64,000 nt of DNA from an uncultured Anaerolineae bacterium. Its GTDB lineage: Bacteria > Chloroflexota > Anaerolineae > Anaerolineales > Villigracilaceae. The position numbers and the translations under genes were made by a program. The notes beneath the pieces are model-generated. The model was given only the letters and a program-made list of their open reading frames with translations, did not search any database and was not told where the DNA came from. How positions within the stretch are numbered: position 1 is the stretch's first letter; each line of letters begins with the position of its first letter. The stretch covers positions 1-64,000 of the forward strand of contig CAILYI010000195.1 in assembly GCA_903838415.1 (NCBI GenBank), in the 5' to 3' direction. Positions 1 to 64,000 of this stretch are shown piece by piece.

Positions 1-12
1 CTAGAATGTTTA

Positions 13-26
13 TGACAGCGGTGTCA
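13..26. promoter_or_regulatory. LacI-type operator, upstream copy
   Basis: The 14-bp sequence TGACAGCGGTGTCA has arms TGACA/TGTCA around a central CG, which is the usual form of a LacI/GalR-family operator. A near-identical copy lies 41 bp downstream, about four helical turns away, so both would face the same side of the DNA. The adjacent regulator gene makes autoregulation the simplest reading. Binding is inferred. Confidence 0.7.
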
Positions 27-53
27 TTGGCCGCGTTTCTTTTTGTATCGAAT

Positions 54-67
54 TGACAGCGTTGTCA
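54..67. promoter_or_regulatory. LacI-type operator, gene-proximal copy
   Basis: TGACAGCGTTGTCA repeats the upstream operator with one central base changed. It overlaps a TTGACA hexamer (53-58) that could be a -35 element. A weak -10 candidate, TATCCA, sits at 75-80. Repressor bound here would cover the promoter of the LacI gene that starts at 100. Confidence 0.7.
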
Positions 68-99
68 TAAATACTATCCAGGTAAAAAAGAGGCTCATT

Positions 100-1116
100 T
101 TGGCATCCGTAACCATTCGAGAAGTTGCAGATCTGGCAGGGGTATCCATCAAGACTGTTTCTCGTATTCTAAATGATGAGCCATATGTAACCGAAATAAC
201 ACGAAAAAAGGTGAATGACGCCATTCAACAATTAGGGTATGTGGCCAGCATGCCAGCCAGACGCCTGGCGTCTGGACAGTCTTATACGATTGGCTTGATT
301 TTCCACAACGCAAGCTGGCACTACATCCAGGATGTTCAAATGAATGTCATGGAAACCGCAAACAAATATGGGTACAGCGTATTGTTGCATCCCTGCGATA
401 TTACCAACCAAAACCATGCCCATGAAATTATGAATATGGTTCATCAAAAGCAAGTGGATGGTTTCATTTTTACCCCCCCCTCTGATAATGCCAGCGAGTT
501 AATCCAAAAGCTAAAAGTGATGCAATTTCCCTTCGTTCGGCTAACTCCTATGGATAGGGAAAGTCAACTACCATTTGTCACCGCGACAGATTACCAGGGG
601 GCGCTGGATATGACCAAGTATCTGATTGAACTTGGGCACAAACGAATTGCATACGTTATTGGTCCCCAAGAACAAAGAGCGGCTCACGACCGTTTCGCCG
701 GTTATAAGGATGCGCTGCTCTCAGCCGGTTACCTTTTTGATCCCGAAACAATGATTCAGGGTGATGATCATTTCGAATCGGGATATGCGGCCTCGATGAG
801 CCTTATCTCCCTGGATGATCGTCCCACTGCCATTTTCTGCAATAACGATGAAATGGCTGCAGGAGCGATGTCTGCGGTATTTGAAACTGGCATGAATGTT
901 CCCAAAGACATCTCAATTGCTGGTTTTGACAATATCCCTCTATCAAAACAGGTTTGGCCTCCTCTCACAACAGTTGACCAGCCCATTGCCAAAATTGCAA
1001 AAAAAGCAACAAAACACCTCGTGGCGTTGTTGCGTGGTGAAGAACTGGAATGTCTGCACTGTGAAATCCCAACCCGCTTGGTGATTAGAAAATCAACCGC
1101 TCAAAATTTCCATTGA
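100..1116 (+). CDS. LacI/GalR-family transcriptional repressor
   Basis: A 338-residue sugar-responsive DNA-binding protein. The N-terminal helix-turn-helix and hinge helix (TIREVADLAGVSIKTVSRIL, about residues 5-24) are followed by a periplasmic-binding-protein-like effector domain with the family's late motif GFDNIPLSKQVWPPLTTV. I chose the TTG at 100 because it puts the usual short MA-x-x-TI lead before the helix-turn-helix and has an AGAGG ribosome site about 7 nt upstream. A TTG at 43 would add 19 residues and run through an operator. Two operator-like palindromes precede the gene, so autoregulation is likely. The probable target is the sugar transporter downstream. The gene looks more AT-rich than the rest of the window. 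Confidence 0.9.
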   Translation: MASVTIREVADLAGVSIKTVSRILNDEPYVTEITRKKVNDAIQQLGYVASMPARRLASGQSYTIGLIFHNASWHYIQDVQMNVMETANKYGYSVLLHPCDITNQNHAHEIMNMVHQKQVDGFIFTPPSDNASELIQKLKVMQFPFVRLTPMDRESQLPFVTATDYQGALDMTKYLIELGHKRIAYVIGPQEQRAAHDRFAGYKDALLSAGYLFDPETMIQGDDHFESGYAASMSLISLDDRPTAIFCNNDEMAAGAMSAVFETGMNVPKDISIAGFDNIPLSKQVWPPLTTVDQPIAKIAKKATKHLVALLRGEELECLHCEIPTRLVIRKSTAQNFH

Positions 1117-1331
1117 TATTTTCTATCAGCTCGTAGTTACAGCACTTTGAGACATGCTATGGAGCGAATCGCTACTGGATGAGAGAGTCGTTGCGATAAG
1201 CAGGCAAAAATTGCACCATTCTTACGAATACATGCTCCTTTTGTGCGAGACACGCGCATCAAAAAACAGTAAAGTTACCATTAGCGAATTGCCTGATTTC
1301 ACAATCTGGCCAGCTAATGTGAAAACATTAT

Positions 1332-1727
1332 ATGAAGCGTCTATGTGTCATCGCCGAAGCCAATCCTTTTATCATCCGTTTACTGCAGCGCTTTGCTGAA
1401 AAAATCGGTTTGGATGTTCTGTTGGTTCAAGTTGGCCAGGATGTATTGGACCTGGCTCACCAAAAGAAACCTGCGGTCATTGTGATTGATCCTGAACTGC
1501 CAGGAAAAATGCGCGGATGGGAAGTCATCCGGCTGCTGCGGGAAGATGTCGAGGCCTGCCAGATTCCCGTCATAGCCTGCACCTGGATGGACGAAGGTGC
1601 TTTGCGCGAGATGGCAGGCGAAGTCAATGGCCGGTTACAGAAACCGGATATGCATTACATGGATTTTGTGAACGCTCTGATGAAAGCGGGCGTATTACCA
1701 GGTCAAATTCCATCCATGAACGATTGA
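1332..1727 (+). CDS. stand-alone response-regulator receiver domain protein
   Basis: A 131-residue protein that is only a receiver domain. The phosphoacceptor is Asp53 in VIVIDPELPG, the conserved Thr is at 84 (IACTW) and the conserved Lys at 104 (LQKPD). The first acidic pocket is weak, with Glu9 and Asn11 rather than a pair of acids. There is no output domain and no histidine kinase in the window. It ends 25 nt before the transporter ATPase gene and may be co-transcribed with it. The 215 bp between the LacI gene and this one hold no gene I can support, and the ribosome site is poor. Fold and family are clear; the partner is unknown. Confidence 0.75.
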   Translation: MKRLCVIAEANPFIIRLLQRFAEKIGLDVLLVQVGQDVLDLAHQKKPAVIVIDPELPGKMRGWEVIRLLREDVEACQIPVIACTWMDEGALREMAGEVNGRLQKPDMHYMDFVNALMKAGVLPGQIPSMND

Positions 1728-1752
1728 TCAACATCTGAAGAAAGGCTCGTGC

Positions 1753-3276
1753 ATGAATAATGACGGATTACTCAGCATAGAAGGCATTTCCAAATCATTC
1801 CCTGGCGTGCAAGCGCTTTCGGATTTGTCGATGGAAATTAGACGAGGCGAGATCCTGGCATTGGTTGGAGAAAACGGCGCCGGGAAATCAACCCTGATCA
1901 AGATCCTTTCGGGTGTGTATCGTCCCGATTCAGGCCGCATCAGGATCAATGGACAGGAGGTCCGGTTTCAAAATCCGCTTCAAGCGGTCGAAGCCGGGAT
2001 TGGTGTGGTCTATCAGGAACTCAGCCTGGTTCCTAACCTGTCCGTTGCCGAGAACACCTTTGGAGGACGCCCACCCACCAATGGGATTGGATTGATGAAT
2101 ATGCCGGAGCTGCAAAGAAAAACGGCTGAACTTCTCGATCAATTCCAGGTGGAGTTCAACTCGCGGACGCAGGTAGGCTCGCTTTCCCTGGGAAACCAAC
2201 AGCTGGTTGAAATCATCAAGGCGCTGGCAACCAACGCCAAAATCCTGATCCTTGATGAGCCGACTTCATCCCTGTCGCTTCAGGAAGCCAATATCCTGTT
2301 CGAGCGGCTCAAACAGCTCAAAGAACGCGGTATTACGATCATCTATGTCTCTCATCACCTGGAAGAAATTTTTGAAATTTCGGATCGCGTGTCCGTGTTG
2401 CGCGACGGTCGCTATGTTGGCACCAAGAATACGGCTGAAACCAACGAAAATGAGATCGTCAGCATGATGGTGGGCCGCAATCTGGACGAGACTGATGTTC
2501 TGCATGGTAGCGGGGAGCGCGGCATTGAACTCCTGCGCGTGGAAAATGTGACTCGAACGGGTTCATTTAAGGATGTCAGTTTCACTGTCCACAAAGGTGA
2601 AGTGCTGACCTTCTTCGGGTTGGTTGGCTCCGGGCGCACGGAAGTGGCGCGCACGCTGATTGGGCTGGATGCACTTTCCAGCGGCAAAGTGATTCTGCGC
2701 GGCAAAGAAGTTCACATTTCCAGCCCGGCGAAAGCCATGCAGTTAGGCATGGCCTATCTGTCAGAAGACCGCAAATCTGAAGGGTTGTTCCTGGATAAGA
2801 CCATCAAGGAAAACTTCCTGGCTACCAATCTCAAGCATGTCTCTCCGGGAGGCTGGCTGAATTGGGGACGGTTGCAGGTAATCGTGCAGGATTATGTCAC
2901 CCGGTTGGAAATTCGTACGCCCAGTCTCGATCAGCACATCAACAATCTCTCCGGCGGCAACCAGCAGAAAGTGCTGCTGGGTGAATGGCTGGCTACTGAG
3001 CCCGAACTGTTGATTGTGGATGAGCCAACCCGGGGCATTGATGTCGGCACCAAGCAGGAAATTCACAAATTATTACGAAACCTGGCCGATCAAGGCAAAG
3101 CCATCATGGTCATTTCGTCCGACCTGCCTGAAGCATTGCGCATCAGCGATCGGATCGCAGTGATGCGGAGAGGCCAGCTGGTCGGATTTATAAACCATAC
3201 AGATGCCAATGAAGAGCGGGTGATGGAACTCGCCGCCGGTGTTGCCAGCAGCAATAATCACAAAGAGGAGAAATAG
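1753..3276 (+). CDS. sugar ABC transporter, duplicated ATP-binding protein (RbsA/MglA/XylG type)
   Basis: A 507-residue ATPase with two fused ABC domains that powers uptake of a monosaccharide or polyol. Domain 1 has Walker A GENGAGKST, Walker B LILDEPTSSLS and an atypical signature LSLGNQQ. Domain 2 has the degenerate P-loop GLVGSGRTEV usual in this family, a full signature LSGGNQQKVLLGEWL and LLIVDEPTRGID. This asymmetry means one competent ATP site per chain, as in RbsA. The permease start codon lies 1 nt past the stop. The substrate cannot be named from the ATPase; context suggests a pentose or methylated polyol. Confidence 0.93.
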   Translation: MNNDGLLSIEGISKSFPGVQALSDLSMEIRRGEILALVGENGAGKSTLIKILSGVYRPDSGRIRINGQEVRFQNPLQAVEAGIGVVYQELSLVPNLSVAENTFGGRPPTNGIGLMNMPELQRKTAELLDQFQVEFNSRTQVGSLSLGNQQLVEIIKALATNAKILILDEPTSSLSLQEANILFERLKQLKERGITIIYVSHHLEEIFEISDRVSVLRDGRYVGTKNTAETNENEIVSMMVGRNLDETDVLHGSGERGIELLRVENVTRTGSFKDVSFTVHKGEVLTFFGLVGSGRTEVARTLIGLDALSSGKVILRGKEVHISSPAKAMQLGMAYLSEDRKSEGLFLDKTIKENFLATNLKHVSPGGWLNWGRLQVIVQDYVTRLEIRTPSLDQHINNLSGGNQQKVLLGEWLATEPELLIVDEPTRGIDVGTKQEIHKLLRNLADQGKAIMVISSDLPEALRISDRIAVMRRGQLVGFINHTDANEERVMELAAGVASSNNHKEEK

Positions 3277-3277
3277 C

Positions 3278-4273
3278 ATGACAGAGAAACTCACTCCAAA
3301 AAGCCAGACTCAGCCCAGTAAAGGCAGCTCGATTCTCAAGATTGTGCTCCAGCAGCGCGAGCTGACCATTTTTCTGTCGGTGTTGGCGTTTGCCGCATTA
3401 TTGGCGTTCAATTCTCCCAATTTTCTAAATCGGGCCAACCTGATTGCCCTGTTGGTCGGTCTGTCTTTCGATATGATCGTGGCTGTCGGCATGACTGTTT
3501 TGATGGTTTCCGGCGGCTTTGACCTGTCGGTCGGTTCTGTGCTGGCGCTGGCGGGTGCGGTGGCTGGATATTCCATCACCAAGTTCGGGGCGCCGGTCTG
3601 GCTCGGAATTTTGCTGGGATTGTTGACGGGTGTGGTGATCGGTCTTGTCAACGGACTTTTGGTGACTAAAATCCGCGTCAATCCGTTTATTGCCACGTTG
3701 GGCATGATGCAGGTGGTGCGTGGGATCGTTTTCCTGCTCACGTCTGGCTTGGGAATCTCCAATTTGCCGGATTCTTTCAACTATTTTGGACAGGAGAAAT
3801 GGTTTGGGCTGCAAGTGCCGGTCTGGATCATGTTATTCCTGGTGATAGTGGGTGAGATCTTGTTGCGTCGCTGGAGTTTCTTCCGTCAGAGCTATTTTGT
3901 GGGCGGAAACGAACGCAGCGCCCGGCTGTCTGGCATCAATATCGATCAAGTCAAGATTATGAATTACATCATCGTGGGTATTATGGCAGCCATCTCCGGC
4001 CTTTTGTTGGCTGGACGCATGGGAACAGCCTCCGTATCTGCCGGTTTGGGCGCTGAATTGCGCGTGGTGTCAGCTGTTGTGATTGGCGGCGCCAGCCTGT
4101 CGGGTGGTGAAGGTTCCATCGTGGGCGCCCTCCTGGGAGTTATCCTGTTGAACCTGATTTCCAATGGTTTGAACCTGTTGGGCATCAATGTTTATTGGCA
4201 AAACGTGGTTATTGGCGGCGTTTTAATCATCGCAGTGGCTGCTGACTCTCTCTCCCGCCGTTCGAAATCCTGA
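3278..4273 (+). CDS. sugar ABC transporter permease (RbsC/XylH type)
   Basis: A 331-residue membrane permease of the BPD_transp_2 family. It has many hydrophobic helices and the family motifs GGFDLSVGSVLALAG and VIGGASLSGGEGS. The ATG at 3278 was chosen because GAGGAG lies just upstream; an upstream in-frame start would overlap the ATPase gene. It is the only permease in the window and would act as a homodimer with the ATPase. The stop codon sits in the loop of a hairpin at 4258-4284. Confidence 0.93.
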   Translation: MTEKLTPKSQTQPSKGSSILKIVLQQRELTIFLSVLAFAALLAFNSPNFLNRANLIALLVGLSFDMIVAVGMTVLMVSGGFDLSVGSVLALAGAVAGYSITKFGAPVWLGILLGLLTGVVIGLVNGLLVTKIRVNPFIATLGMMQVVRGIVFLLTSGLGISNLPDSFNYFGQEKWFGLQVPVWIMLFLVIVGEILLRRWSFFRQSYFVGGNERSARLSGINIDQVKIMNYIIVGIMAAISGLLLAGRMGTASVSAGLGAELRVVSAVVIGGASLSGGEGSIVGALLGVILLNLISNGLNLLGINVYWQNVVIGGVLIIAVAADSLSRRSKS

Positions 4274-4284
4274 GATTCGAACGG
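4258..4284 (+). other. hairpin enclosing the permease stop codon
   Basis: Arms CCGTTCGAA (4258-4266) and TTCGAACGG (4276-4284) form a perfect 9-bp stem with a 9-nt loop. The loop contains the TGA stop (4271-4273). The only run downstream is AAAAAT, so it is not a classical terminator. It lies between the permease and the binding-protein gene, where mRNA-stabilising hairpins are known to raise the binding-protein share. The 121-bp gap also holds a strong ribosome-site-like AAGGAGGT near 4292 with no usable start codon after it. Confidence 0.5.
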
Positions 4285-4394
4285 AAAAATTAGAAGGAGG
4301 TAAAAGCGGAGCCCACCTTATCAGTTAACCAGACTTTCAGTTCAAAGTTGATCGACATTCAAATTAAGTAAAAAAATCATGAGGAGAATATCAC

Positions 4395-6389
4395 ATGAAA
4401 CAGAAAGTATTGTCTGTACTATCCATGCTGCTGGTCCTGACCATGCTGCTTTCAGCTTGCGGTACGCCACAAGCTGCCACCGAAGCCCCCGCTCAGCCCG
4501 CGGCGACAGAAGCTGTGGCGCAACCTGCTGCGACTGAAGCGGCCCCCGCGGCCCCTGCCGCTCCTGCTGCTCCTGAACAGGTCTATTATGAAGTTAATGC
4601 GCTCTTAAACCTGCCTTACTTCATTGACCACCGCCTGGGGTTGGAATTTGCCGGTCATGCCTTGGGTGTCAAGACCAAATATGTTGGTCCTGTGGAATAT
4701 GACATGACTGCCATGATCAACACTTTTGAACAGGCGATTGCTGAAAAACCAGCCGGAATCAACACGGTAGGTTTTGATCCCGCGCTCAAACCGTCCATTG
4801 ATACCGCGATTGATGCGGGTATCCCGGTTGTGACGTTGGATGCTGAAGTCTATGGTTCCAAACGCTATACTTTCCTGGGCACTGGTAACTACAATGCCGG
4901 ACGCGTTGGTGCCAAGACACTGGCAGAAGCGATTGGCGGCAAGGGCAAGGTTGCCTTGATCACAAAGGTTGGCCAATCTAACCTGGAAGAGCGCCTCAAT
5001 GGTTATAAGGATGAATTTGCGGCCAACTATCCTGACATTTCCGTCGTTCAGGTTATTGACGATCAATCAGACTCCGCCAAGGCAGCCGATGGTTTGAAAG
5101 CTGTTTTGCAGCGCGAAGCTGACCTGGCTGGTGTGGGTTGCGTGGAAGCCGCTGGCGGCGTCGGCGCGGCCACCGCTATCAAGGAACTCGATTTGGTTGG
5201 CAAGGTGCAGATTGTTTCGATGGATCGCGACGATGGCACCCTCAAGTTCATTGAAGACAAGGTGATTTACGCCTCCATCGCCCAGAAAACCGGCCTGATG
5301 ACCTTCTATGGCACCATGCTGATGCACGGCTATCAGAACAACCCCGTGCCGATTGTCAGCGACAACAAGGCTGCCAATATTATCCCGCTGCCCCAGGCTG
5401 TAGATACCGGCGTGGTGGTCATCAAGTCTGAAAACGCCAAGTTCTTCTACCATGTTGAGAATCCTTACGATTTCAGCAAATACCCGGTTACCCCGGCTCA
5501 GCCCGAAGAGACTTACGTGGAAGTATTGGCCCTGGTCAATCTGCCGTATTTCATCGATCACCGCCTGGGATTGGAATTTGCTGGCAAGGAATTGGGCGTT
5601 AAAACCAAGTTCGTTGGCCCGGTCGATTATGACATGACCGCCATGATCAACACTTTCGACCAGGTCATTGCTGAAAAACCGGCAGGCATCCTGGTGGTAG
5701 GTTTCGATCCGGCGCTCAAACCCTCCATTGACAAAGCGATTGACGCTGGCATCCCGGTTGTGACGCTCGATGCTGAAGTCTACGGTTCCAAGCGCTATAC
5801 CTTCCTGGGCACTGGTAACTACAATGCCGGACGCGAAGGCGCCAAGAAACTTGCTGAAGCGCTCGGTGGCAAGGGCAAAGTTGCCTTGTTGACCAAAGTC
5901 GGCCAATCCAACCTGGAAGAACGTATTCAGGGCTACAAGGATGAATTCGCCCAGAACTTCCCCGGTATCGAGATGGTTCAGGTGATTGACGACCAGTCCG
6001 ACTCCGCCAAGGCTGCCGATGGCCTGAAAGCTGTCCTGCAGCGCTATCCTGACCTGGCTGGTGTGGGTTGCGTGGAAGCTGCCGGTGGCGTAGGTGCTGC
6101 TACCGCTGTCAAAGAACTCGACCTGGTTGGTAAAGTGCAGATCGTCTCGATGGATCGTGACGACGGCACCCTCAAGTTCATCGAAGACGGCGTGATCTAT
6201 GCCTCCGTTGCGCAGAAGACCGCCCTGATGTCTTACCTGGGCACCAAACTGCTCTACTACTACAATCACGCCCCCGTCCCGGTTGTTCCCGATAACAAGG
6301 CTGCTGGCATTATCCCGCTGCCCGAGAGTGTCGACACCGGTACCATCATCATCACCAAGGACAACGCGTCCTTCTTCTACCACAAGTAA
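4395..6389 (+). CDS. sugar-binding lipoprotein with two tandem type I periplasmic-binding domains
   Basis: A 664-residue surface lipoprotein. The signal peptide ends in the lipobox LLSAC, giving lipidated Cys22. A low-complexity Ala/Pro/Glu/Thr linker runs to about residue 60. Two Peripla_BP_4-type domains of 291 residues follow (about 63-353 and 373-663), separated by a 19-residue linker. They are about 82 percent identical by my count and have no gaps. Single-domain relatives are about 330-380 residues, so this is a duplication within one gene. GAGGAG precedes the ATG. It should deliver substrate to the RbsA/RbsC-type transporter just upstream. Both copies keep the aromatic and acidic positions, so both probably bind ligand. 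Confidence 0.92.
   Translation: MKQKVLSVLSMLLVLTMLLSACGTPQAATEAPAQPAATEAVAQPAATEAAPAAPAAPAAPEQVYYEVNALLNLPYFIDHRLGLEFAGHALGVKTKYVGPVEYDMTAMINTFEQAIAEKPAGINTVGFDPALKPSIDTAIDAGIPVVTLDAEVYGSKRYTFLGTGNYNAGRVGAKTLAEAIGGKGKVALITKVGQSNLEERLNGYKDEFAANYPDISVVQVIDDQSDSAKAADGLKAVLQREADLAGVGCVEAAGGVGAATAIKELDLVGKVQIVSMDRDDGTLKFIEDKVIYASIAQKTGLMTFYGTMLMHGYQNNPVPIVSDNKAANIIPLPQAVDTGVVVIKSENAKFFYHVENPYDFSKYPVTPAQPEETYVEVLALVNLPYFIDHRLGLEFAGKELGVKTKFVGPVDYDMTAMINTFDQVIAEKPAGILVVGFDPALKPSIDKAIDAGIPVVTLDAEVYGSKRYTFLGTGNYNAGREGAKKLAEALGGKGKVALLTKVGQSNLEERIQGYKDEFAQNFPGIEMVQVIDDQSDSAKAADGLKAVLQRYPDLAGVGCVEAAGGVGAATAVKELDLVGKVQIVSMDRDDGTLKFIEDGVIYASVAQKTALMSYLGTKLLYYYNHAPVPVVPDNKAAGIIPLPESVDTGTIIITKDNASFFYHK
4581..6383 (+). 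repeat. in-frame tandem duplication of an 873-bp domain (period 930 bp)
   Basis: Unit 1 is 4581-5453 and unit 2 is 5511-6383. They align without gaps at a constant offset of 930 bp. Blocks such as LPYFIDHRLGLEFAG and GSKRYTFLGTGNYNAGR are identical. Synonymous third-position changes are frequent, so the duplication is not brand new and the protein sequence appears to be held by selection or gene conversion. Confidence 0.95.
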
Positions 6390-6412
6390 ATTGTAAGCAA
6401 CCCCTCCTTAAA

Positions 6413-6440
6413 GCTCCCCTCCACTTTCGTGGAGGGGAGC
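6413..6440 (+). terminator. strong hairpin after the binding-protein gene
   Basis: A perfect 12-bp stem, GCTCCCCTCCAC (6413-6424) with GTGGAGGGGAGC (6429-6440), closes a TTTC loop 24 nt after the stop. No U-run follows, so it may be a partial terminator or 3-prime stabiliser that separates transporter expression from the methyltransferase genes. Confidence 0.55.
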
Positions 6441-6519
6441 AGGGGAGCGGTATCCCGCCTGCAGAATGCTATCGTAAGAATCCCGGAATTATCCTGCAAG
6501 ACATAGTGAGGTAAGGCCG

Positions 6520-7563
6520 ATGAGAGATGAAATGAACTCGATCGAACGAGTCCAGGCTGCCATCGAGCTGCGCGAGCCCGACCGGGTACCGGTCGACCTG
6601 CACAACTTCCAACCGGCAGCTTTTGCCACCGGGCTGCCCATGGATCAGGTTTTCAAGAGCGGTGAGCTACTTGCCCAGTCCATGCTGGATGCCTGGCGTG
6701 AATATGGTCACGATATGATTTTGCTGGAAAATGGCACAGCCTGCAACGCTCAGGCCTGCGGGGTTAAGGTCATCTACCGTGAAGATGCCGCCCCGGCAGC
6801 CCATATACCGGTCCTGGAGCGGATTGAAGATATCGACAAACTGACTATCCCCGATCCTTACACCGCTTTTCCAATGTGCGAAATCATCAAAGCCGCCCGC
6901 ATCCTGGTCAAAGAAGTTGGCGACAAGGTGTGGATTTGCGCGCGGGCAGACCAGGGGCCAATGGATTTGGCCAGCCAGGTCTATTCGATGGGTGAGTTGT
7001 TGGTTGATATGGCCTTGGGCGAAAAGGACGAATATATTTTCAAACTGCTCGACTACTGCCGCCAGGTTTCCACCCGCTATGCTTATGCCTTGATGGAAAC
7101 CGGCGCTCATTCCACCTCGATCGGTGAGCCGGTCGCCGGGCCGGATGTGATCTCTCCCAAGATGTATCGCAAATATGCCTGGCGTTTTGAAAAACAAATG
7201 GTGGATGAACTGAAACAGCACGGCATCATCCTGCATAATCATATTTGTGGCAACACCGGGCCGATTATTGAAGACTTCATCGCCACCGGCGCGCAAGTGT
7301 TGGAGATCGACCACAAGACGGATGCGCGCAAGATAAAAGCCGCGGCAACCGGGCGCACCTGCCTGTTGGGAAACATCGATACCGGCTTGCTGGCTGTCGG
7401 GTCCCCGGCAGAAGTCGAAACGGCCTGCCGCGACTTGATCGAAATTTGTAAACCCGGCAGTGGTTTCATCCTCGGACCGGGCTGCGCCATGGGCACCACC
7501 ACTCCGGCTGAGAACATGCACAGCCTGGTGGAATCAGCGAAAAAATATGGACGCTATTCGTAA
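6520..7563 (+). CDS. UroD-superfamily methyltransferase 1 (MtaA/MtbA-like)
   Basis: A 347-residue TIM-barrel protein of the uroporphyrinogen decarboxylase superfamily. It carries the zinc site of MtaA/MtbA/CmuA-type methyltransferases: His241 and Cys243 in HICGNT, and Cys322 in GPGCAMG. In that family the zinc activates a thiol that exchanges a methyl group with a corrinoid protein. The corrinoid protein gene four genes downstream supports this role over heme synthesis. A GAGGTAAG ribosome site precedes the ATG by about 6 nt. The methyl donor or acceptor is unknown. Confidence 0.82.
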   Translation: MRDEMNSIERVQAAIELREPDRVPVDLHNFQPAAFATGLPMDQVFKSGELLAQSMLDAWREYGHDMILLENGTACNAQACGVKVIYREDAAPAAHIPVLERIEDIDKLTIPDPYTAFPMCEIIKAARILVKEVGDKVWICARADQGPMDLASQVYSMGELLVDMALGEKDEYIFKLLDYCRQVSTRYAYALMETGAHSTSIGEPVAGPDVISPKMYRKYAWRFEKQMVDELKQHGIILHNHICGNTGPIIEDFIATGAQVLEIDHKTDARKIKAAATGRTCLLGNIDTGLLAVGSPAEVETACRDLIEICKPGSGFILGPGCAMGTTTPAENMHSLVESAKKYGRYS

Positions 7564-7578
7564 AGAAGGAGCAAGGTT

Positions 7579-8766
7579 ATGACAATCACCGATCCTTTAA
7601 GTGCTACCGAACGTGAAGATTTCCGCCGTTTATTTGAGAAACGGCTCGAAAAAGTGGCCGCCAAGACCGAAGATTTGTTTTCCTTCAAGGCTGTCAAAGA
7701 GCCGCCTTTTATGATGAACAGCGCCCTGTACTGGCTCTTCGGGTTGGATATGGACACTTTCCCGGCTGATTACTTTGATGACCCGGCAGCCATGGTCAAC
7801 TTCCAGGAGCGTACCTATTATGATCAGGTTAAGGAGATTGAAGATGATTTCGTCCCTTATCTGATGCCCTGGTACGGCACGGTTGTGGCGGCTTCGGCTT
7901 TCGGCTGTCAGATTGAGTTTATCCCCAAGCAGGATCCGGCCGCCAATCCACGTTTCTACCCGATCCAATCTCCGGATGACATTCGCCAGTTGGAAATACC
8001 CGATCCCGAAAGAGCCGGGTTGATGCCCCGCGTGTTGGATTTCCTGCGTTACATGAAAGCCAACAGCTTCCTGCCGGTGGGAATTACCGATTTTCAGGGT
8101 CCACTCACCACCGCCAATCAGTTGATGGGCTATGACAAGCTCATTTACCTGATGTACGACCACCCCAACCTGATGCACGAATTAATGGATAAGATCACGG
8201 AAGCGCTGATTCTGTGGGTCAAGAAACAGAAACAGGTGATTGGCGAGCCGCTCAATTACTGCATTTCCGACCAGCAGGTTTACACAGGAAGGCATGCAGG
8301 CGTTTGGTTCTCGGATGATGACGCGGTCCTGATATCAGAGAAACTTTATCGCGAATTTGTTGTGCCTTACAATTCCCGCATCCTGACCGCGTTTGGTGGT
8401 GGCATCATCCATTACTGTGGGAACGGTACCCACCATGCCGATAACTTCTTGAATACGAAAGGGCTGTTGGGATTGAATATTTACAACCTGTACAATGTGC
8501 CCTCGTTTGCGAAACTTAAGGCCAAGGTGGAAAACCGGCTGGTGATGTTTGCCTGTGACTTTACCCCGGTTGAGCATGCCGCTTATTTCGAAGAACTCCT
8601 GTCCAGCGTCGATACCAAAGGTCTGCTGATTTGCTCGCAGTATTCGCCGGTGGTCGGTCTGCTCAAGGGCGGAAAGTACAATGCCATTCGGCGGCCACTC
8701 AAAGAAGGACGCCTGGAAGCCTACGAGTCTTTGAAATCGGCTGTCCAGCGTAGAGCCGCGCAATAA
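7579..8766 (+). CDS. UroD-superfamily methyltransferase 2
   Basis: A 395-residue UroD-like barrel protein, starting 16 nt after the previous gene behind an AAGGAG site. A putative zinc site is visible: His278 and Cys280 in HYCGNG, and Cys352 in LLICSQYSP. It is longer at the N-terminus than its neighbours and diverges strongly from them, so it is not a recent copy. It could be the substrate-specific methyltransferase, with a neighbour acting as the second transferase; the sequence does not settle this. Confidence 0.75.
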   Translation: MTITDPLSATEREDFRRLFEKRLEKVAAKTEDLFSFKAVKEPPFMMNSALYWLFGLDMDTFPADYFDDPAAMVNFQERTYYDQVKEIEDDFVPYLMPWYGTVVAASAFGCQIEFIPKQDPAANPRFYPIQSPDDIRQLEIPDPERAGLMPRVLDFLRYMKANSFLPVGITDFQGPLTTANQLMGYDKLIYLMYDHPNLMHELMDKITEALILWVKKQKQVIGEPLNYCISDQQVYTGRHAGVWFSDDDAVLISEKLYREFVVPYNSRILTAFGGGIIHYCGNGTHHADNFLNTKGLLGLNIYNLYNVPSFAKLKAKVENRLVMFACDFTPVEHAAYFEELLSSVDTKGLLICSQYSPVVGLLKGGKYNAIRRPLKEGRLEAYESLKSAVQRRAAQ

Positions 8767-8776
8767 AGGAATTGGT

Positions 8777-9784
8777 GTGATGAATTTTGCCGAGCGAATC
8801 ATTAACAGGTTGAAGGGTGAAGCGGTGGACCGTCCGCCCAATTTCAACCTGTATATGACTTTCGCAGCGCACTACTGCGCGATTCCTTTGCGGCGGTATT
8901 ATCTCGATTATCGGGCACTGTCGCAGGCCAATCGCGCCATGGTGGCAGATTTTGGCGTGGATCTTTATCAGGCGATCTCCGATCCCTATCGCGAGGCCGC
9001 AGATCTGGGCGCGAAAATTGAATTCCCGGAAGATAATTTGCCGATCAGCAAAATCCCGCTGATTCGCACGGATGAGGATGTCAAAAAACTAAGCGTGGTC
9101 GCTCCTGAAGATGGACGGCGCATGTCTGATCGGTTGGAAGCTGTCGCGCTGATGAAAACCTTTGGTGGTCAGGATGTTCCGGTCATGGGATGGGTGGAAG
9201 GCGCCCTGGCTGAAGCTGGCGATTTATGCGGTGCTGGCAGCTTGCTGCTGTTCCTGGCGGATCAACCCGCCTGGTTATCAGATTTACTGGAATTATGCTG
9301 TCAGGTTGAGATTCAGTTCGCGCGTGCACAAATCCAGGCTGGTGCGCAAATCATCGGCCTGGGTGACGCGCTCGCCTCGCAAATCTCCCCGAAAATGTAT
9401 GAACGGTTTGCCCTGCCCTACGAGCAGCGGATTTTTGAAGAAGTGCACCGCGCCGGAGCCGTTGCCCGTCTGCATATTTGTGGCAATACCACCCGTATTC
9501 TGCCCGCCATGCTGCGCAGCGGTGCGGATATCATCGACCTGGATTCTATGGTGGATTTTGGCGCTGCCAGCAGCTCTTTTGGCGGACAGGTTTCGCTGTG
9601 TGGCAATTCCAACCCGGTCGCGGATTTGCTGCAAGGCACGCCCGAACGCGTTTTCCAGGTGACGCAGCACTGCATGCAAGTCGGTGGGCCGCGTAGTTTC
9701 AGCGCCGCCGGTTGTGAAGTTCCAGATAAAACTCCCCCTGAAAACCTGCGCGCCCAGTTGCGCGCTTTAGCTGAATTGCAATGA
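8777..9784 (+). CDS. UroD-superfamily methyltransferase 3
   Basis: A 335-residue UroD-like barrel protein with a full His-X-Cys...Cys set: His233 and Cys235 in HICGNT, Cys313 in AAGCEVP. The spacing matches methyltransferase 1. It starts 10 nt after the previous gene; an ATG one codon later is equally possible. With the flanking paralogs and the corrinoid protein it forms a five-gene methyl-transfer block. Confidence 0.78.
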   Translation: MMNFAERIINRLKGEAVDRPPNFNLYMTFAAHYCAIPLRRYYLDYRALSQANRAMVADFGVDLYQAISDPYREAADLGAKIEFPEDNLPISKIPLIRTDEDVKKLSVVAPEDGRRMSDRLEAVALMKTFGGQDVPVMGWVEGALAEAGDLCGAGSLLLFLADQPAWLSDLLELCCQVEIQFARAQIQAGAQIIGLGDALASQISPKMYERFALPYEQRIFEEVHRAGAVARLHICGNTTRILPAMLRSGADIIDLDSMVDFGAASSSFGGQVSLCGNSNPVADLLQGTPERVFQVTQHCMQVGGPRSFSAAGCEVPDKTPPENLRAQLRALAELQ

Positions 9785-9844
9785 TCGATCGATTGATCGT
9801 ACTTTGTACCAACTGTGTTGGTTATAATATTTAGGAGGTTCCAA

Positions 9845-11005
9845 ATGAATTCCCGTGAGCGTGTTTTAACTGCTATCAACCACAAAGAACCAGATCGCGT
9901 GCCATTCGATATGGGCGGAACTGTCGTCACCGGCATCCAGGCCAAGGCTTATCGTCGTTTGCGCCAGTACCTGGGCCTGCCTGAAAAAGAAGTTGTCATC
10001 ATCGATATGCTTCAACAGCTGGCGCAGGTGGATGACGATGTCATGGAGCAGCTGGGCGTCGATGTCCGGAATGTTTCACCGCGCTCAACCGCCAGCTTTA
10101 AAATCGACTTGAAAGAGACGCCGGATAAGCATTATCGCTATTTCTACGATGAGTACCAGATTGGCTGGCGCTCGCCCATCGATGGCGGCATGTATTACGA
10201 TATGTTCGATCATCCGCTCAGCGGCGACATTAATGCCGAGACGGTGGATCGCTACGCGTTACCGGATCCCCTTGATCCGGCGCGTTTCGCGGGTTTGCGG
10301 GACGCATCCCAGAAGGTGCTTGAGCAGGAAAAACGCGCCCTGGTGGTCGGCAACATGTCGGCGGGTATTTTTGAGCTGTACATGTGGACGCGCGGATTTA
10401 AAGATGGCTATGCCGATTGGGCCGGAAATCCGGAACTGGCGAAGAAAATCCTGCGCAAATACGTCGATCTCCAGATGGCTTACTGGGAAAAGATGTTCGA
10501 AACGATGCAAGGCATCTCGATTGATGTCGTGCAGATGGCTGATGATCTGGCCGGACAAAACGGAATGCTCATCTCACCCAACTCCTATCGTAAGCAACTG
10601 AAGCCCTTCCACAAAGAGATGTTCGATTACATCCACTCAAAAACTGATGCGAAGATTTTCTTTCATTCGTGTGGATCAATCTGGACGGTTATTCCTGATT
10701 TAATCGAAGTCGGCGTCGATATCCTCAACCCTGTGCAAGTCAACGCAGCCAAAATGGATTCGGCGGATCTCAAGCGCGAGTATGGCAAGGATATTTGTTT
10801 CTGGGGCGGCGGCGTGGATACGCAAAAAGCCTTTGATGAAAGCCATACCCCTGCCGAAGTCCGCGCCGATGTCCGTAAGCGCCTGGCAGATCTCATGCCT
10901 GGTGGTGGTTTTGTTTTCAATACAGTCCATAATATTCAAGGCAACGTCCCGCCGGAAAATATCATGGCGATGTGGGAAACCGTACAGGAATACGGCCGCT
11001 ATTAA
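9845..11005 (+). CDS. UroD-superfamily methyltransferase 4
   Basis: A 386-residue UroD-like protein that opens with the family's typical RERVLTAINHKEPDRVPFD. His274 and Cys276 (FFHSCGS) are present. The distal Cys is replaced by FNTVHNIQ, where His362 could be the third ligand, as in many members of this sub-branch. The ATG at 9845 follows a strong TAGGAGGT site; an in-frame TTG 30 nt earlier is less likely. It precedes the corrinoid gene by 48 nt, the closest of the four. Confidence 0.8.
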   Translation: MNSRERVLTAINHKEPDRVPFDMGGTVVTGIQAKAYRRLRQYLGLPEKEVVIIDMLQQLAQVDDDVMEQLGVDVRNVSPRSTASFKIDLKETPDKHYRYFYDEYQIGWRSPIDGGMYYDMFDHPLSGDINAETVDRYALPDPLDPARFAGLRDASQKVLEQEKRALVVGNMSAGIFELYMWTRGFKDGYADWAGNPELAKKILRKYVDLQMAYWEKMFETMQGISIDVVQMADDLAGQNGMLISPNSYRKQLKPFHKEMFDYIHSKTDAKIFFHSCGSIWTVIPDLIEVGVDILNPVQVNAAKMDSADLKREYGKDICFWGGGVDTQKAFDESHTPAEVRADVRKRLADLMPGGGFVFNTVHNIQGNVPPENIMAMWETVQEYGRY

Positions 11006-11053
11006 TTCGTCAGAAGCAACCCTCGGAACTGAAACTCAAAAAGGAGATGGACC

Positions 11054-11692
11054 ATGAATGAAAAACTGTCTGAACTTTACAATGCCATTTTGGATGGGGA
11101 TGTGGCCGGTGCGAAAGCCGGAGTACAGGCCGCCCTGGACGCTGGACTGGAACCGGGGCTGATCCTTGCCGATGGCATGATCGCGCCGATGAAGGAAGTC
11201 GGTAAACGTTTCGAAGAAGGGGAATACTTCGTCCCGGAAATGTTAATCGCGGCTCGCGCCATGCAGGCTGGAATGTCATTGTTGAAACCGCACCTGGTGG
11301 GCAGCGACGTTAAATCTGCGGGCAAGGTTGCGATCGGGACGGTTAAAGGCGACCTGCACGATATTGGCAAAAACCTGGTAGCGTTGATGCTCGAAGGCGC
11401 CGGGTTTGAAATCAAAGACCTGGGTGTGGACGTGGCGCCCGAAAAATTTGTCGAGGCCATCACAGTCGATGGTGTGGATATTGTCGCTTTTTCTGCCTTG
11501 CTGACCACCACCATGCCGAATATGAAAGTCACGATTGACGCCATCCAACAGGCCGGTCTGCGTGACAAGGTTAAGGTAATCATTGGCGGCGCACCGGTGA
11601 CGGAAGAATATGCCCGCCAGATTGGCGCAGACGGATATTCATCCGATGCCAGCCGGGCAGTGAGCCTGGCTCAAGCTTTGCTGGCCGCCTGA
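11054..11692 (+). CDS. corrinoid (B12-binding) methyl-carrier protein, MtaC/MtbC type
   Basis: A 212-residue protein with an N-terminal helical cap (B12-binding_2, about 1-85) and a Rossmann B12-binding domain (about 90-212). The cobalt-ligating His is in the DXHXXG motif GTVKGDLHDIGKN. Proteins of this size shuttle methyl groups between two methyltransferases. The start follows AAGGAG. The four UroD-family genes upstream are its likely partners. No MttB/MtgB-type transferase and no corrinoid reductive activase (RamA-like) is in the window, so reactivation must be encoded elsewhere. Confidence 0.92.
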   Translation: MNEKLSELYNAILDGDVAGAKAGVQAALDAGLEPGLILADGMIAPMKEVGKRFEEGEYFVPEMLIAARAMQAGMSLLKPHLVGSDVKSAGKVAIGTVKGDLHDIGKNLVALMLEGAGFEIKDLGVDVAPEKFVEAITVDGVDIVAFSALLTTTMPNMKVTIDAIQQAGLRDKVKVIIGGAPVTEEYARQIGADGYSSDASRAVSLAQALLAA

Positions 11693-11702
11693 TTTTGTAA
11701 TC

Positions 11703-11742
11703 GATGGACGCTGTTCGGACATAAAAAACCGCAGCGTCCATC
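11703..11742 (+). terminator. intrinsic terminator-like hairpin after the corrinoid gene
   Basis: GATGGACGCTG (11703-11713) pairs with CAGCGTCCATC (11732-11742). Three further pairs form inside, across a TT bulge, and the loop is A-rich. TTCGTTTA follows. It lies 10 nt after the corrinoid gene stop and probably ends the methyltransferase transcript, so the oxygenase fusion gene may have separate expression. Confidence 0.65.
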
Positions 11743-11817
11743 TTCGTTTAATGGCAATCATGGCGCGCATCTCAACGGAAAAGACCTGCCAGAAACTTGG
11801 ACGTATGAGGAGATGAT

Positions 11818-14091
11818 ATGGGTGTTGAAAATATTGGCAAAATTCAGCGCAGTGATTACAGCCTGATCGGAAAAGATACGGCTCAAGCTATTGAGAAAGG
11901 CCTGGCCGACGCCAGGTGGTATGCCTCGCCGGTGCCAAAGGAAAAAATGCGCGAACTGCTTGAGCGCCGTGATGGCCCCGCCATCCGCGATACGCTGATC
12001 TGGTTTGCCCTGTTGCTTTTCTTTGGAGTCTGCGGTTATCTGACGTGGGGCAGCTGGTGGGCGATTATCCCGTTTGCCATTTATGGTGTGCTGTATGCTT
12101 CAGTTTCCGATTCACGCTGGCATGAATCCAGCCACGGCACCGCCTTTAAGACAGACTGGATGAACAACGCCCTCTACGAGTTGGCTTCCTTCATGGTGCT
12201 GCGCGAATCAGTCCGCTGGCGCTGGAGCCATACCCGTCATCACAGCGACACCATCATTGTCGGGCGCGACCCGGAGATTGCGGTGCCCCGGCCTGTCAAC
12301 CTGTTTAACTTCTTCCTTAACTTTTTCAATGTGTTCGCTTTTCGGATGTATTGGACCACCGTTTTCAGCCACTGTTTGGGCAGGCTGACCGCCGAGGAAC
12401 GCACCTATATCCCCGAGTCAGAGCACGGCAAATTGTTTGTCAGGGCGCGCATTTATGTGTTGATCTATGCCGCGATCGTCGGGCTATCCATTTACTCTGG
12501 CAGTATCCTGCCTTTGATGTATATCGGCCTGTCCAGTTTTTACGGCGGCTGGCTGATGCCTGTTTATGGCAACACCCAACACGCCGGGCTGGCTGAGAAT
12601 GTGCTCGATCACCGCCTGAACTGCCGCACCGTTTACATGAACCCCATTAACAACTACCTGTACTGGAACATGGGTTACCACGTCGAACATCACATGTTCC
12701 CCTTGGTGCCCTATCATGCCCTGCCGAAGTTGCACGCACTCATCAAAGCGGATATGCCGGCTCCTTATAACGGCTTGCTGGAGGCATATCGGGAGATCAT
12801 CCCGGCTTTGCTGCGCCAAGCAAAGGATCCCACGTACTTTATCAAACGCCAGCTCCCAGCTCCTGGCCCGGCGGAAACTTCACAGTCGATTAAAGTCGAT
12901 GTCAAACAGGTTGTGGATGGTTGGCTGGAGTTGTGCGATAGCGGATTGCTGCAAAAGGAAGATGTGCTGCGCTTTGACCACGACAACCTGACTTATGCTT
13001 TGTACCGCGGCGCGGACAATAAATTCTATGTGACGGATGGATTGTGCACCCACGGCAACGCGCATCTGGCGGATGGTCTCGTCAAAGGGACCATCATTGA
13101 GTGCGCCAAGCACAACGGCCGTTTTGACGTTCGGGACGGCTCCCCGCAGCGTTTGCCCGTTTGCGTGGGGCTGAGAACTTATCCCGTGCGCGAAAGCAAC
13201 GGAAAACTGCTGGTCGATTTGAGCCTGGCGGGTGGCTTTGGCGTGACCAGCGCAGCGGCCTCGCACACCTTCCGGGTGGTGAACAACCAGAACGTGGCCA
13301 CTTTCATCAAGGAATTGGTGCTCGAGCCGGTTGGCGCTTCCGCGCTGCCGGATTATCAGCCCGGCGATTATTTGCAAATCGATATCCCGGCTTATGACAG
13401 GCGCTCATTGAAAGATGTCAGCATTCAGGAACCTTATGCTGCCATCTGGCAGGCCCAGGGAACTTTTGACCTGGCCGCCGCTAATCCTACGCCCTGTCGC
13501 CGCAATTATTCGCTGGCCACTAATCCGGCGATCGACAAGAACTTGCGCTTCAATGTGCGTCTCGCCACTCCGCCGCGTGGCGTGGACTGTCCTGCTGGTA
13601 CCGGTTCAGCGTATGTCTTTGGCCTAAAGCCCGGTGACGTTGTCACCGCGATCGGGCCATTTGGCGGATTCCACGTCAAAGAGACTGCCCGCGAGATTGT
13701 TTACCTGGGCGGCGGCGCGGGCATGGCTCCGCTGCGTTCGCACCTGTCCTGGCTGCTCGAGACGCGCAAAACGCCTGCGCTGGTGAGTTACTGGTACGGC
13801 GCGCGCTCCCGGCAGGAATTGTTCTATCAAGATTACTTTGAAGAATTGTCCAGGCGGAACGAAAACTTCAGCTTTCACGTGGCTCTCTCGGAGCCGCAGC
13901 CGGAAGACGGGTGGGGCTCGTCGGCGGGCTTTATCCATGAAGTTCTGAAGCGTGAATATCTCGACTCGCATCCCAATCCCCGGAGTATTGAGTATTTCCT
14001 GTGCGGCCCGCCAGCGATGATTCGGGCGGCCACGGTTATGCTGAAGAACTTTGGGGTGCCCCCAGAGCAAATCTCGTTTGACGAATTTTGA
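11818..14091 (+). CDS. desaturase-Rieske-ferredoxin reductase fusion (MocD-MocE-MocF-like oxygenase)
   Basis: A 757-residue, apparently self-sufficient membrane oxygenase. Residues 1-350 form a fatty-acid-desaturase-type di-iron domain with transmembrane helices and three His boxes (H102-H106 in HESSH, H138-H142 in HTRHH, H288-H292 in HVEHH). Residues 365-460 are a Rieske domain with Cys410-X-His412 and Cys429-X2-His432. Residues 470-757 are an FAD/NAD reductase with RRNYSLATNP, YLGGGAGMAPLRSHL and an NqrF-like end (FLCGPPAMI...FDEF). In rhizobia mocD, mocE and mocF encode these three functions separately and are proposed to O-demethylate the rhizopine 3-O-methyl-scyllo-inosamine. Sugar genes on both sides support O-demethylation or hydroxylation of a methylated polyol; a lipid desaturase role is the alternative. 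GAGGAG precedes the ATG. Confidence 0.85.
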   Translation: MGVENIGKIQRSDYSLIGKDTAQAIEKGLADARWYASPVPKEKMRELLERRDGPAIRDTLIWFALLLFFGVCGYLTWGSWWAIIPFAIYGVLYASVSDSRWHESSHGTAFKTDWMNNALYELASFMVLRESVRWRWSHTRHHSDTIIVGRDPEIAVPRPVNLFNFFLNFFNVFAFRMYWTTVFSHCLGRLTAEERTYIPESEHGKLFVRARIYVLIYAAIVGLSIYSGSILPLMYIGLSSFYGGWLMPVYGNTQHAGLAENVLDHRLNCRTVYMNPINNYLYWNMGYHVEHHMFPLVPYHALPKLHALIKADMPAPYNGLLEAYREIIPALLRQAKDPTYFIKRQLPAPGPAETSQSIKVDVKQVVDGWLELCDSGLLQKEDVLRFDHDNLTYALYRGADNKFYVTDGLCTHGNAHLADGLVKGTIIECAKHNGRFDVRDGSPQRLPVCVGLRTYPVRESNGKLLVDLSLAGGFGVTSAAASHTFRVVNNQNVATFIKELVLEPVGASALPDYQPGDYLQIDIPAYDRRSLKDVSIQEPYAAIWQAQGTFDLAAANPTPCRRNYSLATNPAIDKNLRFNVRLATPPRGVDCPAGTGSAYVFGLKPGDVVTAIGPFGGFHVKETAREIVYLGGGAGMAPLRSHLSWLLETRKTPALVSYWYGARSRQELFYQDYFEELSRRNENFSFHVALSEPQPEDGWGSSAGFIHEVLKREYLDSHPNPRSIEYFLCGPPAMIRAATVMLKNFGVPPEQISFDEF

Positions 14092-14144
14092 TGCGGGATG
14101 TGTTCTCCCGTTTTGATTTGGTAGCAAGCCACAGGAGATAATCG

Positions 14145-14960
14145 ATGCAACTTTTATTGACTCGACATTTATGGGGTGTTTCGGAAAGTTGGGAGCAGGC
14201 CTTTCCACGCATCCGGGCCGCAGGCTATGGCGCGATTGAGGCGCCCGTGCCCGCCCCGGCGGACCAGGCTCGTTTCCGCAGTTTGCTGGCTCAGTATGAC
14301 TTTGCCTATATTGCCATGATCTTTACCAGCGGCAACACTGTCGCCGATCATTTCGGTACATTTCGCGCTCAGATTGATGAAAGCCGCGCGCTACAGCCGA
14401 TCCTGATCAACAGTCACAGTGGACGCGACGCATGGGATGAAGATCAAAGCCGGGATTTTTTCTCCCAGGCTATGGGCCTGGAGAGCAGCCTTGAGATCCC
14501 CGTTGCCCATGAAACTCACCGCGGGCGGATTTTCTTCAACCCATGGATCACACAGCGTCTGCTGTGGCAGTTTGAGCAATTGCACCTATGTTGTGATCTC
14601 AGCCATTGGGTTTGTGTCTGTGAGCGTCTGCTGGATGCCGAGCTGGAAATCATCCGGGAGTGTGCCCAACGCTGCACCCATTTGCATACACGAGTTGGAT
14701 ATGAACAGGGGCCGCAGGTGCCTGATCCGCGCGCGCCGGAATATGCGCGGCACCTGGAAGCCCACGAGCGCTGGTGGCAGATGATCTGGGAGGCGCAGGT
14801 CGCGCGCGGGCAGAAAATCAGTACGCTGACGCCCGAGTATGGACCGCCTGATTATTTGCACACGCTCCCTCATAGCAGCGTGCCGGTTGCGAATCTTTGG
14901 GATATCTGTAATTGGCAGGCTCAGCGGGAAGCTGCGAGTTTTGCCATCAAATATGGATGA
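14145..14960 (+). CDS. TIM-barrel sugar isomerase/epimerase (AP endonuclease 2 fold)
   Basis: A 271-residue xylose-isomerase-like barrel protein of the IolE/MocC type. Likely metal-site residues are in VAHETHRGR, CCDLSHW and the His of THLHTR. AGGAGA lies at good spacing before the ATG. It follows the MocDEF-like fusion by 53 nt and precedes xylose isomerase. In the rhizopine set MocC has this fold. The substrate is unknown, but a keto-polyol or sugar from the demethylated substrate fits. Confidence 0.75.
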   Translation: MQLLLTRHLWGVSESWEQAFPRIRAAGYGAIEAPVPAPADQARFRSLLAQYDFAYIAMIFTSGNTVADHFGTFRAQIDESRALQPILINSHSGRDAWDEDQSRDFFSQAMGLESSLEIPVAHETHRGRIFFNPWITQRLLWQFEQLHLCCDLSHWVCVCERLLDAELEIIRECAQRCTHLHTRVGYEQGPQVPDPRAPEYARHLEAHERWWQMIWEAQVARGQKISTLTPEYGPPDYLHTLPHSSVPVANLWDICNWQAQREAASFAIKYG

Positions 14961-15067
14961 ATGAGCCGCATTAATTTCAGCGTTCGAAAATAAAACCGCC
15001 ATCATCCGCGGGGCTCGAATTGCTGGTAACAGCCCACTACTGTTTCTTAACGATAAAGGAGTATCAC

Positions 15068-16234
15068 ATGTCTGATTTTTCCCCCAAATCTGAACACAAA
15101 TTCACCTTCGGTCTGTGGACCGTCGGTTCGCGCGGCGCTGACCCATTTGGTAGCGCAGTTCGTCCACACAAAACCCCGGCTGAGCTGGTTTATCTGCTCG
15201 GAGAAGTCGGCGCGTATGGCGTGAACTTCCACGATAACGACCTGATTCCGATCGATGCCACACCCGCGGAGGCCGAATCCATTAAAAAGGATTTCCGCAA
15301 AGCCTTGGCTGATACCGGACTCGTCGTGCCGATGGCGACCACCAACCTTTTCAGCGACCCGATTTTCAAGGATGGCGCCTTTACCAGTAACGATCCGAAA
15401 GTGCGCGCCTATGCCCTGCAAAAAACGATGAACGCCATCGATCTGGGCGTGGAATTTGGCGCAAAAACTTACGTTTTCTGGGGCGGTCGCGAAGGCACCG
15501 AAACTGACTCGAGCAAAAGCGCGGTTGAAGCGGTCAAACGCAGCCGTGAAGCGATGAACTTCCTGTGCGAGTACGCGCTGGATAAGAAATATGGCCTGAA
15601 GTTCGCCCTGGAAGCCAAGCCCAATGAACCGCGCGGCGATATGTACAACCCGACCACCGGACACATGCTGGCTTTCATTCCCACACTCGATCACCCCGAG
15701 ATGGTGGGCGTCAACCCCGAAGTGGCGCATGAGCACATGTCGGGACTTAATTTCATGCACGGCGTGGCCCAGGCCTGGGAAGCGGGCAAACTGTTTCACA
15801 TCGATCTGAACGACCAGTACCCCGGGCGTTATGACCAGGACTTGCGTTTTGGTTCGCGCGACCTGAAGGCCGCCTTCTACCTGGTCAAGTTTTTGGAAGA
15901 TGTCAAGTATGATAGCAGCCGCCATTTTGACGCGCACGCCTATCGCACCGAGGATTTCGAGGGCGTCAAGGATTTCGCGCGCGGCTGCATGCGGACTTAC
16001 CTGATCCTGAAAGAGAAAGCCGCTCAATTCAACGCTGACGCTGAAATTCAGGCGTTGTTGGCCGAGATCAACACGGTGGATGGGGCATTGGCGCCCATGT
16101 TTGGCAAGTACACGCCGGAAAAAGCGGCTGCACTCAAGGCGCAAGCCTTCGATCGCGCGGTTATTGCTGGCCGCGGTCTTAAGTATGAGCGTCTTGACCA
16201 GTTGACCATCGATATTTTGACCGGGACGAGATAG
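15068..16234 (+). CDS. xylA: xylose isomerase, short (class I) type
   Basis: A 388-residue enzyme interconverting D-xylose and D-xylulose. Catalytic His55 and Asp58 are in NFHDNDLIP. The metal and substrate block [20 protein letters not shown] and the His of EVAHEHMSG follow, then [20 protein letters not shown]. The length equals that of actinobacterial class I enzymes. The ATG at 15068 has AAAGGAG upstream; an in-frame TTG at 15020 would add 16 unconserved residues. xylB follows after 72 nt with a hairpin between. Confidence 0.95.
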
Positions 16235-16244
16235 GGAAATAGAG

Positions 16245-16278
16245 AAACAGGGAAACAAGTAGACTTGTTTCCCTGTTT
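16245..16278 (+). terminator. long hairpin between xylA and xylB
   Basis: AAACAGGGAAACAAGT (16245-16260) and its exact reverse complement (16263-16278) can form a 14-16 bp stem. TCTTCCCCC follows. It begins 10 nt after the xylA stop and ends 28 nt before the xylB ATG. It could attenuate xylB or act in both directions; the pyrimidine tail is a weak U-tract. Confidence 0.6.
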
Positions 16279-16306
16279 TCTTCCCCCTTTCACGAAGGAG
16301 ATTCTT

Positions 16307-17803
16307 ATGTACTTCCTCGGCATTGACACATCGACCACTAGCAGCAAAGCCTTGTTGATTGACGAATCCGGCGCGGTGGTGGCTGTCGCCTCCTCACCGC
16401 ATACGCTTCAGACGCCGCGCCCGCTCTGGTCGGAGCAAAATCCGCTCGAGTGGTGGGGGGCGGTTTCAGCCAGTATCCAGTCTGTTTTGGAAAAGGCCGG
16501 TGTGGGGGGCGAAGCCGTGTCCGCCATTGGTTTGACGGGACAAATGCACGGACTGGTATTGCTCGATGAAACGGGCAACGTCCTGCGTCCCGCCATTTTG
16601 TGGAACGATCAGCGCACGCAGAGTCAGTGTGACGAAATCCACGCCCGAATTGGCAAAGAGAAGTTTATCCAGATTACCGGCAACGTGGCGCTGACCGGTT
16701 TTACCGCGCCCAAGATTCTGTGGGTGGCGCAGCACGAGCCGGAAGTGTATGCGCAGGCGAAGCATGTGCTGCTGCCCAAGGATTACATCCGTTACAAGCT
16801 GACCGGCGAATATGCCATGGACAAGGCGGACGGCGCTGGCACGGTTTTGTTTGACCTGCGGGTGCGTGATTGGTCGGATGAAGTGCTCGCGGCGCTGGAT
16901 ATTCCGCGCGAGTGGATGCCGCCGACTTTTGAAGGTTGCCAGTTTACCGGACGGGTGAGTCTCGAAGCTGCGGCGTTGACCGGGCTGAAGGCGGGCACGC
17001 CGGTGGCGGCGGGCGGCGGCGATCAGGCGGCGCAAGCGGTGGGCGTGGGGGCGGTCGAGCCGGGCATTGTTGGGCTGACAGTGGGCACCAGCGGCGTGAT
17101 TTTTGCGACCACACCCTCAGCGTTGATCGAACCTGAAGGACGGCTGCATGCCTTTTGTCATGCCGTGCCGGGCATGTGGCACTTTATGGGCGTCATGCTT
17201 TCGGCGGCGGGCAGCCTGCAGTGGTATCGCGATACGCTCGCCCCCGGCTTTAGTTTTGACGAACTGTTGAAAGAAGCGGAAACCGTTCCGGCGGGGAGCG
17301 AAGGTTTGCAGTTTTTGCCGTACCTGAGCGGTGAACGCACGCCGTACCCGGACCCGCTGGCGCGCGGCGCGTTTATTGGGCTGACTCTGCGGCATGGACG
17401 CGGACACATGACACGCGCCGTGCTCGAAGGCGTGGCCTTTGGGCTGAAGGATAGCTTTACATTGATCCAGCAGGCCGGTTTGGGGACGATTACGCAGGTG
17501 CGCGCCTCGGGCGGCGGGACGAAGGGCGCTTTGTGGCGACAAATTTTGGCGTCTGTGCTGGAAGCGGAACTGGTGACGGTCAATACCGCTGAAGGGGCGG
17601 CTTTTGGGGCGGCTCTGTTGGCGGGGGTTGGCTTCGGTGCCTGGGCGGATGTTCCAACGGCCTGCCGGGCGGCGGTCAAAATCACCGGCTCCACCCAGCC
17701 GGAAGCATCACAAATTCAGGCTTATCGTCAAGCGTACGCGCTGTACGGTGAGCTGTATCCGGCGCTCAAGGCAAGTTTTGGCAAGATGGGTGCGCTGGAT
17801 TGA
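16307..17803 (+). CDS. xylB: xylulokinase (FGGY family)
   Basis: A 498-residue kinase phosphorylating D-xylulose. The N-terminal FGGY domain has DTSTTSSKALLID, the substrate block GLTGQMHGLVLLD and WNDQRT. The C-terminal domain has AGGGDQAAQAVG with the catalytic Asp, LTVGTSGV and the late GEGAAFGAALLAG-like block. The start is after GAAGGAG; an upstream in-frame ATG at 16265 lies in the hairpin and is unlikely. Pairing with xylA gives the classic route to D-xylulose 5-phosphate. Confidence 0.94.
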   Translation: MYFLGIDTSTTSSKALLIDESGAVVAVASSPHTLQTPRPLWSEQNPLEWWGAVSASIQSVLEKAGVGGEAVSAIGLTGQMHGLVLLDETGNVLRPAILWNDQRTQSQCDEIHARIGKEKFIQITGNVALTGFTAPKILWVAQHEPEVYAQAKHVLLPKDYIRYKLTGEYAMDKADGAGTVLFDLRVRDWSDEVLAALDIPREWMPPTFEGCQFTGRVSLEAAALTGLKAGTPVAAGGGDQAAQAVGVGAVEPGIVGLTVGTSGVIFATTPSALIEPEGRLHAFCHAVPGMWHFMGVMLSAAGSLQWYRDTLAPGFSFDELLKEAETVPAGSEGLQFLPYLSGERTPYPDPLARGAFIGLTLRHGRGHMTRAVLEGVAFGLKDSFTLIQQAGLGTITQVRASGGGTKGALWRQILASVLEAELVTVNTAEGAAFGAALLAGVGFGAWADVPTACRAAVKITGSTQPEASQIQAYRQAYALYGELYPALKASFGKMGALD

Positions 17804-17872
17804 AAACCGTGCCAGCCCATCCGTCAAACGGTGGCATAATTGGCCCATCCTTTTCTTGAATGGAATAATGCC

Positions 17873-19153
17873 ATGTCGATTCGATTAGCTTATGGGAAAA
17901 ATGGTTTGTCCCTCAACCTGAACCCGGTCTGGAATGTCCAGGTGGTTGAACCACGTTTCATCCCCGGCGCAGTGGATCCGTCTGCCCTGTTGCGTGAGGC
18001 GCTGCAGGCTCCGATTGCCGCATCACCCTTACGGGAACTGGCGCGGTCCGGCGAACGGGTGGGAATCATCGTCAACGATATTACGCGCGCTACGCCCAGT
18101 CCCTTGATTTTGCGCGCCGTACTGGCAGAACTGTCACATCTCCCCACGCAAGACATCGTCATCTTTAATGCGCTCGGCACCCATCGTCCCAACACTGATC
18201 TTGAATTGCGCGGTATGTTGGGCGCTGACATTGTGGACACCTACCGCATTGTTCAGAACAACTCCTTTGACCCGGCCACCCAGGTGTGTCTCGGCGTCAC
18301 CAGCCGCGGCAGCGAGGTCTGGGTTAATCGCGAATTGATGGATTGTTCGTTGAAAATCCTGACTGGGTTCATCGAGCCGCATTTATTCGCCGGATTTTCG
18401 GGCGGCGGGAAAGCCATCATGCCGGGGATGGCGGGCATGAAAACCATCCTGAGCAATCACAGCGCCGCCAATATCGCCCATCCAGACGCCACCTGGGGTA
18501 AAACGCAGGGTAATCCGATTTGGGAAGAAGTGCGTGAAGTGGCTGGCATGGCCGGGAGGACTTTCCTGGTCAACGTAACGCTGAACCGCGATAAAGCCAT
18601 CACGCGCGCCTTCACCGGCGACCTGGTGCAGGCGCACGCTCAAGGCTGTGAGTTTGCCCGTCAAACCGCCATGGCGGCAGTGACGGCGCCTTTTGATATC
18701 GTGATTACGACCAATTCCGGTTATCCCCTGGATTTAAATCTGTACCAATCGGTGAAGGGGATGAGCGCGGCGGCGCTGGTCGTTAAAAAAGGCGGAGCGA
18801 TCATTGTCGCCGCCGAATGCTGGGACGGCATCCCTGAGCATGGTTTGTATGGCAGGTTGCTGCGCGAAGCTGGCAGCCCGCAGGCCGTCTTGGCGCAGAT
18901 CTTCCAGCCGGGTTTCCAGAAACAGGATCAGTGGCAGGCGCAAATCCAGGCCCAGATTCAGCTCAAATCCGATGTGTATGTCCACAGCGATGGTTTGAGC
19001 GAACAGCAAATCCGTGATGCGCTGTTGCTGCCCGCGCCATCCCTGGAAGAAACGGTCGCCACTTTGGTGGAGCGCTACGGCCCAGCGGCGCGTATTTGCG
19101 TGCTGCCCGAAGGCCCGGTGACGATTCCGTACATTGAAACTCGAACGGATTGA
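17873..19153 (+). CDS. LarA-family nickel-pincer hydroxyacid racemase/epimerase
   Basis: A 426-residue DUF2088/LarA protein. The residues known from lactate racemase are all present with unchanged spacing, at a constant offset of four: His104 (GTHRP), His170 (EPHLFAG), Lys180 (GGKAI, covalent link to the nickel-pincer nucleotide) and His196 (SNHS). LarA itself is 424 residues. Family members act on various 2-hydroxyacids, so a sugar acid is possible here. The ATG at 17873 fits the LarA N-terminus better than the TTG at 17840. No larB, larC or larE is in the window. It follows xylB by 69 nt and ends 23 bp from the convergent hydrolase gene. Confidence 0.85.
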   Translation: MSIRLAYGKNGLSLNLNPVWNVQVVEPRFIPGAVDPSALLREALQAPIAASPLRELARSGERVGIIVNDITRATPSPLILRAVLAELSHLPTQDIVIFNALGTHRPNTDLELRGMLGADIVDTYRIVQNNSFDPATQVCLGVTSRGSEVWVNRELMDCSLKILTGFIEPHLFAGFSGGGKAIMPGMAGMKTILSNHSAANIAHPDATWGKTQGNPIWEEVREVAGMAGRTFLVNVTLNRDKAITRAFTGDLVQAHAQGCEFARQTAMAAVTAPFDIVITTNSGYPLDLNLYQSVKGMSAAALVVKKGGAIIVAAECWDGIPEHGLYGRLLREAGSPQAVLAQIFQPGFQKQDQWQAQIQAQIQLKSDVYVHSDGLSEQQIRDALLLPAPSLEETVATLVERYGPAARICVLPEGPVTIPYIETRTD

Positions 19154-19176
19154 CTCCCTGAAGGTTTCGGCCTGCG

Positions 19177-20094
19177 CTAAAAGGCCAGGAACCTGGCCGG
19201 ATTATCGACCAACATCAACTGGATCACAGTTTCACTTATCCCGGCCTGTTTCAGCGCCGGGATGAACTTTGTCAGGATGTGAGCAATCCCTTCGGTCCTG
19301 GGATTGTGAGTATGCCAGACGCTTTTCCGCGCGGTATCGCCCGAAAGCAGGATTTGCGCGGCGCAGCCTGCGTCGACCAGCGTTTTTACCAATTCCACGC
19401 GCGCGCTGTCCGGCCAGTATTTTTCCTTGCCGAGCTGGTCGAACCCCAAATAAACGCCGGTTTTGGCCAGGTCGAGATAGGTCTGCTGTGGCAGTCCCCG
19501 GTCGAGATGACCGATCAACAGTTTTTCTGGCGCAACCCCGGCCTGAATCAGCAAGTCAACCTGTTCAAGGGCAAATGTCCCGGCATCGGTGTGGGTGCTG
19601 ACGGGCGCGCCGGTTTGCCGGTGCGAGATTCCCACAGCTTGAATGACGCGCCGCTCGCTCTCGCTGGCCTGATTTGCGCTTGTGGCCGCCTTGATGACGC
19701 CAGCTTTGATGGAAGTCCCGGCCATGCCCTTCGTCACATCATCCACGATGCGAGCGGCGATCTCTGGCGTTGTTTTACCGGTCAGTGCCGCTGCGCTGAA
19801 CTTGTCCTTGTGATGTCCGCTGGCTGCCACCACGTGGACACCGGCCGCCTGCGAAATCTGGCGTAATTCCAGCGGAGAGCGCCCGATTTCGGACGTGGTC
19901 ATCTCCACCAGGGCCTTCCCGCCCGCCGACTGGAAATAGCGCAGTTCCGCTACCGCCGCAGGGACTGAGTCAAAGCCCAGGTCCGGGTCTTCGTCGCTGT
20001 AAGGTTCGGGGACAGTCCAGAGTAAATGCTCATGGCAGGTTGTCACTCCCAGTTGGGTCGGGTCGATATCGCCGAGCACGGTTCGAATGATCAT
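19177..20094 (-). CDS. phosphotriesterase-family metal hydrolase (probable lactonase)
   Basis: A 305-residue amidohydrolase-fold enzyme. The full binuclear metal set is visible: His21 and His23 (CHEHL), the carboxylated Lys135 (AGVIK), His158 (STHTD), His186 (IGHLD) and Asp243 (SGDTA). Many members hydrolyse lactones rather than phosphotriesters. Behind an SDR and an FAD oxidoreductase, hydrolysis of a sugar lactone is a plausible role. The ATG at 20094 places the conserved ITPxQLGxTxCHEH-like start correctly; the open frame upstream is the shadow of the next gene. Confidence 0.85.
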   Translation of the reverse strand: MIIRTVLGDIDPTQLGVTTCHEHLLWTVPEPYSDEDPDLGFDSVPAAVAELRYFQSAGGKALVEMTTSEIGRSPLELRQISQAAGVHVVAASGHHKDKFSAAALTGKTTPEIAARIVDDVTKGMAGTSIKAGVIKAATSANQASESERRVIQAVGISHRQTGAPVSTHTDAGTFALEQVDLLIQAGVAPEKLLIGHLDRGLPQQTYLDLAKTGVYLGFDQLGKEKYWPDSARVELVKTLVDAGCAAQILLSGDTARKSVWHTHNPRTEGIAHILTKFIPALKQAGISETVIQLMLVDNPARFLAF

Positions 20095-20119
20095 ATTTTT
20101 CTCCAATAAAATGGCGGTG

Positions 20120-21406
20120 CTAATCCAAAATCGCGCCCAAATTGCGCAGCCTGGCCTGCACTTGCGCAACGTTTGCTTCTTTGGGGGATTTTCCTGTTTC
20201 GAGGGAAAGCTGCGCTGCAACCCCGGCAGCCTGTCCCATCGCCATGCACTGTCCCATACTGCGCACCGATGCATGTGCATCATGATCGGCGGAGAGACAG
20301 CGTCCCGCCACCAGCAGGTTATCCACTTTTTGGGGCAGCAGCGTGCGGAGCGGGATGTGGTAGGTCTCGCCATCCGGTAAATATTCCCAGCGCGTATCTT
20401 GCCCGGCGTGATGCTCCTCGATCGGCGCGCCGCATTGCGCGATGGCGTCATCGAATTTGCGCGCCGCGAGCACATCCGCGCGCGACAAACGATATTCACC
20501 GATAATTCTGCGGCTCTCGCGCACGCCAATTTGCGTGCTCAAGCCGCCGAGAGCAGCTTTTTCGTAGCCGGGCACGCGTTCCACCAGAAAGCGGACATAT
20601 TCGAGCGCCTGTCGGCGGCCTTCCAGTTCGGCCTGGCTCAATTGCGCCACATCCGTGGGATCGATGCCGGTCACGCGTGTCATGTTGGTAGCCATTACGC
20701 CCGGCAGCGGCGTGATATGGACACTGCCTTCTTTGCGCGGCAAGTCATAACCCTTGGTAGCCGCCATCAGCGCATGCAGTTCCGCCTTCTTGACCTGTTG
20801 TGCGCGCTCCACATCTACGTTGACCAGTTTGAAAGTGGTCGTCAGCGACTGGATCGGGCCGTCTTTGGCGCTCTCGAACGGCGCATCCGACAGGGCGGCC
20901 ACATCCGCATCACCGGACGCGTCAATCACCACCTCGGCCAGCAGGCGGAACAAACCGGATTTGTTGGCGACGATCACGCCGCGCAGATTGCCGTGTTCGA
21001 TCACAACATCCACCACCAGGGTGTGATACAGGATTCTGACCCCGGCCTGACTGGCCAGCCGTTCCCAGACAATTTTCAGGATTTCAGGATCATACGTGAT
21101 GCCCTGTCCAGCGCCATAGGTGTTGGGCCGATAAATGGCTGCTTTCAATCGGATCAGTTCATCCACCACCAGGTCGGGCACGCCGCCGACGACTTTGCGG
21201 GACTGCGAGCCGGGCGTGAAAAAGCCGTAGAAGGTGTCGAGCACCTGGGTGCTGATGCCGCCCATGAAGCCGTAGCGTTCCACCAGCGTCACATCTGCGC
21301 CCAGGCGGGCGGTGGTGATGGCGGCGGTCGCCCCGGCCGAGCCGGAACCAACCACCAGAACTTGCGTTTTTGGCAAATCGGAAATTTGACGAGAGTATGT
21401 GAACAT
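20120..21406 (-). CDS. FAD-dependent oxidoreductase (FAD_oxidored, PF12831-like)
   Basis: A 428-residue flavoprotein. The N-terminal FAD motif is VLVVGSGSAGATAAITTARLG with the ribose-binding Glu in VTLVERYGFMGG. Near residue 160 is DASGDADVAAL, and the C-terminal FAD block is LLVAGRCLSADHDAHASVR. The substrate domain between is typical of the PF12831 group found in sugar operons. The gene starts 2 nt after the SDR stop, so the two are coupled. The oxidised substrate is unknown. Confidence 0.85.
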   Translation of the reverse strand: MFTYSRQISDLPKTQVLVVGSGSAGATAAITTARLGADVTLVERYGFMGGISTQVLDTFYGFFTPGSQSRKVVGGVPDLVVDELIRLKAAIYRPNTYGAGQGITYDPEILKIVWERLASQAGVRILYHTLVVDVVIEHGNLRGVIVANKSGLFRLLAEVVIDASGDADVAALSDAPFESAKDGPIQSLTTTFKLVNVDVERAQQVKKAELHALMAATKGYDLPRKEGSVHITPLPGVMATNMTRVTGIDPTDVAQLSQAELEGRRQALEYVRFLVERVPGYEKAALGGLSTQIGVRESRRIIGEYRLSRADVLAARKFDDAIAQCGAPIEEHHAGQDTRWEYLPDGETYHIPLRTLLPQKVDNLLVAGRCLSADHDAHASVRSMGQCMAMGQAAGVAAQLSLETGKSPKEANVAQVQARLRNLGAILD

Positions 21407-21408
21407 GG

Positions 21409-22179
21409 TCAGTGTACCGTCCAGCCGCCATCGACGGTCAGCACCGCGCCGGTGACGAAGGCGGATTCGTCAGACGCGAGATATACCGCCGCGTTGGCCA
21501 CATCCAGCGGCGCGCCGAAATCACCGCTCAGCGGCTGGAGTTGCGGCAGGCGGGCGCGGATGTGTTCGTTCTCCTGGGCGCGTCTGCTCATCGGCGTGGC
21601 GATCAGTCCGGGCAAAATCACATTGGCGCGGATGCCGCGCGGGGCATAGTAAGAGGCCATCGAGCGCGTCAGGCTTATGACTGCGCCTTTGCTGGCGGCG
21701 TAACCATGCGTGGCGAAATCTTCGTCGCCGCCGACCACGCCCAGCACCGAGGAAACGTTGACGATGGCGCCATTCCTTTTGGGAAGCATGGCTTGCAGTC
21801 CATATTTGCAGCAATAAAATAGGCTGTTCAGGTTCAAATCGAGCGTTTTTTGCCAACCATCCAGCGTGCATTCGTCCGTCGGGCCGTCGCCCCACTTGCG
21901 CCCCGATCCGCCCGCCACGTTGACCAGGATGTCCAGGCCCCCGTAGCGAGAGACAACTTCACTGATGGCGGATTCAACTTCCGGGGCGTGGGTTACATCC
22001 AGGAGGATGCTGGAGCCGGGAATCGGCCCGTTTAACGAGGCCAGCGTTCGGCTGGCAGAATCCCCGTCAATTTCAAAAAGCACCACCCGTGCGCCTTCAG
22101 CGGCGAATCTTTGGGCAGTTGCCTGCCCGATTCCGCTGCCGCCGCCGGTGATAATCGTTGTTTTTTCGCGTAGCCGCAT
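21409..22179 (-). CDS. short-chain dehydrogenase/reductase (SDR, classical)
   Basis: A 256-residue NAD(P)-dependent enzyme. It has the cofactor motif TGGGSGIGQATA, the NVAGG block, catalytic Ser in NVSSVLG and YAASKGA. It ends with FVTGAVLTVDGGW as usual. The ATG at 22179 comes 1 nt after the SIS-gene stop and precedes MRLREKTT; upstream in-frame starts would overlap the SIS gene. The substrate is probably a sugar or sugar-acid alcohol group, with its product passed to the flavoprotein or hydrolase encoded next. Confidence 0.88.
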   Translation of the reverse strand: MRLREKTTIITGGGSGIGQATAQRFAAEGARVVLFEIDGDSASRTLASLNGPIPGSSILLDVTHAPEVESAISEVVSRYGGLDILVNVAGGSGRKWGDGPTDECTLDGWQKTLDLNLNSLFYCCKYGLQAMLPKRNGAIVNVSSVLGVVGGDEDFATHGYAASKGAVISLTRSMASYYAPRGIRANVILPGLIATPMSRRAQENEHIRARLPQLQPLSGDFGAPLDVANAAVYLASDESAFVTGAVLTVDGGWTVH

Positions 22180-22180
22180 A

Positions 22181-22954
22181 TTAACAGCCATAAACCTTGC
22201 GGATGCGGGCGCGGTAATCGTCGTAGCACTCGTCAAAACGCTTTTTGGAGGCCGCGCTGCCGATGAACAAGCCGCTGGTCAGGACGATGGGTGGCTTGCC
22301 GAGCGCCGTCAGTTTTTCGGCCACCAGGCATTTGATGGCGTTGGTGACCGCCGCCGCGCCGATGGTCGAGCCGGGGCCGACCGGGTCAGCCAGGCCGGGG
22401 ACGTTGACGAGCGCGTCGCCACCGGGAGTGCAGTTGTCGATGACGATGTCGGCGATATCGGGTAGTTTTTTGCCGCTCGAATGCAGCGCGGCGGAGCGGG
22501 TGCAGTGATCGAGCGAAACGACGGCGATGACCGGGTAACCGAGTCTTTTCGCTTCGAGCGCCACGTCGATTACGACTTCGTTGATGCCGCTGTTGGAGAA
22601 AAGCAGAAAGCAATCGGGCGGGCTGAAGACGAAATTGCGCAGGATGGTTTGCCCGAGGCCTTCGACGTGCTCCAGGAACATGGCCTGGCGCTGACCGTTC
22701 GCGCCTACTACGACGTTATGGAAGGTCAGCGAGAGCTCGACGATGGGATGAAAACCGGGAAAACTGCCGTGGCGCGGAAACATCTCCTCGACAAAGATGC
22801 GCGAGTGCCCGGTGCCAAACAGGTGGACGAGGCCGTCCCCGGCGATGGTTTGGGCGCACAGTTCGGCGGCGCGCTCGATGGCGTCTATTTGGGTGGTTTG
22901 GATGCGCTCGAGGATGGCCTGGGATTGGTGGATGTATTCAAAAGCGGAATTCAT
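22181..22954 (-). CDS. SIS-domain protein, UPF0309-like
   Basis: A 257-residue sugar-isomerase-fold protein. The SIS phosphosugar site shows as LFGTGHSRIFVEE, FSNSGINEVVIDVA and VSLDHCTRSA. It resembles the UPF0309 group rather than GlmS. A role in binding or isomerising a phosphorylated amino or keto sugar is likely; its target is unknown. It lies between the GntR regulator (84 nt upstream) and the SDR. Confidence 0.75.
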   Translation of the reverse strand: MNSAFEYIHQSQAILERIQTTQIDAIERAAELCAQTIAGDGLVHLFGTGHSRIFVEEMFPRHGSFPGFHPIVELSLTFHNVVVGANGQRQAMFLEHVEGLGQTILRNFVFSPPDCFLLFSNSGINEVVIDVALEAKRLGYPVIAVVSLDHCTRSAALHSSGKKLPDIADIVIDNCTPGGDALVNVPGLADPVGPGSTIGAAAVTNAIKCLVAEKLTALGKPPIVLTSGLFIGSAASKKRFDECYDDYRARIRKVYGC

Positions 22955-23037
22955 GTTGTCTCCTATGGCGGGAATAACGATAAAACCGGGTAACGGGGAT
23001 AAACTGGAAAATCCGTGATCTTCGTGGCAAGTAAGTT

Positions 23038-23787
23038 TTACGCGCAGCAGGTTTGGGTGGTGCTGTATTCATAGCGGTCGGCGCGGTAGTAACTGGATGA
23101 GTGCTCGATCACGTCGCCATCTTCGGTGTAGGCGGTGGTGCCAACGAAGAGCAGCGGCGTCCCGGCGGGCACATTCAGCAAGTCGGCGCGGTATTCGTCG
23201 GCGGCTATCGCGCGGACAACATGGTCAATGCGCGTGATGACCAGTTGGTAGCGGCTGGATAAAATCTCGTAAAGTGACTGCGCCGAAAAATCCTGCTGTT
23301 CAAGGCCGGGGCAGCGTTCCGTCAGCACGGTGCTGGTCTGGTGGCAGATGGGTTCGTCGTCGCCCAGACGCAAACGCTCGATGGTCAGACACGCCGCACC
23401 CTTCCAGATTTGCAGCGCGGGGATATTTTCAGCGTTGACCGTGCCTGTTTCCACGCTGAGCAGGCGCGAGTGCGGCACGCGCCCCAATTCGCGCATCTGC
23501 TGGCTGAAACTGCGGTCGAGGAAGAACTGGGTGTGGCCCGGCTGCTCGCGGACAAATGTCCCTCGCCCAGCGAAGCGCTCAACAATGTTCTCGTCGACGA
23601 GGCGCGCGATGGCCTGGCGCACGGTCTGGCGGCCAACACTGTAGGCCTGGCAAATCTCCATTTCGGGCGGCAGCAAGCCGCCTGGAAGGATGTCGCCGCG
23701 CTGGATGATCTGGCGCAAATCGAGATAAATCTGGTGATAAAGCGGAATCGGGCTGCGCGAGTCGACCGGAGAGTAGGCGAGAGTCAT
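23038..23787 (-). CDS. GntR/HutC-family transcriptional regulator with UTRA domain
   Basis: A 249-residue regulator. The N-terminal winged helix (LPPEMEICQAYSVGRQTVRQ, then GRGTFVRE, about residues 8-78) is followed by a UTRA effector domain ending in SSYYRADRYEYS. UTRA domains of this group sense phosphosugars or small organic acids. Its start overlaps the stop of the upstream UroD-like gene by ATGA, so the two are translated together. It probably controls this minus-strand operon and may bind the palindrome at 25109-25122. Confidence 0.88.
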   Translation of the reverse strand: MTLAYSPVDSRSPIPLYHQIYLDLRQIIQRGDILPGGLLPPEMEICQAYSVGRQTVRQAIARLVDENIVERFAGRGTFVREQPGHTQFFLDRSFSQQMRELGRVPHSRLLSVETGTVNAENIPALQIWKGAACLTIERLRLGDDEPICHQTSTVLTERCPGLEQQDFSAQSLYEILSSRYQLVITRIDHVVRAIAADEYRADLLNVPAGTPLLFVGTTAYTEDGDVIEHSSSYYRADRYEYSTTQTCCA

Positions 23788-24926
23788 GAGCGGATGCCGA
23801 ATTCCCTGGCCGTTTCAAAGAGCGTGACGACGTTTTCAGGTGGGACATCGGCCTGGAGATGATTGGAGGGAGCCAGGATGTAGCCGCCGTCGGGAGCGAG
23901 TTGTGCCAGGCGCAGTTTGACTTCGGCGATGACCTCCGCGCGGCTGCCGGGCATGGCGTGTGAGATGTCGATGCCGCCCAGGAAGGTGACTTTATCGCCA
24001 AAATTGGCTTTGACCGCCGGAATGTCGGTGGCGGCGAGCGGCTCAAGCGGATGCAGCACATCCACGCCGAGTGTCAGGATGTCGGGCAGCAGTTTGGCGA
24101 TGGCGCCGTCGCTGTGCAGCATGATTTTTGTGGCGGGATTGTGCTCCTTGATGGTATTGATCAGCCTTGCCAGGCAGGGCCGGATGAATTGGTGGAACAT
24201 GCCCGGCGAGATGATGGTGCTGGTGTTTCCGGCATAGTCGTCGCCGGGCAGTTCCACCATGTCGAACCACTTTCCGCTGCTTTGCATGGCGAGGCGTAGC
24301 AGACCATCAATGGCGCTGGTGACTTTCTCCAGCAGCGCCTGGGCAAATTCGGGCCGCAGGGCCATGTCCATCAGGAAGTTTTCGGTGCCGCGCAGGTCAC
24401 AGGCGGTTTGGAAGGGACCATGCGAGGCCACCATGCGCATCACCACGAAATAATCCGTAGCCTCGCGCAGATTTTGGGCGCGTTCGGCCAGTCCCGCCGT
24501 CCAGCGCGGATCAGAAAGGTCAGGCCAGCGGACGAGGCGCTCAATGTCCGCCACGGTTTCGGCATGTTTGAGAATCCCTTCACCGGCGTAATAGTAGGGC
24601 AGGGCGCGCTTCCAAACCTGTCCATAAGAGTCGTAGAAGGTGTCCGCGTCCGCGCCAAGGATGACCGGGCTGTTGGGCAAAAGTCCCGGCCAGCAGTAGC
24701 GCAGGTCGGTGCCCAAAATGTCGAGCAGACGGTCGTCCATGTAGGAAATGCTGTGTCCGCTGCGGAAGGGTTTGACGGGCTGACCAAGGTCGAGGTGCTT
24801 AACCATGCGCAGGTACAGGTCATCGACCAGGCCATAGGGTCCGCCGCCGAGCGCGGTGGGGATACGGTCCGGTTCCTGATGATTCAGTGCGGAAAGCACG
24901 CGTTCACGATGAAGCATAGTAGTCAT
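23784..24926 (-). CDS. UroD-superfamily protein with altered metal motif
   Basis: A 380-residue UroD-like barrel protein starting HRERVLSALNHQEPDRIP. The His-X-Cys motif of the methyltransferases is here MLHSDGAI, with Asp in place of Cys. The distal site reads APSNHLQADVPPEN, with no Cys. A thiol-activating zinc site in the MtaA sense is therefore doubtful, and the protein may have another reaction. The ATG at 24926 has GGTGA 8 nt upstream; ATG at 24917 and TTG at 24941 are alternatives. It is first in the minus-strand operon and overlaps the GntR gene. Confidence 0.78.
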   Translation of the reverse strand: MTTMLHRERVLSALNHQEPDRIPTALGGGPYGLVDDLYLRMVKHLDLGQPVKPFRSGHSISYMDDRLLDILGTDLRYCWPGLLPNSPVILGADADTFYDSYGQVWKRALPYYYAGEGILKHAETVADIERLVRWPDLSDPRWTAGLAERAQNLREATDYFVVMRMVASHGPFQTACDLRGTENFLMDMALRPEFAQALLEKVTSAIDGLLRLAMQSSGKWFDMVELPGDDYAGNTSTIISPGMFHQFIRPCLARLINTIKEHNPATKIMLHSDGAIAKLLPDILTLGVDVLHPLEPLAATDIPAVKANFGDKVTFLGGIDISHAMPGSRAEVIAEVKLRLAQLAPDGGYILAPSNHLQADVPPENVVTLFETAREFGIRS

Positions 24927-25108
24927 AGGGGTTTTCACCAAAAGAGATGGATTTTTAAATGTACGAACAATAGGATTAATTTACCATAATGTCTTAATGT
25001 TCGCAATGGTGTAATTACGCGTTAAGCCGGTTCGTTTCCACTGTTTTGGGAGGGGATCACGAAAGCTACAGACTTTATCCATTAATTGAACGAAGTTCTT
25101 ATATACTG

Positions 25109-25122
25109 AGCCGAATTCGGCT
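25109..25122. promoter_or_regulatory. 14-bp perfect palindrome between divergent genes
   Basis: AGCCGAATTCGGCT is a perfect dyad. It lies in the 275-bp AT-rich gap between the divergently read UroD-like/GntR operon and the ROK regulator gene, 80 bp before the ROK ATG. It is a good candidate operator for either regulator. No convincing paired -35/-10 was found, although TTTACA at 25129-25134 is a possible -35 toward the ROK gene. Confidence 0.55.
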
Positions 25123-25201
25123 ATTGTATTTACAAAGACCTTTTGCTATAACATAGGTATTCGCTTTATCGTTTTTCCAAAAGAATCAGCGAGGTAACGG
25201 C

Positions 25202-26464
25202 ATGGCCCAGGCGGAGAAATCCGAAACAAAACAGGCACAAGCTCTGCACGCCCCAATTCTGATGAAACGGGCCGAGGCTGAGGTGATTCGTGCGCTGCGC
25301 AAGCTGGGCAAAATCTCCCGGACGGAAGTCTCCAACATAACCGGCTGGTCAAAAGCCAAGACTTCGCAGGAAATCCGCAGCCTGGTGGGCAAGGGTTATC
25401 TGGTGGAAGTGGGTGAGGGCGCTTCGCAAGGCGGCCGCCGCCCAGGATTGCTGCGCATCAATAACCAGTTGGGCTACCTGGTTGGGTTGGATATCGGCGC
25501 GACCAGTATCGACATGGTTTTGACCGACGTGGGCGGGAATGTTCTCCAGCGCTGTTCTGCGTTGGCGGATGTGCGCCAGTCTCCTGACGAATTTTTCAGT
25601 CGCTGCAGCGAGCTGATTCTTCAAATGGCGAACGCCCAAGGCTGTCACCATGATCAGATTCTCGGGATTGGAGTGGGCGTGCCCGGTCCCGTTGATTTTT
25701 CCCGCGGAGTCCTCGTCGCCCCGCCGCTGATGCCCGATTGGGAGAATTTTCTCATCCGCGACTTTTTCCAGCACACCTTCCCGGCGGCGTACGTCGTCGT
25801 GGATAACGATGTCAACATCATGGCTTTGGGTGAGCAGCGCGCGGGCGACGGCGTTGGGGTGGAACACTTTATTTTCATCAAAATTGGCACCGGGATCGGT
25901 TCCGGGATTGTGTCCAACGGAAAAGTCCATCGCGGCAGTATTGGCTGTGCGGGCGACATCGGTCACATCTGCGTTGACAAGGATGGGCCGATTTGCCGCT
26001 GTGGGAATACTGGCTGTCTGGAGGCCATGGCCGCCGGGCCAGCGATTACCGAAAAGGCTTTGCAGGCCGCGAAAAACGGCTCCAGCCCGCTGCTGAGTCA
26101 GATGATGGAAGCGAATGGCGGTTTTCTCCGCCCGGAAGATGTTAATGCGGCCTGCCGCGAGGGCGACCAGGCCGCGCTGGAAATTATCCGCGCCAGTGGG
26201 CAGATGATCGGTGATGTGCTGGCAGGATTGGTGAATTTTTTTAATCCCAGCCACATCTTTATCGGCGGCGGGATCACCAATTTCGGCAATCATCTGCTGG
26301 TCTCCATCCGCCGGGCGGTGCTGCGGCGTTCCCTGCCGCTGGCGACCACGCACCTGGCGATTAATTTTTCCCGCATGGGCCCCGAAGCGGGCGTTACTGG
26401 CGCGGTTGCGCTGGCGCGTGAATACTTGTTTGTTATCGAAGATCAACCCTTTGTGATTGTTTAA
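25202..26464 (+). CDS. ROK-family transcriptional regulator (NagC/XylR type)
   Basis: A 420-residue protein. The N-terminal winged helix (about 20-75, ISRTEVSNITGWSKAKTSQE) is fused to a ROK sugar-binding domain. It has the phosphate motif GLDIGATSIDMVLTD, the VDNDVN block and the zinc cluster CRCGNTGCLE. Such proteins repress sugar genes until the sugar binds. It heads the plus-strand MocA/DeoC set and faces the GntR operon. GAGGT precedes the ATG at good spacing. Confidence 0.9.
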   Translation: MAQAEKSETKQAQALHAPILMKRAEAEVIRALRKLGKISRTEVSNITGWSKAKTSQEIRSLVGKGYLVEVGEGASQGGRRPGLLRINNQLGYLVGLDIGATSIDMVLTDVGGNVLQRCSALADVRQSPDEFFSRCSELILQMANAQGCHHDQILGIGVGVPGPVDFSRGVLVAPPLMPDWENFLIRDFFQHTFPAAYVVVDNDVNIMALGEQRAGDGVGVEHFIFIKIGTGIGSGIVSNGKVHRGSIGCAGDIGHICVDKDGPICRCGNTGCLEAMAAGPAITEKALQAAKNGSSPLLSQMMEANGGFLRPEDVNAACREGDQAALEIIRASGQMIGDVLAGLVNFFNPSHIFIGGGITNFGNHLLVSIRRAVLRRSLPLATTHLAINFSRMGPEAGVTGAVALAREYLFVIEDQPFVIV

Positions 26465-26622
26465 TTTTTTATTCCACACACTCTACTTTTGGAGGTGCAA
26501 ATAAGCGCAAAATGTCAGCTGAGTTGCCCCCGATTTCGCTTGACGACCGTCAGCGGGTGTTGAGACAATCGCAGAATTTGTTTCGTTATCAGACCAAATG
26601 GATTTACTCAAGGAGTCATCCT

Positions 26623-27702
26623 ATGCCAAAAACCATAAAAGTTGGTATCGTTGGAACCGGTTTTGTCGGTGACATTCATCACGCGGCCTTTCAGGGTTGG
26701 GTGCGCGATGCGGAAGTGGTGGCGGTGGCCAGCCCGAACAACGCCTCCAAGTTCGCCCATGAAAAAGGCGTCGCCAAAGCTTACGGCGATTACCACGAAA
26801 TGCTGAAGGACAAAGAGATCGACATCGTTGATATTGGCATCCCGAACGACCTGCACTGTCAGGTGGTGCTGGATGCGGCCAAAGCGGGCAAGCATGTCAT
26901 CATTGAAAAGCCGCTGTGCGTCACGCTCGAGGAAGCCGACCAGATGATCGAGGCCTGTCAGAAGGCCGGTGTGCTGCTGATGTACGCCGAGGAACTGCTG
27001 TTTGCGCCCAAATATGTGCGCGTCAAGAAGCTGATCGGTGAAGGCGCGATTGGTGAACCGTTCCTGGCCAAGCAATCGGAAGAGCATCCCGGGCCGCACA
27101 TGCCCTGGTTCTGGGACGTAAATCGCTCGGGCGGTGGTGTGATGCTCGATATGGGCTGTCACTCGATTGAATATACGCGCTGGGTGCTGGGCAAGCCCAA
27201 GGTCAAGAGTGTGACCGCCTTCATGGGCACGTATGTCCATCAGGGGCGCACGCAGGGTGAAGATCATTCGTATTGCATTATTGAATATGAAGGCGGCAAA
27301 CTGGCCATGCTGGAAAACAGTTGGGCCAAGGGCGGCGGCGTGGATGATCGCTGCGAAGTCTACGGCCAGAAAGGCCACACGCGTGCTGACTTGCTGCGCG
27401 GCAGCTCCCTGCTGACTTACAGCGAGGAAGGATACGGTTACGCTGTCGAAAAAGCCGGGTCGACGAAGGGCTATACCTTCACCATGTTCGAGGAAATCTG
27501 GAACTACGGCTTCCCACAGGAGATGCAGCACTTCGTCAACTGTGTGCTCGGCAAGGAAACTTGCATGGAAACCGGCGAGGATGGCCGCGAAGTTTTGAAA
27601 ATCATGTACGCTGCTTACCAGTCAGCGGGCGAAGGCCGCAAAATCGAATGGCCGTATACTCCGCCAGTGGTCAAGAAACCGATAGATTTGTGGAAAAGGT
27701 AA
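26623..27702 (+). CDS. Gfo/Idh/MocA-family dehydrogenase 1
   Basis: A 359-residue NAD(P)-dependent sugar or cyclitol dehydrogenase. The Rossmann motif VGIVGTGFVGDIHHAAF opens the protein, and the catalytic Lys is in EKPLCVTLEEAD. The C-terminal domain has DMGCHSIEYTRWVLG. The ATG at 26623 follows CAAGGAG; an open frame from 26512 adds unconserved residues. The family includes inositol 2-dehydrogenase and rhizopine MocA. Confidence 0.88.
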   Translation: MPKTIKVGIVGTGFVGDIHHAAFQGWVRDAEVVAVASPNNASKFAHEKGVAKAYGDYHEMLKDKEIDIVDIGIPNDLHCQVVLDAAKAGKHVIIEKPLCVTLEEADQMIEACQKAGVLLMYAEELLFAPKYVRVKKLIGEGAIGEPFLAKQSEEHPGPHMPWFWDVNRSGGGVMLDMGCHSIEYTRWVLGKPKVKSVTAFMGTYVHQGRTQGEDHSYCIIEYEGGKLAMLENSWAKGGGVDDRCEVYGQKGHTRADLLRGSSLLTYSEEGYGYAVEKAGSTKGYTFTMFEEIWNYGFPQEMQHFVNCVLGKETCMETGEDGREVLKIMYAAYQSAGEGRKIEWPYTPPVVKKPIDLWKR

Positions 27703-27720
27703 ACTTGGAGCTGAATTTTC

Positions 27721-27790
27721 ACCGCGAAGCGCGCAAAGTGCGCTAAGGAACCCCAAAGAATTTCTTCGCGCACTTTGCGACCCTGGCGGT
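27721..27790. repeat. palindromic intergenic repeat element (ACCGC...GCGGT)
   Basis: The element is bounded by ACCGC (27721-27725) and GCGGT (27786-27790). Inside it has a perfect 12-nt inverted repeat, CGCAAAGTGCGC (27732-27743) and GCGCACTTTGCG (27768-27779). Related pieces (ACCGCAAAG, GTGCGCTAAG) occur at 32169-32206 and at the 3-prime end of the gene ending at 32319. It fills most of the gap between the dehydrogenase and aldolase genes. Confidence 0.6.
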
Positions 27791-27837
27791 TCGATATCTC
27801 AAAACCATCCAGTACAAAGCCGAAAAAAGGAATCATA

Positions 27838-28578
27838 ATGACACTGAACAGTAAAACCATCACCTACGAACAACTTGCCAAAGTAATTGACCATTCCCTG
27901 CTGCGGCCTGAACTGACCGAACAGGAAGTCATCGACGGCTGTAAACTGGCCGCCAAATACAATACCGCGACGGTTTGTGTCAAACCATGCCACGTCAAAC
28001 TGGCGGCGGAAGCGCTTAAAGGCTCGGATGTAAAAGTCAGCACGGTGGTCGGTTTTCCGCATGGCAGCAATTTGACCGCCATCAAGCTGGCAGAAGCCGG
28101 TATCGCCATGGACGAGGGCGCCGTCGAGCTGGACATGGTGCTCAATATCGGTCAACTGCGTTCGGGTAAGACTGATTACGTTGGCGCGGACGTCAAAGCC
28201 ATCTGTGACGCGGCGCATGCCCGCGGCGTGAAGGTTAAAGTCATTTTCGAGAATGCTTATCTCACGGATGAGCAGAAAATTGTGGCCTGCAAACTGTGCG
28301 AAGCGGCTGGCGCGGACTGGGTCAAGACATCGACTGGTTTTGCCCCCAGCGGCGCGACGCTCGAGGATTTGCGCCTGATGCGTGCCAATGTCAGCGAAAA
28401 GGTGCAGGTCAAGGCTGCGGGCGGCGTCCGCACGCTGGATGCGCTGCTGGCGGTGATTGATGCTGGTGTCACTCGCTGCGGCGCGACCGCCACGGCGGCC
28501 ATCATGGACGAGTTTGAGAAGCGCCAAAAAGAAGGCGTGGACGGTGCGGGCGAGGCCAAGCTCGGCGGCGCTTACTAA
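27838..28578 (+). CDS. deoC: deoxyribose-phosphate aldolase-family protein
   Basis: A 246-residue class I aldolase. The Schiff-base Lys163 is in [10 protein letters not shown], Asp99 in ELDMVLNIG, and the second Lys in [14 protein letters not shown]. These match the catalytic set of DeoC. The ATG at 27838 follows AAAAAAGGA. Standing between two MocA-type dehydrogenases and an isomerase rather than among nucleoside genes, it may cleave a different deoxy-sugar phosphate, as some DeoC paralogs do. The chemistry is sure, the substrate less so. Confidence 0.88.
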
Positions 28579-28598
28579 GGATTTTCACGGAGACGACT

Positions 28599-29765
28599 AT
28601 GACCAAACAACTGAACAAACAAACTGTCGGTGTGGGTGTGGCTGGGACCGGTTTCATTGGGCCCGCTCATGTGGAGGGATTGCGTCGTAATGGGCTTCAG
28701 GTGCTGGGGTTGGCGGAAGCCACCCGCGAACTCGCCGAGCAAAAAGCGGCCGAGATGGGCATCCCCCGCGCGTATGCTTCTTACGAAGCGATGCTGGCTG
28801 ACCCGGAGATCGACGTGGTGCATCTCGCCACGCCCAACGTGCTGCATCATCCGTACGCCAAAGCGGCGCTGCTGGCCGGAAAGCATGTCGTCTGCGAGAA
28901 ACCGCTGGCGATAACGGCGGCGGAATCGGCGGAATTGGTCAAGCTGGCAGCGGAGAAAAAACTCGTCAATGCCGTCAACTTCAATATCCGCATGTACCCG
29001 ATGGTGCAGCAGGCCCGCAGCCTGGTGCAGAGCGGCGAAATCGGCGATTTGTTCATCCTGCAAGGTTCTTATCTGCAGGATTGGCTTTTGTTCGACACTG
29101 ACTGGAACTGGCGCTTGGAACCCGGTTTGGGCGGCACGCTGCGCGCGGTCGGCGACATTGGCTCACACTGGCTCGACCTGATGACCTTCATCACCGGCCT
29201 GCGCGTTGAGGAAGTCTATGCCGATTTCACGACCTTCCACAAAACGCGCAAGAAACCTGCCAAGCCGGTTGAAACTTTCACCGGCAAGATCCTGCAGCCC
29301 TCCGATTACATCGACCAGCCGATTACCACCGAAGATTACGCCAGCATCCTGCTGCACTACGAAAACGGCGTGCGCGGCAGTGTGAACGTGGCGCAGATTT
29401 GTTCGGGGCGCAAAAACCGCCTGTTCTTTGAGATCAGCGGCTCGAAATCGTCGCTGGCCTGGGACGGCGAACGGCCCAACGAGTTGTGGATCGGCCATCG
29501 CACCGCCCCCAATCAGATGCTGATCAAAGATCCATCGCTGCTTTCGCCCGAGGCGCGCGAAACCGCTTCCTATCCCGGCGGCCATGCCGAAGGTTTCCCC
29601 GATACCTTCAAGCAGCTTTACACCAAAGTCTACCGCTACATTTTCGCGGGCGACTACACCAAAAAGCCCGATTTCCCCACCTTTGCCGATGGTCACTATG
29701 AGATGGTGCTGTGCGAAGCCATCGAAAAGAGCGCCAAAGAAAAGGCGTGGGTCAAGGTTGGATAA
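28599..29765 (+). CDS. Gfo/Idh/MocA-family dehydrogenase 2
   Basis: A 388-residue NAD(P)-dependent dehydrogenase distinct from the first one. Its Rossmann motif is [16 protein letters not shown], the catalytic Lys is in [12 protein letters not shown], and the C-terminal domain has [16 protein letters not shown]. It starts 20 nt after the aldolase gene. Two paralogous dehydrogenases flanking an aldolase suggest successive oxidations, or oxidation and reduction at neighbouring carbons, of one polyol. Confidence 0.88.
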
Positions 29766-29782
29766 AACAAGGAGATGCACCT

Positions 29783-30697
29783 ATGAAACTTGGATTTTTA
29801 ACCGCCGCATTGCCCGATAGCAGCCTCGAACAGGCCGCCAAATGGGGCGCCGAAAGCGGCTTTCAGGCCATTGAAATCGCCTGCTGGCCGCGCGAAAAAG
29901 CCACCCGCCGCTATGCGGGCGTCACTCATATTGACGTCGCCACGCTGGATAAAGCCGGGGCCGCCGAAACCCGCAAAATGTTGGATGGCTACGGGCTGAC
30001 AGTTTCCTCGCTGGCCTATTATCCCAACCCGCTCCACCCGGATGCCGACCACCGCGAAATGGTCATCGGCCACCTGAAAAAGGTCATCGAAGCCGCCGCG
30101 CTGCTCGAAGTTCCGGTGGTGGGCACTTTCGTCGGCAAGGACAAGAACAAAACCGTCCCGCAGAACTTCGAAGACTATGCCAAGATCTGGCCGCCGATTG
30201 TCAAATTTGCCAAAGAGCGCGGCATCAAGATCGCTATCGAAAACTGCCCGATGATTTTCTCGCTCGACGAGTGGCCCGGCGGCAACAACCTGGCCTCCAC
30301 CCCGGCCATCTGGCGCAAAATGTGGGAAATCATCCCCGACGACAACTTTGGGCTGAACCTCGACCCCTCGCACCTCATCCTGCAGATGATTGACTATGAG
30401 CGCGTTGTGCGCGAGTTCGGCAGCAAGATTTTCCACGTCCACGCCAAAGACCTGCACATCGACCACGAAGGTCTCTATAACAACGGAGTGCTTTCGCAGG
30501 GCATGGGCTGGCAGATTCCGCGCCTGCCCGGTTTGGGCGACATGAACTGGCCCAAATTCTTCGCCGCCCTGACCGCCGCCCGCTATGATTATGTCGTCAG
30601 CATCGAGCACGAAGATCGCGTCTACGAAGGTGACGAAGAACTTGTCAAGCGCGGCTTCTATCTTTCGCGCGATATCCTGAAACCCTTTATTCACTAA
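29783..30697 (+). CDS. TIM-barrel sugar isomerase/epimerase (IolE/MocC-like)
   Basis: A 304-residue xylose-isomerase-like barrel protein. Metal and substrate residues show as AIENCPMI (Glu), NLDPSHL (Asp, His), FHVHAKD (His) and VSIEHED (Glu). The ATG at 29783 has GGAGATG upstream, 17 nt after the dehydrogenase stop. The family interconverts keto- and enol-polyols or epimerises ketoses. It is the second such barrel in the window; the first (14145-14960) is only distantly similar. Confidence 0.85.
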   Translation: MKLGFLTAALPDSSLEQAAKWGAESGFQAIEIACWPREKATRRYAGVTHIDVATLDKAGAAETRKMLDGYGLTVSSLAYYPNPLHPDADHREMVIGHLKKVIEAAALLEVPVVGTFVGKDKNKTVPQNFEDYAKIWPPIVKFAKERGIKIAIENCPMIFSLDEWPGGNNLASTPAIWRKMWEIIPDDNFGLNLDPSHLILQMIDYERVVREFGSKIFHVHAKDLHIDHEGLYNNGVLSQGMGWQIPRLPGLGDMNWPKFFAALTAARYDYVVSIEHEDRVYEGDEELVKRGFYLSRDILKPFIH

Positions 30698-30739
30698 TTC
30701 CGGTAGCAACGACCGGTTTTCACTTCTCTCTCCTTCCAC

Positions 30740-30764
30740 CCCTTCTCCGGCTGCCGGAGAAGGG
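30740..30764 (+). other. GC-rich inverted repeat between isomerase and kinase genes
   Basis: CCCTTCTCCGGC and its reverse complement flank a single T. As RNA it gives an 11-bp stem with a 3-nt loop. It lies 42 nt after the isomerase stop and 14 nt before the ROK ATG, so it could reduce read-through or affect initiation of the kinase gene. Confidence 0.5.
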
Positions 30765-30778
30765 CAAGGTATGTGGAC

Positions 30779-31759
30779 ATGAAACGATACATTGGCTGTG
30801 ACCTCGGCGGCACCAACCTGCGTGCTGCCATTATCGATGTGGAAACCGGCAGCGTGCTGCACCAGTCCAGCGTTCCCACGCTGGCGCGCGAAGGCCATGA
30901 GGCTGTCATGCGGCGCATGGCGGACCTGTTCCTGCAAGTGATCCAATCTGCCGGGCTGCAAAAGGAAGACATCGGTGGAATTGGCATCGGTGCCCCCGGC
31001 GTGCTCGACCTCGAACGGGGGGAGACGCTTTTCCTGCCAAACCTGCCTGGAACCTGGCCGCACGTTCCGTTGGCGGCGACCATCCTGCAGCTGACGGGTC
31101 TCCCGACCGTGCTGCTGAACGATGTGCGTTCCATCACCTTTGGCGAGTGGTGTTTCGGCGCCGGGCGTGGTGTGGATACGGTGGCCGTCTTTGCCATCGG
31201 TACCGGCATCGGCGGTGGATTGGTCGTCAACGGGCAGCTCCATCTTGGGATTGGCGGTACCGGCGGCGAACTGGGACACATGGTCATTAATTACAACGGC
31301 CCGCGCTGTGGCTGTGGCAATTTCGGCTGTCTTGAAACCTATGCTTCCGGCCCGGCCATTGCGGCGATGGGGATGAAGGCCGTGGCCCAGGGGCTGACCA
31401 CCAAAATCGGCGAATTGTGCGAGTATGACTTAAACCGTATCACGCCCGAGCTGATCGCCAAAGCTGCCGCGAGCGGTGATGAGATTGCCTGTGATATTTA
31501 CGAAAAAGCCGGGTTTTATCTCGGAGTGGCCGCTTCCAGCATTTGCGCAGCCGTCGGCCCGCGCCGCATTATCCTGGCCGGGGGCGTGGCCCACGCCGGG
31601 AAGCTGCTGTTCGATCCCATGGAACGCACCATGCGGGCGCGCGTTCACGTCATGCCGGTTGAGCAGGTCGAAATTGTCCCCGCGCTGTTGGGTGGCAATG
31701 CCGGGGTGATTGGTGCGGCCTGTTGGGCGGAGCAATCGGCCTTGAACAATGCCGGGTGA
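30779..31759 (+). CDS. ROK-family sugar kinase (glucokinase-like)
   Basis: A 326-residue ROK protein without a DNA-binding domain. The ATP motif is GCDLGGTNLRAAIID, the catalytic Asp is in LNDVRSITFGEW, and the zinc cluster is CGCGNFGCLE. GTGIGGGLVVNGQ and AGGVAHAGKLL complete the fold. ATG at 30779 or GTG at 30773 could start it; the ATG is preferred. It would phosphorylate glucose or a related sugar released by the upstream enzymes. Confidence 0.88.
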   Translation: MKRYIGCDLGGTNLRAAIIDVETGSVLHQSSVPTLAREGHEAVMRRMADLFLQVIQSAGLQKEDIGGIGIGAPGVLDLERGETLFLPNLPGTWPHVPLAATILQLTGLPTVLLNDVRSITFGEWCFGAGRGVDTVAVFAIGTGIGGGLVVNGQLHLGIGGTGGELGHMVINYNGPRCGCGNFGCLETYASGPAIAAMGMKAVAQGLTTKIGELCEYDLNRITPELIAKAAASGDEIACDIYEKAGFYLGVAASSICAAVGPRRIILAGGVAHAGKLLFDPMERTMRARVHVMPVEQVEIVPALLGGNAGVIGAACWAEQSALNNAG

Positions 31760-31809
31760 TTGTTCTTTCCCACCGAACTGACTCCCGAAAAATTCCTTGA
31801 TGCTTCATC

Positions 31810-31832
31810 ACGAACCCGTTTACCGGGTTCGT
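31810..31832 (+). terminator. hairpin after the ROK kinase gene
   Basis: ACGAACCCG and CGGGTTCGT form a 9-bp stem with a 5-nt loop, 50 nt after the kinase stop. No U-tract follows, so termination is a guess from position. Confidence 0.45.
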
Positions 31833-31929
31833 CTGATTCCTGGGCCTTTCGGGGTGCGGATTGACTTGCTGGGTGCGGGGGAGTTTGCACAGGGTCAGGA
31901 TGTTACAAGCCAGGCGGCTGGCGGGTCAC

Positions 31930-32040
31930 GCGGCTTGATGGACAAATGGACAGGCTAATTTCATCCGTCGAGCTGGCTCGATTAGAAAAAGCTCGGCGAG
32001 CTTTTAAATTAGCTCGCCGAGATATTATTCATCAAGCCGC
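31930..32040. repeat. nested inverted repeats
   Basis: The outer arms GCGGCTTGATG (31930-31940) and CATCAAGCCGC (32030-32040) are exact reverse complements. Inside them CTCGGCGAGCT (31992-32002) and AGCTCGCCGAG (32011-32021) form a perfect 11-bp stem with the AT-only loop TTTAAATT. The arrangement recalls a small MITE-like element or a folded RNA. Confidence 0.6.
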
Positions 32041-32072
32041 TTGTTGACGGAATTAAGCCAGTTAAAACAAAA

Positions 32073-32099
32073 CTTTAGCGGCTGATTGGGCCGCTAAAG
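32073..32099. other. hairpin CTTTAGCGGC...GCCGCTAAAG
   Basis: A perfect 10-bp stem with a 7-nt loop, just beyond the nested inverted repeats. It is symmetric enough to terminate in either direction between the convergent genes, though neither side has a long T-run. Confidence 0.5.
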
Positions 32100-32318
32100 C
32101 CAGGGAAGTTTTTCATGTTGTCGCAGGTTGTTCTGGTCACCTGCCGGGGCGGCGGTCTTCCGCTACGTCTCGTTATGAACCGCAAAGCCCGCAAAGAGCG
32201 TGAAGGTTTTTAATTCAGGCACGACAAAGCATCACGTCTGGCAAAAACTGCGTATTTCCTGACTGTTGAACAGAAAATCTGTCAGTGTGGAAGTTAGCAC
32301 AGACTCTAAAAGATTTTC

Positions 32319-33176
32319 TTAGCGCACCTTGGCGGCCTTCGTGGTTCGTTCAAAGCCAGGGTTGTCTGGTGGATGCTTGGCCTGGGATGCGGGTAACTTT
32401 CCCAGCACCAGCCCGGTGGGGTCGATCTCGCGCAAAATGCGCTGCTCGGTGATTGACGGGGGCTCAGTGACCGGTATTTCATCCGGGATCAGGATTTCGA
32501 AATCGCTGTTGGACTGTACCTCGTCCACCGTGACGCCCGGATGCAGGCTGAGCAGCGTCAGGCGTTTGGATTGCTCGTCGAAGCCATAAACGCCCAATTG
32601 AGTGATGACGCGATACGGGCCGCAACCGGCGGGAAGTCCGGCGGCTTCGCGCGCCCCGTTACCGGTCAGCCAGCCGGGGGTGGTCAGGAATTCCAGCTTT
32701 TTCATAAAGGTACGCTGGCTCTGGTTGCGCATGATATACAGCGTGCGCCAGCAAAGTGACCCGAGATCGTTGGCGCCGCCCGAGCCGGGCAGGCGCACCT
32801 TGGGCTGCTCCCAATCGCCGATGACGGTCGTGTTCAGGTTGCCGTAGGTATCCATGGCGGCCGCGCCCAGGAAGGCGTAATCGACAAATCCGGCCTGCGC
32901 GGCTGACATGACATCGTGCATCGAGGAAGCCGCCATGGCGCGGTAAAAGGTGCGCGAGTCGCCCACCGAGATGGGCAGCACCGGCACCTGCGGGCCGATG
33001 CCACCGGCCTCGAAAATGATCAAAATATTGGGCGCGTGGGTGCGCTGGGCCAGCATGGTGGAAATCATCGGCAGGCCGGTGCCCACAAAGACCGCCTTAT
33101 TATCTTCCAACAGGCGCGAAGCCACGCACGCCAGGAGTTCCGATAAACTGTAATTGCTCGATTGAGATTGGCTCAT
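32319..33176 (-). CDS. CoA-transferase family I, subunit B (glutaconate CoA-transferase B-like)
   Basis: A 285-residue beta subunit. It has FVGTGLPMISTMLAQRTHAP, the block FEAGGIGPQVP and LPGSGGANDLGSL, as in GctB-type proteins. The start at 33176 follows CGGAG. It pairs with the alpha subunit gene 14 nt upstream. The last residues (TTKAAKVR) and stop are encoded by a copy of the ACCACGAAGG/GTGCGCTAAG intergenic repeat, so the natural C-terminus may have been replaced. The substrate is probably a keto acid or dicarboxylate handled by the neighbouring cleavage enzyme. Confidence 0.85.
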   Translation of the reverse strand: MSQSQSSNYSLSELLACVASRLLEDNKAVFVGTGLPMISTMLAQRTHAPNILIIFEAGGIGPQVPVLPISVGDSRTFYRAMAASSMHDVMSAAQAGFVDYAFLGAAAMDTYGNLNTTVIGDWEQPKVRLPGSGGANDLGSLCWRTLYIMRNQSQRTFMKKLEFLTTPGWLTGNGAREAAGLPAGCGPYRVITQLGVYGFDEQSKRLTLLSLHPGVTVDEVQSNSDFEILIPDEIPVTEPPSITEQRILREIDPTGLVLGKLPASQAKHPPDNPGFERTTKAAKVR

Positions 33177-33190
33177 GGGGAAAACTCCGA

Positions 33191-34210
33191 TCACGATTCT
33201 GAGTCTGGCAGGGGGGCGCGCAAATTTTCCACTTGCTTGAGCTGGGACATGGTTCTCAAGCCGCCAACTTTCTCGAGATATTCTTCAAAGTCAGCCACGC
33301 CGAAGACATATTTCTCGAAATATTGCTGCGCTCCCTCGACAGTTTTTGCCAGAGTCAACCACTCGCGGATGTGTTTTTCGTCAAAATAGTATTGGTACGG
33401 CATCAGGCTGGGATGCGCGCCGTAGGGCACTTCGCAGACAGCGTCCACCACATAAAACGGGATGGCGGTCCGGTCGGGTTCGCGGCGGATTTCGTCGTTG
33501 TCGATGATTTCCTCGGTCGTGATGATCACCCGCCGGGCGGCGCGGGCCAGTTCAAAGTCCTCCACCAGGATGCCGTCAATTTGGGCGTTGCCGTACTGGT
33601 CGCAGCGCGGCACATGGAAGAGCGCCACATCCGGGTAAGCCGCCGGGACCAGCGTCACGGGCTTGCCGCTCCAGGGATCGCGGATCTGCTTGGCGGAGCT
33701 TTTCTCAAAAGTATCGGTCCCGGCCAGGTTGCGGGTCGGGATGAAAGGGATGCCCATCATCCCGGCCAGAAAGCGCCACTGATAGCCGCCGTTGGAGATT
33801 TCAGCCGCCACCTTGACCTGTCCGCTTTCGACGGCGCGCCGCCCGGCCGGGGACAGCCCGCGCAGTTCGTGCCCGAAGGAATAGGCGCATTCGACCTTGC
33901 TGACGCAGCCCGCGCCAATCAGCAAGTCGATATCGTGGACGGCGGTTTTTCCCGCCATGACCAGATCGCGGCGGCGCTGCCGGATGATTTCATAGACAAT
34001 CGACATCGGTACGCGCACATGCCCAAAGCCGCCAATCGCCATGTAATCTCCATCGCGCACAAAGCGCTTGACGGCTTGCTGGACACTCATGCGCTTGTCG
34101 ATCAACCCGCGCGATTTGTTCTCACGCACCCAGGCGCGATTATCGTCCGGGTCATGCCAGCCGATCAGTTCGCCTTTGCCTTCTGCCAGTATCTCAATCG
34201 TCTTTGCCAT
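33191..34210 (-). CDS. CoA-transferase family I, subunit A (glutaconate CoA-transferase A-like)
   Basis: A 339-residue alpha subunit. It begins with an extra 35-40 residues before SVQQAVKRFVRDGDYMAIGG, which is the usual start of the fold. GCVSKVECAYSFG and VALFHVPRCDQYGN follow. Together with subunit B it moves CoA between a donor acyl-CoA and a free acid. It starts 12 nt after the beta-keto acid cleavage enzyme, which supports a joint role in activating or releasing that enzyme's acid. Confidence 0.87.
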   Translation of the reverse strand: MAKTIEILAEGKGELIGWHDPDDNRAWVRENKSRGLIDKRMSVQQAVKRFVRDGDYMAIGGFGHVRVPMSIVYEIIRQRRRDLVMAGKTAVHDIDLLIGAGCVSKVECAYSFGHELRGLSPAGRRAVESGQVKVAAEISNGGYQWRFLAGMMGIPFIPTRNLAGTDTFEKSSAKQIRDPWSGKPVTLVPAAYPDVALFHVPRCDQYGNAQIDGILVEDFELARAARRVIITTEEIIDNDEIRREPDRTAIPFYVVDAVCEVPYGAHPSLMPYQYYFDEKHIREWLTLAKTVEGAQQYFEKYVFGVADFEEYLEKVGGLRTMSQLKQVENLRAPLPDSES

Positions 34211-34222
34211 GTTGCTCCTTGT

Positions 34223-35086
34223 CTACTTTTTTCTCAGCCCCATGATTTCGCGCGCTTCGTCCGGCGTGGCTGGTTCGCGGCCGTTGATCTGCGCCACGCG
34301 CACGGCCCATTCCACCAGCTCGGCGTTGCCGCGGGCCAGTTCTCCGTTCGGGATGCGGGCGTTATCCTCTAGCCCGACGCGCATGTGTCCGCCCATTAGG
34401 CAGGACTGCATAATGGACGAGAATTCGTCGCGCCCGACGCCGCAGGTGGTGAAATTGGATTTCGGCGGCAGGGCATGTACCAGCGCGACAAAGGATTCGG
34501 GCCGGAAGCGCTGTCCGCCCGCCACACTCCAGACGAAGTTGAAATTCATCGGCTCTGAGAAAATGCCCTGTTTCATCAGCAACAGGATGTTATCCAGCCC
34601 GCCGAAGTCATAGACTTCGATCTCGGGCTTGACGCTGTTGCTTTCCATTGCAATCGCAAAATCGCGGATCACGGTGAAGCTGTTGTCAAAGATATAGTCG
34701 ACGATGATTTTACCGGTTTTGCGATCCGCTGCGGCGAAATTCATGGAATTGGTGTTGAGCGAGGCCATTTCGGGCTTGATCGCCACAATCTGGGCGATGC
34801 GCTGCTCGGGCGTTTTCCCCATCCCCACCGCGGAAGTCAGGTTGATGATGACTTGCGGGCATTTCTGCTGGATGGCGTCGTACGTGGCGCGGATGCGCTC
34901 GATTTCGTGCGTGGGTGTGCCGTCGTCCAGCCGGGCGTGGATGTGCACCATCGCGGCCCCGGCCTGGTAGGCCTGCAACGCTTCCTCCGCAAACTCAGCA
35001 GGGGTGTAGGGCACCGCGGGGTTTTGCTGGCGGTAGGTTCCCGAGCCGGATAACGCTGCTGTGATGATGACCTTGTCATTCGCCAT
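34223..35086 (-). CDS. beta-keto acid cleavage enzyme (BKACE, DUF849)
   Basis: A 287-residue zinc TIM-barrel enzyme related to 3-keto-5-aminohexanoate cleavage enzyme. Zinc ligands are the two His of VHIHARLDDG and the Glu of GGHMRVGLEDN. The family condenses a beta-keto acid with acetyl-CoA and releases acetoacetate plus a new CoA ester. The ATG at 35086 overlaps the DUF35 gene by 11 nt. Next to a CoA-transferase and thiolase-like genes, it could finish a chain-shortening pathway. Confidence 0.9.
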   Translation of the reverse strand: MANDKVIITAALSGSGTYRQQNPAVPYTPAEFAEEALQAYQAGAAMVHIHARLDDGTPTHEIERIRATYDAIQQKCPQVIINLTSAVGMGKTPEQRIAQIVAIKPEMASLNTNSMNFAAADRKTGKIIVDYIFDNSFTVIRDFAIAMESNSVKPEIEVYDFGGLDNILLLMKQGIFSEPMNFNFVWSVAGGQRFRPESFVALVHALPPKSNFTTCGVGRDEFSSIMQSCLMGGHMRVGLEDNARIPNGELARGNAELVEWAVRVAQINGREPATPDEAREIMGLRKK

Positions 35087-35561
35087 GCTGCACCTCGATG
35101 ATCTCAAAATGACGGATATCCTGAATGTTCCCTTGCATCTCTGCCGCGGGTTTGAAGACCGCCCGCACGCGCATGCCAACCTTGATGCGGGTTTCATCGG
35201 TCTCGTTGATGATGTGCGAGAAGATGTTATCGGCGCCATCCAGCTGGATGTAGCCGTAGGTGTACGGAACCGGGCGCTCGAGGCCGGTGGCTGGATCAAT
35301 GAACGGGTAGTTGACAATCGTAAAGGCGATGATCGTGCCGGTCGGCGGGAGCGGCACCAGTTCGTCCAGTTCGCGGAAGCAGGGTCCGCACACACGCCGC
35401 GGCGGGATGCGCACCTTGCCGCACTGCGGACAGCGAATCCCGACGAAACGCTGGTTGGCGCGGATTTCCTGAAAGAACTTGCTGCCATAAATCCCAATTG
35501 ACCATTCGTAGGGCATGCCCACGTCAGGAGAAGTCATCGTCAAAAGTTCGGGGGCGCTCAT
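35076..35561 (-). CDS. DUF35 OB-fold protein with zinc ribbon (copy 1)
   Basis: A 161-residue partner protein of thiolase-like enzymes. The rubredoxin-like zinc ribbon CPQCGKVRIPPRRVCGPC is followed by an acyl-CoA-associated OB-fold (TGTIIAFTIVNYPF, YTYGYIQLDGADN). In archaeal acetoacetyl-CoA thiolase, BbsA and Ltp2/ChsH2 such domains bind the thiolase-fold subunit and channel the acyl chain. The start overlaps the stop of the upstream thiolase-like gene by ATGA. Confidence 0.88.
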   Translation of the reverse strand: MSAPELLTMTSPDVGMPYEWSIGIYGSKFFQEIRANQRFVGIRCPQCGKVRIPPRRVCGPCFRELDELVPLPPTGTIIAFTIVNYPFIDPATGLERPVPYTYGYIQLDGADNIFSHIINETDETRIKVGMRVRAVFKPAAEMQGNIQDIRHFEIIEVQHGE

Positions 35562-36721
35562 GCAGGTTTCTCCTTCCCCAAAATAACCACGTCCGACCAC
35601 CAGCAGCCGCCAAAGCCGGTCGCCAGCGCGGTTTTGACTTCCGGCACCTGGCGCGCGCCGCCTTTGCCCATCACCTGGATGGCGGCCTCGGCCACGCGCA
35701 GCAACGCCGTCGCGCCGATGCAGTTGGTGGACATCACTCCGCCCGACGGGTTGACAGGAATTTTCCCGCCCATGTCGGTGTGACCGTTCCAGATAAACTG
35801 CGGGCCCTGGCCGGGGCCGCAAAAGCCCAGGGATTCGATCCATTTCAGCCCGGCGTAGGAATAGGGCAGGTACAACTCGGCCACGTCGAAATCCTCGGCG
35901 GGATTCTTGATTCCGGCGGCGGCGTAGGCTTCCCGCGCGGCGCGCTCAAGCGACTCCAGCCCGGTGCGCTGGTCGACATCCCCGAACCAGGAGTGAGTGT
36001 GTCGCACGGCGGTGGCCTTGATCCAGGCCGGGCGCGGCGCGAGTTTTTCGGCCACGCCCTCGGCGGCGAAGACAACCGCCGCGGCGCCATCGGTGCGCGG
36101 GCAGATGTCGCCCAGTTTGATGGGATACGCCAGCATGGGCGAATCCAGGATCTCGTCCAGGGTGAGCGGGCGGCCGTGCATGTGGGCGTAGGGGTTGTTT
36201 TGGGCGTGGGTACGTTCGCGCAGCGCCACGCGGGCGGCGTCCCTTTGGGTGGCGCCGTATTTTTCCATGTAGGCGGAGGCCTCGGTCGCCAGGCTGGGGA
36301 TCGCCCCGGAGTACGAGTAGCGGTCCCAGATCGGGTCGGAGCACGTGACAATCGCGCCGGTGGTGTCGCTTTCCGAGTTCTTTTCCCAGCCGATCGCCAG
36401 CACTCTGTCAAACATGCCCGAAGCGACGTGATAATAGGCGGCGATGGCTACCGATGTGCCGGTGGTGCCGCCGGTAGTGACCTTCATGATCGGTTTCATC
36501 ACGCCGCCCGAGCCTTCCACGCTCCAGGTGTCGACCGAGTTGATCGCTTCAAAGTGATCCATGTTGCCGATCACGATGGCGTCAATGTCTCGCATGGTCA
36601 ACTCGCAATCGGCCAGGGCGCGCTGCACGGCTTCATGGATCATTTCACGGCCGTTGACGTCGCGTCGCTGGCTGCGGTGGTGCGTCTGGCCGGTTCCGAT
36701 GATTGCAACTCGTCTCGCCAT
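35558..36721 (-). CDS. thiolase-superfamily protein without the catalytic Cys, type A (copy 1)
   Basis: A 387-residue thiolase-fold protein. Where thiolases have VxxxCxSG this has VTTGGTTG (residues 81-88), with Gly in place of the nucleophilic Cys. The thiolase GHPxGxTG block is changed to TNCIGAT. PVNPSGG is kept. Claisen chemistry is therefore unlikely. Cys-less relatives with DUF35 partners, such as Ltp2, are retro-aldolases that cut 3-hydroxyacyl-CoA. The ATG overlaps the stop of the type B gene by one base (TAATG), so the two probably form a heteromer with the DUF35 protein. Confidence 0.85.
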   Translation of the reverse strand: MARRVAIIGTGQTHHRSQRRDVNGREMIHEAVQRALADCELTMRDIDAIVIGNMDHFEAINSVDTWSVEGSGGVMKPIMKVTTGGTTGTSVAIAAYYHVASGMFDRVLAIGWEKNSESDTTGAIVTCSDPIWDRYSYSGAIPSLATEASAYMEKYGATQRDAARVALRERTHAQNNPYAHMHGRPLTLDEILDSPMLAYPIKLGDICPRTDGAAAVVFAAEGVAEKLAPRPAWIKATAVRHTHSWFGDVDQRTGLESLERAAREAYAAAGIKNPAEDFDVAELYLPYSYAGLKWIESLGFCGPGQGPQFIWNGHTDMGGKIPVNPSGGVMSTNCIGATALLRVAEAAIQVMGKGGARQVPEVKTALATGFGGCWWSDVVILGKEKPA

Positions 36722-37860
36722 TATTCTGCTCCCAAAATCCAGACGCAGTGACTTTGCCCGCAGGGACCATGGCTGCCTTGCGCCAGCGCGGTTTTCACAT
36801 TGGGGATTTGATGCGCCCCGGCCTGGCCCCGGATCTGCAAACTGGCCTCGATTAAGCGGGCCAACCCGGCCACCAGCTGCGCATGCGCAGATAAAACCCC
36901 GCCGGATGGATTGACCGGCAAAGCGCCGCTCATGGCGGTGAGGCCGGATTCCGTTAATCGCCCACCCTGACCGGGGTCGCACAGCCCCAGGCCTTCCAGC
37001 CAGAGTGGCTCCATGTAGCTGAAGGCGTCATACACTTCCGCCACGTCAATCTCTTGGCGCGGGTTGACAATGCCCGCCATCTGGTAGGCCCGCTGCGCAG
37101 CGTCGCGCAGGGCTTTGGGGTTTGCCAAATCCCTGTCACCAAGAAAATATTCTTCGGCGCAGTGCGCCACGCCCTTGACCCAGACAGGTTTTGTCTTTGC
37201 CTTGCGCGCAATTTCTTCATTGCCAATGATGAGCGCCGCCGCGCCGTCGCTGACTGGGCTGCAATCCAGCAGCTTGAGCGGGTCGGCAACTTTGGGCGAG
37301 CGCAGCACGTCCTCCACGGAAATTTCCAGCGGCTGGTGTGCCAGGGGATTGTGACGGGCGTTGCCGTGATTCTTGACCGCCACCTGCGCGCATTGCTCCT
37401 CGGTGACGCCGTAGCGCGTCAGATACGCATTGGCCTGCAGCGCGGCGGCGCTGGTGGCGTCCAGTCCGAGCGGGCGGTGGTAGATCGGGTCGAACATGGC
37501 ATTGGAGATGAACTGCGGGTTGCCTTCGCAGCCCTTCGAGTGCGCCACGACCAGCGTGCTGCGAAATCCGCCCAGCACGCGCATGGCCCCATAAAATGCC
37601 CCGAAGGTGCCGTCGCCTTCCACGGTTGAGATGTTCTTGTCGTGCGCCCCGGCCGCCTCGCCGACTGCCATGCTGGAAATTGTGCGCCCATCCAGAAAAT
37701 CGTTCGAGACGGTGATGATATTGTCAATATCCGCCAGGGTCAGACCGGCATCCTCCAGCGCGGCAGTAGTTACGTCGAACACCATGTCGTAGAAGGTTTG
37801 ATCCGTCTTTCGGCTCTCGTATCTTGTTTGGGCTGCGCCAACGATGGCTATTTTTTCCAT
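36721..37860 (-). CDS. thiolase-superfamily protein without the catalytic Cys, type B (copy 1)
   Basis: A 379-residue thiolase-fold protein, similar in length but distinct from its type A neighbour. The nucleophile region reads VEGDGTFG (80-87), again without Cys. The histidine block is lost (LSAHAQLVAGL). A conserved FSYMEPLWLEGLGLCDPGQG region follows the position of the usual HDAF motif. It is translationally coupled to the type A gene. The product is probably one subunit of an aldolase-like or acyl-carrier complex, not a true thiolase. Confidence 0.83.
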   Translation of the reverse strand: MEKIAIVGAAQTRYESRKTDQTFYDMVFDVTTAALEDAGLTLADIDNIITVSNDFLDGRTISSMAVGEAAGAHDKNISTVEGDGTFGAFYGAMRVLGGFRSTLVVAHSKGCEGNPQFISNAMFDPIYHRPLGLDATSAAALQANAYLTRYGVTEEQCAQVAVKNHGNARHNPLAHQPLEISVEDVLRSPKVADPLKLLDCSPVSDGAAALIIGNEEIARKAKTKPVWVKGVAHCAEEYFLGDRDLANPKALRDAAQRAYQMAGIVNPRQEIDVAEVYDAFSYMEPLWLEGLGLCDPGQGGRLTESGLTAMSGALPVNPSGGVLSAHAQLVAGLARLIEASLQIRGQAGAHQIPNVKTALAQGSHGPCGQSHCVWILGAE

Positions 37861-37933
37861 AAACTATTCCTAAACCTGTCTAAACACAAAGATGTTCTTC
37901 GTGGTTAATGGGTTTGCCTTTCAAGTCAGGATT

Positions 37934-38398
37934 TCAAACAATTTCAAACCCATCAATATCCAAAATCCGCCCACTGCGTTCAATACCAAATTTAGCCCGC
38001 ACGCGAACACCATTTTTCAACCGATCGAGTCCATCCTTGATGATGTGGACGAAACCTACATCCGCGCCAGCCAGTTGGATGATGGCATACGCAAACGGCG
38101 GCGCGACGGGCTGCAACGGGTAGGCATAGCGGACCACGGTGAACGCCGTAACCGTGCCTTCGTTGCCAAGTTCCAGCCAATTCTCCGTGCTGATTTCGGT
38201 AAAGCACGTCGCGCAGTTTTTGCGCGGAGGCACATAGACCTTGCCGCATCCTGAACAGCGGTTCGCCAGGATTTTCTGCTCGTCGCGCAGCGCCACTAAA
38301 AAGCGGCTGCCCGTCTCGCCCACCGACCAGGTATAGGGCATTTTGATCTGCCCCTTGAGCGTCAGCGCTTCGGTTTCATTTCTCCAATCTGTCATCAT
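37934..38398 (-). CDS. DUF35 OB-fold protein with zinc ribbon (copy 2)
   Basis: A 154-residue protein with zinc ribbon CSGCGKVYVPPRKNCATC and OB-fold (GTVTAFTVVRYAY, FAYAIIQLAGADVG). The ATG at 38398 overlaps the stop of the upstream thiolase gene (TGATG), with GGTGA upstream as ribosome site. The type B thiolase-like gene follows 73 nt later, so it may serve either partner. Confidence 0.85.
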   Translation of the reverse strand: MMTDWRNETEALTLKGQIKMPYTWSVGETGSRFLVALRDEQKILANRCSGCGKVYVPPRKNCATCFTEISTENWLELGNEGTVTAFTVVRYAYPLQPVAPPFAYAIIQLAGADVGFVHIIKDGLDRLKNGVRVRAKFGIERSGRILDIDGFEIV

Positions 38399-39621
38399 CA
38401 CACTTTCACCATAATCGCTTCGCCCTGCGAGAGACCGCCGCAAATAGCGGCCACGCCGGTGCCGCCGCCGCGACGCATCAACTCGTACATCAGGGTCATG
38501 GTGATGCGCGCGCCGCTCGCGCCGACCGGATGCCCGATGGCGATCGCGCCGCCGTTGACGTTGGTTTTGGCCTGCAAAGCGCGGAATTTTTCCGGGTCGT
38601 TTTCAGCCAGCAGCTTGAGCGAGACCAGGGTCACAGCGGCGAAGGCCTCGTTGATTTCGATCAAGTCCACGTCGGCGAGTGTGCACTGATTCTTTTCCAG
38701 CAGAGTCTGGATAGTGCGGGCCGGGATTTCCGCCATGTATTTGGGTACCCCGGCGGCGGCCTGGCAGGCCTCGATCGTGGCGAGAGGCTTCAGGCCCAGG
38801 CTTTCGGCCCGGTCGCGCCGCATGATGACCATCGCCGACGCGCCGGAATTCAGGCCGGGCGCGTTGCCAGCCGTCACGGTGGGACTGCCGTAAATCGGTT
38901 TGAGTTTCGCCATTTTCTCCAGTGAGAGATTTTCCCGCGGCGGTTCGTCTTTTTCCAGCAAGAGCGGCTCGCCTTTGCGTTGGGGAATCTCGACCTTCAT
39001 CAACTCCTCGCCGATTTTGAATTTCCCCGCCTGATAAGCCTCGAACCAGCGCGCGTGACTGTTCAGTGCCCACGCATCCTGCATTTCGCGCGAGATGCCG
39101 TGCTCCACCGCCACTTCGCCGGATTCGGTGGCTACGGGCGCAAACCCTTTGCGCCCGTAGCCCAATTCAAACAGGATATCTTCCAGTTCGATGTGTCCTA
39201 GGCGGTTGCCCCAGCGGACTTTTTCGGCGCTGGCGATGAGCGGAGTGTTGCCCATGCTTTCCGCACCCGCCGCGATGACCACGTCCGCGTCACCGGCTTT
39301 GATGGCGCGGAAGCCCTGCCGCAGGGCGGTCATCGACGAGCAGCAGGCGCGGTCAATCGTCAGGGAGATGGTCTCGGGCGGGAAGCCCGCCAGCAGCGTG
39401 ATCTGTCGCGCCGGGACGTTGGTGTAGAGGGCGTATTCGGCCGGGATGCAGGTGCCGTAATAGACTTCGTCCACCGCCGCGGGGTCCAGGTTGATGCGGC
39501 GGACAACTTCCTTCAGCGCCAGCACGCCCAGGTCAATACTGGATGTGGTTTTGAGCGCCCCGTCAAAATTGCCAAACGGCGTGCGCACCGCGCTGACGAT
39601 GACAACATCGTTACTGTCCAT
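38398..39621 (-). CDS. acetyl-CoA acyltransferase (thiolase), catalytically complete
   Basis: A 407-residue thiolase. Nucleophilic Cys93 is in IDRACCSSM. NEAFAAV, GHPVGASGARI and the second Cys in CGGLSQGEA are all present. It would cleave 3-ketoacyl-CoA, or condense two acyl-CoAs. It is the first clearly active thiolase in the cluster, follows the acyl-CoA synthetase gene by 2 nt and is coupled to a DUF35 gene. Confidence 0.92.
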   Translation of the reverse strand: MDSNDVVIVSAVRTPFGNFDGALKTTSSIDLGVLALKEVVRRINLDPAAVDEVYYGTCIPAEYALYTNVPARQITLLAGFPPETISLTIDRACCSSMTALRQGFRAIKAGDADVVIAAGAESMGNTPLIASAEKVRWGNRLGHIELEDILFELGYGRKGFAPVATESGEVAVEHGISREMQDAWALNSHARWFEAYQAGKFKIGEELMKVEIPQRKGEPLLLEKDEPPRENLSLEKMAKLKPIYGSPTVTAGNAPGLNSGASAMVIMRRDRAESLGLKPLATIEACQAAAGVPKYMAEIPARTIQTLLEKNQCTLADVDLIEINEAFAAVTLVSLKLLAENDPEKFRALQAKTNVNGGAIAIGHPVGASGARITMTLMYELMRRGGGTGVAAICGGLSQGEAIMVKV

Positions 39622-39623
39622 GC

Positions 39624-41471
39624 TTACTCCTGATAGAGCGCATCTACCTGCGCTCCATATTTTTTGTAGATTTCCTTGCGTTTGACTTTCACGGTCGGAG
39701 TCAATTCCCCGGCTTCGATGGAAAAATCATGATCGAGAATGATGAATTTTTTGATGGTTTCGTAACTCGCCAGTTCCTGATTTTTCAGCCTGACGATGTC
39801 TTCAACTTCCGCCCGGATCTGGGACTCAGCTGCCAGTTCCTGATAGCTGCCCGCCAGCCCAAGCTTTTCCGCCCGCGCTTTGAGTTCATCCTCGTCGAGC
39901 GTGATGATCGCCGTCAGGTATTTTTTGCGGTCCCCGTAGACCACCACCTGGCTGATGAGCGGATCTTCCTTCAGCAGGCCTTCAATGTGAATCGGCGCCA
40001 CGTTCTTGCCACCGGCCGTGATCAGAATATCCTTCATACGGTCGGTAATGGTGATGTAGCCATCCTCGTCAAGCCGGGCCACGTCGCCCGAATGCAGCCA
40101 GCTATCGCGGATGGCCTCGGCGGTTTCCTCGGGCTTGTTGTGATAGCGCAGCATTACGTTCGGCCCCTTGACCAGAATCTCGCCTTCGGGCGAGAGATCA
40201 AACTGGCATGGTTCGCCGGGCCAGTCGTAATTCGGCCAGGGCTGTCCGACTGTTCCAATGCGGGTGTGACCGGGGATATTGGTTGTCGCGCCGCCCGCCT
40301 CGGTCATACCGTATAGTTCATAGACCGGCAGACCCAACTTCCAGAAAAATTCATTGATTTCCTTCGAGAGCGGCGCACCGCCAGTCACCATAAATTGCAG
40401 GTGTCCGCCAAAGACCAGTTTTTTGAGATGCTCGAAGTTGTTCTCTTCCAGATCGTGCAGTTGACGGCGGTCGTTCTCGCTGACGGCTTGTCCGGCGATG
40501 TCGCCCGCCACCCGCACTCTGCCGCCAATTTCCAGCGCCTTGTGCATGCCATCTTCGGTCAGGTGCGCCAGGATATCGGACTTGCTCCAGATGGTGGAGT
40601 AGACTTTTTCGAGCAGGCGCGGCACAACGCGGATGAAGGTCGGTTTGACGAAGCCAAAATCCTTGGAGACTTTATCCAGGCTGCGCGCAAAAGCGACGGT
40701 CACATCGCCGCGGTAGATATCCAGCAGCGCACCGGCGAACTGCTCGAAGATGTGCGCCATCGGCAGGAAGGCCAGGTCAATCGATCCCGGCTCAATCGGC
40801 AGCCACTTGGCGCCGGTGTAAATAGTGTAGGTCATTGCCAGGTGGTTGTGAACCGCGCCTTTGGGGATGCCGGTTGTGCCGGAAGTGTAGATGTACGAGG
40901 CGATGTCGCTCAACTGACCGGCGGCGACGGCGTCTTCAAAAGCGGCGGTTACCTGGCTGTTTTGGGCTGCGCCGAGCGCGATCAGGTCATCGAACGACAT
41001 GCAGAGCGGGTCCTCCCCCGGCTCGCAGCCTATCGTGATGATCTTTTCCAACTGCGGACTGCTTTCCTTGCGTTTCAGGAACGCGTTGCGCTGCCAGGTT
41101 TCTTCCACAAATACGAACCGGGAGTTGAGATCATTCAGGATGTAATGCGCCTGTGATGCTACGTTGTTGGGATAGATGCTGCCGGTGGCTGCGCCAATGG
41201 AAAGCAGGCCCAGGTCTGCCAGGGCCCATTCCATGCGGGTCGCGGACATGATCGAGATGGGTTCCCCTTTTTTGGCGCCCAGCGCCAACAGTCCCTGGCC
41301 GATGTTTTTAACCAGTTCCCCGGCGCGGTTCCAGCTCATCGTGCGGAATTTCCCTTTGCGGGTAAAGGGCGGAAAATCCCCTTGTTCGTGATAGATGAAC
41401 AGCGGTTTGTCGCCTTTTTGCTCCACGCGTTCCCAAAAGATCTGCGTGATGGTTTTCTCCGTATCCTTCAT
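39624..41471 (-). CDS. AMP-forming long-chain acyl-CoA synthetase (FadD15-like)
   Basis: A 615-residue adenylate-forming enzyme that activates a carboxylic acid to its CoA ester. The P-loop is YIYTSGTTGIPKGAV. The adenine block is YGMTEAGGATTNIPG, the hinge region is ITDRMKDILITAGGKNVAP, and the adenylation Lys is in LTPTVKVKR. Size and the FDDLIAL insert fit the long-chain group. It would activate acids formed by the AOR and alcohol dehydrogenase or taken up from outside. Confidence 0.92.
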   Translation of the reverse strand: MKDTEKTITQIFWERVEQKGDKPLFIYHEQGDFPPFTRKGKFRTMSWNRAGELVKNIGQGLLALGAKKGEPISIMSATRMEWALADLGLLSIGAATGSIYPNNVASQAHYILNDLNSRFVFVEETWQRNAFLKRKESSPQLEKIITIGCEPGEDPLCMSFDDLIALGAAQNSQVTAAFEDAVAAGQLSDIASYIYTSGTTGIPKGAVHNHLAMTYTIYTGAKWLPIEPGSIDLAFLPMAHIFEQFAGALLDIYRGDVTVAFARSLDKVSKDFGFVKPTFIRVVPRLLEKVYSTIWSKSDILAHLTEDGMHKALEIGGRVRVAGDIAGQAVSENDRRQLHDLEENNFEHLKKLVFGGHLQFMVTGGAPLSKEINEFFWKLGLPVYELYGMTEAGGATTNIPGHTRIGTVGQPWPNYDWPGEPCQFDLSPEGEILVKGPNVMLRYHNKPEETAEAIRDSWLHSGDVARLDEDGYITITDRMKDILITAGGKNVAPIHIEGLLKEDPLISQVVVYGDRKKYLTAIITLDEDELKARAEKLGLAGSYQELAAESQIRAEVEDIVRLKNQELASYETIKKFIILDHDFSIEAGELTPTVKVKRKEIYKKYGAQVDALYQE

Positions 41472-41540
41472 AGGCTCTCCTCGCCCGCGCCACCCGGGCG
41501 GAGGACGCAGTCAACGCCTCCGCCCGGATTATTTGATCGT

Positions 41541-42008
41541 TCAGGCAGTTTTGTTGCCATCCGCATCGGTGGCGGTGAAGTTGTAGTCGCATTCGACCAG
41601 GGCGTTGGTGTTGTTCCAAGAGGTGATGCCCTGCATCATCTTGAATACCAGCACCTTCTTGCCTTCGAGCTTGTAATCGGGCGAAGAAAGCGCTTTTAAC
41701 GGGCTGATTTCGCCGCGATTGAGCGCCGCCATCATGTTGAACGGGCTGGAGAAGCGGCCGATGCCATCGGCGGGCAGAGCCATTTCGCGCAATTCTTTCC
41801 AGGGCGTGGGGTGGGCTTCGAACTCGATGCTGGTGCAGGAGCCGTCCTGAAAGGTCCAGATGCCCGAGCGGTCTTTGCCATCCGGCCCGTCAAACAGGCG
41901 GAAGAACCATTTCCCGTTCAGTTGGCGGGCTTTTTTGAGATGATCTTGCGAGGTGTTCATTTTGTCCTTGCAGGCTTCCATCCAGGCCTTGCTGTAGTAC
42001 GTAATCAT
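41541..42008 (-). CDS. small SCP2-like lipid/acyl-CoA-binding protein
   Basis: A 155-residue soluble protein with no signal peptide. The C-terminal half (NRGEISPLKALSSPDYKLEG followed by KKVLVFKMM) matches the pattern of SCP2 sterol-carrier domains, where a short strand-helix-strand forms the lipid tunnel. The first 90 residues are rich in Trp, Phe and Lys and also fit a binding role. It lies between the acyl-CoA synthetase and MoaD-like genes. The SCP2 call rests on pattern only. Confidence 0.55.
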   Translation of the reverse strand: MITYYSKAWMEACKDKMNTSQDHLKKARQLNGKWFFRLFDGPDGKDRSGIWTFQDGSCTSIEFEAHPTPWKELREMALPADGIGRFSSPFNMMAALNRGEISPLKALSSPDYKLEGKKVLVFKMMQGITSWNNTNALVECDYNFTATDADGNKTA

Positions 42009-42047
42009 AGCTCTCTCCTTTGGTGGGTGAATCAGGGTTGATACGAA

Positions 42048-42290
42048 TTAACCGCCCGCCGCCAGTGGAAGTATTCTGACGTTGTCGCCAGCCTCCAATA
42101 CGGTTTCCAGCGTGACCAGCTGGCGGTTGATGACCAAAATATGGGCGCGTTCATAGGCGATGCCGTAATAATCTAACAGGTCGGCGACTTTCGAGCCGGG
42201 CGCAAGCTCGACCTGCTCCATGCGGGCCGAGGGCGTGGTCTTGTAGGCGTTGCGCAGCAGGCCGGATAATCTGACCGTGACCGTAATCAT
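42048..42290 (-). CDS. MoaD/ThiS-like ubiquitin-fold sulfur carrier
   Basis: An 80-residue protein ending in the required Gly-Gly (ILPLAAGG). VKLSGLLR-like start, an acidic middle and VLEAGDNVRILP are typical of MoaD-like proteins found beside AOR genes. It probably delivers sulfur for the pterin dithiolene of the tungsten cofactor. The start overlaps the AOR stop by ATGA. Confidence 0.85.
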   Translation of the reverse strand: MITVTVRLSGLLRNAYKTTPSARMEQVELAPGSKVADLLDYYGIAYERAHILVINRQLVTLETVLEAGDNVRILPLAAGG

Positions 42291-44176
42291 GCCAGGCCCA
42301 GTTCCTTGAGCTTTTCGGGGGTGGGAATGCCGTCCGCGCTCCAGCCGCGCAGGGCGTAGTATTCATCCAGCATGAGTTGCAGTGGTACCACATTGCCTTC
42401 ACCGTGACCCTCCGGGTGGGGCTCCTCCGTCAGGCGCGGCGGCAGGTAATCGTCTTTGCGCGAAAATCCCAGCCGGGCGTTGAACATGCGCTCCAGGTTG
42501 AAGACGCGCTCGCCCATGCGGTAGGTTTCCTCGAGCGTGTATTTTTCTCCGATCACGGCGTTGTAGAAATCGGTGAAGACTTCCAGCCCGTTTTCGAGGA
42601 ACATGTAGGGGAATACACACAGCCCCAGGGATTCGATGAAGGCGGTCTCATCCTGATTTTTCTTGACTAGCGCGGGTTTGCCTTCGGGTGTGAGCGGATC
42701 CATCGGTTCTGGGATGCCGTTGATCTCACGCTGGATGGTGTTTCCGGTGGTATGGTTGCCGCCTTCCGGCGAGGTGGCGAACAGCAATCCCTGCCCGACC
42801 ATGGCGCGCGGATGGTAGGCGGAGAAGCCCTGGCCCTTGGAGCCCATGAAAACCTGCGGCGCGCCGTATTTTTCTGCCAGATAGCGGCCGCCGCGGCCTG
42901 CCTCCTGGCCGAATCCATCTCCGTGGGCGATCATTTCGAGCAGGCGGATGCTGGCGTCAGCGTCGCGCCACTCCAGCGGGAAGCCAATTTCCTTTTCGGT
43001 GATGAGTCCCATCTCGTACAGCTCCATCAACGCGCTGAGAGTCACGCCCGCGTCGATGGTGTCCATGCCCATCTCGTTGCAGATGTAGTTCATCTTGGTG
43101 ACGGCGTCGATGTCATTGATAAGCAGGTTCGAGCCGAAGGAGTAAAGCGACTCGTATTCCGGCCCGTCGCCGTGCCCCTGGTATTTCGAGTCGGCGGGCA
43201 GGCGCGTGTTGCGGGCGCAGTTCAGGGCGCAGGCCACGCAGCCCTTTTTGCGGATGATGGTGCGGTCGTACATGGCCGCTCCGCTGATCAAGTCACCGTC
43301 TTCAAAAAAACCGGCCCTGAAATTTTGGGTGGGCATGGCGTTGACCGCGCCGAGCACATCCACAAAGAGCGGAGTGCCAAATTCTTCAAAGACGAGGCCC
43401 AAATCCATCGTTTTGATATGATCCGCGATGACATTGGAGCGCAGAATTTCCTCCGGCTCGGCAATCTTGATGCCCTGCGTGCCACGCATGACGATGGCCT
43501 TGAGATTCTTGGAGCCCATCACCGCGCCGACTCCCGAGCGCGCCGCCAGGCGGTGCCCGTCATTGGCAATCCCGGCAAAGCGGACAAGGTTTTCTCCCGC
43601 TGGGCCGATGCAGCTCGTCTTGGTTTCCGAACGCTGCCGCGGGTTGACGGTCTGCTTGAGGGCGTGATCGGTTTCGACGCAGCTCAATCCCCAGTAGGGG
43701 GTGGCATCCTTCAGCTGGACTTTATCGTCGTTGATTGACAGGTAGACTGGCGAGGCGGCTTTTCCGGTGAAAATGATGGCGTCGTACCCGGCGGTTTTGA
43801 ATGCGCCCGGGAAGTAGCCACCGGCATTCGATGAGCAGATCGTACCCGTCAGCGGGCTCTTGGTGACGACGGTGTTGCGTCCCGAACTGAGCCCGAGCGT
43901 CATGGAGAGCGGGCCGTTGATGAAGATCAGTATATTCTCCGGGCTGAGCGGGTCGCAGTGGATGTCCAGCTCGTCGTAGAGAATTTTTGTCCCCAATCCG
44001 CGTGCACCAATGTACATGTGCGCCAGTTCCGGGTCAAGCGCTTCGCGTTTGATCTCGCCGGTGGTGAGATTGACGCGCAGGATGGTGCCCATCCAACCGT
44101 ACACTCCTGGATTTTTCGAAGGAGCTTGCCCTGGACTTGTGGAATGAGCCTGCCCTGAGCTTGTCGAAGGGTTCAT
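42287..44176 (-). CDS. tungsten-containing aldehyde ferredoxin oxidoreductase
   Basis: A 629-residue AOR-family enzyme oxidising aldehydes to acids with ferredoxin, or the reverse. The body starts GWMGTILRVNLTTGEIK, followed by pterin-binding blocks such as ARSGVGAVMGSKNLKAI. Cluster cysteines are Cys313, Cys316 and Cys320 in GCVACALNC, with a fourth in SLGLCVFPYMF. The start overlaps the ferredoxin-gene stop by ATGA. The first 22 residues (STSSGQAHSTSPGQ...) are encoded by a tandem intergenic-type repeat and are absent from the usual family start. ATG at 44092 (residue 29) is an alternative start. Confidence 0.92.
   Translation of the reverse strand: MNPSTSSGQAHSTSPGQAPSKNPGVYGWMGTILRVNLTTGEIKREALDPELAHMYIGARGLGTKILYDELDIHCDPLSPENILIFINGPLSMTLGLSSGRNTVVTKSPLTGTICSSNAGGYFPGAFKTAGYDAIIFTGKAASPVYLSINDDKVQLKDATPYWGLSCVETDHALKQTVNPRQRSETKTSCIGPAGENLVRFAGIANDGHRLAARSGVGAVMGSKNLKAIVMRGTQGIKIAEPEEILRSNVIADHIKTMDLGLVFEEFGTPLFVDVLGAVNAMPTQNFRAGFFEDGDLISGAAMYDRTIIRKKGCVACALNCARNTRLPADSKYQGHGDGPEYESLYSFGSNLLINDIDAVTKMNYICNEMGMDTIDAGVTLSALMELYEMGLITEKEIGFPLEWRDADASIRLLEMIAHGDGFGQEAGRGGRYLAEKYGAPQVFMGSKGQGFSAYHPRAMVGQGLLFATSPEGGNHTTGNTIQREINGIPEPMDPLTPEGKPALVKKNQDETAFIESLGLCVFPYMFLENGLEVFTDFYNAVIGEKYTLEETYRMGERVFNLERMFNARLGFSRKDDYLPPRLTEEPHPEGHGEGNVVPLQLMLDEYYALRGWSADGIPTPEKLKELGLA
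44122..44169. repeat. two tandem degenerate 24-bp repeats at the AOR 5-prime end
   Basis: Units 44122-44145 and 44146-44169 differ at a few positions. Read on the minus strand they contain the CTTCGACAAGCTCAGG-type motif known as a common intergenic repeat in several bacterial groups. Here they are in frame just inside the AOR start and encode STSSGQA/STSPGQA. Confidence 0.75.
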
Positions 44177-44667
44177 AGCCGCACCTCTTTGTAGAGTTGA
44201 GCGATTTTTTCAAGATATTCTTCGTCGGCTTCCGCCAGCGTCAGGGCCTGGGGTGCGCAGGCCTTGACGCACAGCGGGTCTTCGCAGACTTCGCATTTGA
44301 CCGCTTTTCCGTCCGTCAGGAACACGGCTTGATATTCGCAGGCCCGCACGCATTTGCCGCAGCCGGTGCAGGTTTCTTCGTTGATTTCCACGATATTCGT
44401 CTGCGGGTTGCGAGTGATGCAGCCTTCCACGGGACAGGCCGTTATGCAGGCAGCCGCATCACGAGGTAGTCCTGGTTCCTGTACGGGACATTGGAAGCAG
44501 ACATGCGCGGCATACAGGGTATCGTCTTCGTTTTGCGCTACGCGGATGCGGGCAATCGATGGGCGCGCTTCCACCACACCGCCTTTGCTAAACGTCAGCG
44601 AGCAGTAGAGAGTGCAAAGATGGCAAAACGTGCAACGCTCTTGTTCGAAAACGATGATGCGACTCAA
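44173..44667 (-). CDS. polyferredoxin subunit, four [4Fe-4S] sites (AOR electron carrier)
   Basis: A 164-residue iron-sulfur protein of the HycB/AOR-associated type. Cysteine groups are CTFCHLCTLYC, CFQC with CITACPVEGC, CTGCGKCVRAC and CEVCEDPLCVKAC, enough for four cubane clusters. No signal peptide or Tat motif is seen, so it is cytoplasmic. Tight coupling to the AOR gene marks it as the electron acceptor/donor of that enzyme. Confidence 0.9.
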   Translation of the reverse strand: MSRIIVFEQERCTFCHLCTLYCSLTFSKGGVVEARPSIARIRVAQNEDDTLYAAHVCFQCPVQEPGLPRDAAACITACPVEGCITRNPQTNIVEINEETCTGCGKCVRACEYQAVFLTDGKAVKCEVCEDPLCVKACAPQALTLAEADEEYLEKIAQLYKEVRL

Positions 44668-44670
44668 GGT

Positions 44671-45888
44671 TCACACTCCCACGCAGTTTTTGATCAGGCG
44701 CTCGAATTCGGGTGTGCGGCTGACGGAAACGGGATTGAAAACCATCGTGCCGTCTTCCATGCTTTGTTCAGTGAGTTGGTCGATGGTGGCGTCGTCGGTG
44801 GGGAAGCCGTATTCCTTGTAGGTGGTTTTTACGCCAACTTTGGCGTAAAGTTCCCTGAGCGCTTCGATGGCGCGGCGCCCCATCACTTCATCGGACGCGC
44901 CGTCATCCTTGACGCCCAACGCGCGCGCCACACTGGCATAGTGATGCGGAACTGCCTGCATGTTGTATTCCATCACATAGAGATTGGCGATGGCCACCGC
45001 CACACCGTGGTGGATGTGATGCAGCGCGCCAGCCGTGTGACCAATTCCATGGTCCGCGCCGGGCAGCGCAGTTTGGAAGGCAATGCCGCCCATGTTGGCA
45101 GCGATCAGCAGCTTGGAACGCGCTTCGAGTTCATTGGAATTATCGTGATAAGCGGCTTCGATGTTGTCTGCCACCATCTCAATCGCCCGCAGAGAAATCG
45201 CGCCGGAGATATCCTGCCGCTGGTCGGAGACGAAACTGCCGATGCAGTGCGTCATCGCGTCAAGCGCGGTGCCTGCCACGATGTGCGCTGGAAGCGTGCG
45301 CGTACATTCAGGGTCAAGCACCGCCACGCGCGGGATGAATTTATAGTCGCCGCAAATAATTTTCTTTTTCTTCGGGCGGTCCATGATGACCGCGCCCCAC
45401 GTCACTTCGGAACCTGTGCCGCAAGTGGTGGGAATGCAGATGATCGGCTTGGTTTCCTTCTGCACCATGTAGAAACCTTCGTAGTCCTCGACCTGCCCGC
45501 CCTCAGATTCGATGACCGCTGCCATTTTGGTCACGTCAATGACCGAGCCGCCGCCCAGCGCAATCCAAAAATCAATTTTGGCCTCGCTGGCGAGCTTCGC
45601 GATCTCGTAGACCTGTTCCTTGTCCGATTCGGGTAGGACGCTGTCGAAGACCGCCACCACTTCGCGCGACGAACCTTTGAGCGCATTGAGCAGGTAATCC
45701 AGTATGCCCGCGCTTTTGACGCCCGCGTCAGTAATCACCATGACCCTGTCCTTGCCCTCGAACTTCCAGTCCAGGTCCAGGTCAGACGGCAAATCGTTGA
45801 CCTTCCCATTACCGAATACGATGCGTGTTGGATTCCACCACTGGAATTCAGCACTGTGCACGGGCACATTACGATTGATCAGACCCAT
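44671..45888 (-). CDS. iron-containing (group III) alcohol dehydrogenase
   Basis: A 405-residue NAD(P)-dependent dehydrogenase. It has GGGSVIDVTK for cofactor binding, TTCGTGSEVTW, and metal ligands in GTALDAMTHCIGS and GADHGIGHTAGALHHIHHG. It interconverts an alcohol and an aldehyde. Followed 3 nt later by the AOR ferredoxin gene, it fits an alcohol-aldehyde-acid oxidation chain ahead of CoA activation. Confidence 0.9.
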   Translation of the reverse strand: MGLINRNVPVHSAEFQWWNPTRIVFGNGKVNDLPSDLDLDWKFEGKDRVMVITDAGVKSAGILDYLLNALKGSSREVVAVFDSVLPESDKEQVYEIAKLASEAKIDFWIALGGGSVIDVTKMAAVIESEGGQVEDYEGFYMVQKETKPIICIPTTCGTGSEVTWGAVIMDRPKKKKIICGDYKFIPRVAVLDPECTRTLPAHIVAGTALDAMTHCIGSFVSDQRQDISGAISLRAIEMVADNIEAAYHDNSNELEARSKLLIAANMGGIAFQTALPGADHGIGHTAGALHHIHHGVAVAIANLYVMEYNMQAVPHHYASVARALGVKDDGASDEVMGRRAIEALRELYAKVGVKTTYKEYGFPTDDATIDQLTEQSMEDGTMVFNPVSVSRTPEFERLIKNCVGV

Positions 45889-45936
45889 CCTCCGCCTCCT
45901 TTTGAAATCCTTTGAAAAAAATTTGTTTGATGCCGG

Positions 45937-47733
45937 TCATCCCAAAAATTTTGTATCCAGTTCAACCGTCAAACTGGACGTGTCCATCAAGATACTGGTC
46001 AATGCCAGGGTCTTGGGCAACTCATAGCGGAAAAAATATCTCAGTGTGTGAAGTTTTCCCTGGTAGAAATCCGTCTCCGCCGGGGATTTTTCCAGCGCGG
46101 CGTGAGCGCTGAGGCCTTGAATCAGCCACTGCCAGGCCATCGTGATGACGCCAAACAGCTCCAGATAAAGCGTGGCATCGGCCAGGAAATGTTCCGTCCC
46201 GGCGGATTGCGACAGGCCGATTAGATGGGTGGTCACCTGCTCCAGGCTGGTCAGCGCCGCTTCGAGCTGGTTGGCCAGCGGCTGGAAGGTTGAAATCGCA
46301 CGGGCGCGCTCCAGCGTCTGACGGATTTCTGCCAGGTAAAGCTGGAAGGCCGCCCCGTCTTTGATGGTCACTTTGCGGCCCAATAAATCCATGCCATGAA
46401 TGCCGGTCGTGCCTTCGTGGATGGGATGAATGCGCGCGTCGCGGTAATACTGCTCGACCGGGAAATCGTCGCAGTAGCCGTATCCGCCCAGGCATTGCAG
46501 ACTCTGGCTGACGGATTGAATACCCATCTCGGACGGGTACGTCTTGGCAATCGGGGTCAGCAGATCGAGCAGGAGTTCGTACCGGCGTTTTTCGTCGCCA
46601 TCCGGCAGCACTTTGACCAGGTCGGCGTAGTACGAGCACTGCATCAACAAGGAGAGCGAACCTTCGACGACGGCTTTCTGGAACAGCAGCATGCGCTTCA
46701 CGTCAGCATGTTCGATGATGGGCGTCTGTGGCTTGGACGGGTCTTTCTCGGTCGGTTTGCGGCCCTGCAGGCGTTGGCGGGTGTAATCCAGCGCGGTGTA
46801 ATAGGCCGCGGAGGCAATCGCCGCCGCGCCCATGCCTACTCCCAGGCGAGCTTCGTTCATCATCTGGAACATGTAGCGCAGTCCCTGGTGCGGCTCGCCC
46901 ACTAGGTAGCCGCGGCAGTCGTTGTTCTCGCCGATGCTCAGCCCGAGAATGGGCGCGCCGCGATAACCCATCTTGTGATAGACCTCGCTGGCGGCGACAT
47001 CGTTCGAGACGAGTTTGCCGTTTTCGATGCGTTTCTTCGGCACCACAAACAGCGAAATGCCCTTTACGCCGGGCGGCCCGCCGGGGATTTTGGCCAGCAT
47101 GAGGTGGATGATGTTATCCACGCCGTCATGCTCTCCGGCGGAAGTGAAAATCTTGCGTCCGCGCATTTTGTAATGGCCGTTGGCGGTCGGTTCGGCGGTG
47201 GTTGTCAGGTCGGTTAGGGAACTGCCAGCCTGCGGCTCGGTCAACGCCATGGTGCCCTGCCATTCGCCGCTCAACAGTTTGGGGATGTAGGCGTCGATCA
47301 ATTCCTGTGAGCCAAAGTTGATGATCAGTCCCGCCGCGCCTTTGGAGAGGCCCGGATAGATAATTGCGGAGTAATTTGCGGCGGAAAAGACAAAGCTGCA
47401 GGCGTTATCCAGCATCAAGGGAAGCTGGAAGCCGCCGACAGATTCGGGGTGGATCGACCCAATCCAGCCGCCTTCGCCAAAGTCGCGCAGAATCTTGCGC
47501 ACCGCCGGATGCACTTTGACGGTACCAGCGGCCAGTTCCGGTGGCTGGCGGTCCATCTCCGCCAGGATGGGCAGGAAGGTTTCCTCGGCCATTTTCAGGC
47601 TGGTTTCCAGCACCATCGTGAACATCTGCCGGTCATGTTCGCGGTAATAGGCGTGTTTTGTCAGGGAGAGGAGATCGAATACCTCGTAGAGCAGAAATTC
47701 CAGGTTGCGTTTGCTGACAAATCTGGCGGTCAT
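45937..47733 (-). CDS. acyl-CoA dehydrogenase, long (DmdC/FadE5-like) form
   Basis: A 598-residue flavoprotein making the alpha-beta double bond in an acyl-CoA. It has the FAD and substrate block MALTEPQAGSSLTDL, KIFTSAGEHD, and the late YYRDARIHPIHEGTTGIHG followed by MDLLGRK with the catalytic base region. A C-terminal extension of about 130 residues is typical of the 600-residue group. The start overlaps the MaoC-gene stop by ATGA, tying it to that module. Confidence 0.92.
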   Translation of the reverse strand: MTARFVSKRNLEFLLYEVFDLLSLTKHAYYREHDRQMFTMVLETSLKMAEETFLPILAEMDRQPPELAAGTVKVHPAVRKILRDFGEGGWIGSIHPESVGGFQLPLMLDNACSFVFSAANYSAIIYPGLSKGAAGLIINFGSQELIDAYIPKLLSGEWQGTMALTEPQAGSSLTDLTTTAEPTANGHYKMRGRKIFTSAGEHDGVDNIIHLMLAKIPGGPPGVKGISLFVVPKKRIENGKLVSNDVAASEVYHKMGYRGAPILGLSIGENNDCRGYLVGEPHQGLRYMFQMMNEARLGVGMGAAAIASAAYYTALDYTRQRLQGRKPTEKDPSKPQTPIIEHADVKRMLLFQKAVVEGSLSLLMQCSYYADLVKVLPDGDEKRRYELLLDLLTPIAKTYPSEMGIQSVSQSLQCLGGYGYCDDFPVEQYYRDARIHPIHEGTTGIHGMDLLGRKVTIKDGAAFQLYLAEIRQTLERARAISTFQPLANQLEAALTSLEQVTTHLIGLSQSAGTEHFLADATLYLELFGVITMAWQWLIQGLSAHAALEKSPAETDFYQGKLHTLRYFFRYELPKTLALTSILMDTSSLTVELDTKFLG

Positions 47734-48209
47734 GCTTGGGGCTCCTGAGTGGGTCTTCTTCCGGCTACCGCGCGGGCGGTGAAAACGACAACGTCATCGT
47801 TCCTTTGATTTTGAATATTGTAGACGGCGGAAATCACGCCGCGCGCCTCATCTTTGACATCCAGTGCGGAGATTTTCATTGCGCAGTGGATGGTGTCGCC
47901 GATTTTGACGGGGTTGTAAAAGCGGACGCTGTCCATGCCGTAAAAGGCGATGAAAGATTTCGGCAGGTGGACGTGTTCTCCGAGCCGAAAGAGCAGGGCG
48001 GTGCCGATGGCGAGAGTCAACATGCCGTGTGCGATGCGTTCGCCAAATGGCGTGGATTTGGCGTACTCGACGTCGGTATGGAGCGGATGCCAGTCGCCCG
48101 TCAGCGAGGCGAAGTTGATAATATCCGCTTCGGTGATGGTGCGCGCCGGGGAGACAAAGCGCTCGCCCAGGGTGTAATCCTCGAAATAGAGTTTTTCCAC
48201 GCCGCTCAC
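47730..48209 (-). CDS. MaoC-like enoyl-CoA hydratase
   Basis: A 159-residue hot-dog-fold hydratase. Catalytic Asp and His are in SLTGDWHPLHTDVEYA, followed by FGERIAHGMLTLAIG. It would add water to an enoyl-CoA to give a 3-hydroxyacyl-CoA. It overlaps DUF35 and acyl-CoA dehydrogenase genes by ATGA on each side. In cholesterol side-chain breakdown ChsH2 is a MaoC domain fused to DUF35, so this adjacency is meaningful. Confidence 0.9.
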   Translation of the reverse strand: MSGVEKLYFEDYTLGERFVSPARTITEADIINFASLTGDWHPLHTDVEYAKSTPFGERIAHGMLTLAIGTALLFRLGEHVHLPKSFIAFYGMDSVRFYNPVKIGDTIHCAMKISALDVKDEARGVISAVYNIQNQRNDDVVVFTARAVAGRRPTQEPQA

Positions 48210-48685
48210 TCCTGTGCTGGCTTGAAATACCGAATCGCCAGAATATTCGCTTCTGGTGATTCGGCAAAGACGGGTTGCATGCGCAGGCCGATTTTTAGAT
48301 CTTCAAAATCCACTTCGCTGAGCAGATGCGCCATGCCTGTGTCCGCGCCGTCGAGTTTGATGATGCCGTAGAGCACCGGCGCGGACGGAAGCGGCTGGGG
48401 TGGGGTGTAATTCGGGCTGGTGAAGGTTTCCAGCGTGCCGAGCGGCCCGATTTCCAACAGGTCACTCTCCGAAAGCTGGGAGAAGCAGCGTCCGCAGGTG
48501 TTGCGCGGCGGCCAGTAGGTCAGGTTGCATTTCGGGCAGTGACTACCGAGGATTTTTTGCTCGTCGCGCAGGGCGATGAAAAAGCGGCTGCCAACTCTCC
48601 CAGCGTAATAGCGGCTGGAAGCGGTGATGTGCTGGTCAACCTCGAAGGAGTCCCGTTTCTCGGACGGGGCAAAAATGTCGGTCAT
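48206..48685 (-). CDS. DUF35 OB-fold protein with zinc ribbon (copy 4)
   Basis: A 159-residue protein with zinc ribbon CPKCNLTYWPPRNTCGRC and OB-fold (GTLETFTSPNYTP, VLYGIIKLDGADTG). Its start overlaps the stop of another DUF35 gene and its own stop overlaps the MaoC start, both by ATGA. It is likely to bridge the hydratase and a thiolase-like enzyme. Confidence 0.87.
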   Translation of the reverse strand: MTDIFAPSEKRDSFEVDQHITASSRYYAGRVGSRFFIALRDEQKILGSHCPKCNLTYWPPRNTCGRCFSQLSESDLLEIGPLGTLETFTSPNYTPPQPLPSAPVLYGIIKLDGADTGMAHLLSEVDFEDLKIGLRMQPVFAESPEANILAIRYFKPAQE

Positions 48686-49155
48686 GCTTCACCTATCGGA
48701 GCGAAGTGCAGGATGTCGTTCAGGTCGCCCGTGCGTTCTGCCTGTGGACGCAGGATGGCGCGCACGCGCATGCCCACCCGCACCTTTTGAATGTCGGGTT
48801 CGACATCAATAAAATGCTCGATGGTTGAGTAGGCGCCGTCGAGCCGCACGATGCCGTAGGTGTAGGGCGTTTTGTGCGTCTGTCCGGTGGTCGGGTCGGT
48901 CAGCGGCAGGTGGACGATGCTGAAGCCCATCAGCATGCCTTCAGGGCTGAGCTCAATCCACTCGCCATTTTTGACATGACAGGCGGCGCAGACGATGCGC
49001 GGCGGCATTTGCACCCGTCCGCAGCTGGGGCATTTAATGCCGAAAAATTTTCCATTGTCGCGCAGCTCGGTCAGGAAGCGCGCCATGTAGCCGCCCGCCG
49101 CGAAGCGATAGGGCACATCCACAATCATGGGAATGTTGACGAGTTCACTGTCCAT
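48682..49155 (-). CDS. DUF35 OB-fold protein with zinc ribbon (copy 3)
   Basis: A 157-residue protein with zinc ribbon CPSCGRVQMPPRIVCAAC and OB-fold (GMLMGFSIVHLPL, YTYGIVRLDGAYS). The ATG at 49155 overlaps the type A thiolase-like stop (TGATG). It corresponds by position to DUF35 copy 1 in the first module and is probably the dedicated partner of the adjacent thiolase-like pair. Confidence 0.87.
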   Translation of the reverse strand: MDSELVNIPMIVDVPYRFAAGGYMARFLTELRDNGKFFGIKCPSCGRVQMPPRIVCAACHVKNGEWIELSPEGMLMGFSIVHLPLTDPTTGQTHKTPYTYGIVRLDGAYSTIEHFIDVEPDIQKVRVGMRVRAILRPQAERTGDLNDILHFAPIGEA

Positions 49156-50324
49156 CAGTCCTCCCACTTTTTCGAGAGCGCGGTCATGACCGTCCAGTTG
49201 GTGCCGCCGTAGGCGGTGGTCAGCGCCCAGTTGACATCCTTCGGGACCTGGTGCTCGCCCGCGTCGCCGCGGATTTGCAGGGCGGCTTCCCAGATGCGCA
49301 GCATGGCCGAGGCGCCGATGCAGTTGGTCGAAAGCACGCCGCCCGACGGGTTGACCGGGATCGGCCCGTTGATTTCGGTCTGGCCTTCTTCAATCATGCG
49401 GAAACCTTCGCCGCGTTTGCACAAGCCCAAATCCTCGTACCAGACCAGTTCCGCCCAGGTGGCGGGTTCGTAGACTTCAAAAACATCGAAAAACGTGGCG
49501 GGATTTTCCACGCCCAATTTTCTGTAGAGTTTTTCGGCGCAGACCCGCGAGAAGATTGGCCCGGTGTTGGTGACGTCGCGCCAGTTGAGTTCGAACTGCT
49601 CGTTGTGCGCCGTCTCCGTTGCGCGGATCCAAACGGGTTTCTCGCAGCGTTCGAGCGCGGTTTTCTCGTCCGCCAGGATCATGGCGCAGGCGCCGTTGGA
49701 TGTCGGGCACATATCCAGCAGGCGGATGGGATAGGCCAGCATTTTCGAGTCGAACACGTCCTGGATGGTGATATCCAGCTTCAGGTGGGCGTACGGATTC
49801 TTGCGGGCATTCTGCCGCGCCTTGACCGCTACCATCGCTGAATGTTCTTCGCGCGCGCCGAAGGCCTGCATGTACGATGCGCCCATCATGGCGAAATAGC
49901 CTACTGCCGCGCCTGCCAGCGACCGACCGTACAGCGGGTGCGCCACGCCGCTCAGGATGGCGCTGCTGTCGCCTTCTTCCTGTTTTTCAAAGCCGATGCA
50001 CAGCACCCGGTCGAACAGACCGCTGGCGATGTGATGCGCGCCCGCCACAATCGTCGTCGCGCCGACCGTGCCTCCGGTGGTGATTTTCAAGCCGGGTTTG
50101 CCATACGCGCCGGTCGCGTCCGCCAGCCAGCAGTCGGTCAGGTGACAGCCTTCAAAAAATTCCATGTTGCCCAACAGCACCGCGTCGATGTCGTCCATCG
50201 TCATGCGCGCGTCCGCCAGAGCAGCGCGCACCGCTTCGTTGACCATCTCGCCCTGATTAACGTCATGCCGGCGCGAGGCGTGAACGGTCTGCCCGCCGCC
50301 GATGATTGCCACTTTTCTTTTCAT
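49155..50324 (-). CDS. thiolase-superfamily protein without the catalytic Cys, type A (copy 2)
   Basis: A 389-residue protein clearly paralogous to the type A protein at 35558-36721. It shares the start (VAIIGxGQTxHxSRRxDVN pattern), ITTGGTVG in place of the Cys motif (81-88), and NPSGGVLSTNCIGASA at the C-terminus. The active-site Cys and GHP histidine are both missing. It overlaps the type B gene by ATGA. Retro-aldolase or non-catalytic binding roles are the main options. Confidence 0.85.
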   Translation of the reverse strand: MKRKVAIIGGGQTVHASRRHDVNQGEMVNEAVRAALADARMTMDDIDAVLLGNMEFFEGCHLTDCWLADATGAYGKPGLKITTGGTVGATTIVAGAHHIASGLFDRVLCIGFEKQEEGDSSAILSGVAHPLYGRSLAGAAVGYFAMMGASYMQAFGAREEHSAMVAVKARQNARKNPYAHLKLDITIQDVFDSKMLAYPIRLLDMCPTSNGACAMILADEKTALERCEKPVWIRATETAHNEQFELNWRDVTNTGPIFSRVCAEKLYRKLGVENPATFFDVFEVYEPATWAELVWYEDLGLCKRGEGFRMIEEGQTEINGPIPVNPSGGVLSTNCIGASAMLRIWEAALQIRGDAGEHQVPKDVNWALTTAYGGTNWTVMTALSKKWED

Positions 50325-51481
50325 CTGGACCGGGCCTCCCGTCCCAATACGATGACGCATTGATGCTGGCCGCAAAATCCGCTGTGACCTTGCGCCACGG
50401 CGATATCCACATCTTTGACTTGATATTCCCCGGCCTGCCCCATGATCTGGTTGGCGGCTTCCGCCACCCGGTTCAGCCCCGCCACATTGGCCGGGACTCC
50501 GCCCAGCAAGCCCCCCGAAGGATTGACCGGCAGTTCACCGGAACGGGCGGTCAATCCTTCGTCAGTGATGCGGCCTGCTTCCCCTCGTTTACACAGGCCC
50601 AAACCCTCCAGCCAGAGCAGTTCCTGGTAGGAGAATTCATCCCCCAGTTCAACCAAATCCACTTGGCGGCGCGGATCGTTGATCCCGGCCATGCGGTAGG
50701 CCATCGCGGAGGCCTTTTCCAGTGCCATGCAGTCCGCCAGGTCGCGGTCGCCGAGATAGTGCGCATCGTAACAGGAGCCGATGCCCAAAATCCAGGCGGG
50801 ATGGTCGGTGATTTGTTTGGCGCGTTCTTCGGAGGCCATGATCAGGGCCACGGCGCCATCGGTATCGGGAGCAAGATCCAGCGCGCGCAGCGGGTCGGCG
50901 ATCAGCGGCGCTGCCAGAATTTCATCCAGCGACAAATCCCTGCCGTTATGCATGACCGGGTTGAGTCGCGCGTTGGAGAGATTTTTCAGCACCACGCGCG
51001 CCGCCTGCGCTTCAGTAATTCCATACACTGACATGTAGCGCCGCGCCTGCAGCGCTGCCGCCGTGGTGAAATCAAATCCAAGCATGCGGGTGTAGATCGG
51101 GTCGAAGGCGGTGTTGTTGACGATGTTGCGGCTGGTTTGCGACATCTTGGTATGCGCCAGCAGCAACGTGCAGTCGAACTCGCCCGAGAGAATGCCGATG
51201 GTGGCGTAATACGCGGCGGTTGAGCCGTCCATCGCCATCTTTTCCTCGTTACGCAAATGCCCGCCGATGACATCGGTGATGCCGATGTCGGAGATGGTTT
51301 GCCCGTCCCAGATGTCGTGCGAGCAACTGATGCTGTTATCGATGTCGCGCCCGATTTCAAGTCCCGTCTGCTGAAGGACCTGCTCGATGGCTTCATACGC
51401 CAGCTCGCCAACATTGACGTCGGCGCGCTTGGGGCTGAAACGGGTCTGGGCCACACCTACAATCGCCACGCGGTCTGTCAT
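50321..51481 (-). CDS. thiolase-superfamily protein without the catalytic Cys, type B (copy 2)
   Basis: A 386-residue paralog of the type B protein at 36721-37860. The nucleophile region is MAMDGSTAAYY. The region FSYQELLWLEGLGLCKRGE matches the type B signature, and the end GHSGFCGQHQCVIVLG parallels GSHGPCGQSHCVWILG. It precedes and overlaps the type A gene, so the gene order B-A-DUF35 is the same in both modules. Confidence 0.84.
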   Translation of the reverse strand: MTDRVAIVGVAQTRFSPKRADVNVGELAYEAIEQVLQQTGLEIGRDIDNSISCSHDIWDGQTISDIGITDVIGGHLRNEEKMAMDGSTAAYYATIGILSGEFDCTLLLAHTKMSQTSRNIVNNTAFDPIYTRMLGFDFTTAAALQARRYMSVYGITEAQAARVVLKNLSNARLNPVMHNGRDLSLDEILAAPLIADPLRALDLAPDTDGAVALIMASEERAKQITDHPAWILGIGSCYDAHYLGDRDLADCMALEKASAMAYRMAGINDPRRQVDLVELGDEFSYQELLWLEGLGLCKRGEAGRITDEGLTARSGELPVNPSGGLLGGVPANVAGLNRVAEAANQIMGQAGEYQVKDVDIAVAQGHSGFCGQHQCVIVLGREARSR

Positions 51482-51507
51482 TGCTCTCCTTTGGTCTTTA
51501 TCAATTC

Positions 51508-51595
51508 ACCACAGATAAACACTGATGAACGCTGATTTTTGGCTGAAAATCTAACCAAGGTCCTTAAAGCCTTTTTATCTGTGTTTATCTGTGGT
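51508..51595. repeat. inverted repeat of the ACCACAGATAAACAC type
   Basis: ACCACAGATAAACAC (51508-51522) and its exact reverse complement (51581-51595) flank a 58-nt centre that holds a further ACTGATGAAC unit. This is a known style of dispersed intergenic repeat. It fills the 121-bp gap between two thiolase-family genes, and its fold could weaken read-through there. Confidence 0.65.
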
Positions 51596-51602
51596 TAAAA
51601 AG

Positions 51603-52787
51603 TTAAATTCTTTCAAAAATCGTCGCAATACCCTGGCCGCCGCCGATGCACAGCGTCGCAAGTCCATACCGTCTACCAGTGCGTTTGAGTTGATGCATGA
51701 CTGCCAGCGCTAGGCGTCCGCCTGTCATGCCGTTGGGATGACCGAAGGCGATCGCGCCGCCATTGGGATTCCATTTTTCGGGGTCAACGGCATGACCTTG
51801 GCTTGCCAGAATTTTCATCACTGCCAGCGTCTGCGAGGCGAAGGCTTCGTTGCATTCAACGACATCCATGTTCGCCAGCGCCAGTCCGGTTTTCGCCAGC
51901 ACTGCCTTGACCGCATCCACGGGCGCGATGCCCATGTATTTTGGCTCGCGCGCCGTCACGGCGCAGCCGACAAAACGCGACAGCGGTGCGTATCCCAGCT
52001 CGTCCGCTTTTTCTTTCGACATGAGCAAAAGAGCCACGCCGCCATCGTTGAGTCCGGATGACGAACCTGCCGTCACGGTGCCATCTTTTTTAAAGGATGG
52101 ACGCAGGCTGGTCAGTTTTTCGAGACTGGTGGCGCGTGGATGTTCATCCCGCTCGAAGATGAGCGATTCGCCCTTCGGCTGCGGCACCGTCACCGGAACA
52201 ATTTCCTCGCTGAAATATCCCGCTTCGATGGCGGCGATGGCGTGTTCCTGGCTGCGCAGGCTGAACCGATCCTGCTCCTCACGTGTGATGTCGAATTCTT
52301 CCGCCAGTCCTTCGGCGATGATGCCCATCGGGACATCGGTATCCGCATCCGGGCCGACTTCGCGCGTGATCCAGGCGTTCGGCGTCAGCGCGAAGGGCGT
52401 TTTCTGGCGCTGCATCAGGTGCGGTTGGGTGCTCCAGCTTTCGCATCCGCCCGCGATGTAAACATCCCCAAACTCGGCGCGGATGAAGGCCGCCGCGGTG
52501 TTGATGGTTTGCAGCGCGGAGCCGCACTGCCGCTCGACAGTCTGCGCGGGCACCGAGAGAGGAAATCCCGCCTTGAGCGCCGCCCAGCGTCCGATATTGA
52601 CCGCCGCGTTATTGGTGCAGGCGTGACCGATGAGAATGTCGTTCACCATCTCAGGGTTGAGCCTGGTTTTTTCGAGCAAACCTTTCAGGGCAAAGGCCGC
52701 CAACTCCTCCGGGCGGAAGGATGACAAAGAGCCGCCCATCCGTCCAATGGCTGTCCGCGCGCCGTCAATGATGACCACTTCTTTCAT
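51603..52787 (-). CDS. acetyl-CoA acyltransferase (FadA/AtoB-type thiolase), catalytically complete
   Basis: A 394-residue thiolase. Nucleophilic Cys88 is in VERQCGSAL. NEAFASQ, FGHPNGMTGG and the second Cys in LCIGGGQG are present. The ATG at 52787 gives the standard MKEVVIIDGARTAIGR start. It would carry out the final thiolytic step on straight-chain 3-ketoacyl-CoA. Confidence 0.92.
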   Translation of the reverse strand: MKEVVIIDGARTAIGRMGGSLSSFRPEELAAFALKGLLEKTRLNPEMVNDILIGHACTNNAAVNIGRWAALKAGFPLSVPAQTVERQCGSALQTINTAAAFIRAEFGDVYIAGGCESWSTQPHLMQRQKTPFALTPNAWITREVGPDADTDVPMGIIAEGLAEEFDITREEQDRFSLRSQEHAIAAIEAGYFSEEIVPVTVPQPKGESLIFERDEHPRATSLEKLTSLRPSFKKDGTVTAGSSSGLNDGGVALLLMSKEKADELGYAPLSRFVGCAVTAREPKYMGIAPVDAVKAVLAKTGLALANMDVVECNEAFASQTLAVMKILASQGHAVDPEKWNPNGGAIAFGHPNGMTGGRLALAVMHQLKRTGRRYGLATLCIGGGQGIATIFERI

Positions 52788-52813
52788 GGGTTTCTTCCCT
52801 CTCTTGCGAAGCG

Positions 52814-53356
52814 TTATTCCGCAAGGTTGAAGTAAATATCTGTCGGCTGGAGTTTCGAGTTGCGCCGATAGCGCCCCAGCACCTTTTTGCCGATCCAACT
52901 GATGTCAGCCTGATCCGTGTCAACGCCCAATAAGCGGCCCAGGAAAAGGGTGTCGCACTGCTCAAACTCGACCTGAATCAAAACGTAGGGGCATTCGGGC
53001 AAAAAGGCTTCCGAACCAAAATGGCAAACGGTGAAAGCATGGATCACGCCGCGAGGTTCAATTTCCACCCACTCGGTTTCCTTGCCGGAATACATATCGT
53101 GGGCGCGCGGGGTGGCGTAGGTATAGCCGCTCTCCGGCTCCCGGCAGACGATGAAACGCTTGTTGGTCAGGGCCGCGAAGAAGGGCGAATCCTTGCCGTA
53201 CGAGTAGTTGTAATCGATGGAATAGGGGGCTTTGATCACGATCGGCGACATCGTTTTCAGGGAGGAAAGATCATCGCCGCTGGGGAAGGGCAGCCCGTAG
53301 ACGGTGGTGCCTTCCAGGTTTTCTTCGATAATAGGGGAAATGTTTTTCTTGGACAT
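52814..53356 (-). CDS. OB-fold (DUF35-like) protein lacking the zinc ribbon
   Basis: A 180-residue protein coupled to the SCPx-like gene (9 nt gap). The C-terminal half reads as a DUF35-type OB-fold (GVIHAFTVCHFG, YVLIQVEFEQCDTLFLGRL). The zinc-ribbon position has only one Cys (FIVCREPESGYTYATP) and no CxxC pair. An N-terminal extension of about 45 residues is unlike the other four copies. It is probably the partner of the adjacent thiolase-like protein, in a metal-free form. Confidence 0.72.
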   Translation of the reverse strand: MSKKNISPIIEENLEGTTVYGLPFPSGDDLSSLKTMSPIVIKAPYSIDYNYSYGKDSPFFAALTNKRFIVCREPESGYTYATPRAHDMYSGKETEWVEIEPRGVIHAFTVCHFGSEAFLPECPYVLIQVEFEQCDTLFLGRLLGVDTDQADISWIGKKVLGRYRRNSKLQPTDIYFNLAE

Positions 53357-53365
53357 GGGAGTCTC

Positions 53366-54724
53366 CTATTGCTCGCTTTCCAAAATGCTGACGGTGACGT
53401 AGGTGCCTGTGCCCGCGTGCGAATGGATTACGCCGCGCTGGGCATCGGGCACTTGCAAAGTTGGGTCGCCGAAATGTTTTTCGATCGTGCCCTGTAGCTG
53501 CCAGGTGGCAAAGACTCCTTGCATCAAGCCCGTCGCGCCGACCGGGTGTCCGCAAGCGATCAGGCCGCCAGATGGGTTGACCGGGCAAACCGGCTTTTCC
53601 GGCAGGCTAAGCCCGTAATCGATGCCGGGCATAAAAGTCTTACCGCTGGCAGCAAATGTCCCGCCTTCGCCGTAGCGGCACAGGCCCATATCTTCATAGG
53701 TTTGGATTTCGGAAGATGTGTAGGCATCGTGCAGCTCGACGAAGTCAATTTCTTTGAGCGGGTCGCTGATTTTGGCGTTTTTATAGGCTTCGCGGCTGGC
53801 CATGCGTCCAGCGCGAAAAGAATGAACGCCCGGATAGCGGAAACCGCGTTCCCAGAGTTCCTTGTAATAGGCGCGCGAGTCGTCATCCGTTTCATTGGGC
53901 AGGGCGTTGTACTTGTAAAACTCGTCAAAAGATTGGTGCGGACGGTCGGCCATGCGCATGGCATCCGTGCCGCGCCCAATTCCGGAGACCAGCACGCGCG
54001 GCAAGCGGCGTCCGGCTGCTTTTTCCAGTTTGGTCAGGCCTTCTTCGGAGCAGAAGATTACCGCCGCTGCGCCATCGCTCATCACGCAAATATCGTTGCG
54101 AGTCAGCGGCCAGGCCACCATCGGCGATTCGCGCACATCCTGGATGGTCAGGCGCTGTCGTTTTTGGGCGTAGGGATTATGGTAGGCGTTGATGTGGTTC
54201 TTGACGGAGACATGCGCCAATTGTTCGACGGTCGTGCCAAATTCGGCCATGTGGCGCGTCACCATCATGGCGTAGTAGCCGGAGTAAAAGCCGCCGACCG
54301 GATAATCGAAGGAAACATCCGAAGCCAGGGCGATGAATTCATTGCCTTTCCAGGTTTCCACATGACTCATCTGCTCGAAGCCAAAGCTCAGGCAAATATC
54401 CATGTAACCGGAGGCAACGGCCTTCCAGCCTTCCTGGAAGCAGATGCCGCCGGTGGCTCCGCCGCCTTCCACCCGGTGGGATGGTTTCGGGCACAGGCCC
54501 AGGTAATCCTGAACCATGATGCCCGCCATCAGTTGACGGGTGAAATGATCAGAAAAGTACGAAGCTACACTGCCGTCCACCAATTCAAAAAACTGGGGAT
54601 GATCGATCCCGATGTCAGCCAGGGCGTAATCGTAAGCTTCCTTGACCAGACCGGGGAACACTTTGTCGGGGCGGGCTTTGGCAAATTTGCTTACACCGCC
54701 CGAAACTACATAAACAGGTCGCAT
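53366..54724 (-). CDS. SCPx/thiolase-like protein with Gly at the nucleophile position
   Basis: A 452-residue thiolase-superfamily protein. Compared with SCPx thiolase, the block CATG is here GATG (HRVEGGGATGG, residue 89), so the nucleophile is lost. The HDAF-like motif (VELHDAYTSSE) and GHPVGATG, with its His, are kept. This mix differs from the type A/B proteins, which lost both. It may act as a retro-aldolase or as a hydroxyacyl-CoA binding enzyme. It is coupled to the zinc-free OB protein. Confidence 0.82.
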   Translation of the reverse strand: MRPVYVVSGGVSKFAKARPDKVFPGLVKEAYDYALADIGIDHPQFFELVDGSVASYFSDHFTRQLMAGIMVQDYLGLCPKPSHRVEGGGATGGICFQEGWKAVASGYMDICLSFGFEQMSHVETWKGNEFIALASDVSFDYPVGGFYSGYYAMMVTRHMAEFGTTVEQLAHVSVKNHINAYHNPYAQKRQRLTIQDVRESPMVAWPLTRNDICVMSDGAAAVIFCSEEGLTKLEKAAGRRLPRVLVSGIGRGTDAMRMADRPHQSFDEFYKYNALPNETDDDSRAYYKELWERGFRYPGVHSFRAGRMASREAYKNAKISDPLKEIDFVELHDAYTSSEIQTYEDMGLCRYGEGGTFAASGKTFMPGIDYGLSLPEKPVCPVNPSGGLIACGHPVGATGLMQGVFATWQLQGTIEKHFGDPTLQVPDAQRGVIHSHAGTGTYVTVSILESEQ

Positions 54725-54747
54725 TGGTTTCTCCTTTATTGAATTAC

Positions 54748-55533
54748 TCAGTAGCCCTTGAACGCGGGTTTTCTCTTTTCAAGGAAAGCGTTCATGCCTT
54801 CGACGCGATCCTGGGTACCAAAACAGAGTGAAAAACAGCGCGCCTCGATTTCGAGCGCTGTTCGCAGGTCGGCCTGTGCGCCGTTATTGAGCGCGACTTT
54901 GGCCATGTGCAACGCCACCGGCCCTCGGGCGGCGATCTTCTGATAGATTTTTTCGACGGCGGCATCCAGTTGGTCAGGCGCCACGACCTGGTTGACCAGC
55001 CCGATATTCAACGCTTCCTGCGCGGAGATATGGTCGCCGGTGAAAATCAGTTCCTTGGCTTTGCCCATCCCGACCAAACGCGGCAGGCGCTGAGTCCCGC
55101 CGTAGCCGGGGATAATTCCCAGCTTGATTTCGGGCAGCCCCAAAATGGCGGTATCCGCCGCGATGCGGATGTCGCAGCTCAGGGCCACTTCCGTCCCGCC
55201 ACCCAGCGCAATCCCGTTAATGCGGGCGATGACCGGCTTGGGAAAATTTTCAATCTCGGAACAAATCGCCTGTCCCTTGGGAACTTCGCTCAAGGTTTCG
55301 ATGTAGCCCTGCCCACGCGCCATGATGGAGATGTCGCCGCCGGAGATGAAGGCTTTCTCGCCCGCGCCGGTCAAAACCACCACCCGGATGCTTTCATCCG
55401 TTTCGATGTCTCTCAAAGCCTGTTGAATTTCCAACATCGTCTGGAAGCGAATCGCGTTTAGAACCTGCGGCCGGTCAATCGTGATGGTGGCCACGCTGCC
55501 CGATTTTTCGAGCCGGATATCTTCGTAACTCAT
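54748..55533 (-). CDS. enoyl-CoA hydratase (crotonase family)
   Basis: A 261-residue crotonase. The oxyanion-hole block is SGGDISIMA. Both catalytic Glu are present, in GGGTEVALSCDIRIA and PEIKLGIIPGYGGTQRLPR. It ends with EKRKPAFKGY as usual. The ATG at 55533 lies 10 nt after the dehydrogenase stop. It gives the S-3-hydroxyacyl-CoA used by that dehydrogenase; the MaoC enzyme of the same cluster may act on another intermediate. Confidence 0.92.
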   Translation of the reverse strand: MSYEDIRLEKSGSVATITIDRPQVLNAIRFQTMLEIQQALRDIETDESIRVVVLTGAGEKAFISGGDISIMARGQGYIETLSEVPKGQAICSEIENFPKPVIARINGIALGGGTEVALSCDIRIAADTAILGLPEIKLGIIPGYGGTQRLPRLVGMGKAKELIFTGDHISAQEALNIGLVNQVVAPDQLDAAVEKIYQKIAARGPVALHMAKVALNNGAQADLRTALEIEARCFSLCFGTQDRVEGMNAFLEKRKPAFKGY

Positions 55534-55543
55534 GCCTGCCTCT

Positions 55544-56434
55544 TTAAAAGATCTTGAACGGCGTCTTGCTGCCGTCGGGCTGGTAATCGTAAAAGCCCTT
55601 GCCGTTTTTGCGGCCGAGACGTCCTGCTTCCAGCATCTTGCGATACATGATGGACAGCCGGTCGCTCTCCAGCCCCGTATACTCATGGATGGCGTCCTGC
55701 GCCATTTGGATCACGTCGAAGCCGCCGAAATCCGCCAGCTCGCAGGGACCCATCGGGTACCCGGCGCCCAGCTTCATGGCCGTGTCAATCTCTTCGGGTG
55801 TGGCGACTCCGTCCAACACCATCTGCGCCGCTTCCTGGTACAGGCGTCCCAGCAGCCGGTTGACGATAAAGCCGGGCAGGTCTTTGCACTTGATCGGCGT
55901 CTTACCCAACTGCTGGCAGACGGCCAGAGTCGTTTCCACGGTTTCAGCCGAGACGCCCAGCGGCAGGACCACTTCCACCAGTTTCATCACCGCGGCGGGA
56001 TTGAAGAAATGTGTGCCAATGCACTTATCGGGGCGCTTTGTCGCCCCGGCGATGGCAGTCACCGGCAGGACGGATGTGTTCGTTGCAAAGATGGTGTGTG
56101 CGGGGCAGAACCTGTCCAGGTCGGCAAAAGTTTTTTGTTTCAGATCCAGCTTCTCCGGGATGGCCTCGATCACAAAATCTGTATCTTTGACGGCGCTTTC
56201 CAGATCCGTACTGACGCGCAAACGGGCCAGCGCCGCCTGTCCATCTTCCGCGGAAATTTTCCCCTTCGCCACCAGGAACTTTTCCACGTTTCCCGTGATT
56301 TTTGCCAGCGCCTTGTCCAAAAATTCCTGGCTGACATCGTACAGGCTCACGTCAAAGCCACTTGTGGCGGCCATCTGGGCGATGCTGTGTCCCATGGTGC
56401 CGGCTCCAAGCACGGCAATACGGTTAATTGACAT
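55544..56434 (-). CDS. 3-hydroxyacyl-CoA (3-hydroxybutyryl-CoA) dehydrogenase
   Basis: A 296-residue NAD-dependent enzyme. It has VLGAGTMGHSIAQMAA, NTSVLPVTAIAG, the catalytic His in THFFNPAAVMKLVE, and the C-terminal domain with GYPMGPCELADFGG. AAGGAG precedes the ATG. With the crotonase and thiolase it gives a complete lower beta-oxidation cycle. Confidence 0.94.
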   Translation of the reverse strand: MSINRIAVLGAGTMGHSIAQMAATSGFDVSLYDVSQEFLDKALAKITGNVEKFLVAKGKISAEDGQAALARLRVSTDLESAVKDTDFVIEAIPEKLDLKQKTFADLDRFCPAHTIFATNTSVLPVTAIAGATKRPDKCIGTHFFNPAAVMKLVEVVLPLGVSAETVETTLAVCQQLGKTPIKCKDLPGFIVNRLLGRLYQEAAQMVLDGVATPEEIDTAMKLGAGYPMGPCELADFGGFDVIQMAQDAIHEYTGLESDRLSIMYRKMLEAGRLGRKNGKGFYDYQPDGSKTPFKIF

Positions 56435-56464
56435 GACATTCTCCTTTGTCTTGGGATGAGAAAA

Positions 56465-56485
56465 CGCCTCGCAAGCAGCGAGGCG
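56465..56485 (-). terminator. intrinsic terminator-like hairpin, minus strand
   Basis: On the minus strand CGCCTCGC and GCGAGGCG form an 8-bp stem with a 5-nt loop, followed by TTTTC. It lies 16 nt after the stop of the FAD oxidoreductase gene and 31 nt before the dehydrogenase start. It may separate the MerR-led three genes from the beta-oxidation genes, at least in part. Confidence 0.65.
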
Positions 56486-56500
56486 CAGGAAATCAATTAA

Positions 56501-58033
56501 TTAATAAACACCGTAATCCTGACCGGTAATTTCAGACGCGCAAATTAGCCCGGCAGCGCAGGCGCAGTCCATCGCCACGCCATAACCCTTGACCGTGTCG
56601 CCCGTGAAGAACAACCCTTCGAGATTGGGCGCGCGCACTGGCGTCTTGAGCGTGCCCGCCTGGTTGACATCCTTGGCCACGCCTTCCAGCCGCCAGCTGA
56701 CCGGGAACAGCGCCCATTCGATGCTTTCTTTGAATCCCGGGTAGCGCCGTTCGAGATACTCAACGATCTGCTCGCAGGCCCAGAACATCAGCTCCTTGTC
56801 GCGGGCTTCGTCTTCAGTTACCGGAGCGTAGGCCGTCAGCAGGTGTTTTCCCTCGGGCGCGCACAGCGGGTCGGTTTGCGATTGAATGTTCCAGCACATG
56901 TAAATGTCGTGCGAGAAACGATTTCCCTTGGGGATCACGAGCGTGTCCTTCATCCCCAGTTTCCACTGCTCTTGCGGCAGCGCGAGCGATTTCAGACCAA
57001 AATACGGCGCGATCGAGCCGTAACTCTTCAACTTTTCGGTGCGGTTGACATATTCCACCGGAAAAAGCGCCCGGTCGATATAACGGAAGGTTTCCTGGGT
57101 AGGGATATTACTGACCACGATCGGGGCCTCGACCTCGATCGTGCTCCCGTTGTTCCGGCGGATTTTCACGCCTCGAACTTTGCCCTCCGCAACCAGGATC
57201 TCCTGCACCGTTGTTTCGAGCCACAACTCCCCGCTAAAATGCAGGAAGCGGTCGCGCACCGAATCCATCCACTGCTGGATGCCGCCCACCGCAAACCCCG
57301 ACGGATACCTCGCCACCCCCGTCTTGAATCGCGGATTGATGACTTCGCCGAAATAGCGGAAAATATCGCCAACCGAGATTTCATCGGGATCGTTGATGGT
57401 GGTGATCAGCGTCCCGACCGCATGCAGCATTTCGTACAACACATGCTGACGGTCGATGCCCCGCTCGCGGCACCACTGCGCCAGCGAAACGGATTCAAAC
57501 CTGCGGAAATCTGCCTCGCCCATCTTCATCGCCGAAAAATAAAAATCCAAAAACGACGATTCGTTTTCTTCCACGATCGCGTTGATGCGCGGGTCCAGTT
57601 TCCCGGCATGAAAATCCAGGTACCAGTCCTCGTCAATGTAGGTGGCGTTGACATTTCCCGCAAATCGCACGCCCGCCTGCTCGCCCGACCCGATGATTTG
57701 ATCGAGGTCGTAAAAATATCCGCGCCCGTTGAGCGAGACGCCGTGATAGCCCAAATCCAGCCGGTAGCCGTCAAGCAATCGATTCTGTTGAATTTCGGGG
57801 AAGGTGGGGATGGTTTTCGCCAGCCAGCAATACTGCTGGCCCAGCATGTCGCGATACCAGGTTTCGCCGTGCTCGAGAATTTCGCGTCCACCGAGCGTCT
57901 TGGCTCGCCCGCCAACGCGGTTTGACTTTTCAACCAGCAAGACTTTACGACCCTGATGGGCCAGCAGCGCAGCAACCGTCAATCCGCCCACACCTGCTCC
58001 AATTACGATGGCGTCGTAAAGATTGGTTTTCAT
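56501..58033 (-). CDS. FAD-dependent amine-oxidase/phytoene-desaturase-like oxidoreductase
   Basis: A 510-residue flavoprotein. The dinucleotide motif AIVIGAGVGGLTVAALLA and VLLVEKSNRVGGRAK open it, and the C-terminal FAD block is EGLFFTGDTVKGYGVAMDCA. The family includes carotenoid desaturases and isomerases and also retinol-saturase-like enzymes. ATG at 58033 has GGAG 8 nt upstream; GTG at 58042 overlaps the previous stop. Together with the lipocalin-like protein encoded upstream it could act on an isoprenoid or other hydrophobic substrate. Confidence 0.82.
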   Translation of the reverse strand: MKTNLYDAIVIGAGVGGLTVAALLAHQGRKVLLVEKSNRVGGRAKTLGGREILEHGETWYRDMLGQQYCWLAKTIPTFPEIQQNRLLDGYRLDLGYHGVSLNGRGYFYDLDQIIGSGEQAGVRFAGNVNATYIDEDWYLDFHAGKLDPRINAIVEENESSFLDFYFSAMKMGEADFRRFESVSLAQWCRERGIDRQHVLYEMLHAVGTLITTINDPDEISVGDIFRYFGEVINPRFKTGVARYPSGFAVGGIQQWMDSVRDRFLHFSGELWLETTVQEILVAEGKVRGVKIRRNNGSTIEVEAPIVVSNIPTQETFRYIDRALFPVEYVNRTEKLKSYGSIAPYFGLKSLALPQEQWKLGMKDTLVIPKGNRFSHDIYMCWNIQSQTDPLCAPEGKHLLTAYAPVTEDEARDKELMFWACEQIVEYLERRYPGFKESIEWALFPVSWRLEGVAKDVNQAGTLKTPVRAPNLEGLFFTGDTVKGYGVAMDCACAAGLICASEITGQDYGVY

Positions 58034-58038
58034 TCGGG

Positions 58039-59052
58039 TCACTCCAGCAGCATGAATTCGTGCAAAGTCTCGCCTGCAACCTCGTGCTTTTGACCGTCTA
58101 TTTCGATGCTGGCCTGATAGGTCGCCAGGAACCTGTAATAGTGGTAAAAATGCTCGTCGCCGCGGGGCATTCTCAGTGTTTCGACGATTCTTTCGGTGGT
58201 CAGCACGCCGTCAACGTGGATGCCTTCTCCGCGACAGGTCAGGCGCAGCCGCTGTGGAATTTCCCAGCCGAACTGCTCATCCCGGCGGCTTTCTTCAATC
58301 GTGACCGTGATCTGGTCGGTGCCGAGTATGATTTCCCCATCCTTGCCCAAAAGGAACGGCGAAACGATCGGCGAGCCATGCTCTTTGGGGATCACCCAGC
58401 CATAGATCAGCGTGAAATTTGGATCGAAAATGCGGCCCCAGTACCAGCCCCAGAAATGTTCTTCCAGCTCGAAGTCGCCCCAGTTGTGGTCGTGATAGGC
58501 CATCCCGCTGACGGGGTGGGGAAGACCTTCCAGCGTCAGTGTCCCTGATACAGTTCCGCGCGGAACCGGCACCACCCAACCTGTCTGATGGGTGCCGTCA
58601 GTCCAGAGCAGGCCGCTGCCAGCCTTCCAGCCGGGCAGGTCGTTTTTCACCGTCAGATCCAGGCCTAAATTCCCCATATCCATAACCAGGTGGTAGCCCG
58701 AGTCAGTTTCTTCGGCCAGCAAATTGCCCATTTGCACGCGGCAATGATCTTTTGCCGCCGAATTCTCCTGCCCGGGCCGCACCGCCCACATTTTGACGAT
58801 CGGCGGCGCCTTGGGTGGATAAATAAACATCTGCATGGTAGGCACGTGTGGCAGCAGGAACATGTTGTGATAATGGAAGGTCACCACCGCCTTGTAGCCA
58901 TTGTCGAACGAAAAATCAAAATACCACCACTCCCACTCGTCGTTCGAGTCTTGGATGTGGGCGCCATCGTCGGCGGGGACGTAATCGTTTGGATGACGAT
59001 CCCAGCCGCGTTTTCCATCGTAAAGTGAGAGGAAAGCCTTGTGTTCGCTCAT
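58039..59052 (-). CDS. AttH/CrtC-like lipocalin-fold protein (hydroxyneurosporene-synthase-like)
   Basis: A 337-residue protein of the CrtC/AttH group. It has the family hallmark WEWWYFDFSFDNGYKAVVTF, the central SGMAYHDHNWGDFELEE and WGWYWGRIFD. Members include carotenoid 1,2-hydratases and cyclisation or Diels-Alder type lipocalin enzymes, so hydration or isomerisation of an apolar substrate is the best guess. No signal peptide is seen. The ATG at 59052 was chosen over an in-frame TTG at 59109, which would overlap the MerR gene. It ends 5 nt before the flavoprotein gene start. Confidence 0.78.
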   Translation of the reverse strand: MSEHKAFLSLYDGKRGWDRHPNDYVPADDGAHIQDSNDEWEWWYFDFSFDNGYKAVVTFHYHNMFLLPHVPTMQMFIYPPKAPPIVKMWAVRPGQENSAAKDHCRVQMGNLLAEETDSGYHLVMDMGNLGLDLTVKNDLPGWKAGSGLLWTDGTHQTGWVVPVPRGTVSGTLTLEGLPHPVSGMAYHDHNWGDFELEEHFWGWYWGRIFDPNFTLIYGWVIPKEHGSPIVSPFLLGKDGEIILGTDQITVTIEESRRDEQFGWEIPQRLRLTCRGEGIHVDGVLTTERIVETLRMPRGDEHFYHYYRFLATYQASIEIDGQKHEVAGETLHEFMLLE

Positions 59053-59075
59053 GGGCAATGGCCAATTATTACTTT

Positions 59076-59519
59076 CTACTTGTTTGTGGAGGTTTCCTCG
59101 CCAATCCAAATCTTGGCGCGGACATCTTCAAGCGCAGATTGAACTTCGCTGCGCAGTTTGGTTAATTCTTCCATTTGCTTATCAATTTGGGCGATCTTGC
59201 GCTGCATCATTTGGTGCAACTGGATAAACTGCTGCTGTTCGCCCAATTTATCCGGATGAGCGTCGTAAATACCGAACAGTTCCTTGATTTCGTCTAAAGT
59301 GAAAGCTTCTTTGGCCCGAAAAATCAGCTTGAGCCGCCCGCGCTCTTTGCGGGAATAGCGGCGTTGATTTCCATCGGAACGTTGGGGCGAAATCAAGCCA
59401 CATTCCTCATAGTAGCGAATGGTGCGGGTGGTTGTGCCCAGTTCACTTGCCAGTTCGCCGATGGAAAACGAGTCTTTTAGCGGTTTTTTGGGAATATCTA
59501 TAACTTTATCTAATGTCAT
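59076..59519 (-). CDS. MerR-family transcriptional regulator
   Basis: A 147-residue regulator. The winged helix is SIGELASELGTTTRTIRYYE with CGLISPQRSDGNQRRYSRKE. A coiled-coil dimerisation helix follows (QMMQRKIAQIDKQMEELTKL). No effector-binding Cys is present, so it is not a metal sensor. The form resembles LiuR/AtuR-like regulators of branched-chain and isoprenoid acyl-CoA catabolism. AAGGA precedes the ATG. A promoter with an overlapping dyad lies just upstream. Confidence 0.88.
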   Translation of the reverse strand: MTLDKVIDIPKKPLKDSFSIGELASELGTTTRTIRYYEECGLISPQRSDGNQRRYSRKERGRLKLIFRAKEAFTLDEIKELFGIYDAHPDKLGEQQQFIQLHQMMQRKIAQIDKQMEELTKLRSEVQSALEDVRAKIWIGEETSTNK

Positions 59520-59546
59520 GGGGTTCCTTGCAGTGTTCTGACTAAT

Positions 59547-59575
59547 AGAATACATCATGTTAACGTTAAAGTCAA
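59547..59575 (-). promoter_or_regulatory. sigma-70-type promoter of the merR operon with MerR-type dyad
   Basis: On the minus strand, TTGACT (59570-59575) and TATTCT (59547-59552) are 17 bp apart. The perfect dyad TTAACGTTAA (59560-59569) lies in the spacer next to the -35, the usual MerR operator position. Expected transcript start is near 59540, leaving about 20 nt of leader with the ribosome site. No other gene lies in the 220-bp gap 59520-59739. Confidence 0.75.
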
Positions 59576-59739
59576 CTATTAAAATGAAGAAATCCGCCGG
59601 GAGTTTTTGGCGGATTCTTGAGATTGTTTCGTGAAATGGAGCTGGTTTTTGCTTCCCCCGGGCCTGGTTTCGCTGCGATGAAGCGTATTTGGGCTGAAGG
59701 GTTGTCACGCTGGAAAGCGGTACCAGCGTAAATGGGATT

Positions 59740-60777
59740 TTACGTGACGAGGGCGGTCAGGAGTTGAATCAGGGCGATAAAATCGCGTTGGTCGGCTGTT
59801 TCAACCGGAGTGTGGTGATAGCGGATGGGCAGCGACAGGGCAGCCGTGCGCGCGCCACGGCCCGCATATGGAAGCGGGGTGACGGCTGTGCTGATTCCGC
59901 TGACCACTTCATCCTGAACGGGAAGTCCCAATTCACCCGCAACGCTGCGGAAATGCTGTGCCAGCGCCAGATCCGGCACGAAAGCGGCCATTTTGCCACG
60001 AATGGCATCCATCCATTTGATGGCGGGGCCAGCTCCCAGCACAATTTCGCTTTGCTGTCCACGGGTGTCGGGCGTGTCAAAGGCCAGCGTGCCATCCACG
60101 CCCACAATCACATCGGGTTGGCGGATGTTGACAGCTGGCAGGCCTCCCATCAGCATGGTTTCTTCTTGCACCACAAAGGCCAGGGTTAAATCCACTTTCA
60201 AACCGGCGTCCGAAAGGGCGTGAGCCAGGCCAACCAGCGCGGCGCAACCCAGCCGGTCATCGAGCGCTTTGCCCACCAGACGACCATCAGCCTGGGCGGT
60301 CAGTTCGGAGGCCCAGGTCAGTCCATCGCCGATGCGGACTCCGAGAGACTCGGCCTGTTTCCGCGAGTTGGCGCCAATATCCAGATAGACACTATCCCAA
60401 GCTTGGGACGCGCCTGGGTCGAGATGAGCTGGCAGGCTGCCAGCCTGAGCCGGGAAGGGACCATTTTGTGTCCAAAGCGTCAACCGGCTGCCGGGCAGGG
60501 CGCGCAGACTGATTCCGCCCAACCGCTCCACCAGCAGGAAGCCTTCGGGGGTGATGCGGCGGACGATCAAACCGACTTCGTCCATGTGTGATACCAGCAT
60601 CCAATTTGGACCGGGGTTTGGGCGGCGGGCCAGTAGATTTCCCAATGGATCACGCTCAAGTTCCCAGCTGGCGGGCAGGGCGGCGGTAATACAATCCGCA
60701 ACCAGGTTTTCGCGTCCGGGCAATCCGGGAGTGCGCACCAGTTCGGCCAAAAATGGGAAGTCAAAATCCGGTCTCAT
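59740..60777 (-). CDS. M42-family metallo-aminopeptidase
   Basis: A 345-residue peptidase of the FrvX/tetrahedral aminopeptidase group. Zinc ligands and catalytic residues are His in VSHMDEVG, Asp in GKALDDRLG, the Glu pair in VQEET, Asp in GVDGT, and His in IRYHHTPVE. These assemble as cytoplasmic dodecamers that trim short peptides. It is the last gene of the minus-strand salvage run, 41 nt after the kinase gene. Confidence 0.9.
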   Translation of the reverse strand: MRPDFDFPFLAELVRTPGLPGRENLVADCITAALPASWELERDPLGNLLARRPNPGPNWMLVSHMDEVGLIVRRITPEGFLLVERLGGISLRALPGSRLTLWTQNGPFPAQAGSLPAHLDPGASQAWDSVYLDIGANSRKQAESLGVRIGDGLTWASELTAQADGRLVGKALDDRLGCAALVGLAHALSDAGLKVDLTLAFVVQEETMLMGGLPAVNIRQPDVIVGVDGTLAFDTPDTRGQQSEIVLGAGPAIKWMDAIRGKMAAFVPDLALAQHFRSVAGELGLPVQDEVVSGISTAVTPLPYAGRGARTAALSLPIRYHHTPVETADQRDFIALIQLLTALVT

Positions 60778-60818
60778 AGGAAACTCCTAAAAAACAAAAC
60801 CTGTGGTTGGATATTTCG

Positions 60819-61727
60819 TCATGCCTGATGGTACCACGTCAGGCGATGCGCGGTTTCAGCCTCCACGCCAGCCAGTGGATATAAGGCGCCGAATTGTTGC
60901 AAGGCCAGGGAAGCCGAAACGCCGCCGTACCAACCGGCTTGATGCAAATCCCCGCTCTCAACCAGGCCGACGATGAATCCGCCGCAGTAAGCGTTCCCTG
61001 CGCCGGTGACATCAACCGGCGCAGGGCCGGGGTAGATGGGAATGCGGTAAATGTGCCCGCTTGAATCAGCCACCAGGCTTCCGGCGGAGCCCATCCGCAG
61101 GGCGGCTACCTTGACGCCATGCTCCGACACTAGGGATTGGATGATTTTTTCGGGTGCTTGCAGACCGGTCAGGTGGCGCGCTTCGTCCAGGTTGGGGGAG
61201 ACAGCATCCACCATGGCGGCATAGCGGGAAAATTCTGCTAGGTTTTCGGCGATGCAAAAGCCATCCCAGGGCTCCCACAGAATCATTCTGCAACCGCGCT
61301 GACGGAGCGCGGCCGCCCAGAGCGGCACTTCCTGCGGGCTGCAGTGCAGGTGAATTCCGGCGGGCGGGTCATAAACTGCCGGCAGTTCGCGTGGATTCAG
61401 GCAGATGGCCAGCATTTCAGCAAAACTGGTGCGAAAGACTTCATTGCGGGTGCCGTCGGTTTCAAATAACTGCCAGGCGCGCGGCGTTGGCGTGGACCGA
61501 TAGCATAAACCGCTCAGATCGAAGTGTTCGGCCAGTTCGGCCAGCTGATCGCCGCCAAAATCGGAGCCGACCGGCGCGGCCAGGCCAACCCGGCTGTGCC
61601 AGACGCGCATGCCCATGACCGCATGGACGGCACCGCCGCCCAGCCTGCCCATGCGCGAGCTGCCATCCGGCAGGATAATGTCGTCGATGATGACGTTGCC
61701 AATCGAAAGATAAAATCCGGTTGTCAT
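60819..61727 (-). CDS. PfkB-family carbohydrate/nucleoside kinase with GAGN motif
   Basis: A 302-residue ribokinase-like protein. It has the N-terminal GNVIIDDIILPDG and GRLGGGAVHAVMG, and the C-terminal signature DVTGAGNAYCGGFIVG. The catalytic base, Asp in GAGD of ribokinases, is Asn here, encoded by AAC. Mak32-like members of the family also carry GAGN. Activity as a kinase is therefore uncertain. It follows the nucleoside hydrolase gene by 10 nt, which would supply ribose. Confidence 0.82.
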   Translation of the reverse strand: MTTGFYLSIGNVIIDDIILPDGSSRMGRLGGGAVHAVMGMRVWHSRVGLAAPVGSDFGGDQLAELAEHFDLSGLCYRSTPTPRAWQLFETDGTRNEVFRTSFAEMLAICLNPRELPAVYDPPAGIHLHCSPQEVPLWAAALRQRGCRMILWEPWDGFCIAENLAEFSRYAAMVDAVSPNLDEARHLTGLQAPEKIIQSLVSEHGVKVAALRMGSAGSLVADSSGHIYRIPIYPGPAPVDVTGAGNAYCGGFIVGLVESGDLHQAGWYGGVSASLALQQFGALYPLAGVEAETAHRLTWYHQA

Positions 61728-61737
61728 GGTGAGTGTT

Positions 61738-62652
61738 TCAGGACAGGCCAGCGCGTATAATCTCAAGGAAACGCATCCGGTCAATCGCAACGCCAACATC
61801 CACGTTGACGGGCAATGCGTGATGCCCGGAAATATCCGCAACCGTGCGCCCGCGGGTGAGTTCGCCGCGCAGTTCAATGCCAACGTGCATCGGTTTGGTG
61901 CGAGTCAGCGCCGGGTCAATCACGGTTGCGATCGCACAGGCGTCATAAATTTGTCCCCGTTCAACGTGGCGGTGATTGATAAACCAGCGGACGTCGCGCT
62001 CCATCAGGCTGGCAGCGACGATGGCCCACGGGGATCCAATCTGGCCGATTTTCGCCACATTGTCCAGCGAAACATAGGCCTGGGCGGTTACTTCCAGTCC
62101 AATCATGGTGATCGGAATTCCGGCGGAATACACAATGTGAGCGGCTTCTGGGTCAGCCAGGATGTTGAATTCAGCGGAGGGGGTGGTGTTGCCTTCGAGA
62201 TAGGCGCCGCCCATCGTCACCAGGCGCGGAATCCGCGTGGCGAGACGGGGCTCAATCCGTAGGGCGAGCGCCAGGTTGGTCAAAGGGCCGATCGGCGCGT
62301 AGACGGTATCCGGCCCGAGCGGCCCCATATAGTAGCGGATTAAAAAATCCACCGCCCGTTCGGTTTGGGGTTGGAGGTCTGTGGCGGGTAAGGGCAGGAT
62401 CGCCCGTTGATCGGAATTCATGGGCGGCGGCGGGTTGACCAGGGCGGTCAGCGCTCCGGAATAAACCGGGACATGACCAAGCTGTCCAGCCGCAATCACC
62501 CGCAAGGTATTGTCCAGCGTGACGGACAGTGGCGCGTTGCCGTGGGTGACAGTCACCGCCACCAGTTCCAACGCGGGGTGATGACCGGCCAGCAAAATGG
62601 CGACGGCATCATCTCCGCCGGTATCGACATCCAGGATTACTTTTTGGGCCAT
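61738..62652 (-). CDS. inosine-uridine-type nucleoside hydrolase
   Basis: A 304-residue enzyme splitting nucleosides into base and ribose. The calcium site DVDTGGDDAVAI is complete. MGGAYLEGNTTPSAEFNILAD carries the ribose-binding Asn and Glu. Near the end, the position of the catalytic His next to the last Asp ligand reads QIYDACAIA, so Tyr replaces His; members with such changes have altered base preference. The ATG at 62652 follows GAGAAGAA. Confidence 0.88.
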   Translation of the reverse strand: MAQKVILDVDTGGDDAVAILLAGHHPALELVAVTVTHGNAPLSVTLDNTLRVIAAGQLGHVPVYSGALTALVNPPPPMNSDQRAILPLPATDLQPQTERAVDFLIRYYMGPLGPDTVYAPIGPLTNLALALRIEPRLATRIPRLVTMGGAYLEGNTTPSAEFNILADPEAAHIVYSAGIPITMIGLEVTAQAYVSLDNVAKIGQIGSPWAIVAASLMERDVRWFINHRHVERGQIYDACAIATVIDPALTRTKPMHVGIELRGELTRGRTVADISGHHALPVNVDVGVAIDRMRFLEIIRAGLS

Positions 62653-62724
62653 TTCTTCTCCAACTAATTTACGATAGTGCGCCGCGCCGTTACCGGTGCG
62701 GCGCACTTTATCGCAAGCATCAAC

Positions 62725-63546
62725 TTACTTTGAAGGTTGTTTCACGGCCTGCATAAAGGCCGAAATTCGATCGGCTTCCCATTCGGCCAGCAGGGCTTCT
62801 TTTGTCCAGCCATTGGTTGATTTGAAAGAGCTGCTGACAATGACGCCGTCAGCGAATTGCAGGGCCTGCGCCACGTTGTCGGGGCTGGCGCCGCCGCCGA
62901 GCAAGAGCGGCGCGCCCAAATTGGCGGCCCGCACGCTGTTGAGCATCTCCAGCGATTCTGGGAAAGACTTGCCGGTCAGGATCAACCCATCCGCGCGGCC
63001 AAAGACTGCCGCCTGGCGGGCTTCTTCGACGAGCGGCAAACGTCCAAGCGGTTCGCCGGTGCGGTCGTAGACGTCCGCCAGAATCAGGATATCCTCGGCC
63101 CCGATTTGGGCGCGATAGTGGATGGCCTCGTAGGCACAGCCTTCCAGCATGCCTTCGGCTTTGATCATAGCGCCGACGTAAACTTTCAGGCGGACGAATT
63201 GCGCGCCAATGGCCTGGGCAACGGCCAGCGGTTCGCGCGCGCCATGACTGAGCATGCAAACGCCTAGGGCCAGCTGCGGAAATTCCCGCCGCAGGGCCGC
63301 GCCCACTACTGCCAGGTTGGCGATTGTATGCGGTTCGATGTGCGGAGCAAGCGGAAAATCGCCCAGATCCTGCAAGTAGAGCGCTTTGATCCCGGCTTTG
63401 ACGGCTCGCTCGGTGTTGCGCAGGGCTGAATCAACGGCTACCTGCGCGGATTGTGCGGCAGGATGCCGCGAGGCGGGCGACGGCGGCAGGTGCAGCGCGG
63501 CGATAATCGCCGGACGTCCGGGGGTGAACAGAACCGGGGAACTCAT
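62725..63546 (-). CDS. BtpA/SgcQ-family TIM-barrel protein
   Basis: A 273-residue protein of the BtpA family. The start PAIIAALHLPPSPASRHP and GDFPLAPHIEPHTIANLAVV match the family, as does LLLGGGASPDNVAQAL. The fold is a phosphate-binding barrel. Cyanobacterial BtpA was named from photosystem I assembly, but in heterotrophs the gene stands in sugar and nucleoside operons and its reaction is not known to me. The ATG at 63546 overlaps the stop of the SIS gene by ATGA. Confidence 0.82.
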   Translation of the reverse strand: MSSPVLFTPGRPAIIAALHLPPSPASRHPAAQSAQVAVDSALRNTERAVKAGIKALYLQDLGDFPLAPHIEPHTIANLAVVGAALRREFPQLALGVCMLSHGAREPLAVAQAIGAQFVRLKVYVGAMIKAEGMLEGCAYEAIHYRAQIGAEDILILADVYDRTGEPLGRLPLVEEARQAAVFGRADGLILTGKSFPESLEMLNSVRAANLGAPLLLGGGASPDNVAQALQFADGVIVSSSFKSTNGWTKEALLAEWEADRISAFMQAVKQPSK

Positions 63547-64000
63547 GGCATCCATTTTTCCGATAATTCAGAAGTGCGGATGCGGCTGATCCCGCCGCCG
63601 CCTTCGGTGGAGCGCCCGCCGCCAAATCCGCGGAAAAAGGGTTCGCCGACCACCTCCGCGCGGTAGGCCGCAAACAACAGGCCCGGAATCTGGGTCACCA
63701 AATGCGAGAACATTTCGCGGACGGGTGAAAAGGTGAAGGCGGCGTCGGCCAGTTTGGTCAATTCCAGAGCTGTTTTGGGGGCAATCACCACCACGCGCCG
63801 ACCAATAGCCTTGGCGGCCACCACCATTTCAGTCACGCGGGAGAGATCGCGTTCGGCGGCTGTAATGGCAAAAGTGGGCGTGTTGGCGTCTTTGGCAAAA
63901 TATTGTAAATGGCACCATTCTTCGGTGTCCTGACCGAGAGCCGGGTCACCGGAGGCTTCCAGTACCTTGGCCGCGGTAAAGAGCGCGATGCCAAAGTTGG
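63543..64000 (-). CDS. SIS-domain sugar isomerase, C-terminal part (cut by window end)
   Basis: The 152 visible C-terminal residues belong to a two-SIS-domain protein of the GlmS/AgaS type. They start NFGIALFTAAKVLEASG, followed by DTEEWCHLQYFAKDANTP, matching the second SIS half with the conserved Glu-x-x-His. It ends GGISRIRTSELSEKWMP. The 5-prime part lies beyond position 64000. It is the first gene seen of the salvage run and overlaps the BtpA gene. Confidence 0.8.
   Translation of the reverse strand, partial: NFGIALFTAAKVLEASGDPALGQDTEEWCHLQYFAKDANTPTFAITAAERDLSRVTEMVVAAKAIGRRVVVIAPKTALELTKLADAAFTFSPVREMFSHLVTQIPGLLFAAYRAEVVGEPFFRGFGGGRSTEGGGGISRIRTSELSEKWMP

Follow-up and report, generated by a model that had tools for sequence, protein, structure and literature searches.

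What can a pair of neighbouring thiolase-fold proteins do when neither has kept the nucleophilic cysteine of the thiolases? The question is raised by a 64,000-nucleotide stretch from the genome of an anaerobic member of the Anaerolineae (contig CAILYI010000195.1, hereafter the window), in which such a pair, A and B, is encoded next to two DUF35 proteins, D1 and D2. The explanation that we consider probable is that the four proteins form a heteromeric, cofactor-free retro-aldol C-C lyase on the thiolase fold, with B as the catalytic subunit.

Gene organization

The quartet and two downstream genes lie head to tail on the minus strand, and the sequence reads as an overlap at each junction. A (50321..51481, 386 aa) and B (49155..50324, 389 aa) overlap by ATGA, B and D1 (48682..49155) by TGATG, D1 and D2 (48206..48685) by ATGA, D2 and a MaoC hydratase with a GDxxPLH motif (47730..48209) by GTGA, and the latter and a long acyl-CoA dehydrogenase (45937..47733) again by ATGA. 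The likely starts of B and D1 are the ATGs at 50324 and 49155, the longer open reading frames listed for both being mechanical. In Pfam, A and B both match Thiolase_C_1, D1 and D2, each with a C4 zinc ribbon, match zf-ChsH2 plus OB_ChsH2_C, and the last two match MaoC_dehydratas and ACAD with Acyl-CoA_dh_C, respectively. Coordinates, Pfam matches and junctions as read thus agree with a preliminary description of this DNA, which gave the same genes in the same overlapping order from 51481 down to 45937. Its comparison with ChsE needs correction: the dehydrogenase is a single, FadE5-like protein of 598 aa, not a ChsE1-ChsE2 heterotetramer; its best PDB matches are acyl-CoA dehydrogenases of 591-614 aa, including FadE5.

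Active-site residues

None of the three elements of the thiolase signature (nucleophilic Cys, HDCF-type His and GHP His) is present in A or B. The loops that align to the nucleophile position read MAMDGSTAA in A and ITTGGTVG in B, which bears out the loss of Cys first described; with both His gone as well, the loss is wider than was stated then. A and B as Cys thiolases are ruled out by the missing Cys at the nucleophile position together with the missing His. A has a conserved Asp85 before the former Cys position. In B, Gly85 occupies the Cys position, Tyr285 is the proposed base and Asn334 takes the place of the GHP His.

These replacements are a property of the B family: in its alignment, Tyr at the HDCF-His position, which is that of the Ltp2/Sal base, Glu two residues ahead of it and Asn for the GHP His each occur in 87/87 rows, and Gly fills the Cys position in 86/86, plus one gap. 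The Tyr and Asn columns of B both hold His in all 13 Cys-containing relatives (the long-branch row own_C53 left out) and are two of seven B-specific polar positions. Both Ltp2 rows have Tyr in these two columns, and Tyr285 of B shares its column with the Tyr of Ltp2 YDHF. Passages of PMC12329534 describe the Tyr of YDCY/YDHF as the base on which catalysis by Sal and Ltp2 depends. The non-thiolase chemistry proposed earlier, which would be of the Ltp2/Sal type, is supported by this shared column and the invariant Tyr. Since the A family is mostly without the Tyr, the alignments suggest that B is probably the catalytic subunit.

The second catalytic residue counts against the lyase. B has neither Tyr344 of Ltp2 nor Cys304 of Sal; Asn stands in the Ltp2-Tyr column and, in an alignment made without Sal itself, Pro (of YEPA) stands at the place of the Sal Cys. 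The Cys of TNCIGA is Pro in 67 of the 87 B-family rows and so is not a conserved acid. A second Cys as substitute nucleophile in B was rejected on the distribution of Cys in 22 B rows and 13 Cys thiolases: it occurs at position 206 in 22/22 B rows, at 213 in 17/22, at 302 in 16/22 and at 227 in 7/22, while the Cys thiolases also carry Cys206 (8/13) and Cys302 (9/13) and both Ltp2 rows have Cys206. Cys213 is enriched in the B rows and may have some role. The preliminary description had named, as contrary to its reading, a tree in which both proteins group with Cys thiolases and the pocket contains another Cys; neither the tree nor the Cys columns of the alignment gave such a result.

Some relatives of condensing enzymes that lack the Cys act as decarboxylases or in decarboxylative reactions, but such an activity of the pair appears improbable. 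The nucleophilic Cys is lost and the fold kept, and the trypanosome SLP, itself a fold match, reportedly decarboxylates (passages of PMC12329534). Nevertheless, both His are gone, the Tyr that matches the Ltp2/Sal base is present in every B row, and there is no carboxylase among the island proteins scanned.

Predicted folds

AlphaFold2 models of the two monomers, one with a pLDDT of 89.1 and the other of 92.3, are predicted to have an SCP2-thiolase fold, with Ltp2 and Sal among the structural matches. Other SCP2-type thiolases and an archaeal AACT match best, and the lower rank of Ltp2 and Sal speaks against the lyase. PhlC, MucABC and a Methanothermococcus complex also match strongly; the latter two consist of thiolase-fold subunits with an OB-fold protein. 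These matches suit an enzyme that transfers acyl groups to carbon or condenses them, like PhlABC/MucABC or the archaeal AACT-HMGS complex, and PhlABC is named among the DUF35 complexes in passages of PMC12329534. However, a C88S mutant among the matched structures suggests a catalytic Cys in that family, the nucleophile position is without Cys in A and B, and the content of the island is catabolic; we regard such an activity as very unlikely.

Phylogeny

The tree comprised 72 rows: 22 of the 87 B rows, 21 of the 78 A rows (loci with a short or missing A being left out of the A set) and 29 others. A and B are sister clades, supported at 100/100 and 100/99, within a single clade (100/98); the branches of two rows, own_C53 and A_L077, are long. 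Three actinobacterial pairs that exceed the curated cut-offs of PRK08313 and PRK07937 fall inside the A and B clades. The window's own proteins miss the Ltp4/Ltp3 model cut-offs (191.3 against 419 bits for A, 400.4 against 514 for B), which counts against our explanation. Ltp2 lies outside the A+B clade, although a clade of B plus the Ltp2-like rows is not rejected (p-AU 0.094); a weakly supported branch (63/58) separates A, B and the Ltp2-like rows from the rest. The preliminary description had compared the pair with Ltp2, whereas in the best tree A and B fall in the Ltp4/Ltp3 clades. The nearest kin of B, among the matches listed, are Syntrophales/delta-type and Spirochaetes metagenome-assembled genomes (MAGs).

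The shared clades are also a ground for regarding the complex as a sterol enzyme, with which an anaerobic sterol degrader would cleave C24-branched side chains of sterols as Ltp3-Ltp4 does. Ltp2 is likewise encoded in a Pseudomonas japonica genome and a Nocardia farcinica record that have A/B-type genes, and passages of PMC6678751 say that the anaerobic Sterolibacterium uses aldolases instead of thiolytic side-chain steps and that one of its clusters includes a gene resembling phytoene dehydrogenase. On the other hand, the Ltp2 model was found in only 2 of 12 genomes or records, a rarity that is weak counter-evidence because most of the 12 are MAGs and one is an 86-kb plasmid. Moreover, the two CoA-transferase subunits of the island match no NCBIfam model at 1e-10, and the family also reaches Lokiarchaeota, Bathyarchaeota and syntroph-type MAGs. 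We consider this sterol reading unlikely.

Conservation of the quartet

The comparison took the top 80 loci out of at least 594 that matched the pattern, and the counts thus describe close relatives. After 19 loci near contig ends were dropped, 61 were usable, among them L114 and L115, which belong to the same genus as the window; L060 holds both quartets, of which the second was counted and then lost to the contig-edge rule. Among these 61, A lies upstream of B in 60 and two or more DUF35 domains are present in 58. A stricter overlap rule had first given A in 54/61 and exactly two DUF35 ORFs in 53/61, and was relaxed because long ORF starts overlapped. Three of four long DUF35 proteins scanned have two OB-fold stretches, whereas in the fourth a single OB stretch accompanies two of the zinc-ribbon kind. 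Bacteria and archaea alike thus retain the quartet of A, B and two DUF35 domains.

Its association with the downstream genes is local. In the same 61 loci from the best 80, a window-like MaoC occurs anywhere in 8 and a window-like long acyl-CoA dehydrogenase in 3, while any MaoC- or crotonase-type hydratase is found in 37 and any acyl-CoA dehydrogenase in 28; as the queries were the window's proteins, more distant MaoC proteins or dehydrogenases can be missed in these counts. In favour of the steroid side-chain order first described, L063 and L103 each have MaoC and a long dehydrogenase in the vicinity of a quartet, but these two genes do not belong to the conserved unit, and the rarity of this linkage elsewhere counts against our explanation. 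Pairwise distances of A and B correlate (r 0.72, 78 pairs, 0/999 permutations as high), which is weak evidence for contact since neighbouring genes share history.

The catabolic island

A further quartet of this type (35076-38443) lies outside the coordinates of the preliminary description, and both sit in one 27-kb catabolic island whose genes given here are all on the minus strand. It consists of the partner subunit A2 (36721..37860), the catalytic-type B2 (35558..36715; YLPY, TNCIGA), 45% identical to B, and the zinc-ribbon DUF35 proteins D4 (listed ORF 37934..38443, true start probably further in) and D5 (35076..35561). Each quartet has a Cys thiolase beside it: that of the first (51603..52898) is BktB/PcaF-like by its best models, and that of the second (38398..39621) has a Thiolase_C match in the genome search and its Cys read from the sequence. 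Together with a 3-hydroxyacyl-CoA dehydrogenase (55544-56434), these two make ordinary beta-oxidation available, a point against the lyase. The island further encodes two CoA-transferase-fold subunits (32319..34210), a BKACE-family beta-keto acid cleavage enzyme (34223..35074), an AMP-forming acyl-CoA synthetase (39624..41471), an aldehyde:ferredoxin oxidoreductase (AOR, 42287..44176) adjoining a 4Fe-4S protein (44173..44667), an iron-containing alcohol dehydrogenase (44671..45888) and a crotonase-type hydratase (54748-55539, assigned by its homologue L048:9566-10351, which matches ECH_1). A BamB-type benzoyl-CoA reductase was rejected for the AOR, BamB being the weakest of nine PDB matches.

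A CrtI-like FAD oxidoreductase (56501-58042) and a CrtC/AttH-like lipocalin (58039-59109) are linked to the closest quartet subtype. The CrtC-like protein alone finds AttH in the PDB only at E 0.036, not as the best row, and its profile gives 0.00067 and 0.0034; PF07143 matches 7/7 rows with E values no higher than 1, and the protein encoded in the window scores 25.5 bits against a cut-off of 22.5. The two proteins bear on a broader, tentative reading, namely a general oxygen-independent lyase for beta-branched (tertiary) 3-hydroxyacyl-CoA in bacteria and archaea, two of which would here dismantle an isoprenoid chain in turn. The CrtI-like and CrtC-like proteins would prepare the isoprenoid, the alcohol dehydrogenase/AOR and acyl-CoA synthetase would convert alcohol to acid and then to acyl-CoA, and a 3-methyl-2-enoyl-CoA would be hydrated and cleaved to acetyl-CoA and a methyl ketone, with phytol to phytone as model case. 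In the open-licence literature, as far as its titles, abstract openings and passages go, no enzyme for the isoprenoid/squalene or phytol/phytone step and no report of the quartet outside actinobacteria were found.

Proposed mechanism and significance

Gene content, motif changes, conservation, the tree and the predicted folds of the two monomers are results of the analysis, whereas complex formation, chemistry, direction and substrate are inferred as follows. For the retro-aldol lyase, the most likely function is cleavage of a probably tertiary 3-hydroxyacyl-CoA, as the preliminary description had suggested. The acyl-CoA dehydrogenase and MaoC of the island would supply this substrate. Tyr285 of B would take a proton from the beta-hydroxyl, the C-alpha/C-beta bond would break, and the acyl-CoA enolate would be held and reprotonated in the pocket where Asn334 stands for the thiolase His. 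The products would be one short acyl-CoA together with a ketone or aldehyde. Subunit A would be a pseudo-active paralogue completing the dimer, with one zinc-ribbon DUF35 subunit flanking each thiolase-fold subunit. The cut would be needed because a branched beta carbon, as a tertiary alcohol, cannot be oxidised by 3-hydroxyacyl-CoA dehydrogenase; the target chains probably carry a branch that blocks ordinary fat breakdown, and an isoprenoid is possible. As to the fate of the ketone, PF02538 (hydantoinase-B type) has no match in 3/3 genomes, which argues against the proposal.

Anaerobic breakdown of branched chains requires a bypass of the non-oxidisable beta carbon. A heteromeric retro-aldolase known from sterol-degrading actinobacteria would occur as a module of its own in numerous anaerobes and archaea, with one active-site His changed to Tyr and the other to Asn. 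If so, annotators should treat the name "thiolase domain-containing protein" with caution, since pairs that bear it need not be thiolases.

Comparison with known systems

SCP2-type thiolases and archaeal AACT (6hsj, 6esq) share the fold of A and B but have the Cys, HDCF and GHP-type His that these lack. BbsAB has a thiolase-fold subunit of the same superfamily branch working with a DUF35-type partner (passages of PMC12329534); however, BbsB retains Cys, HDAF and GHP, and A and B as BbsAB were rejected at 107.3 and 144.7 bits against the NF053628 cut-off of 750. In Ltp2-ChsH2 and Sal-Shy, the thiolase fold is likewise bound to DUF35, the catalytic Tyr falls in the Tyr285 column and, in Ltp2, the nucleophile loop is Cys-less. 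They differ in their central homodimer, in DUF35 being fused to MaoC where the window has separate genes, and in a second residue that is Tyr or Cys whereas B has Asn at the GHP column; Ltp2 also forms a separate clade in the best tree, although its grouping with B is not rejected.

The closest characterised relatives are instead the actinobacterial Ltp4 (A side) and Ltp3 (B side) with their double-DUF35 neighbour. The plasmid proteins that we call Ltp3 and Ltp4 are presumably these, as judged from models and gene order. As in the window, adjacent A-like and B-like genes without the thiolase Cys accompany two DUF35 domains (Rv3521-Rv3523 order), and the ExYxP motif is common to Ltp3 and B. In the three actinobacterial loci examined, however, a single long gene encodes the DUF35 domains, and Ltp4, which has HAPF, is a shorter protein, whereas the Anaerolineae pair has separate DUF35 genes and scores below the NCBIfam cut-offs. 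The separate subunits of the bacterial heteromeric version first proposed are supported, but such a version is not new in itself, Ltp3-Ltp4 being termed a heteromeric aldol-lyase for C24-branched sterols in passages of a review (PMC6678751). What is added here is the quartet across bacteria and archaea, the double His change of B, the sister relationship of A and B, and the second quartet.

A conserved quartet of thiolase-fold and DUF35 genes

The preliminary description placed six genes one after another between 51481 and 45937. They are found there, on the minus strand: those of the thiolase-fold proteins A (50321-51481) and B (49155-50324), two DUF35 genes, D1 (48682-49155) and D2 (48206-48685), a MaoC hydratase gene (47730-48209) and a long acyl-CoA dehydrogenase gene (45937-47733). 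The DNA at the junctions shows the overlaps ATGA, TGATG or GTGA. Pfam recognizes the thiolase fold in A and B, a zinc ribbon plus OB-fold in D1 and D2, a MaoC domain, and an acyl-CoA dehydrogenase with a long C-terminal domain; the CxxC...CxxC ribbon is complete in both D1 and D2. Alignments to PDB entries confirm that the nucleophilic Cys is missing from both A and B. Moreover, A has GDEF in place of the HDCF element and GVP in place of GHP; in B these two elements read YEPA and N-C-I-G-A.

Relatives of B were named in 80 loci (L numbers), the best of at least 594 pattern matches, and neighbours were counted in the 61 of these that lie away from contig ends. An A-like gene precedes B in 60/61 and at least two DUF35 domains adjoin in 58/61; over all 80 loci the most frequent orders are A-B-D-D (35) and D-A-B-D (27). 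The order dehydrogenase-hydratase-aldolase proposed earlier holds in the window but not across loci, where a window-like MaoC gene occurs anywhere in the locus in 8/61 and the long acyl-CoA dehydrogenase in 3/61. The conserved unit is thus the quartet. Other companions are a MaoC- or crotonase-type hydratase (37/61), any acyl-CoA dehydrogenase, a beta-keto acid cleavage enzyme (BKACE) or an acyl-CoA synthetase (28/61 each) and aldehyde:ferredoxin oxidoreductase (AOR; 6/61, two of these six from the window's genus). Three actinobacterial loci have a DUF35 gene of roughly double length, and three of the four long DUF35 proteins scanned, two of these actinobacterial, contain two OB-fold stretches.

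Ltp2-like genes stand alongside the quartet in the Dehalococcoidia loci L066 (12762-15624), L072 and L065. In L066 and L072 two such genes lie close together, of which one has YDAF and the other lacks the Tyr; these pairs may form a second heteromeric aldolase.

Active-site residues and predicted structure

The B-type set comprises 87 sequences (the 80 loci, five plasmid loci and two from the window). A Tyr at the position of the HDCF His, a Glu two residues before it and an Asn at the position of the GHP His are invariant in all 87, and Gly occupies the Cys position in 86/86 having that column. The Cys of TNCIGA is replaced by Pro in most of them (67 Pro, 20 Cys). In 13/13 Cys-containing relatives the HDCF-His and GHP-His columns both hold His, the long-branch row own_C53 being excluded. 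Among 78 A-type sequences, Tyr is found in 37 and the Asp directly before the former Cys position is retained in 77.

In an alignment that includes Nocardia farcinica and Pseudomonas japonica proteins matching the Ltp2 model, the Tyr of B falls on that of the Ltp2 YDHF motif, and its Asn shares a column with the Ltp2 Tyr after GEA, presumably Tyr344 in the Thermomonospora enzyme. Of the residues that might serve as acid, B lacks both the second Tyr found in Ltp2 and the Cys found in Sal. The YDHF/YDCY Tyr is reported to be the essential base of these two steroid aldolases (PMC12329534).

AlphaFold2 monomers of A and B are confident (pLDDT 89.1 and 92.3), and SCP2-type thiolases and archaeal AACT head the list of their fold matches, with Ltp2 and Sal lower; the B model superimposes on 6ok1_C with Z 45.0 (2.8 Å over 369). 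Such likeness between a model and SCP2-type thiolases, Ltp2 or Sal is no proof of function.

Phylogeny and relation to Ltp3 and Ltp4

In a tree of 72 proteins, A and B form one clade (support 100/98), within which A (100/100) and B (100/99) are each coherent. Ltp2 falls outside A+B, although a single clade of B and the Ltp2-like rows is not rejected (p-AU 0.094). A weakly supported branch (63/58) already has A, B and the Ltp2-like proteins together on one of its sides. For these two reasons some doubt remains about A and B as sister groups, good as their support is in the best tree.

Actinobacterial proteins above the PRK07937 and PRK08313 cut-offs fall within A and B. Since models, lengths and gene order agree, we take these members as Ltp4 and Ltp3, respectively, the actinobacterial sterol aldol-lyase pair. 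The Tsukamurella locus encodes an F420-dependent oxidoreductase, enoyl-CoA hydratase, AMP ligase, OB-fold protein, two thiolase-fold proteins, a P450 and a steroid thiolase, much like the genes listed around Rv3515c-Rv3523 in PMC6429209.

The catabolic island

Catabolic genes occupy one strand, that of quartet 1 (minus), from about 32.3 to 59.1 kb, and a MerR-type regulator ORF adjoins the run. The island holds another such quartet, D4-A2-B2-D5 (35076-38443, minus; D4 37934-38443, A2 36721-37860, B2 35558-36715, D5 35076-35561). Desulfatibacillum alkenivorans DSM 16219 (L086) has a closely similar one, next to the same Cys thiolase. The island further encodes Cys thiolases, a crotonase-type hydratase, hydroxyacyl-CoA dehydrogenase, iron alcohol dehydrogenase, AOR with a 4Fe-4S partner, acyl-CoA synthetase, a BKACE enzyme and two CoA-transferase subunits. 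A 155-aa ORF (41541-42008), situated between the genes of AOR and the synthetase, has no Pfam match at 1e-5 and is retained in two congeners. At 52814-54724 stand another Cys-less thiolase-fold protein (RVEGGGATG, HDAY, GHP retained, PRK06365-like) and a DUF35 protein without zinc ribbon, a pair not present in the islands of the congeners G002 and G005. Elsewhere in the same genome (G000:C23:5165-5599), a thiolase-fold protein has Gly for Cys (IEAAGASG), lacks the GHP His and has a DUF35 gene nearby. Sugar-type genes (SIS, URO-D, ROK, GFO/IDH/MocA; 22181-29765) lie outside the island on its low-coordinate side.

B would perform the retro-aldol cleavage, with A as its partner. Because the island also encodes ordinary beta-oxidation enzymes, we infer that the quartet's substrate is branched. 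AOR could mean that the product is an aldehyde, which would parallel the bile-acid route, or it could serve only to oxidize an alcohol growth substrate. An isoprenoid is a possible substrate, a reading that draws on the CrtI-like flavoprotein and CrtC-like lipocalin at the end of the run (56501-59109), both named by likeness. PF07143 matches 7/7 aligned CrtC-like relatives at E up to 1, the window protein scoring 25.5 bits (cut-off 22.5). Among the seven loci with B at 78-82% identity, six have the CrtC-like lipocalin and four the CrtI-like flavoprotein; the seventh is a 3-kb contig. Both genes accompany this closest quartet subtype in the MAGs L057-L060, and L061 and L063 have the lipocalin without a CrtI-like match.

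Host distribution

Within the window's family, B exceeds 600 bits in 3/152 genomes, all of the window's genus, and nine further genomes give weaker matches (305-332 bits). The island has probably been exchanged horizontally, since the closest relatives of B among the best 80 of at least 594 matches (78-82% identity) sit in seven MAGs titled Syntrophales, Syntrophobacterales, Deltaproteobacteria, Desulfatitalea and Spirochaetes. Contamination of the source genome is 8.6%; the cleaner congener G002 carries both quartets on one 231-kb contig.

Comparison with known aldol-lyases

Enzymes of this kind are already known. According to a review citing Wilbrink 2012 (PMC6678751), campesterol and sitosterol yield acetyl- or propionyl-CoA via the heteromeric aldol-lyase Ltp3-Ltp4, and the Shy paper (PMC11321319) states that a tertiary alcohol cannot undergo further oxidation and is cut by the aldolase Ltp2. 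Searches over titles, abstract openings and passages of open-licence papers yielded no published source for what the present analyses contribute, namely the occurrence of the quartet in anaerobes and archaea, the origin of A and B as sister paralogues, the active-site replacement that holds throughout the B-type set, and the presence of two quartets in one island.
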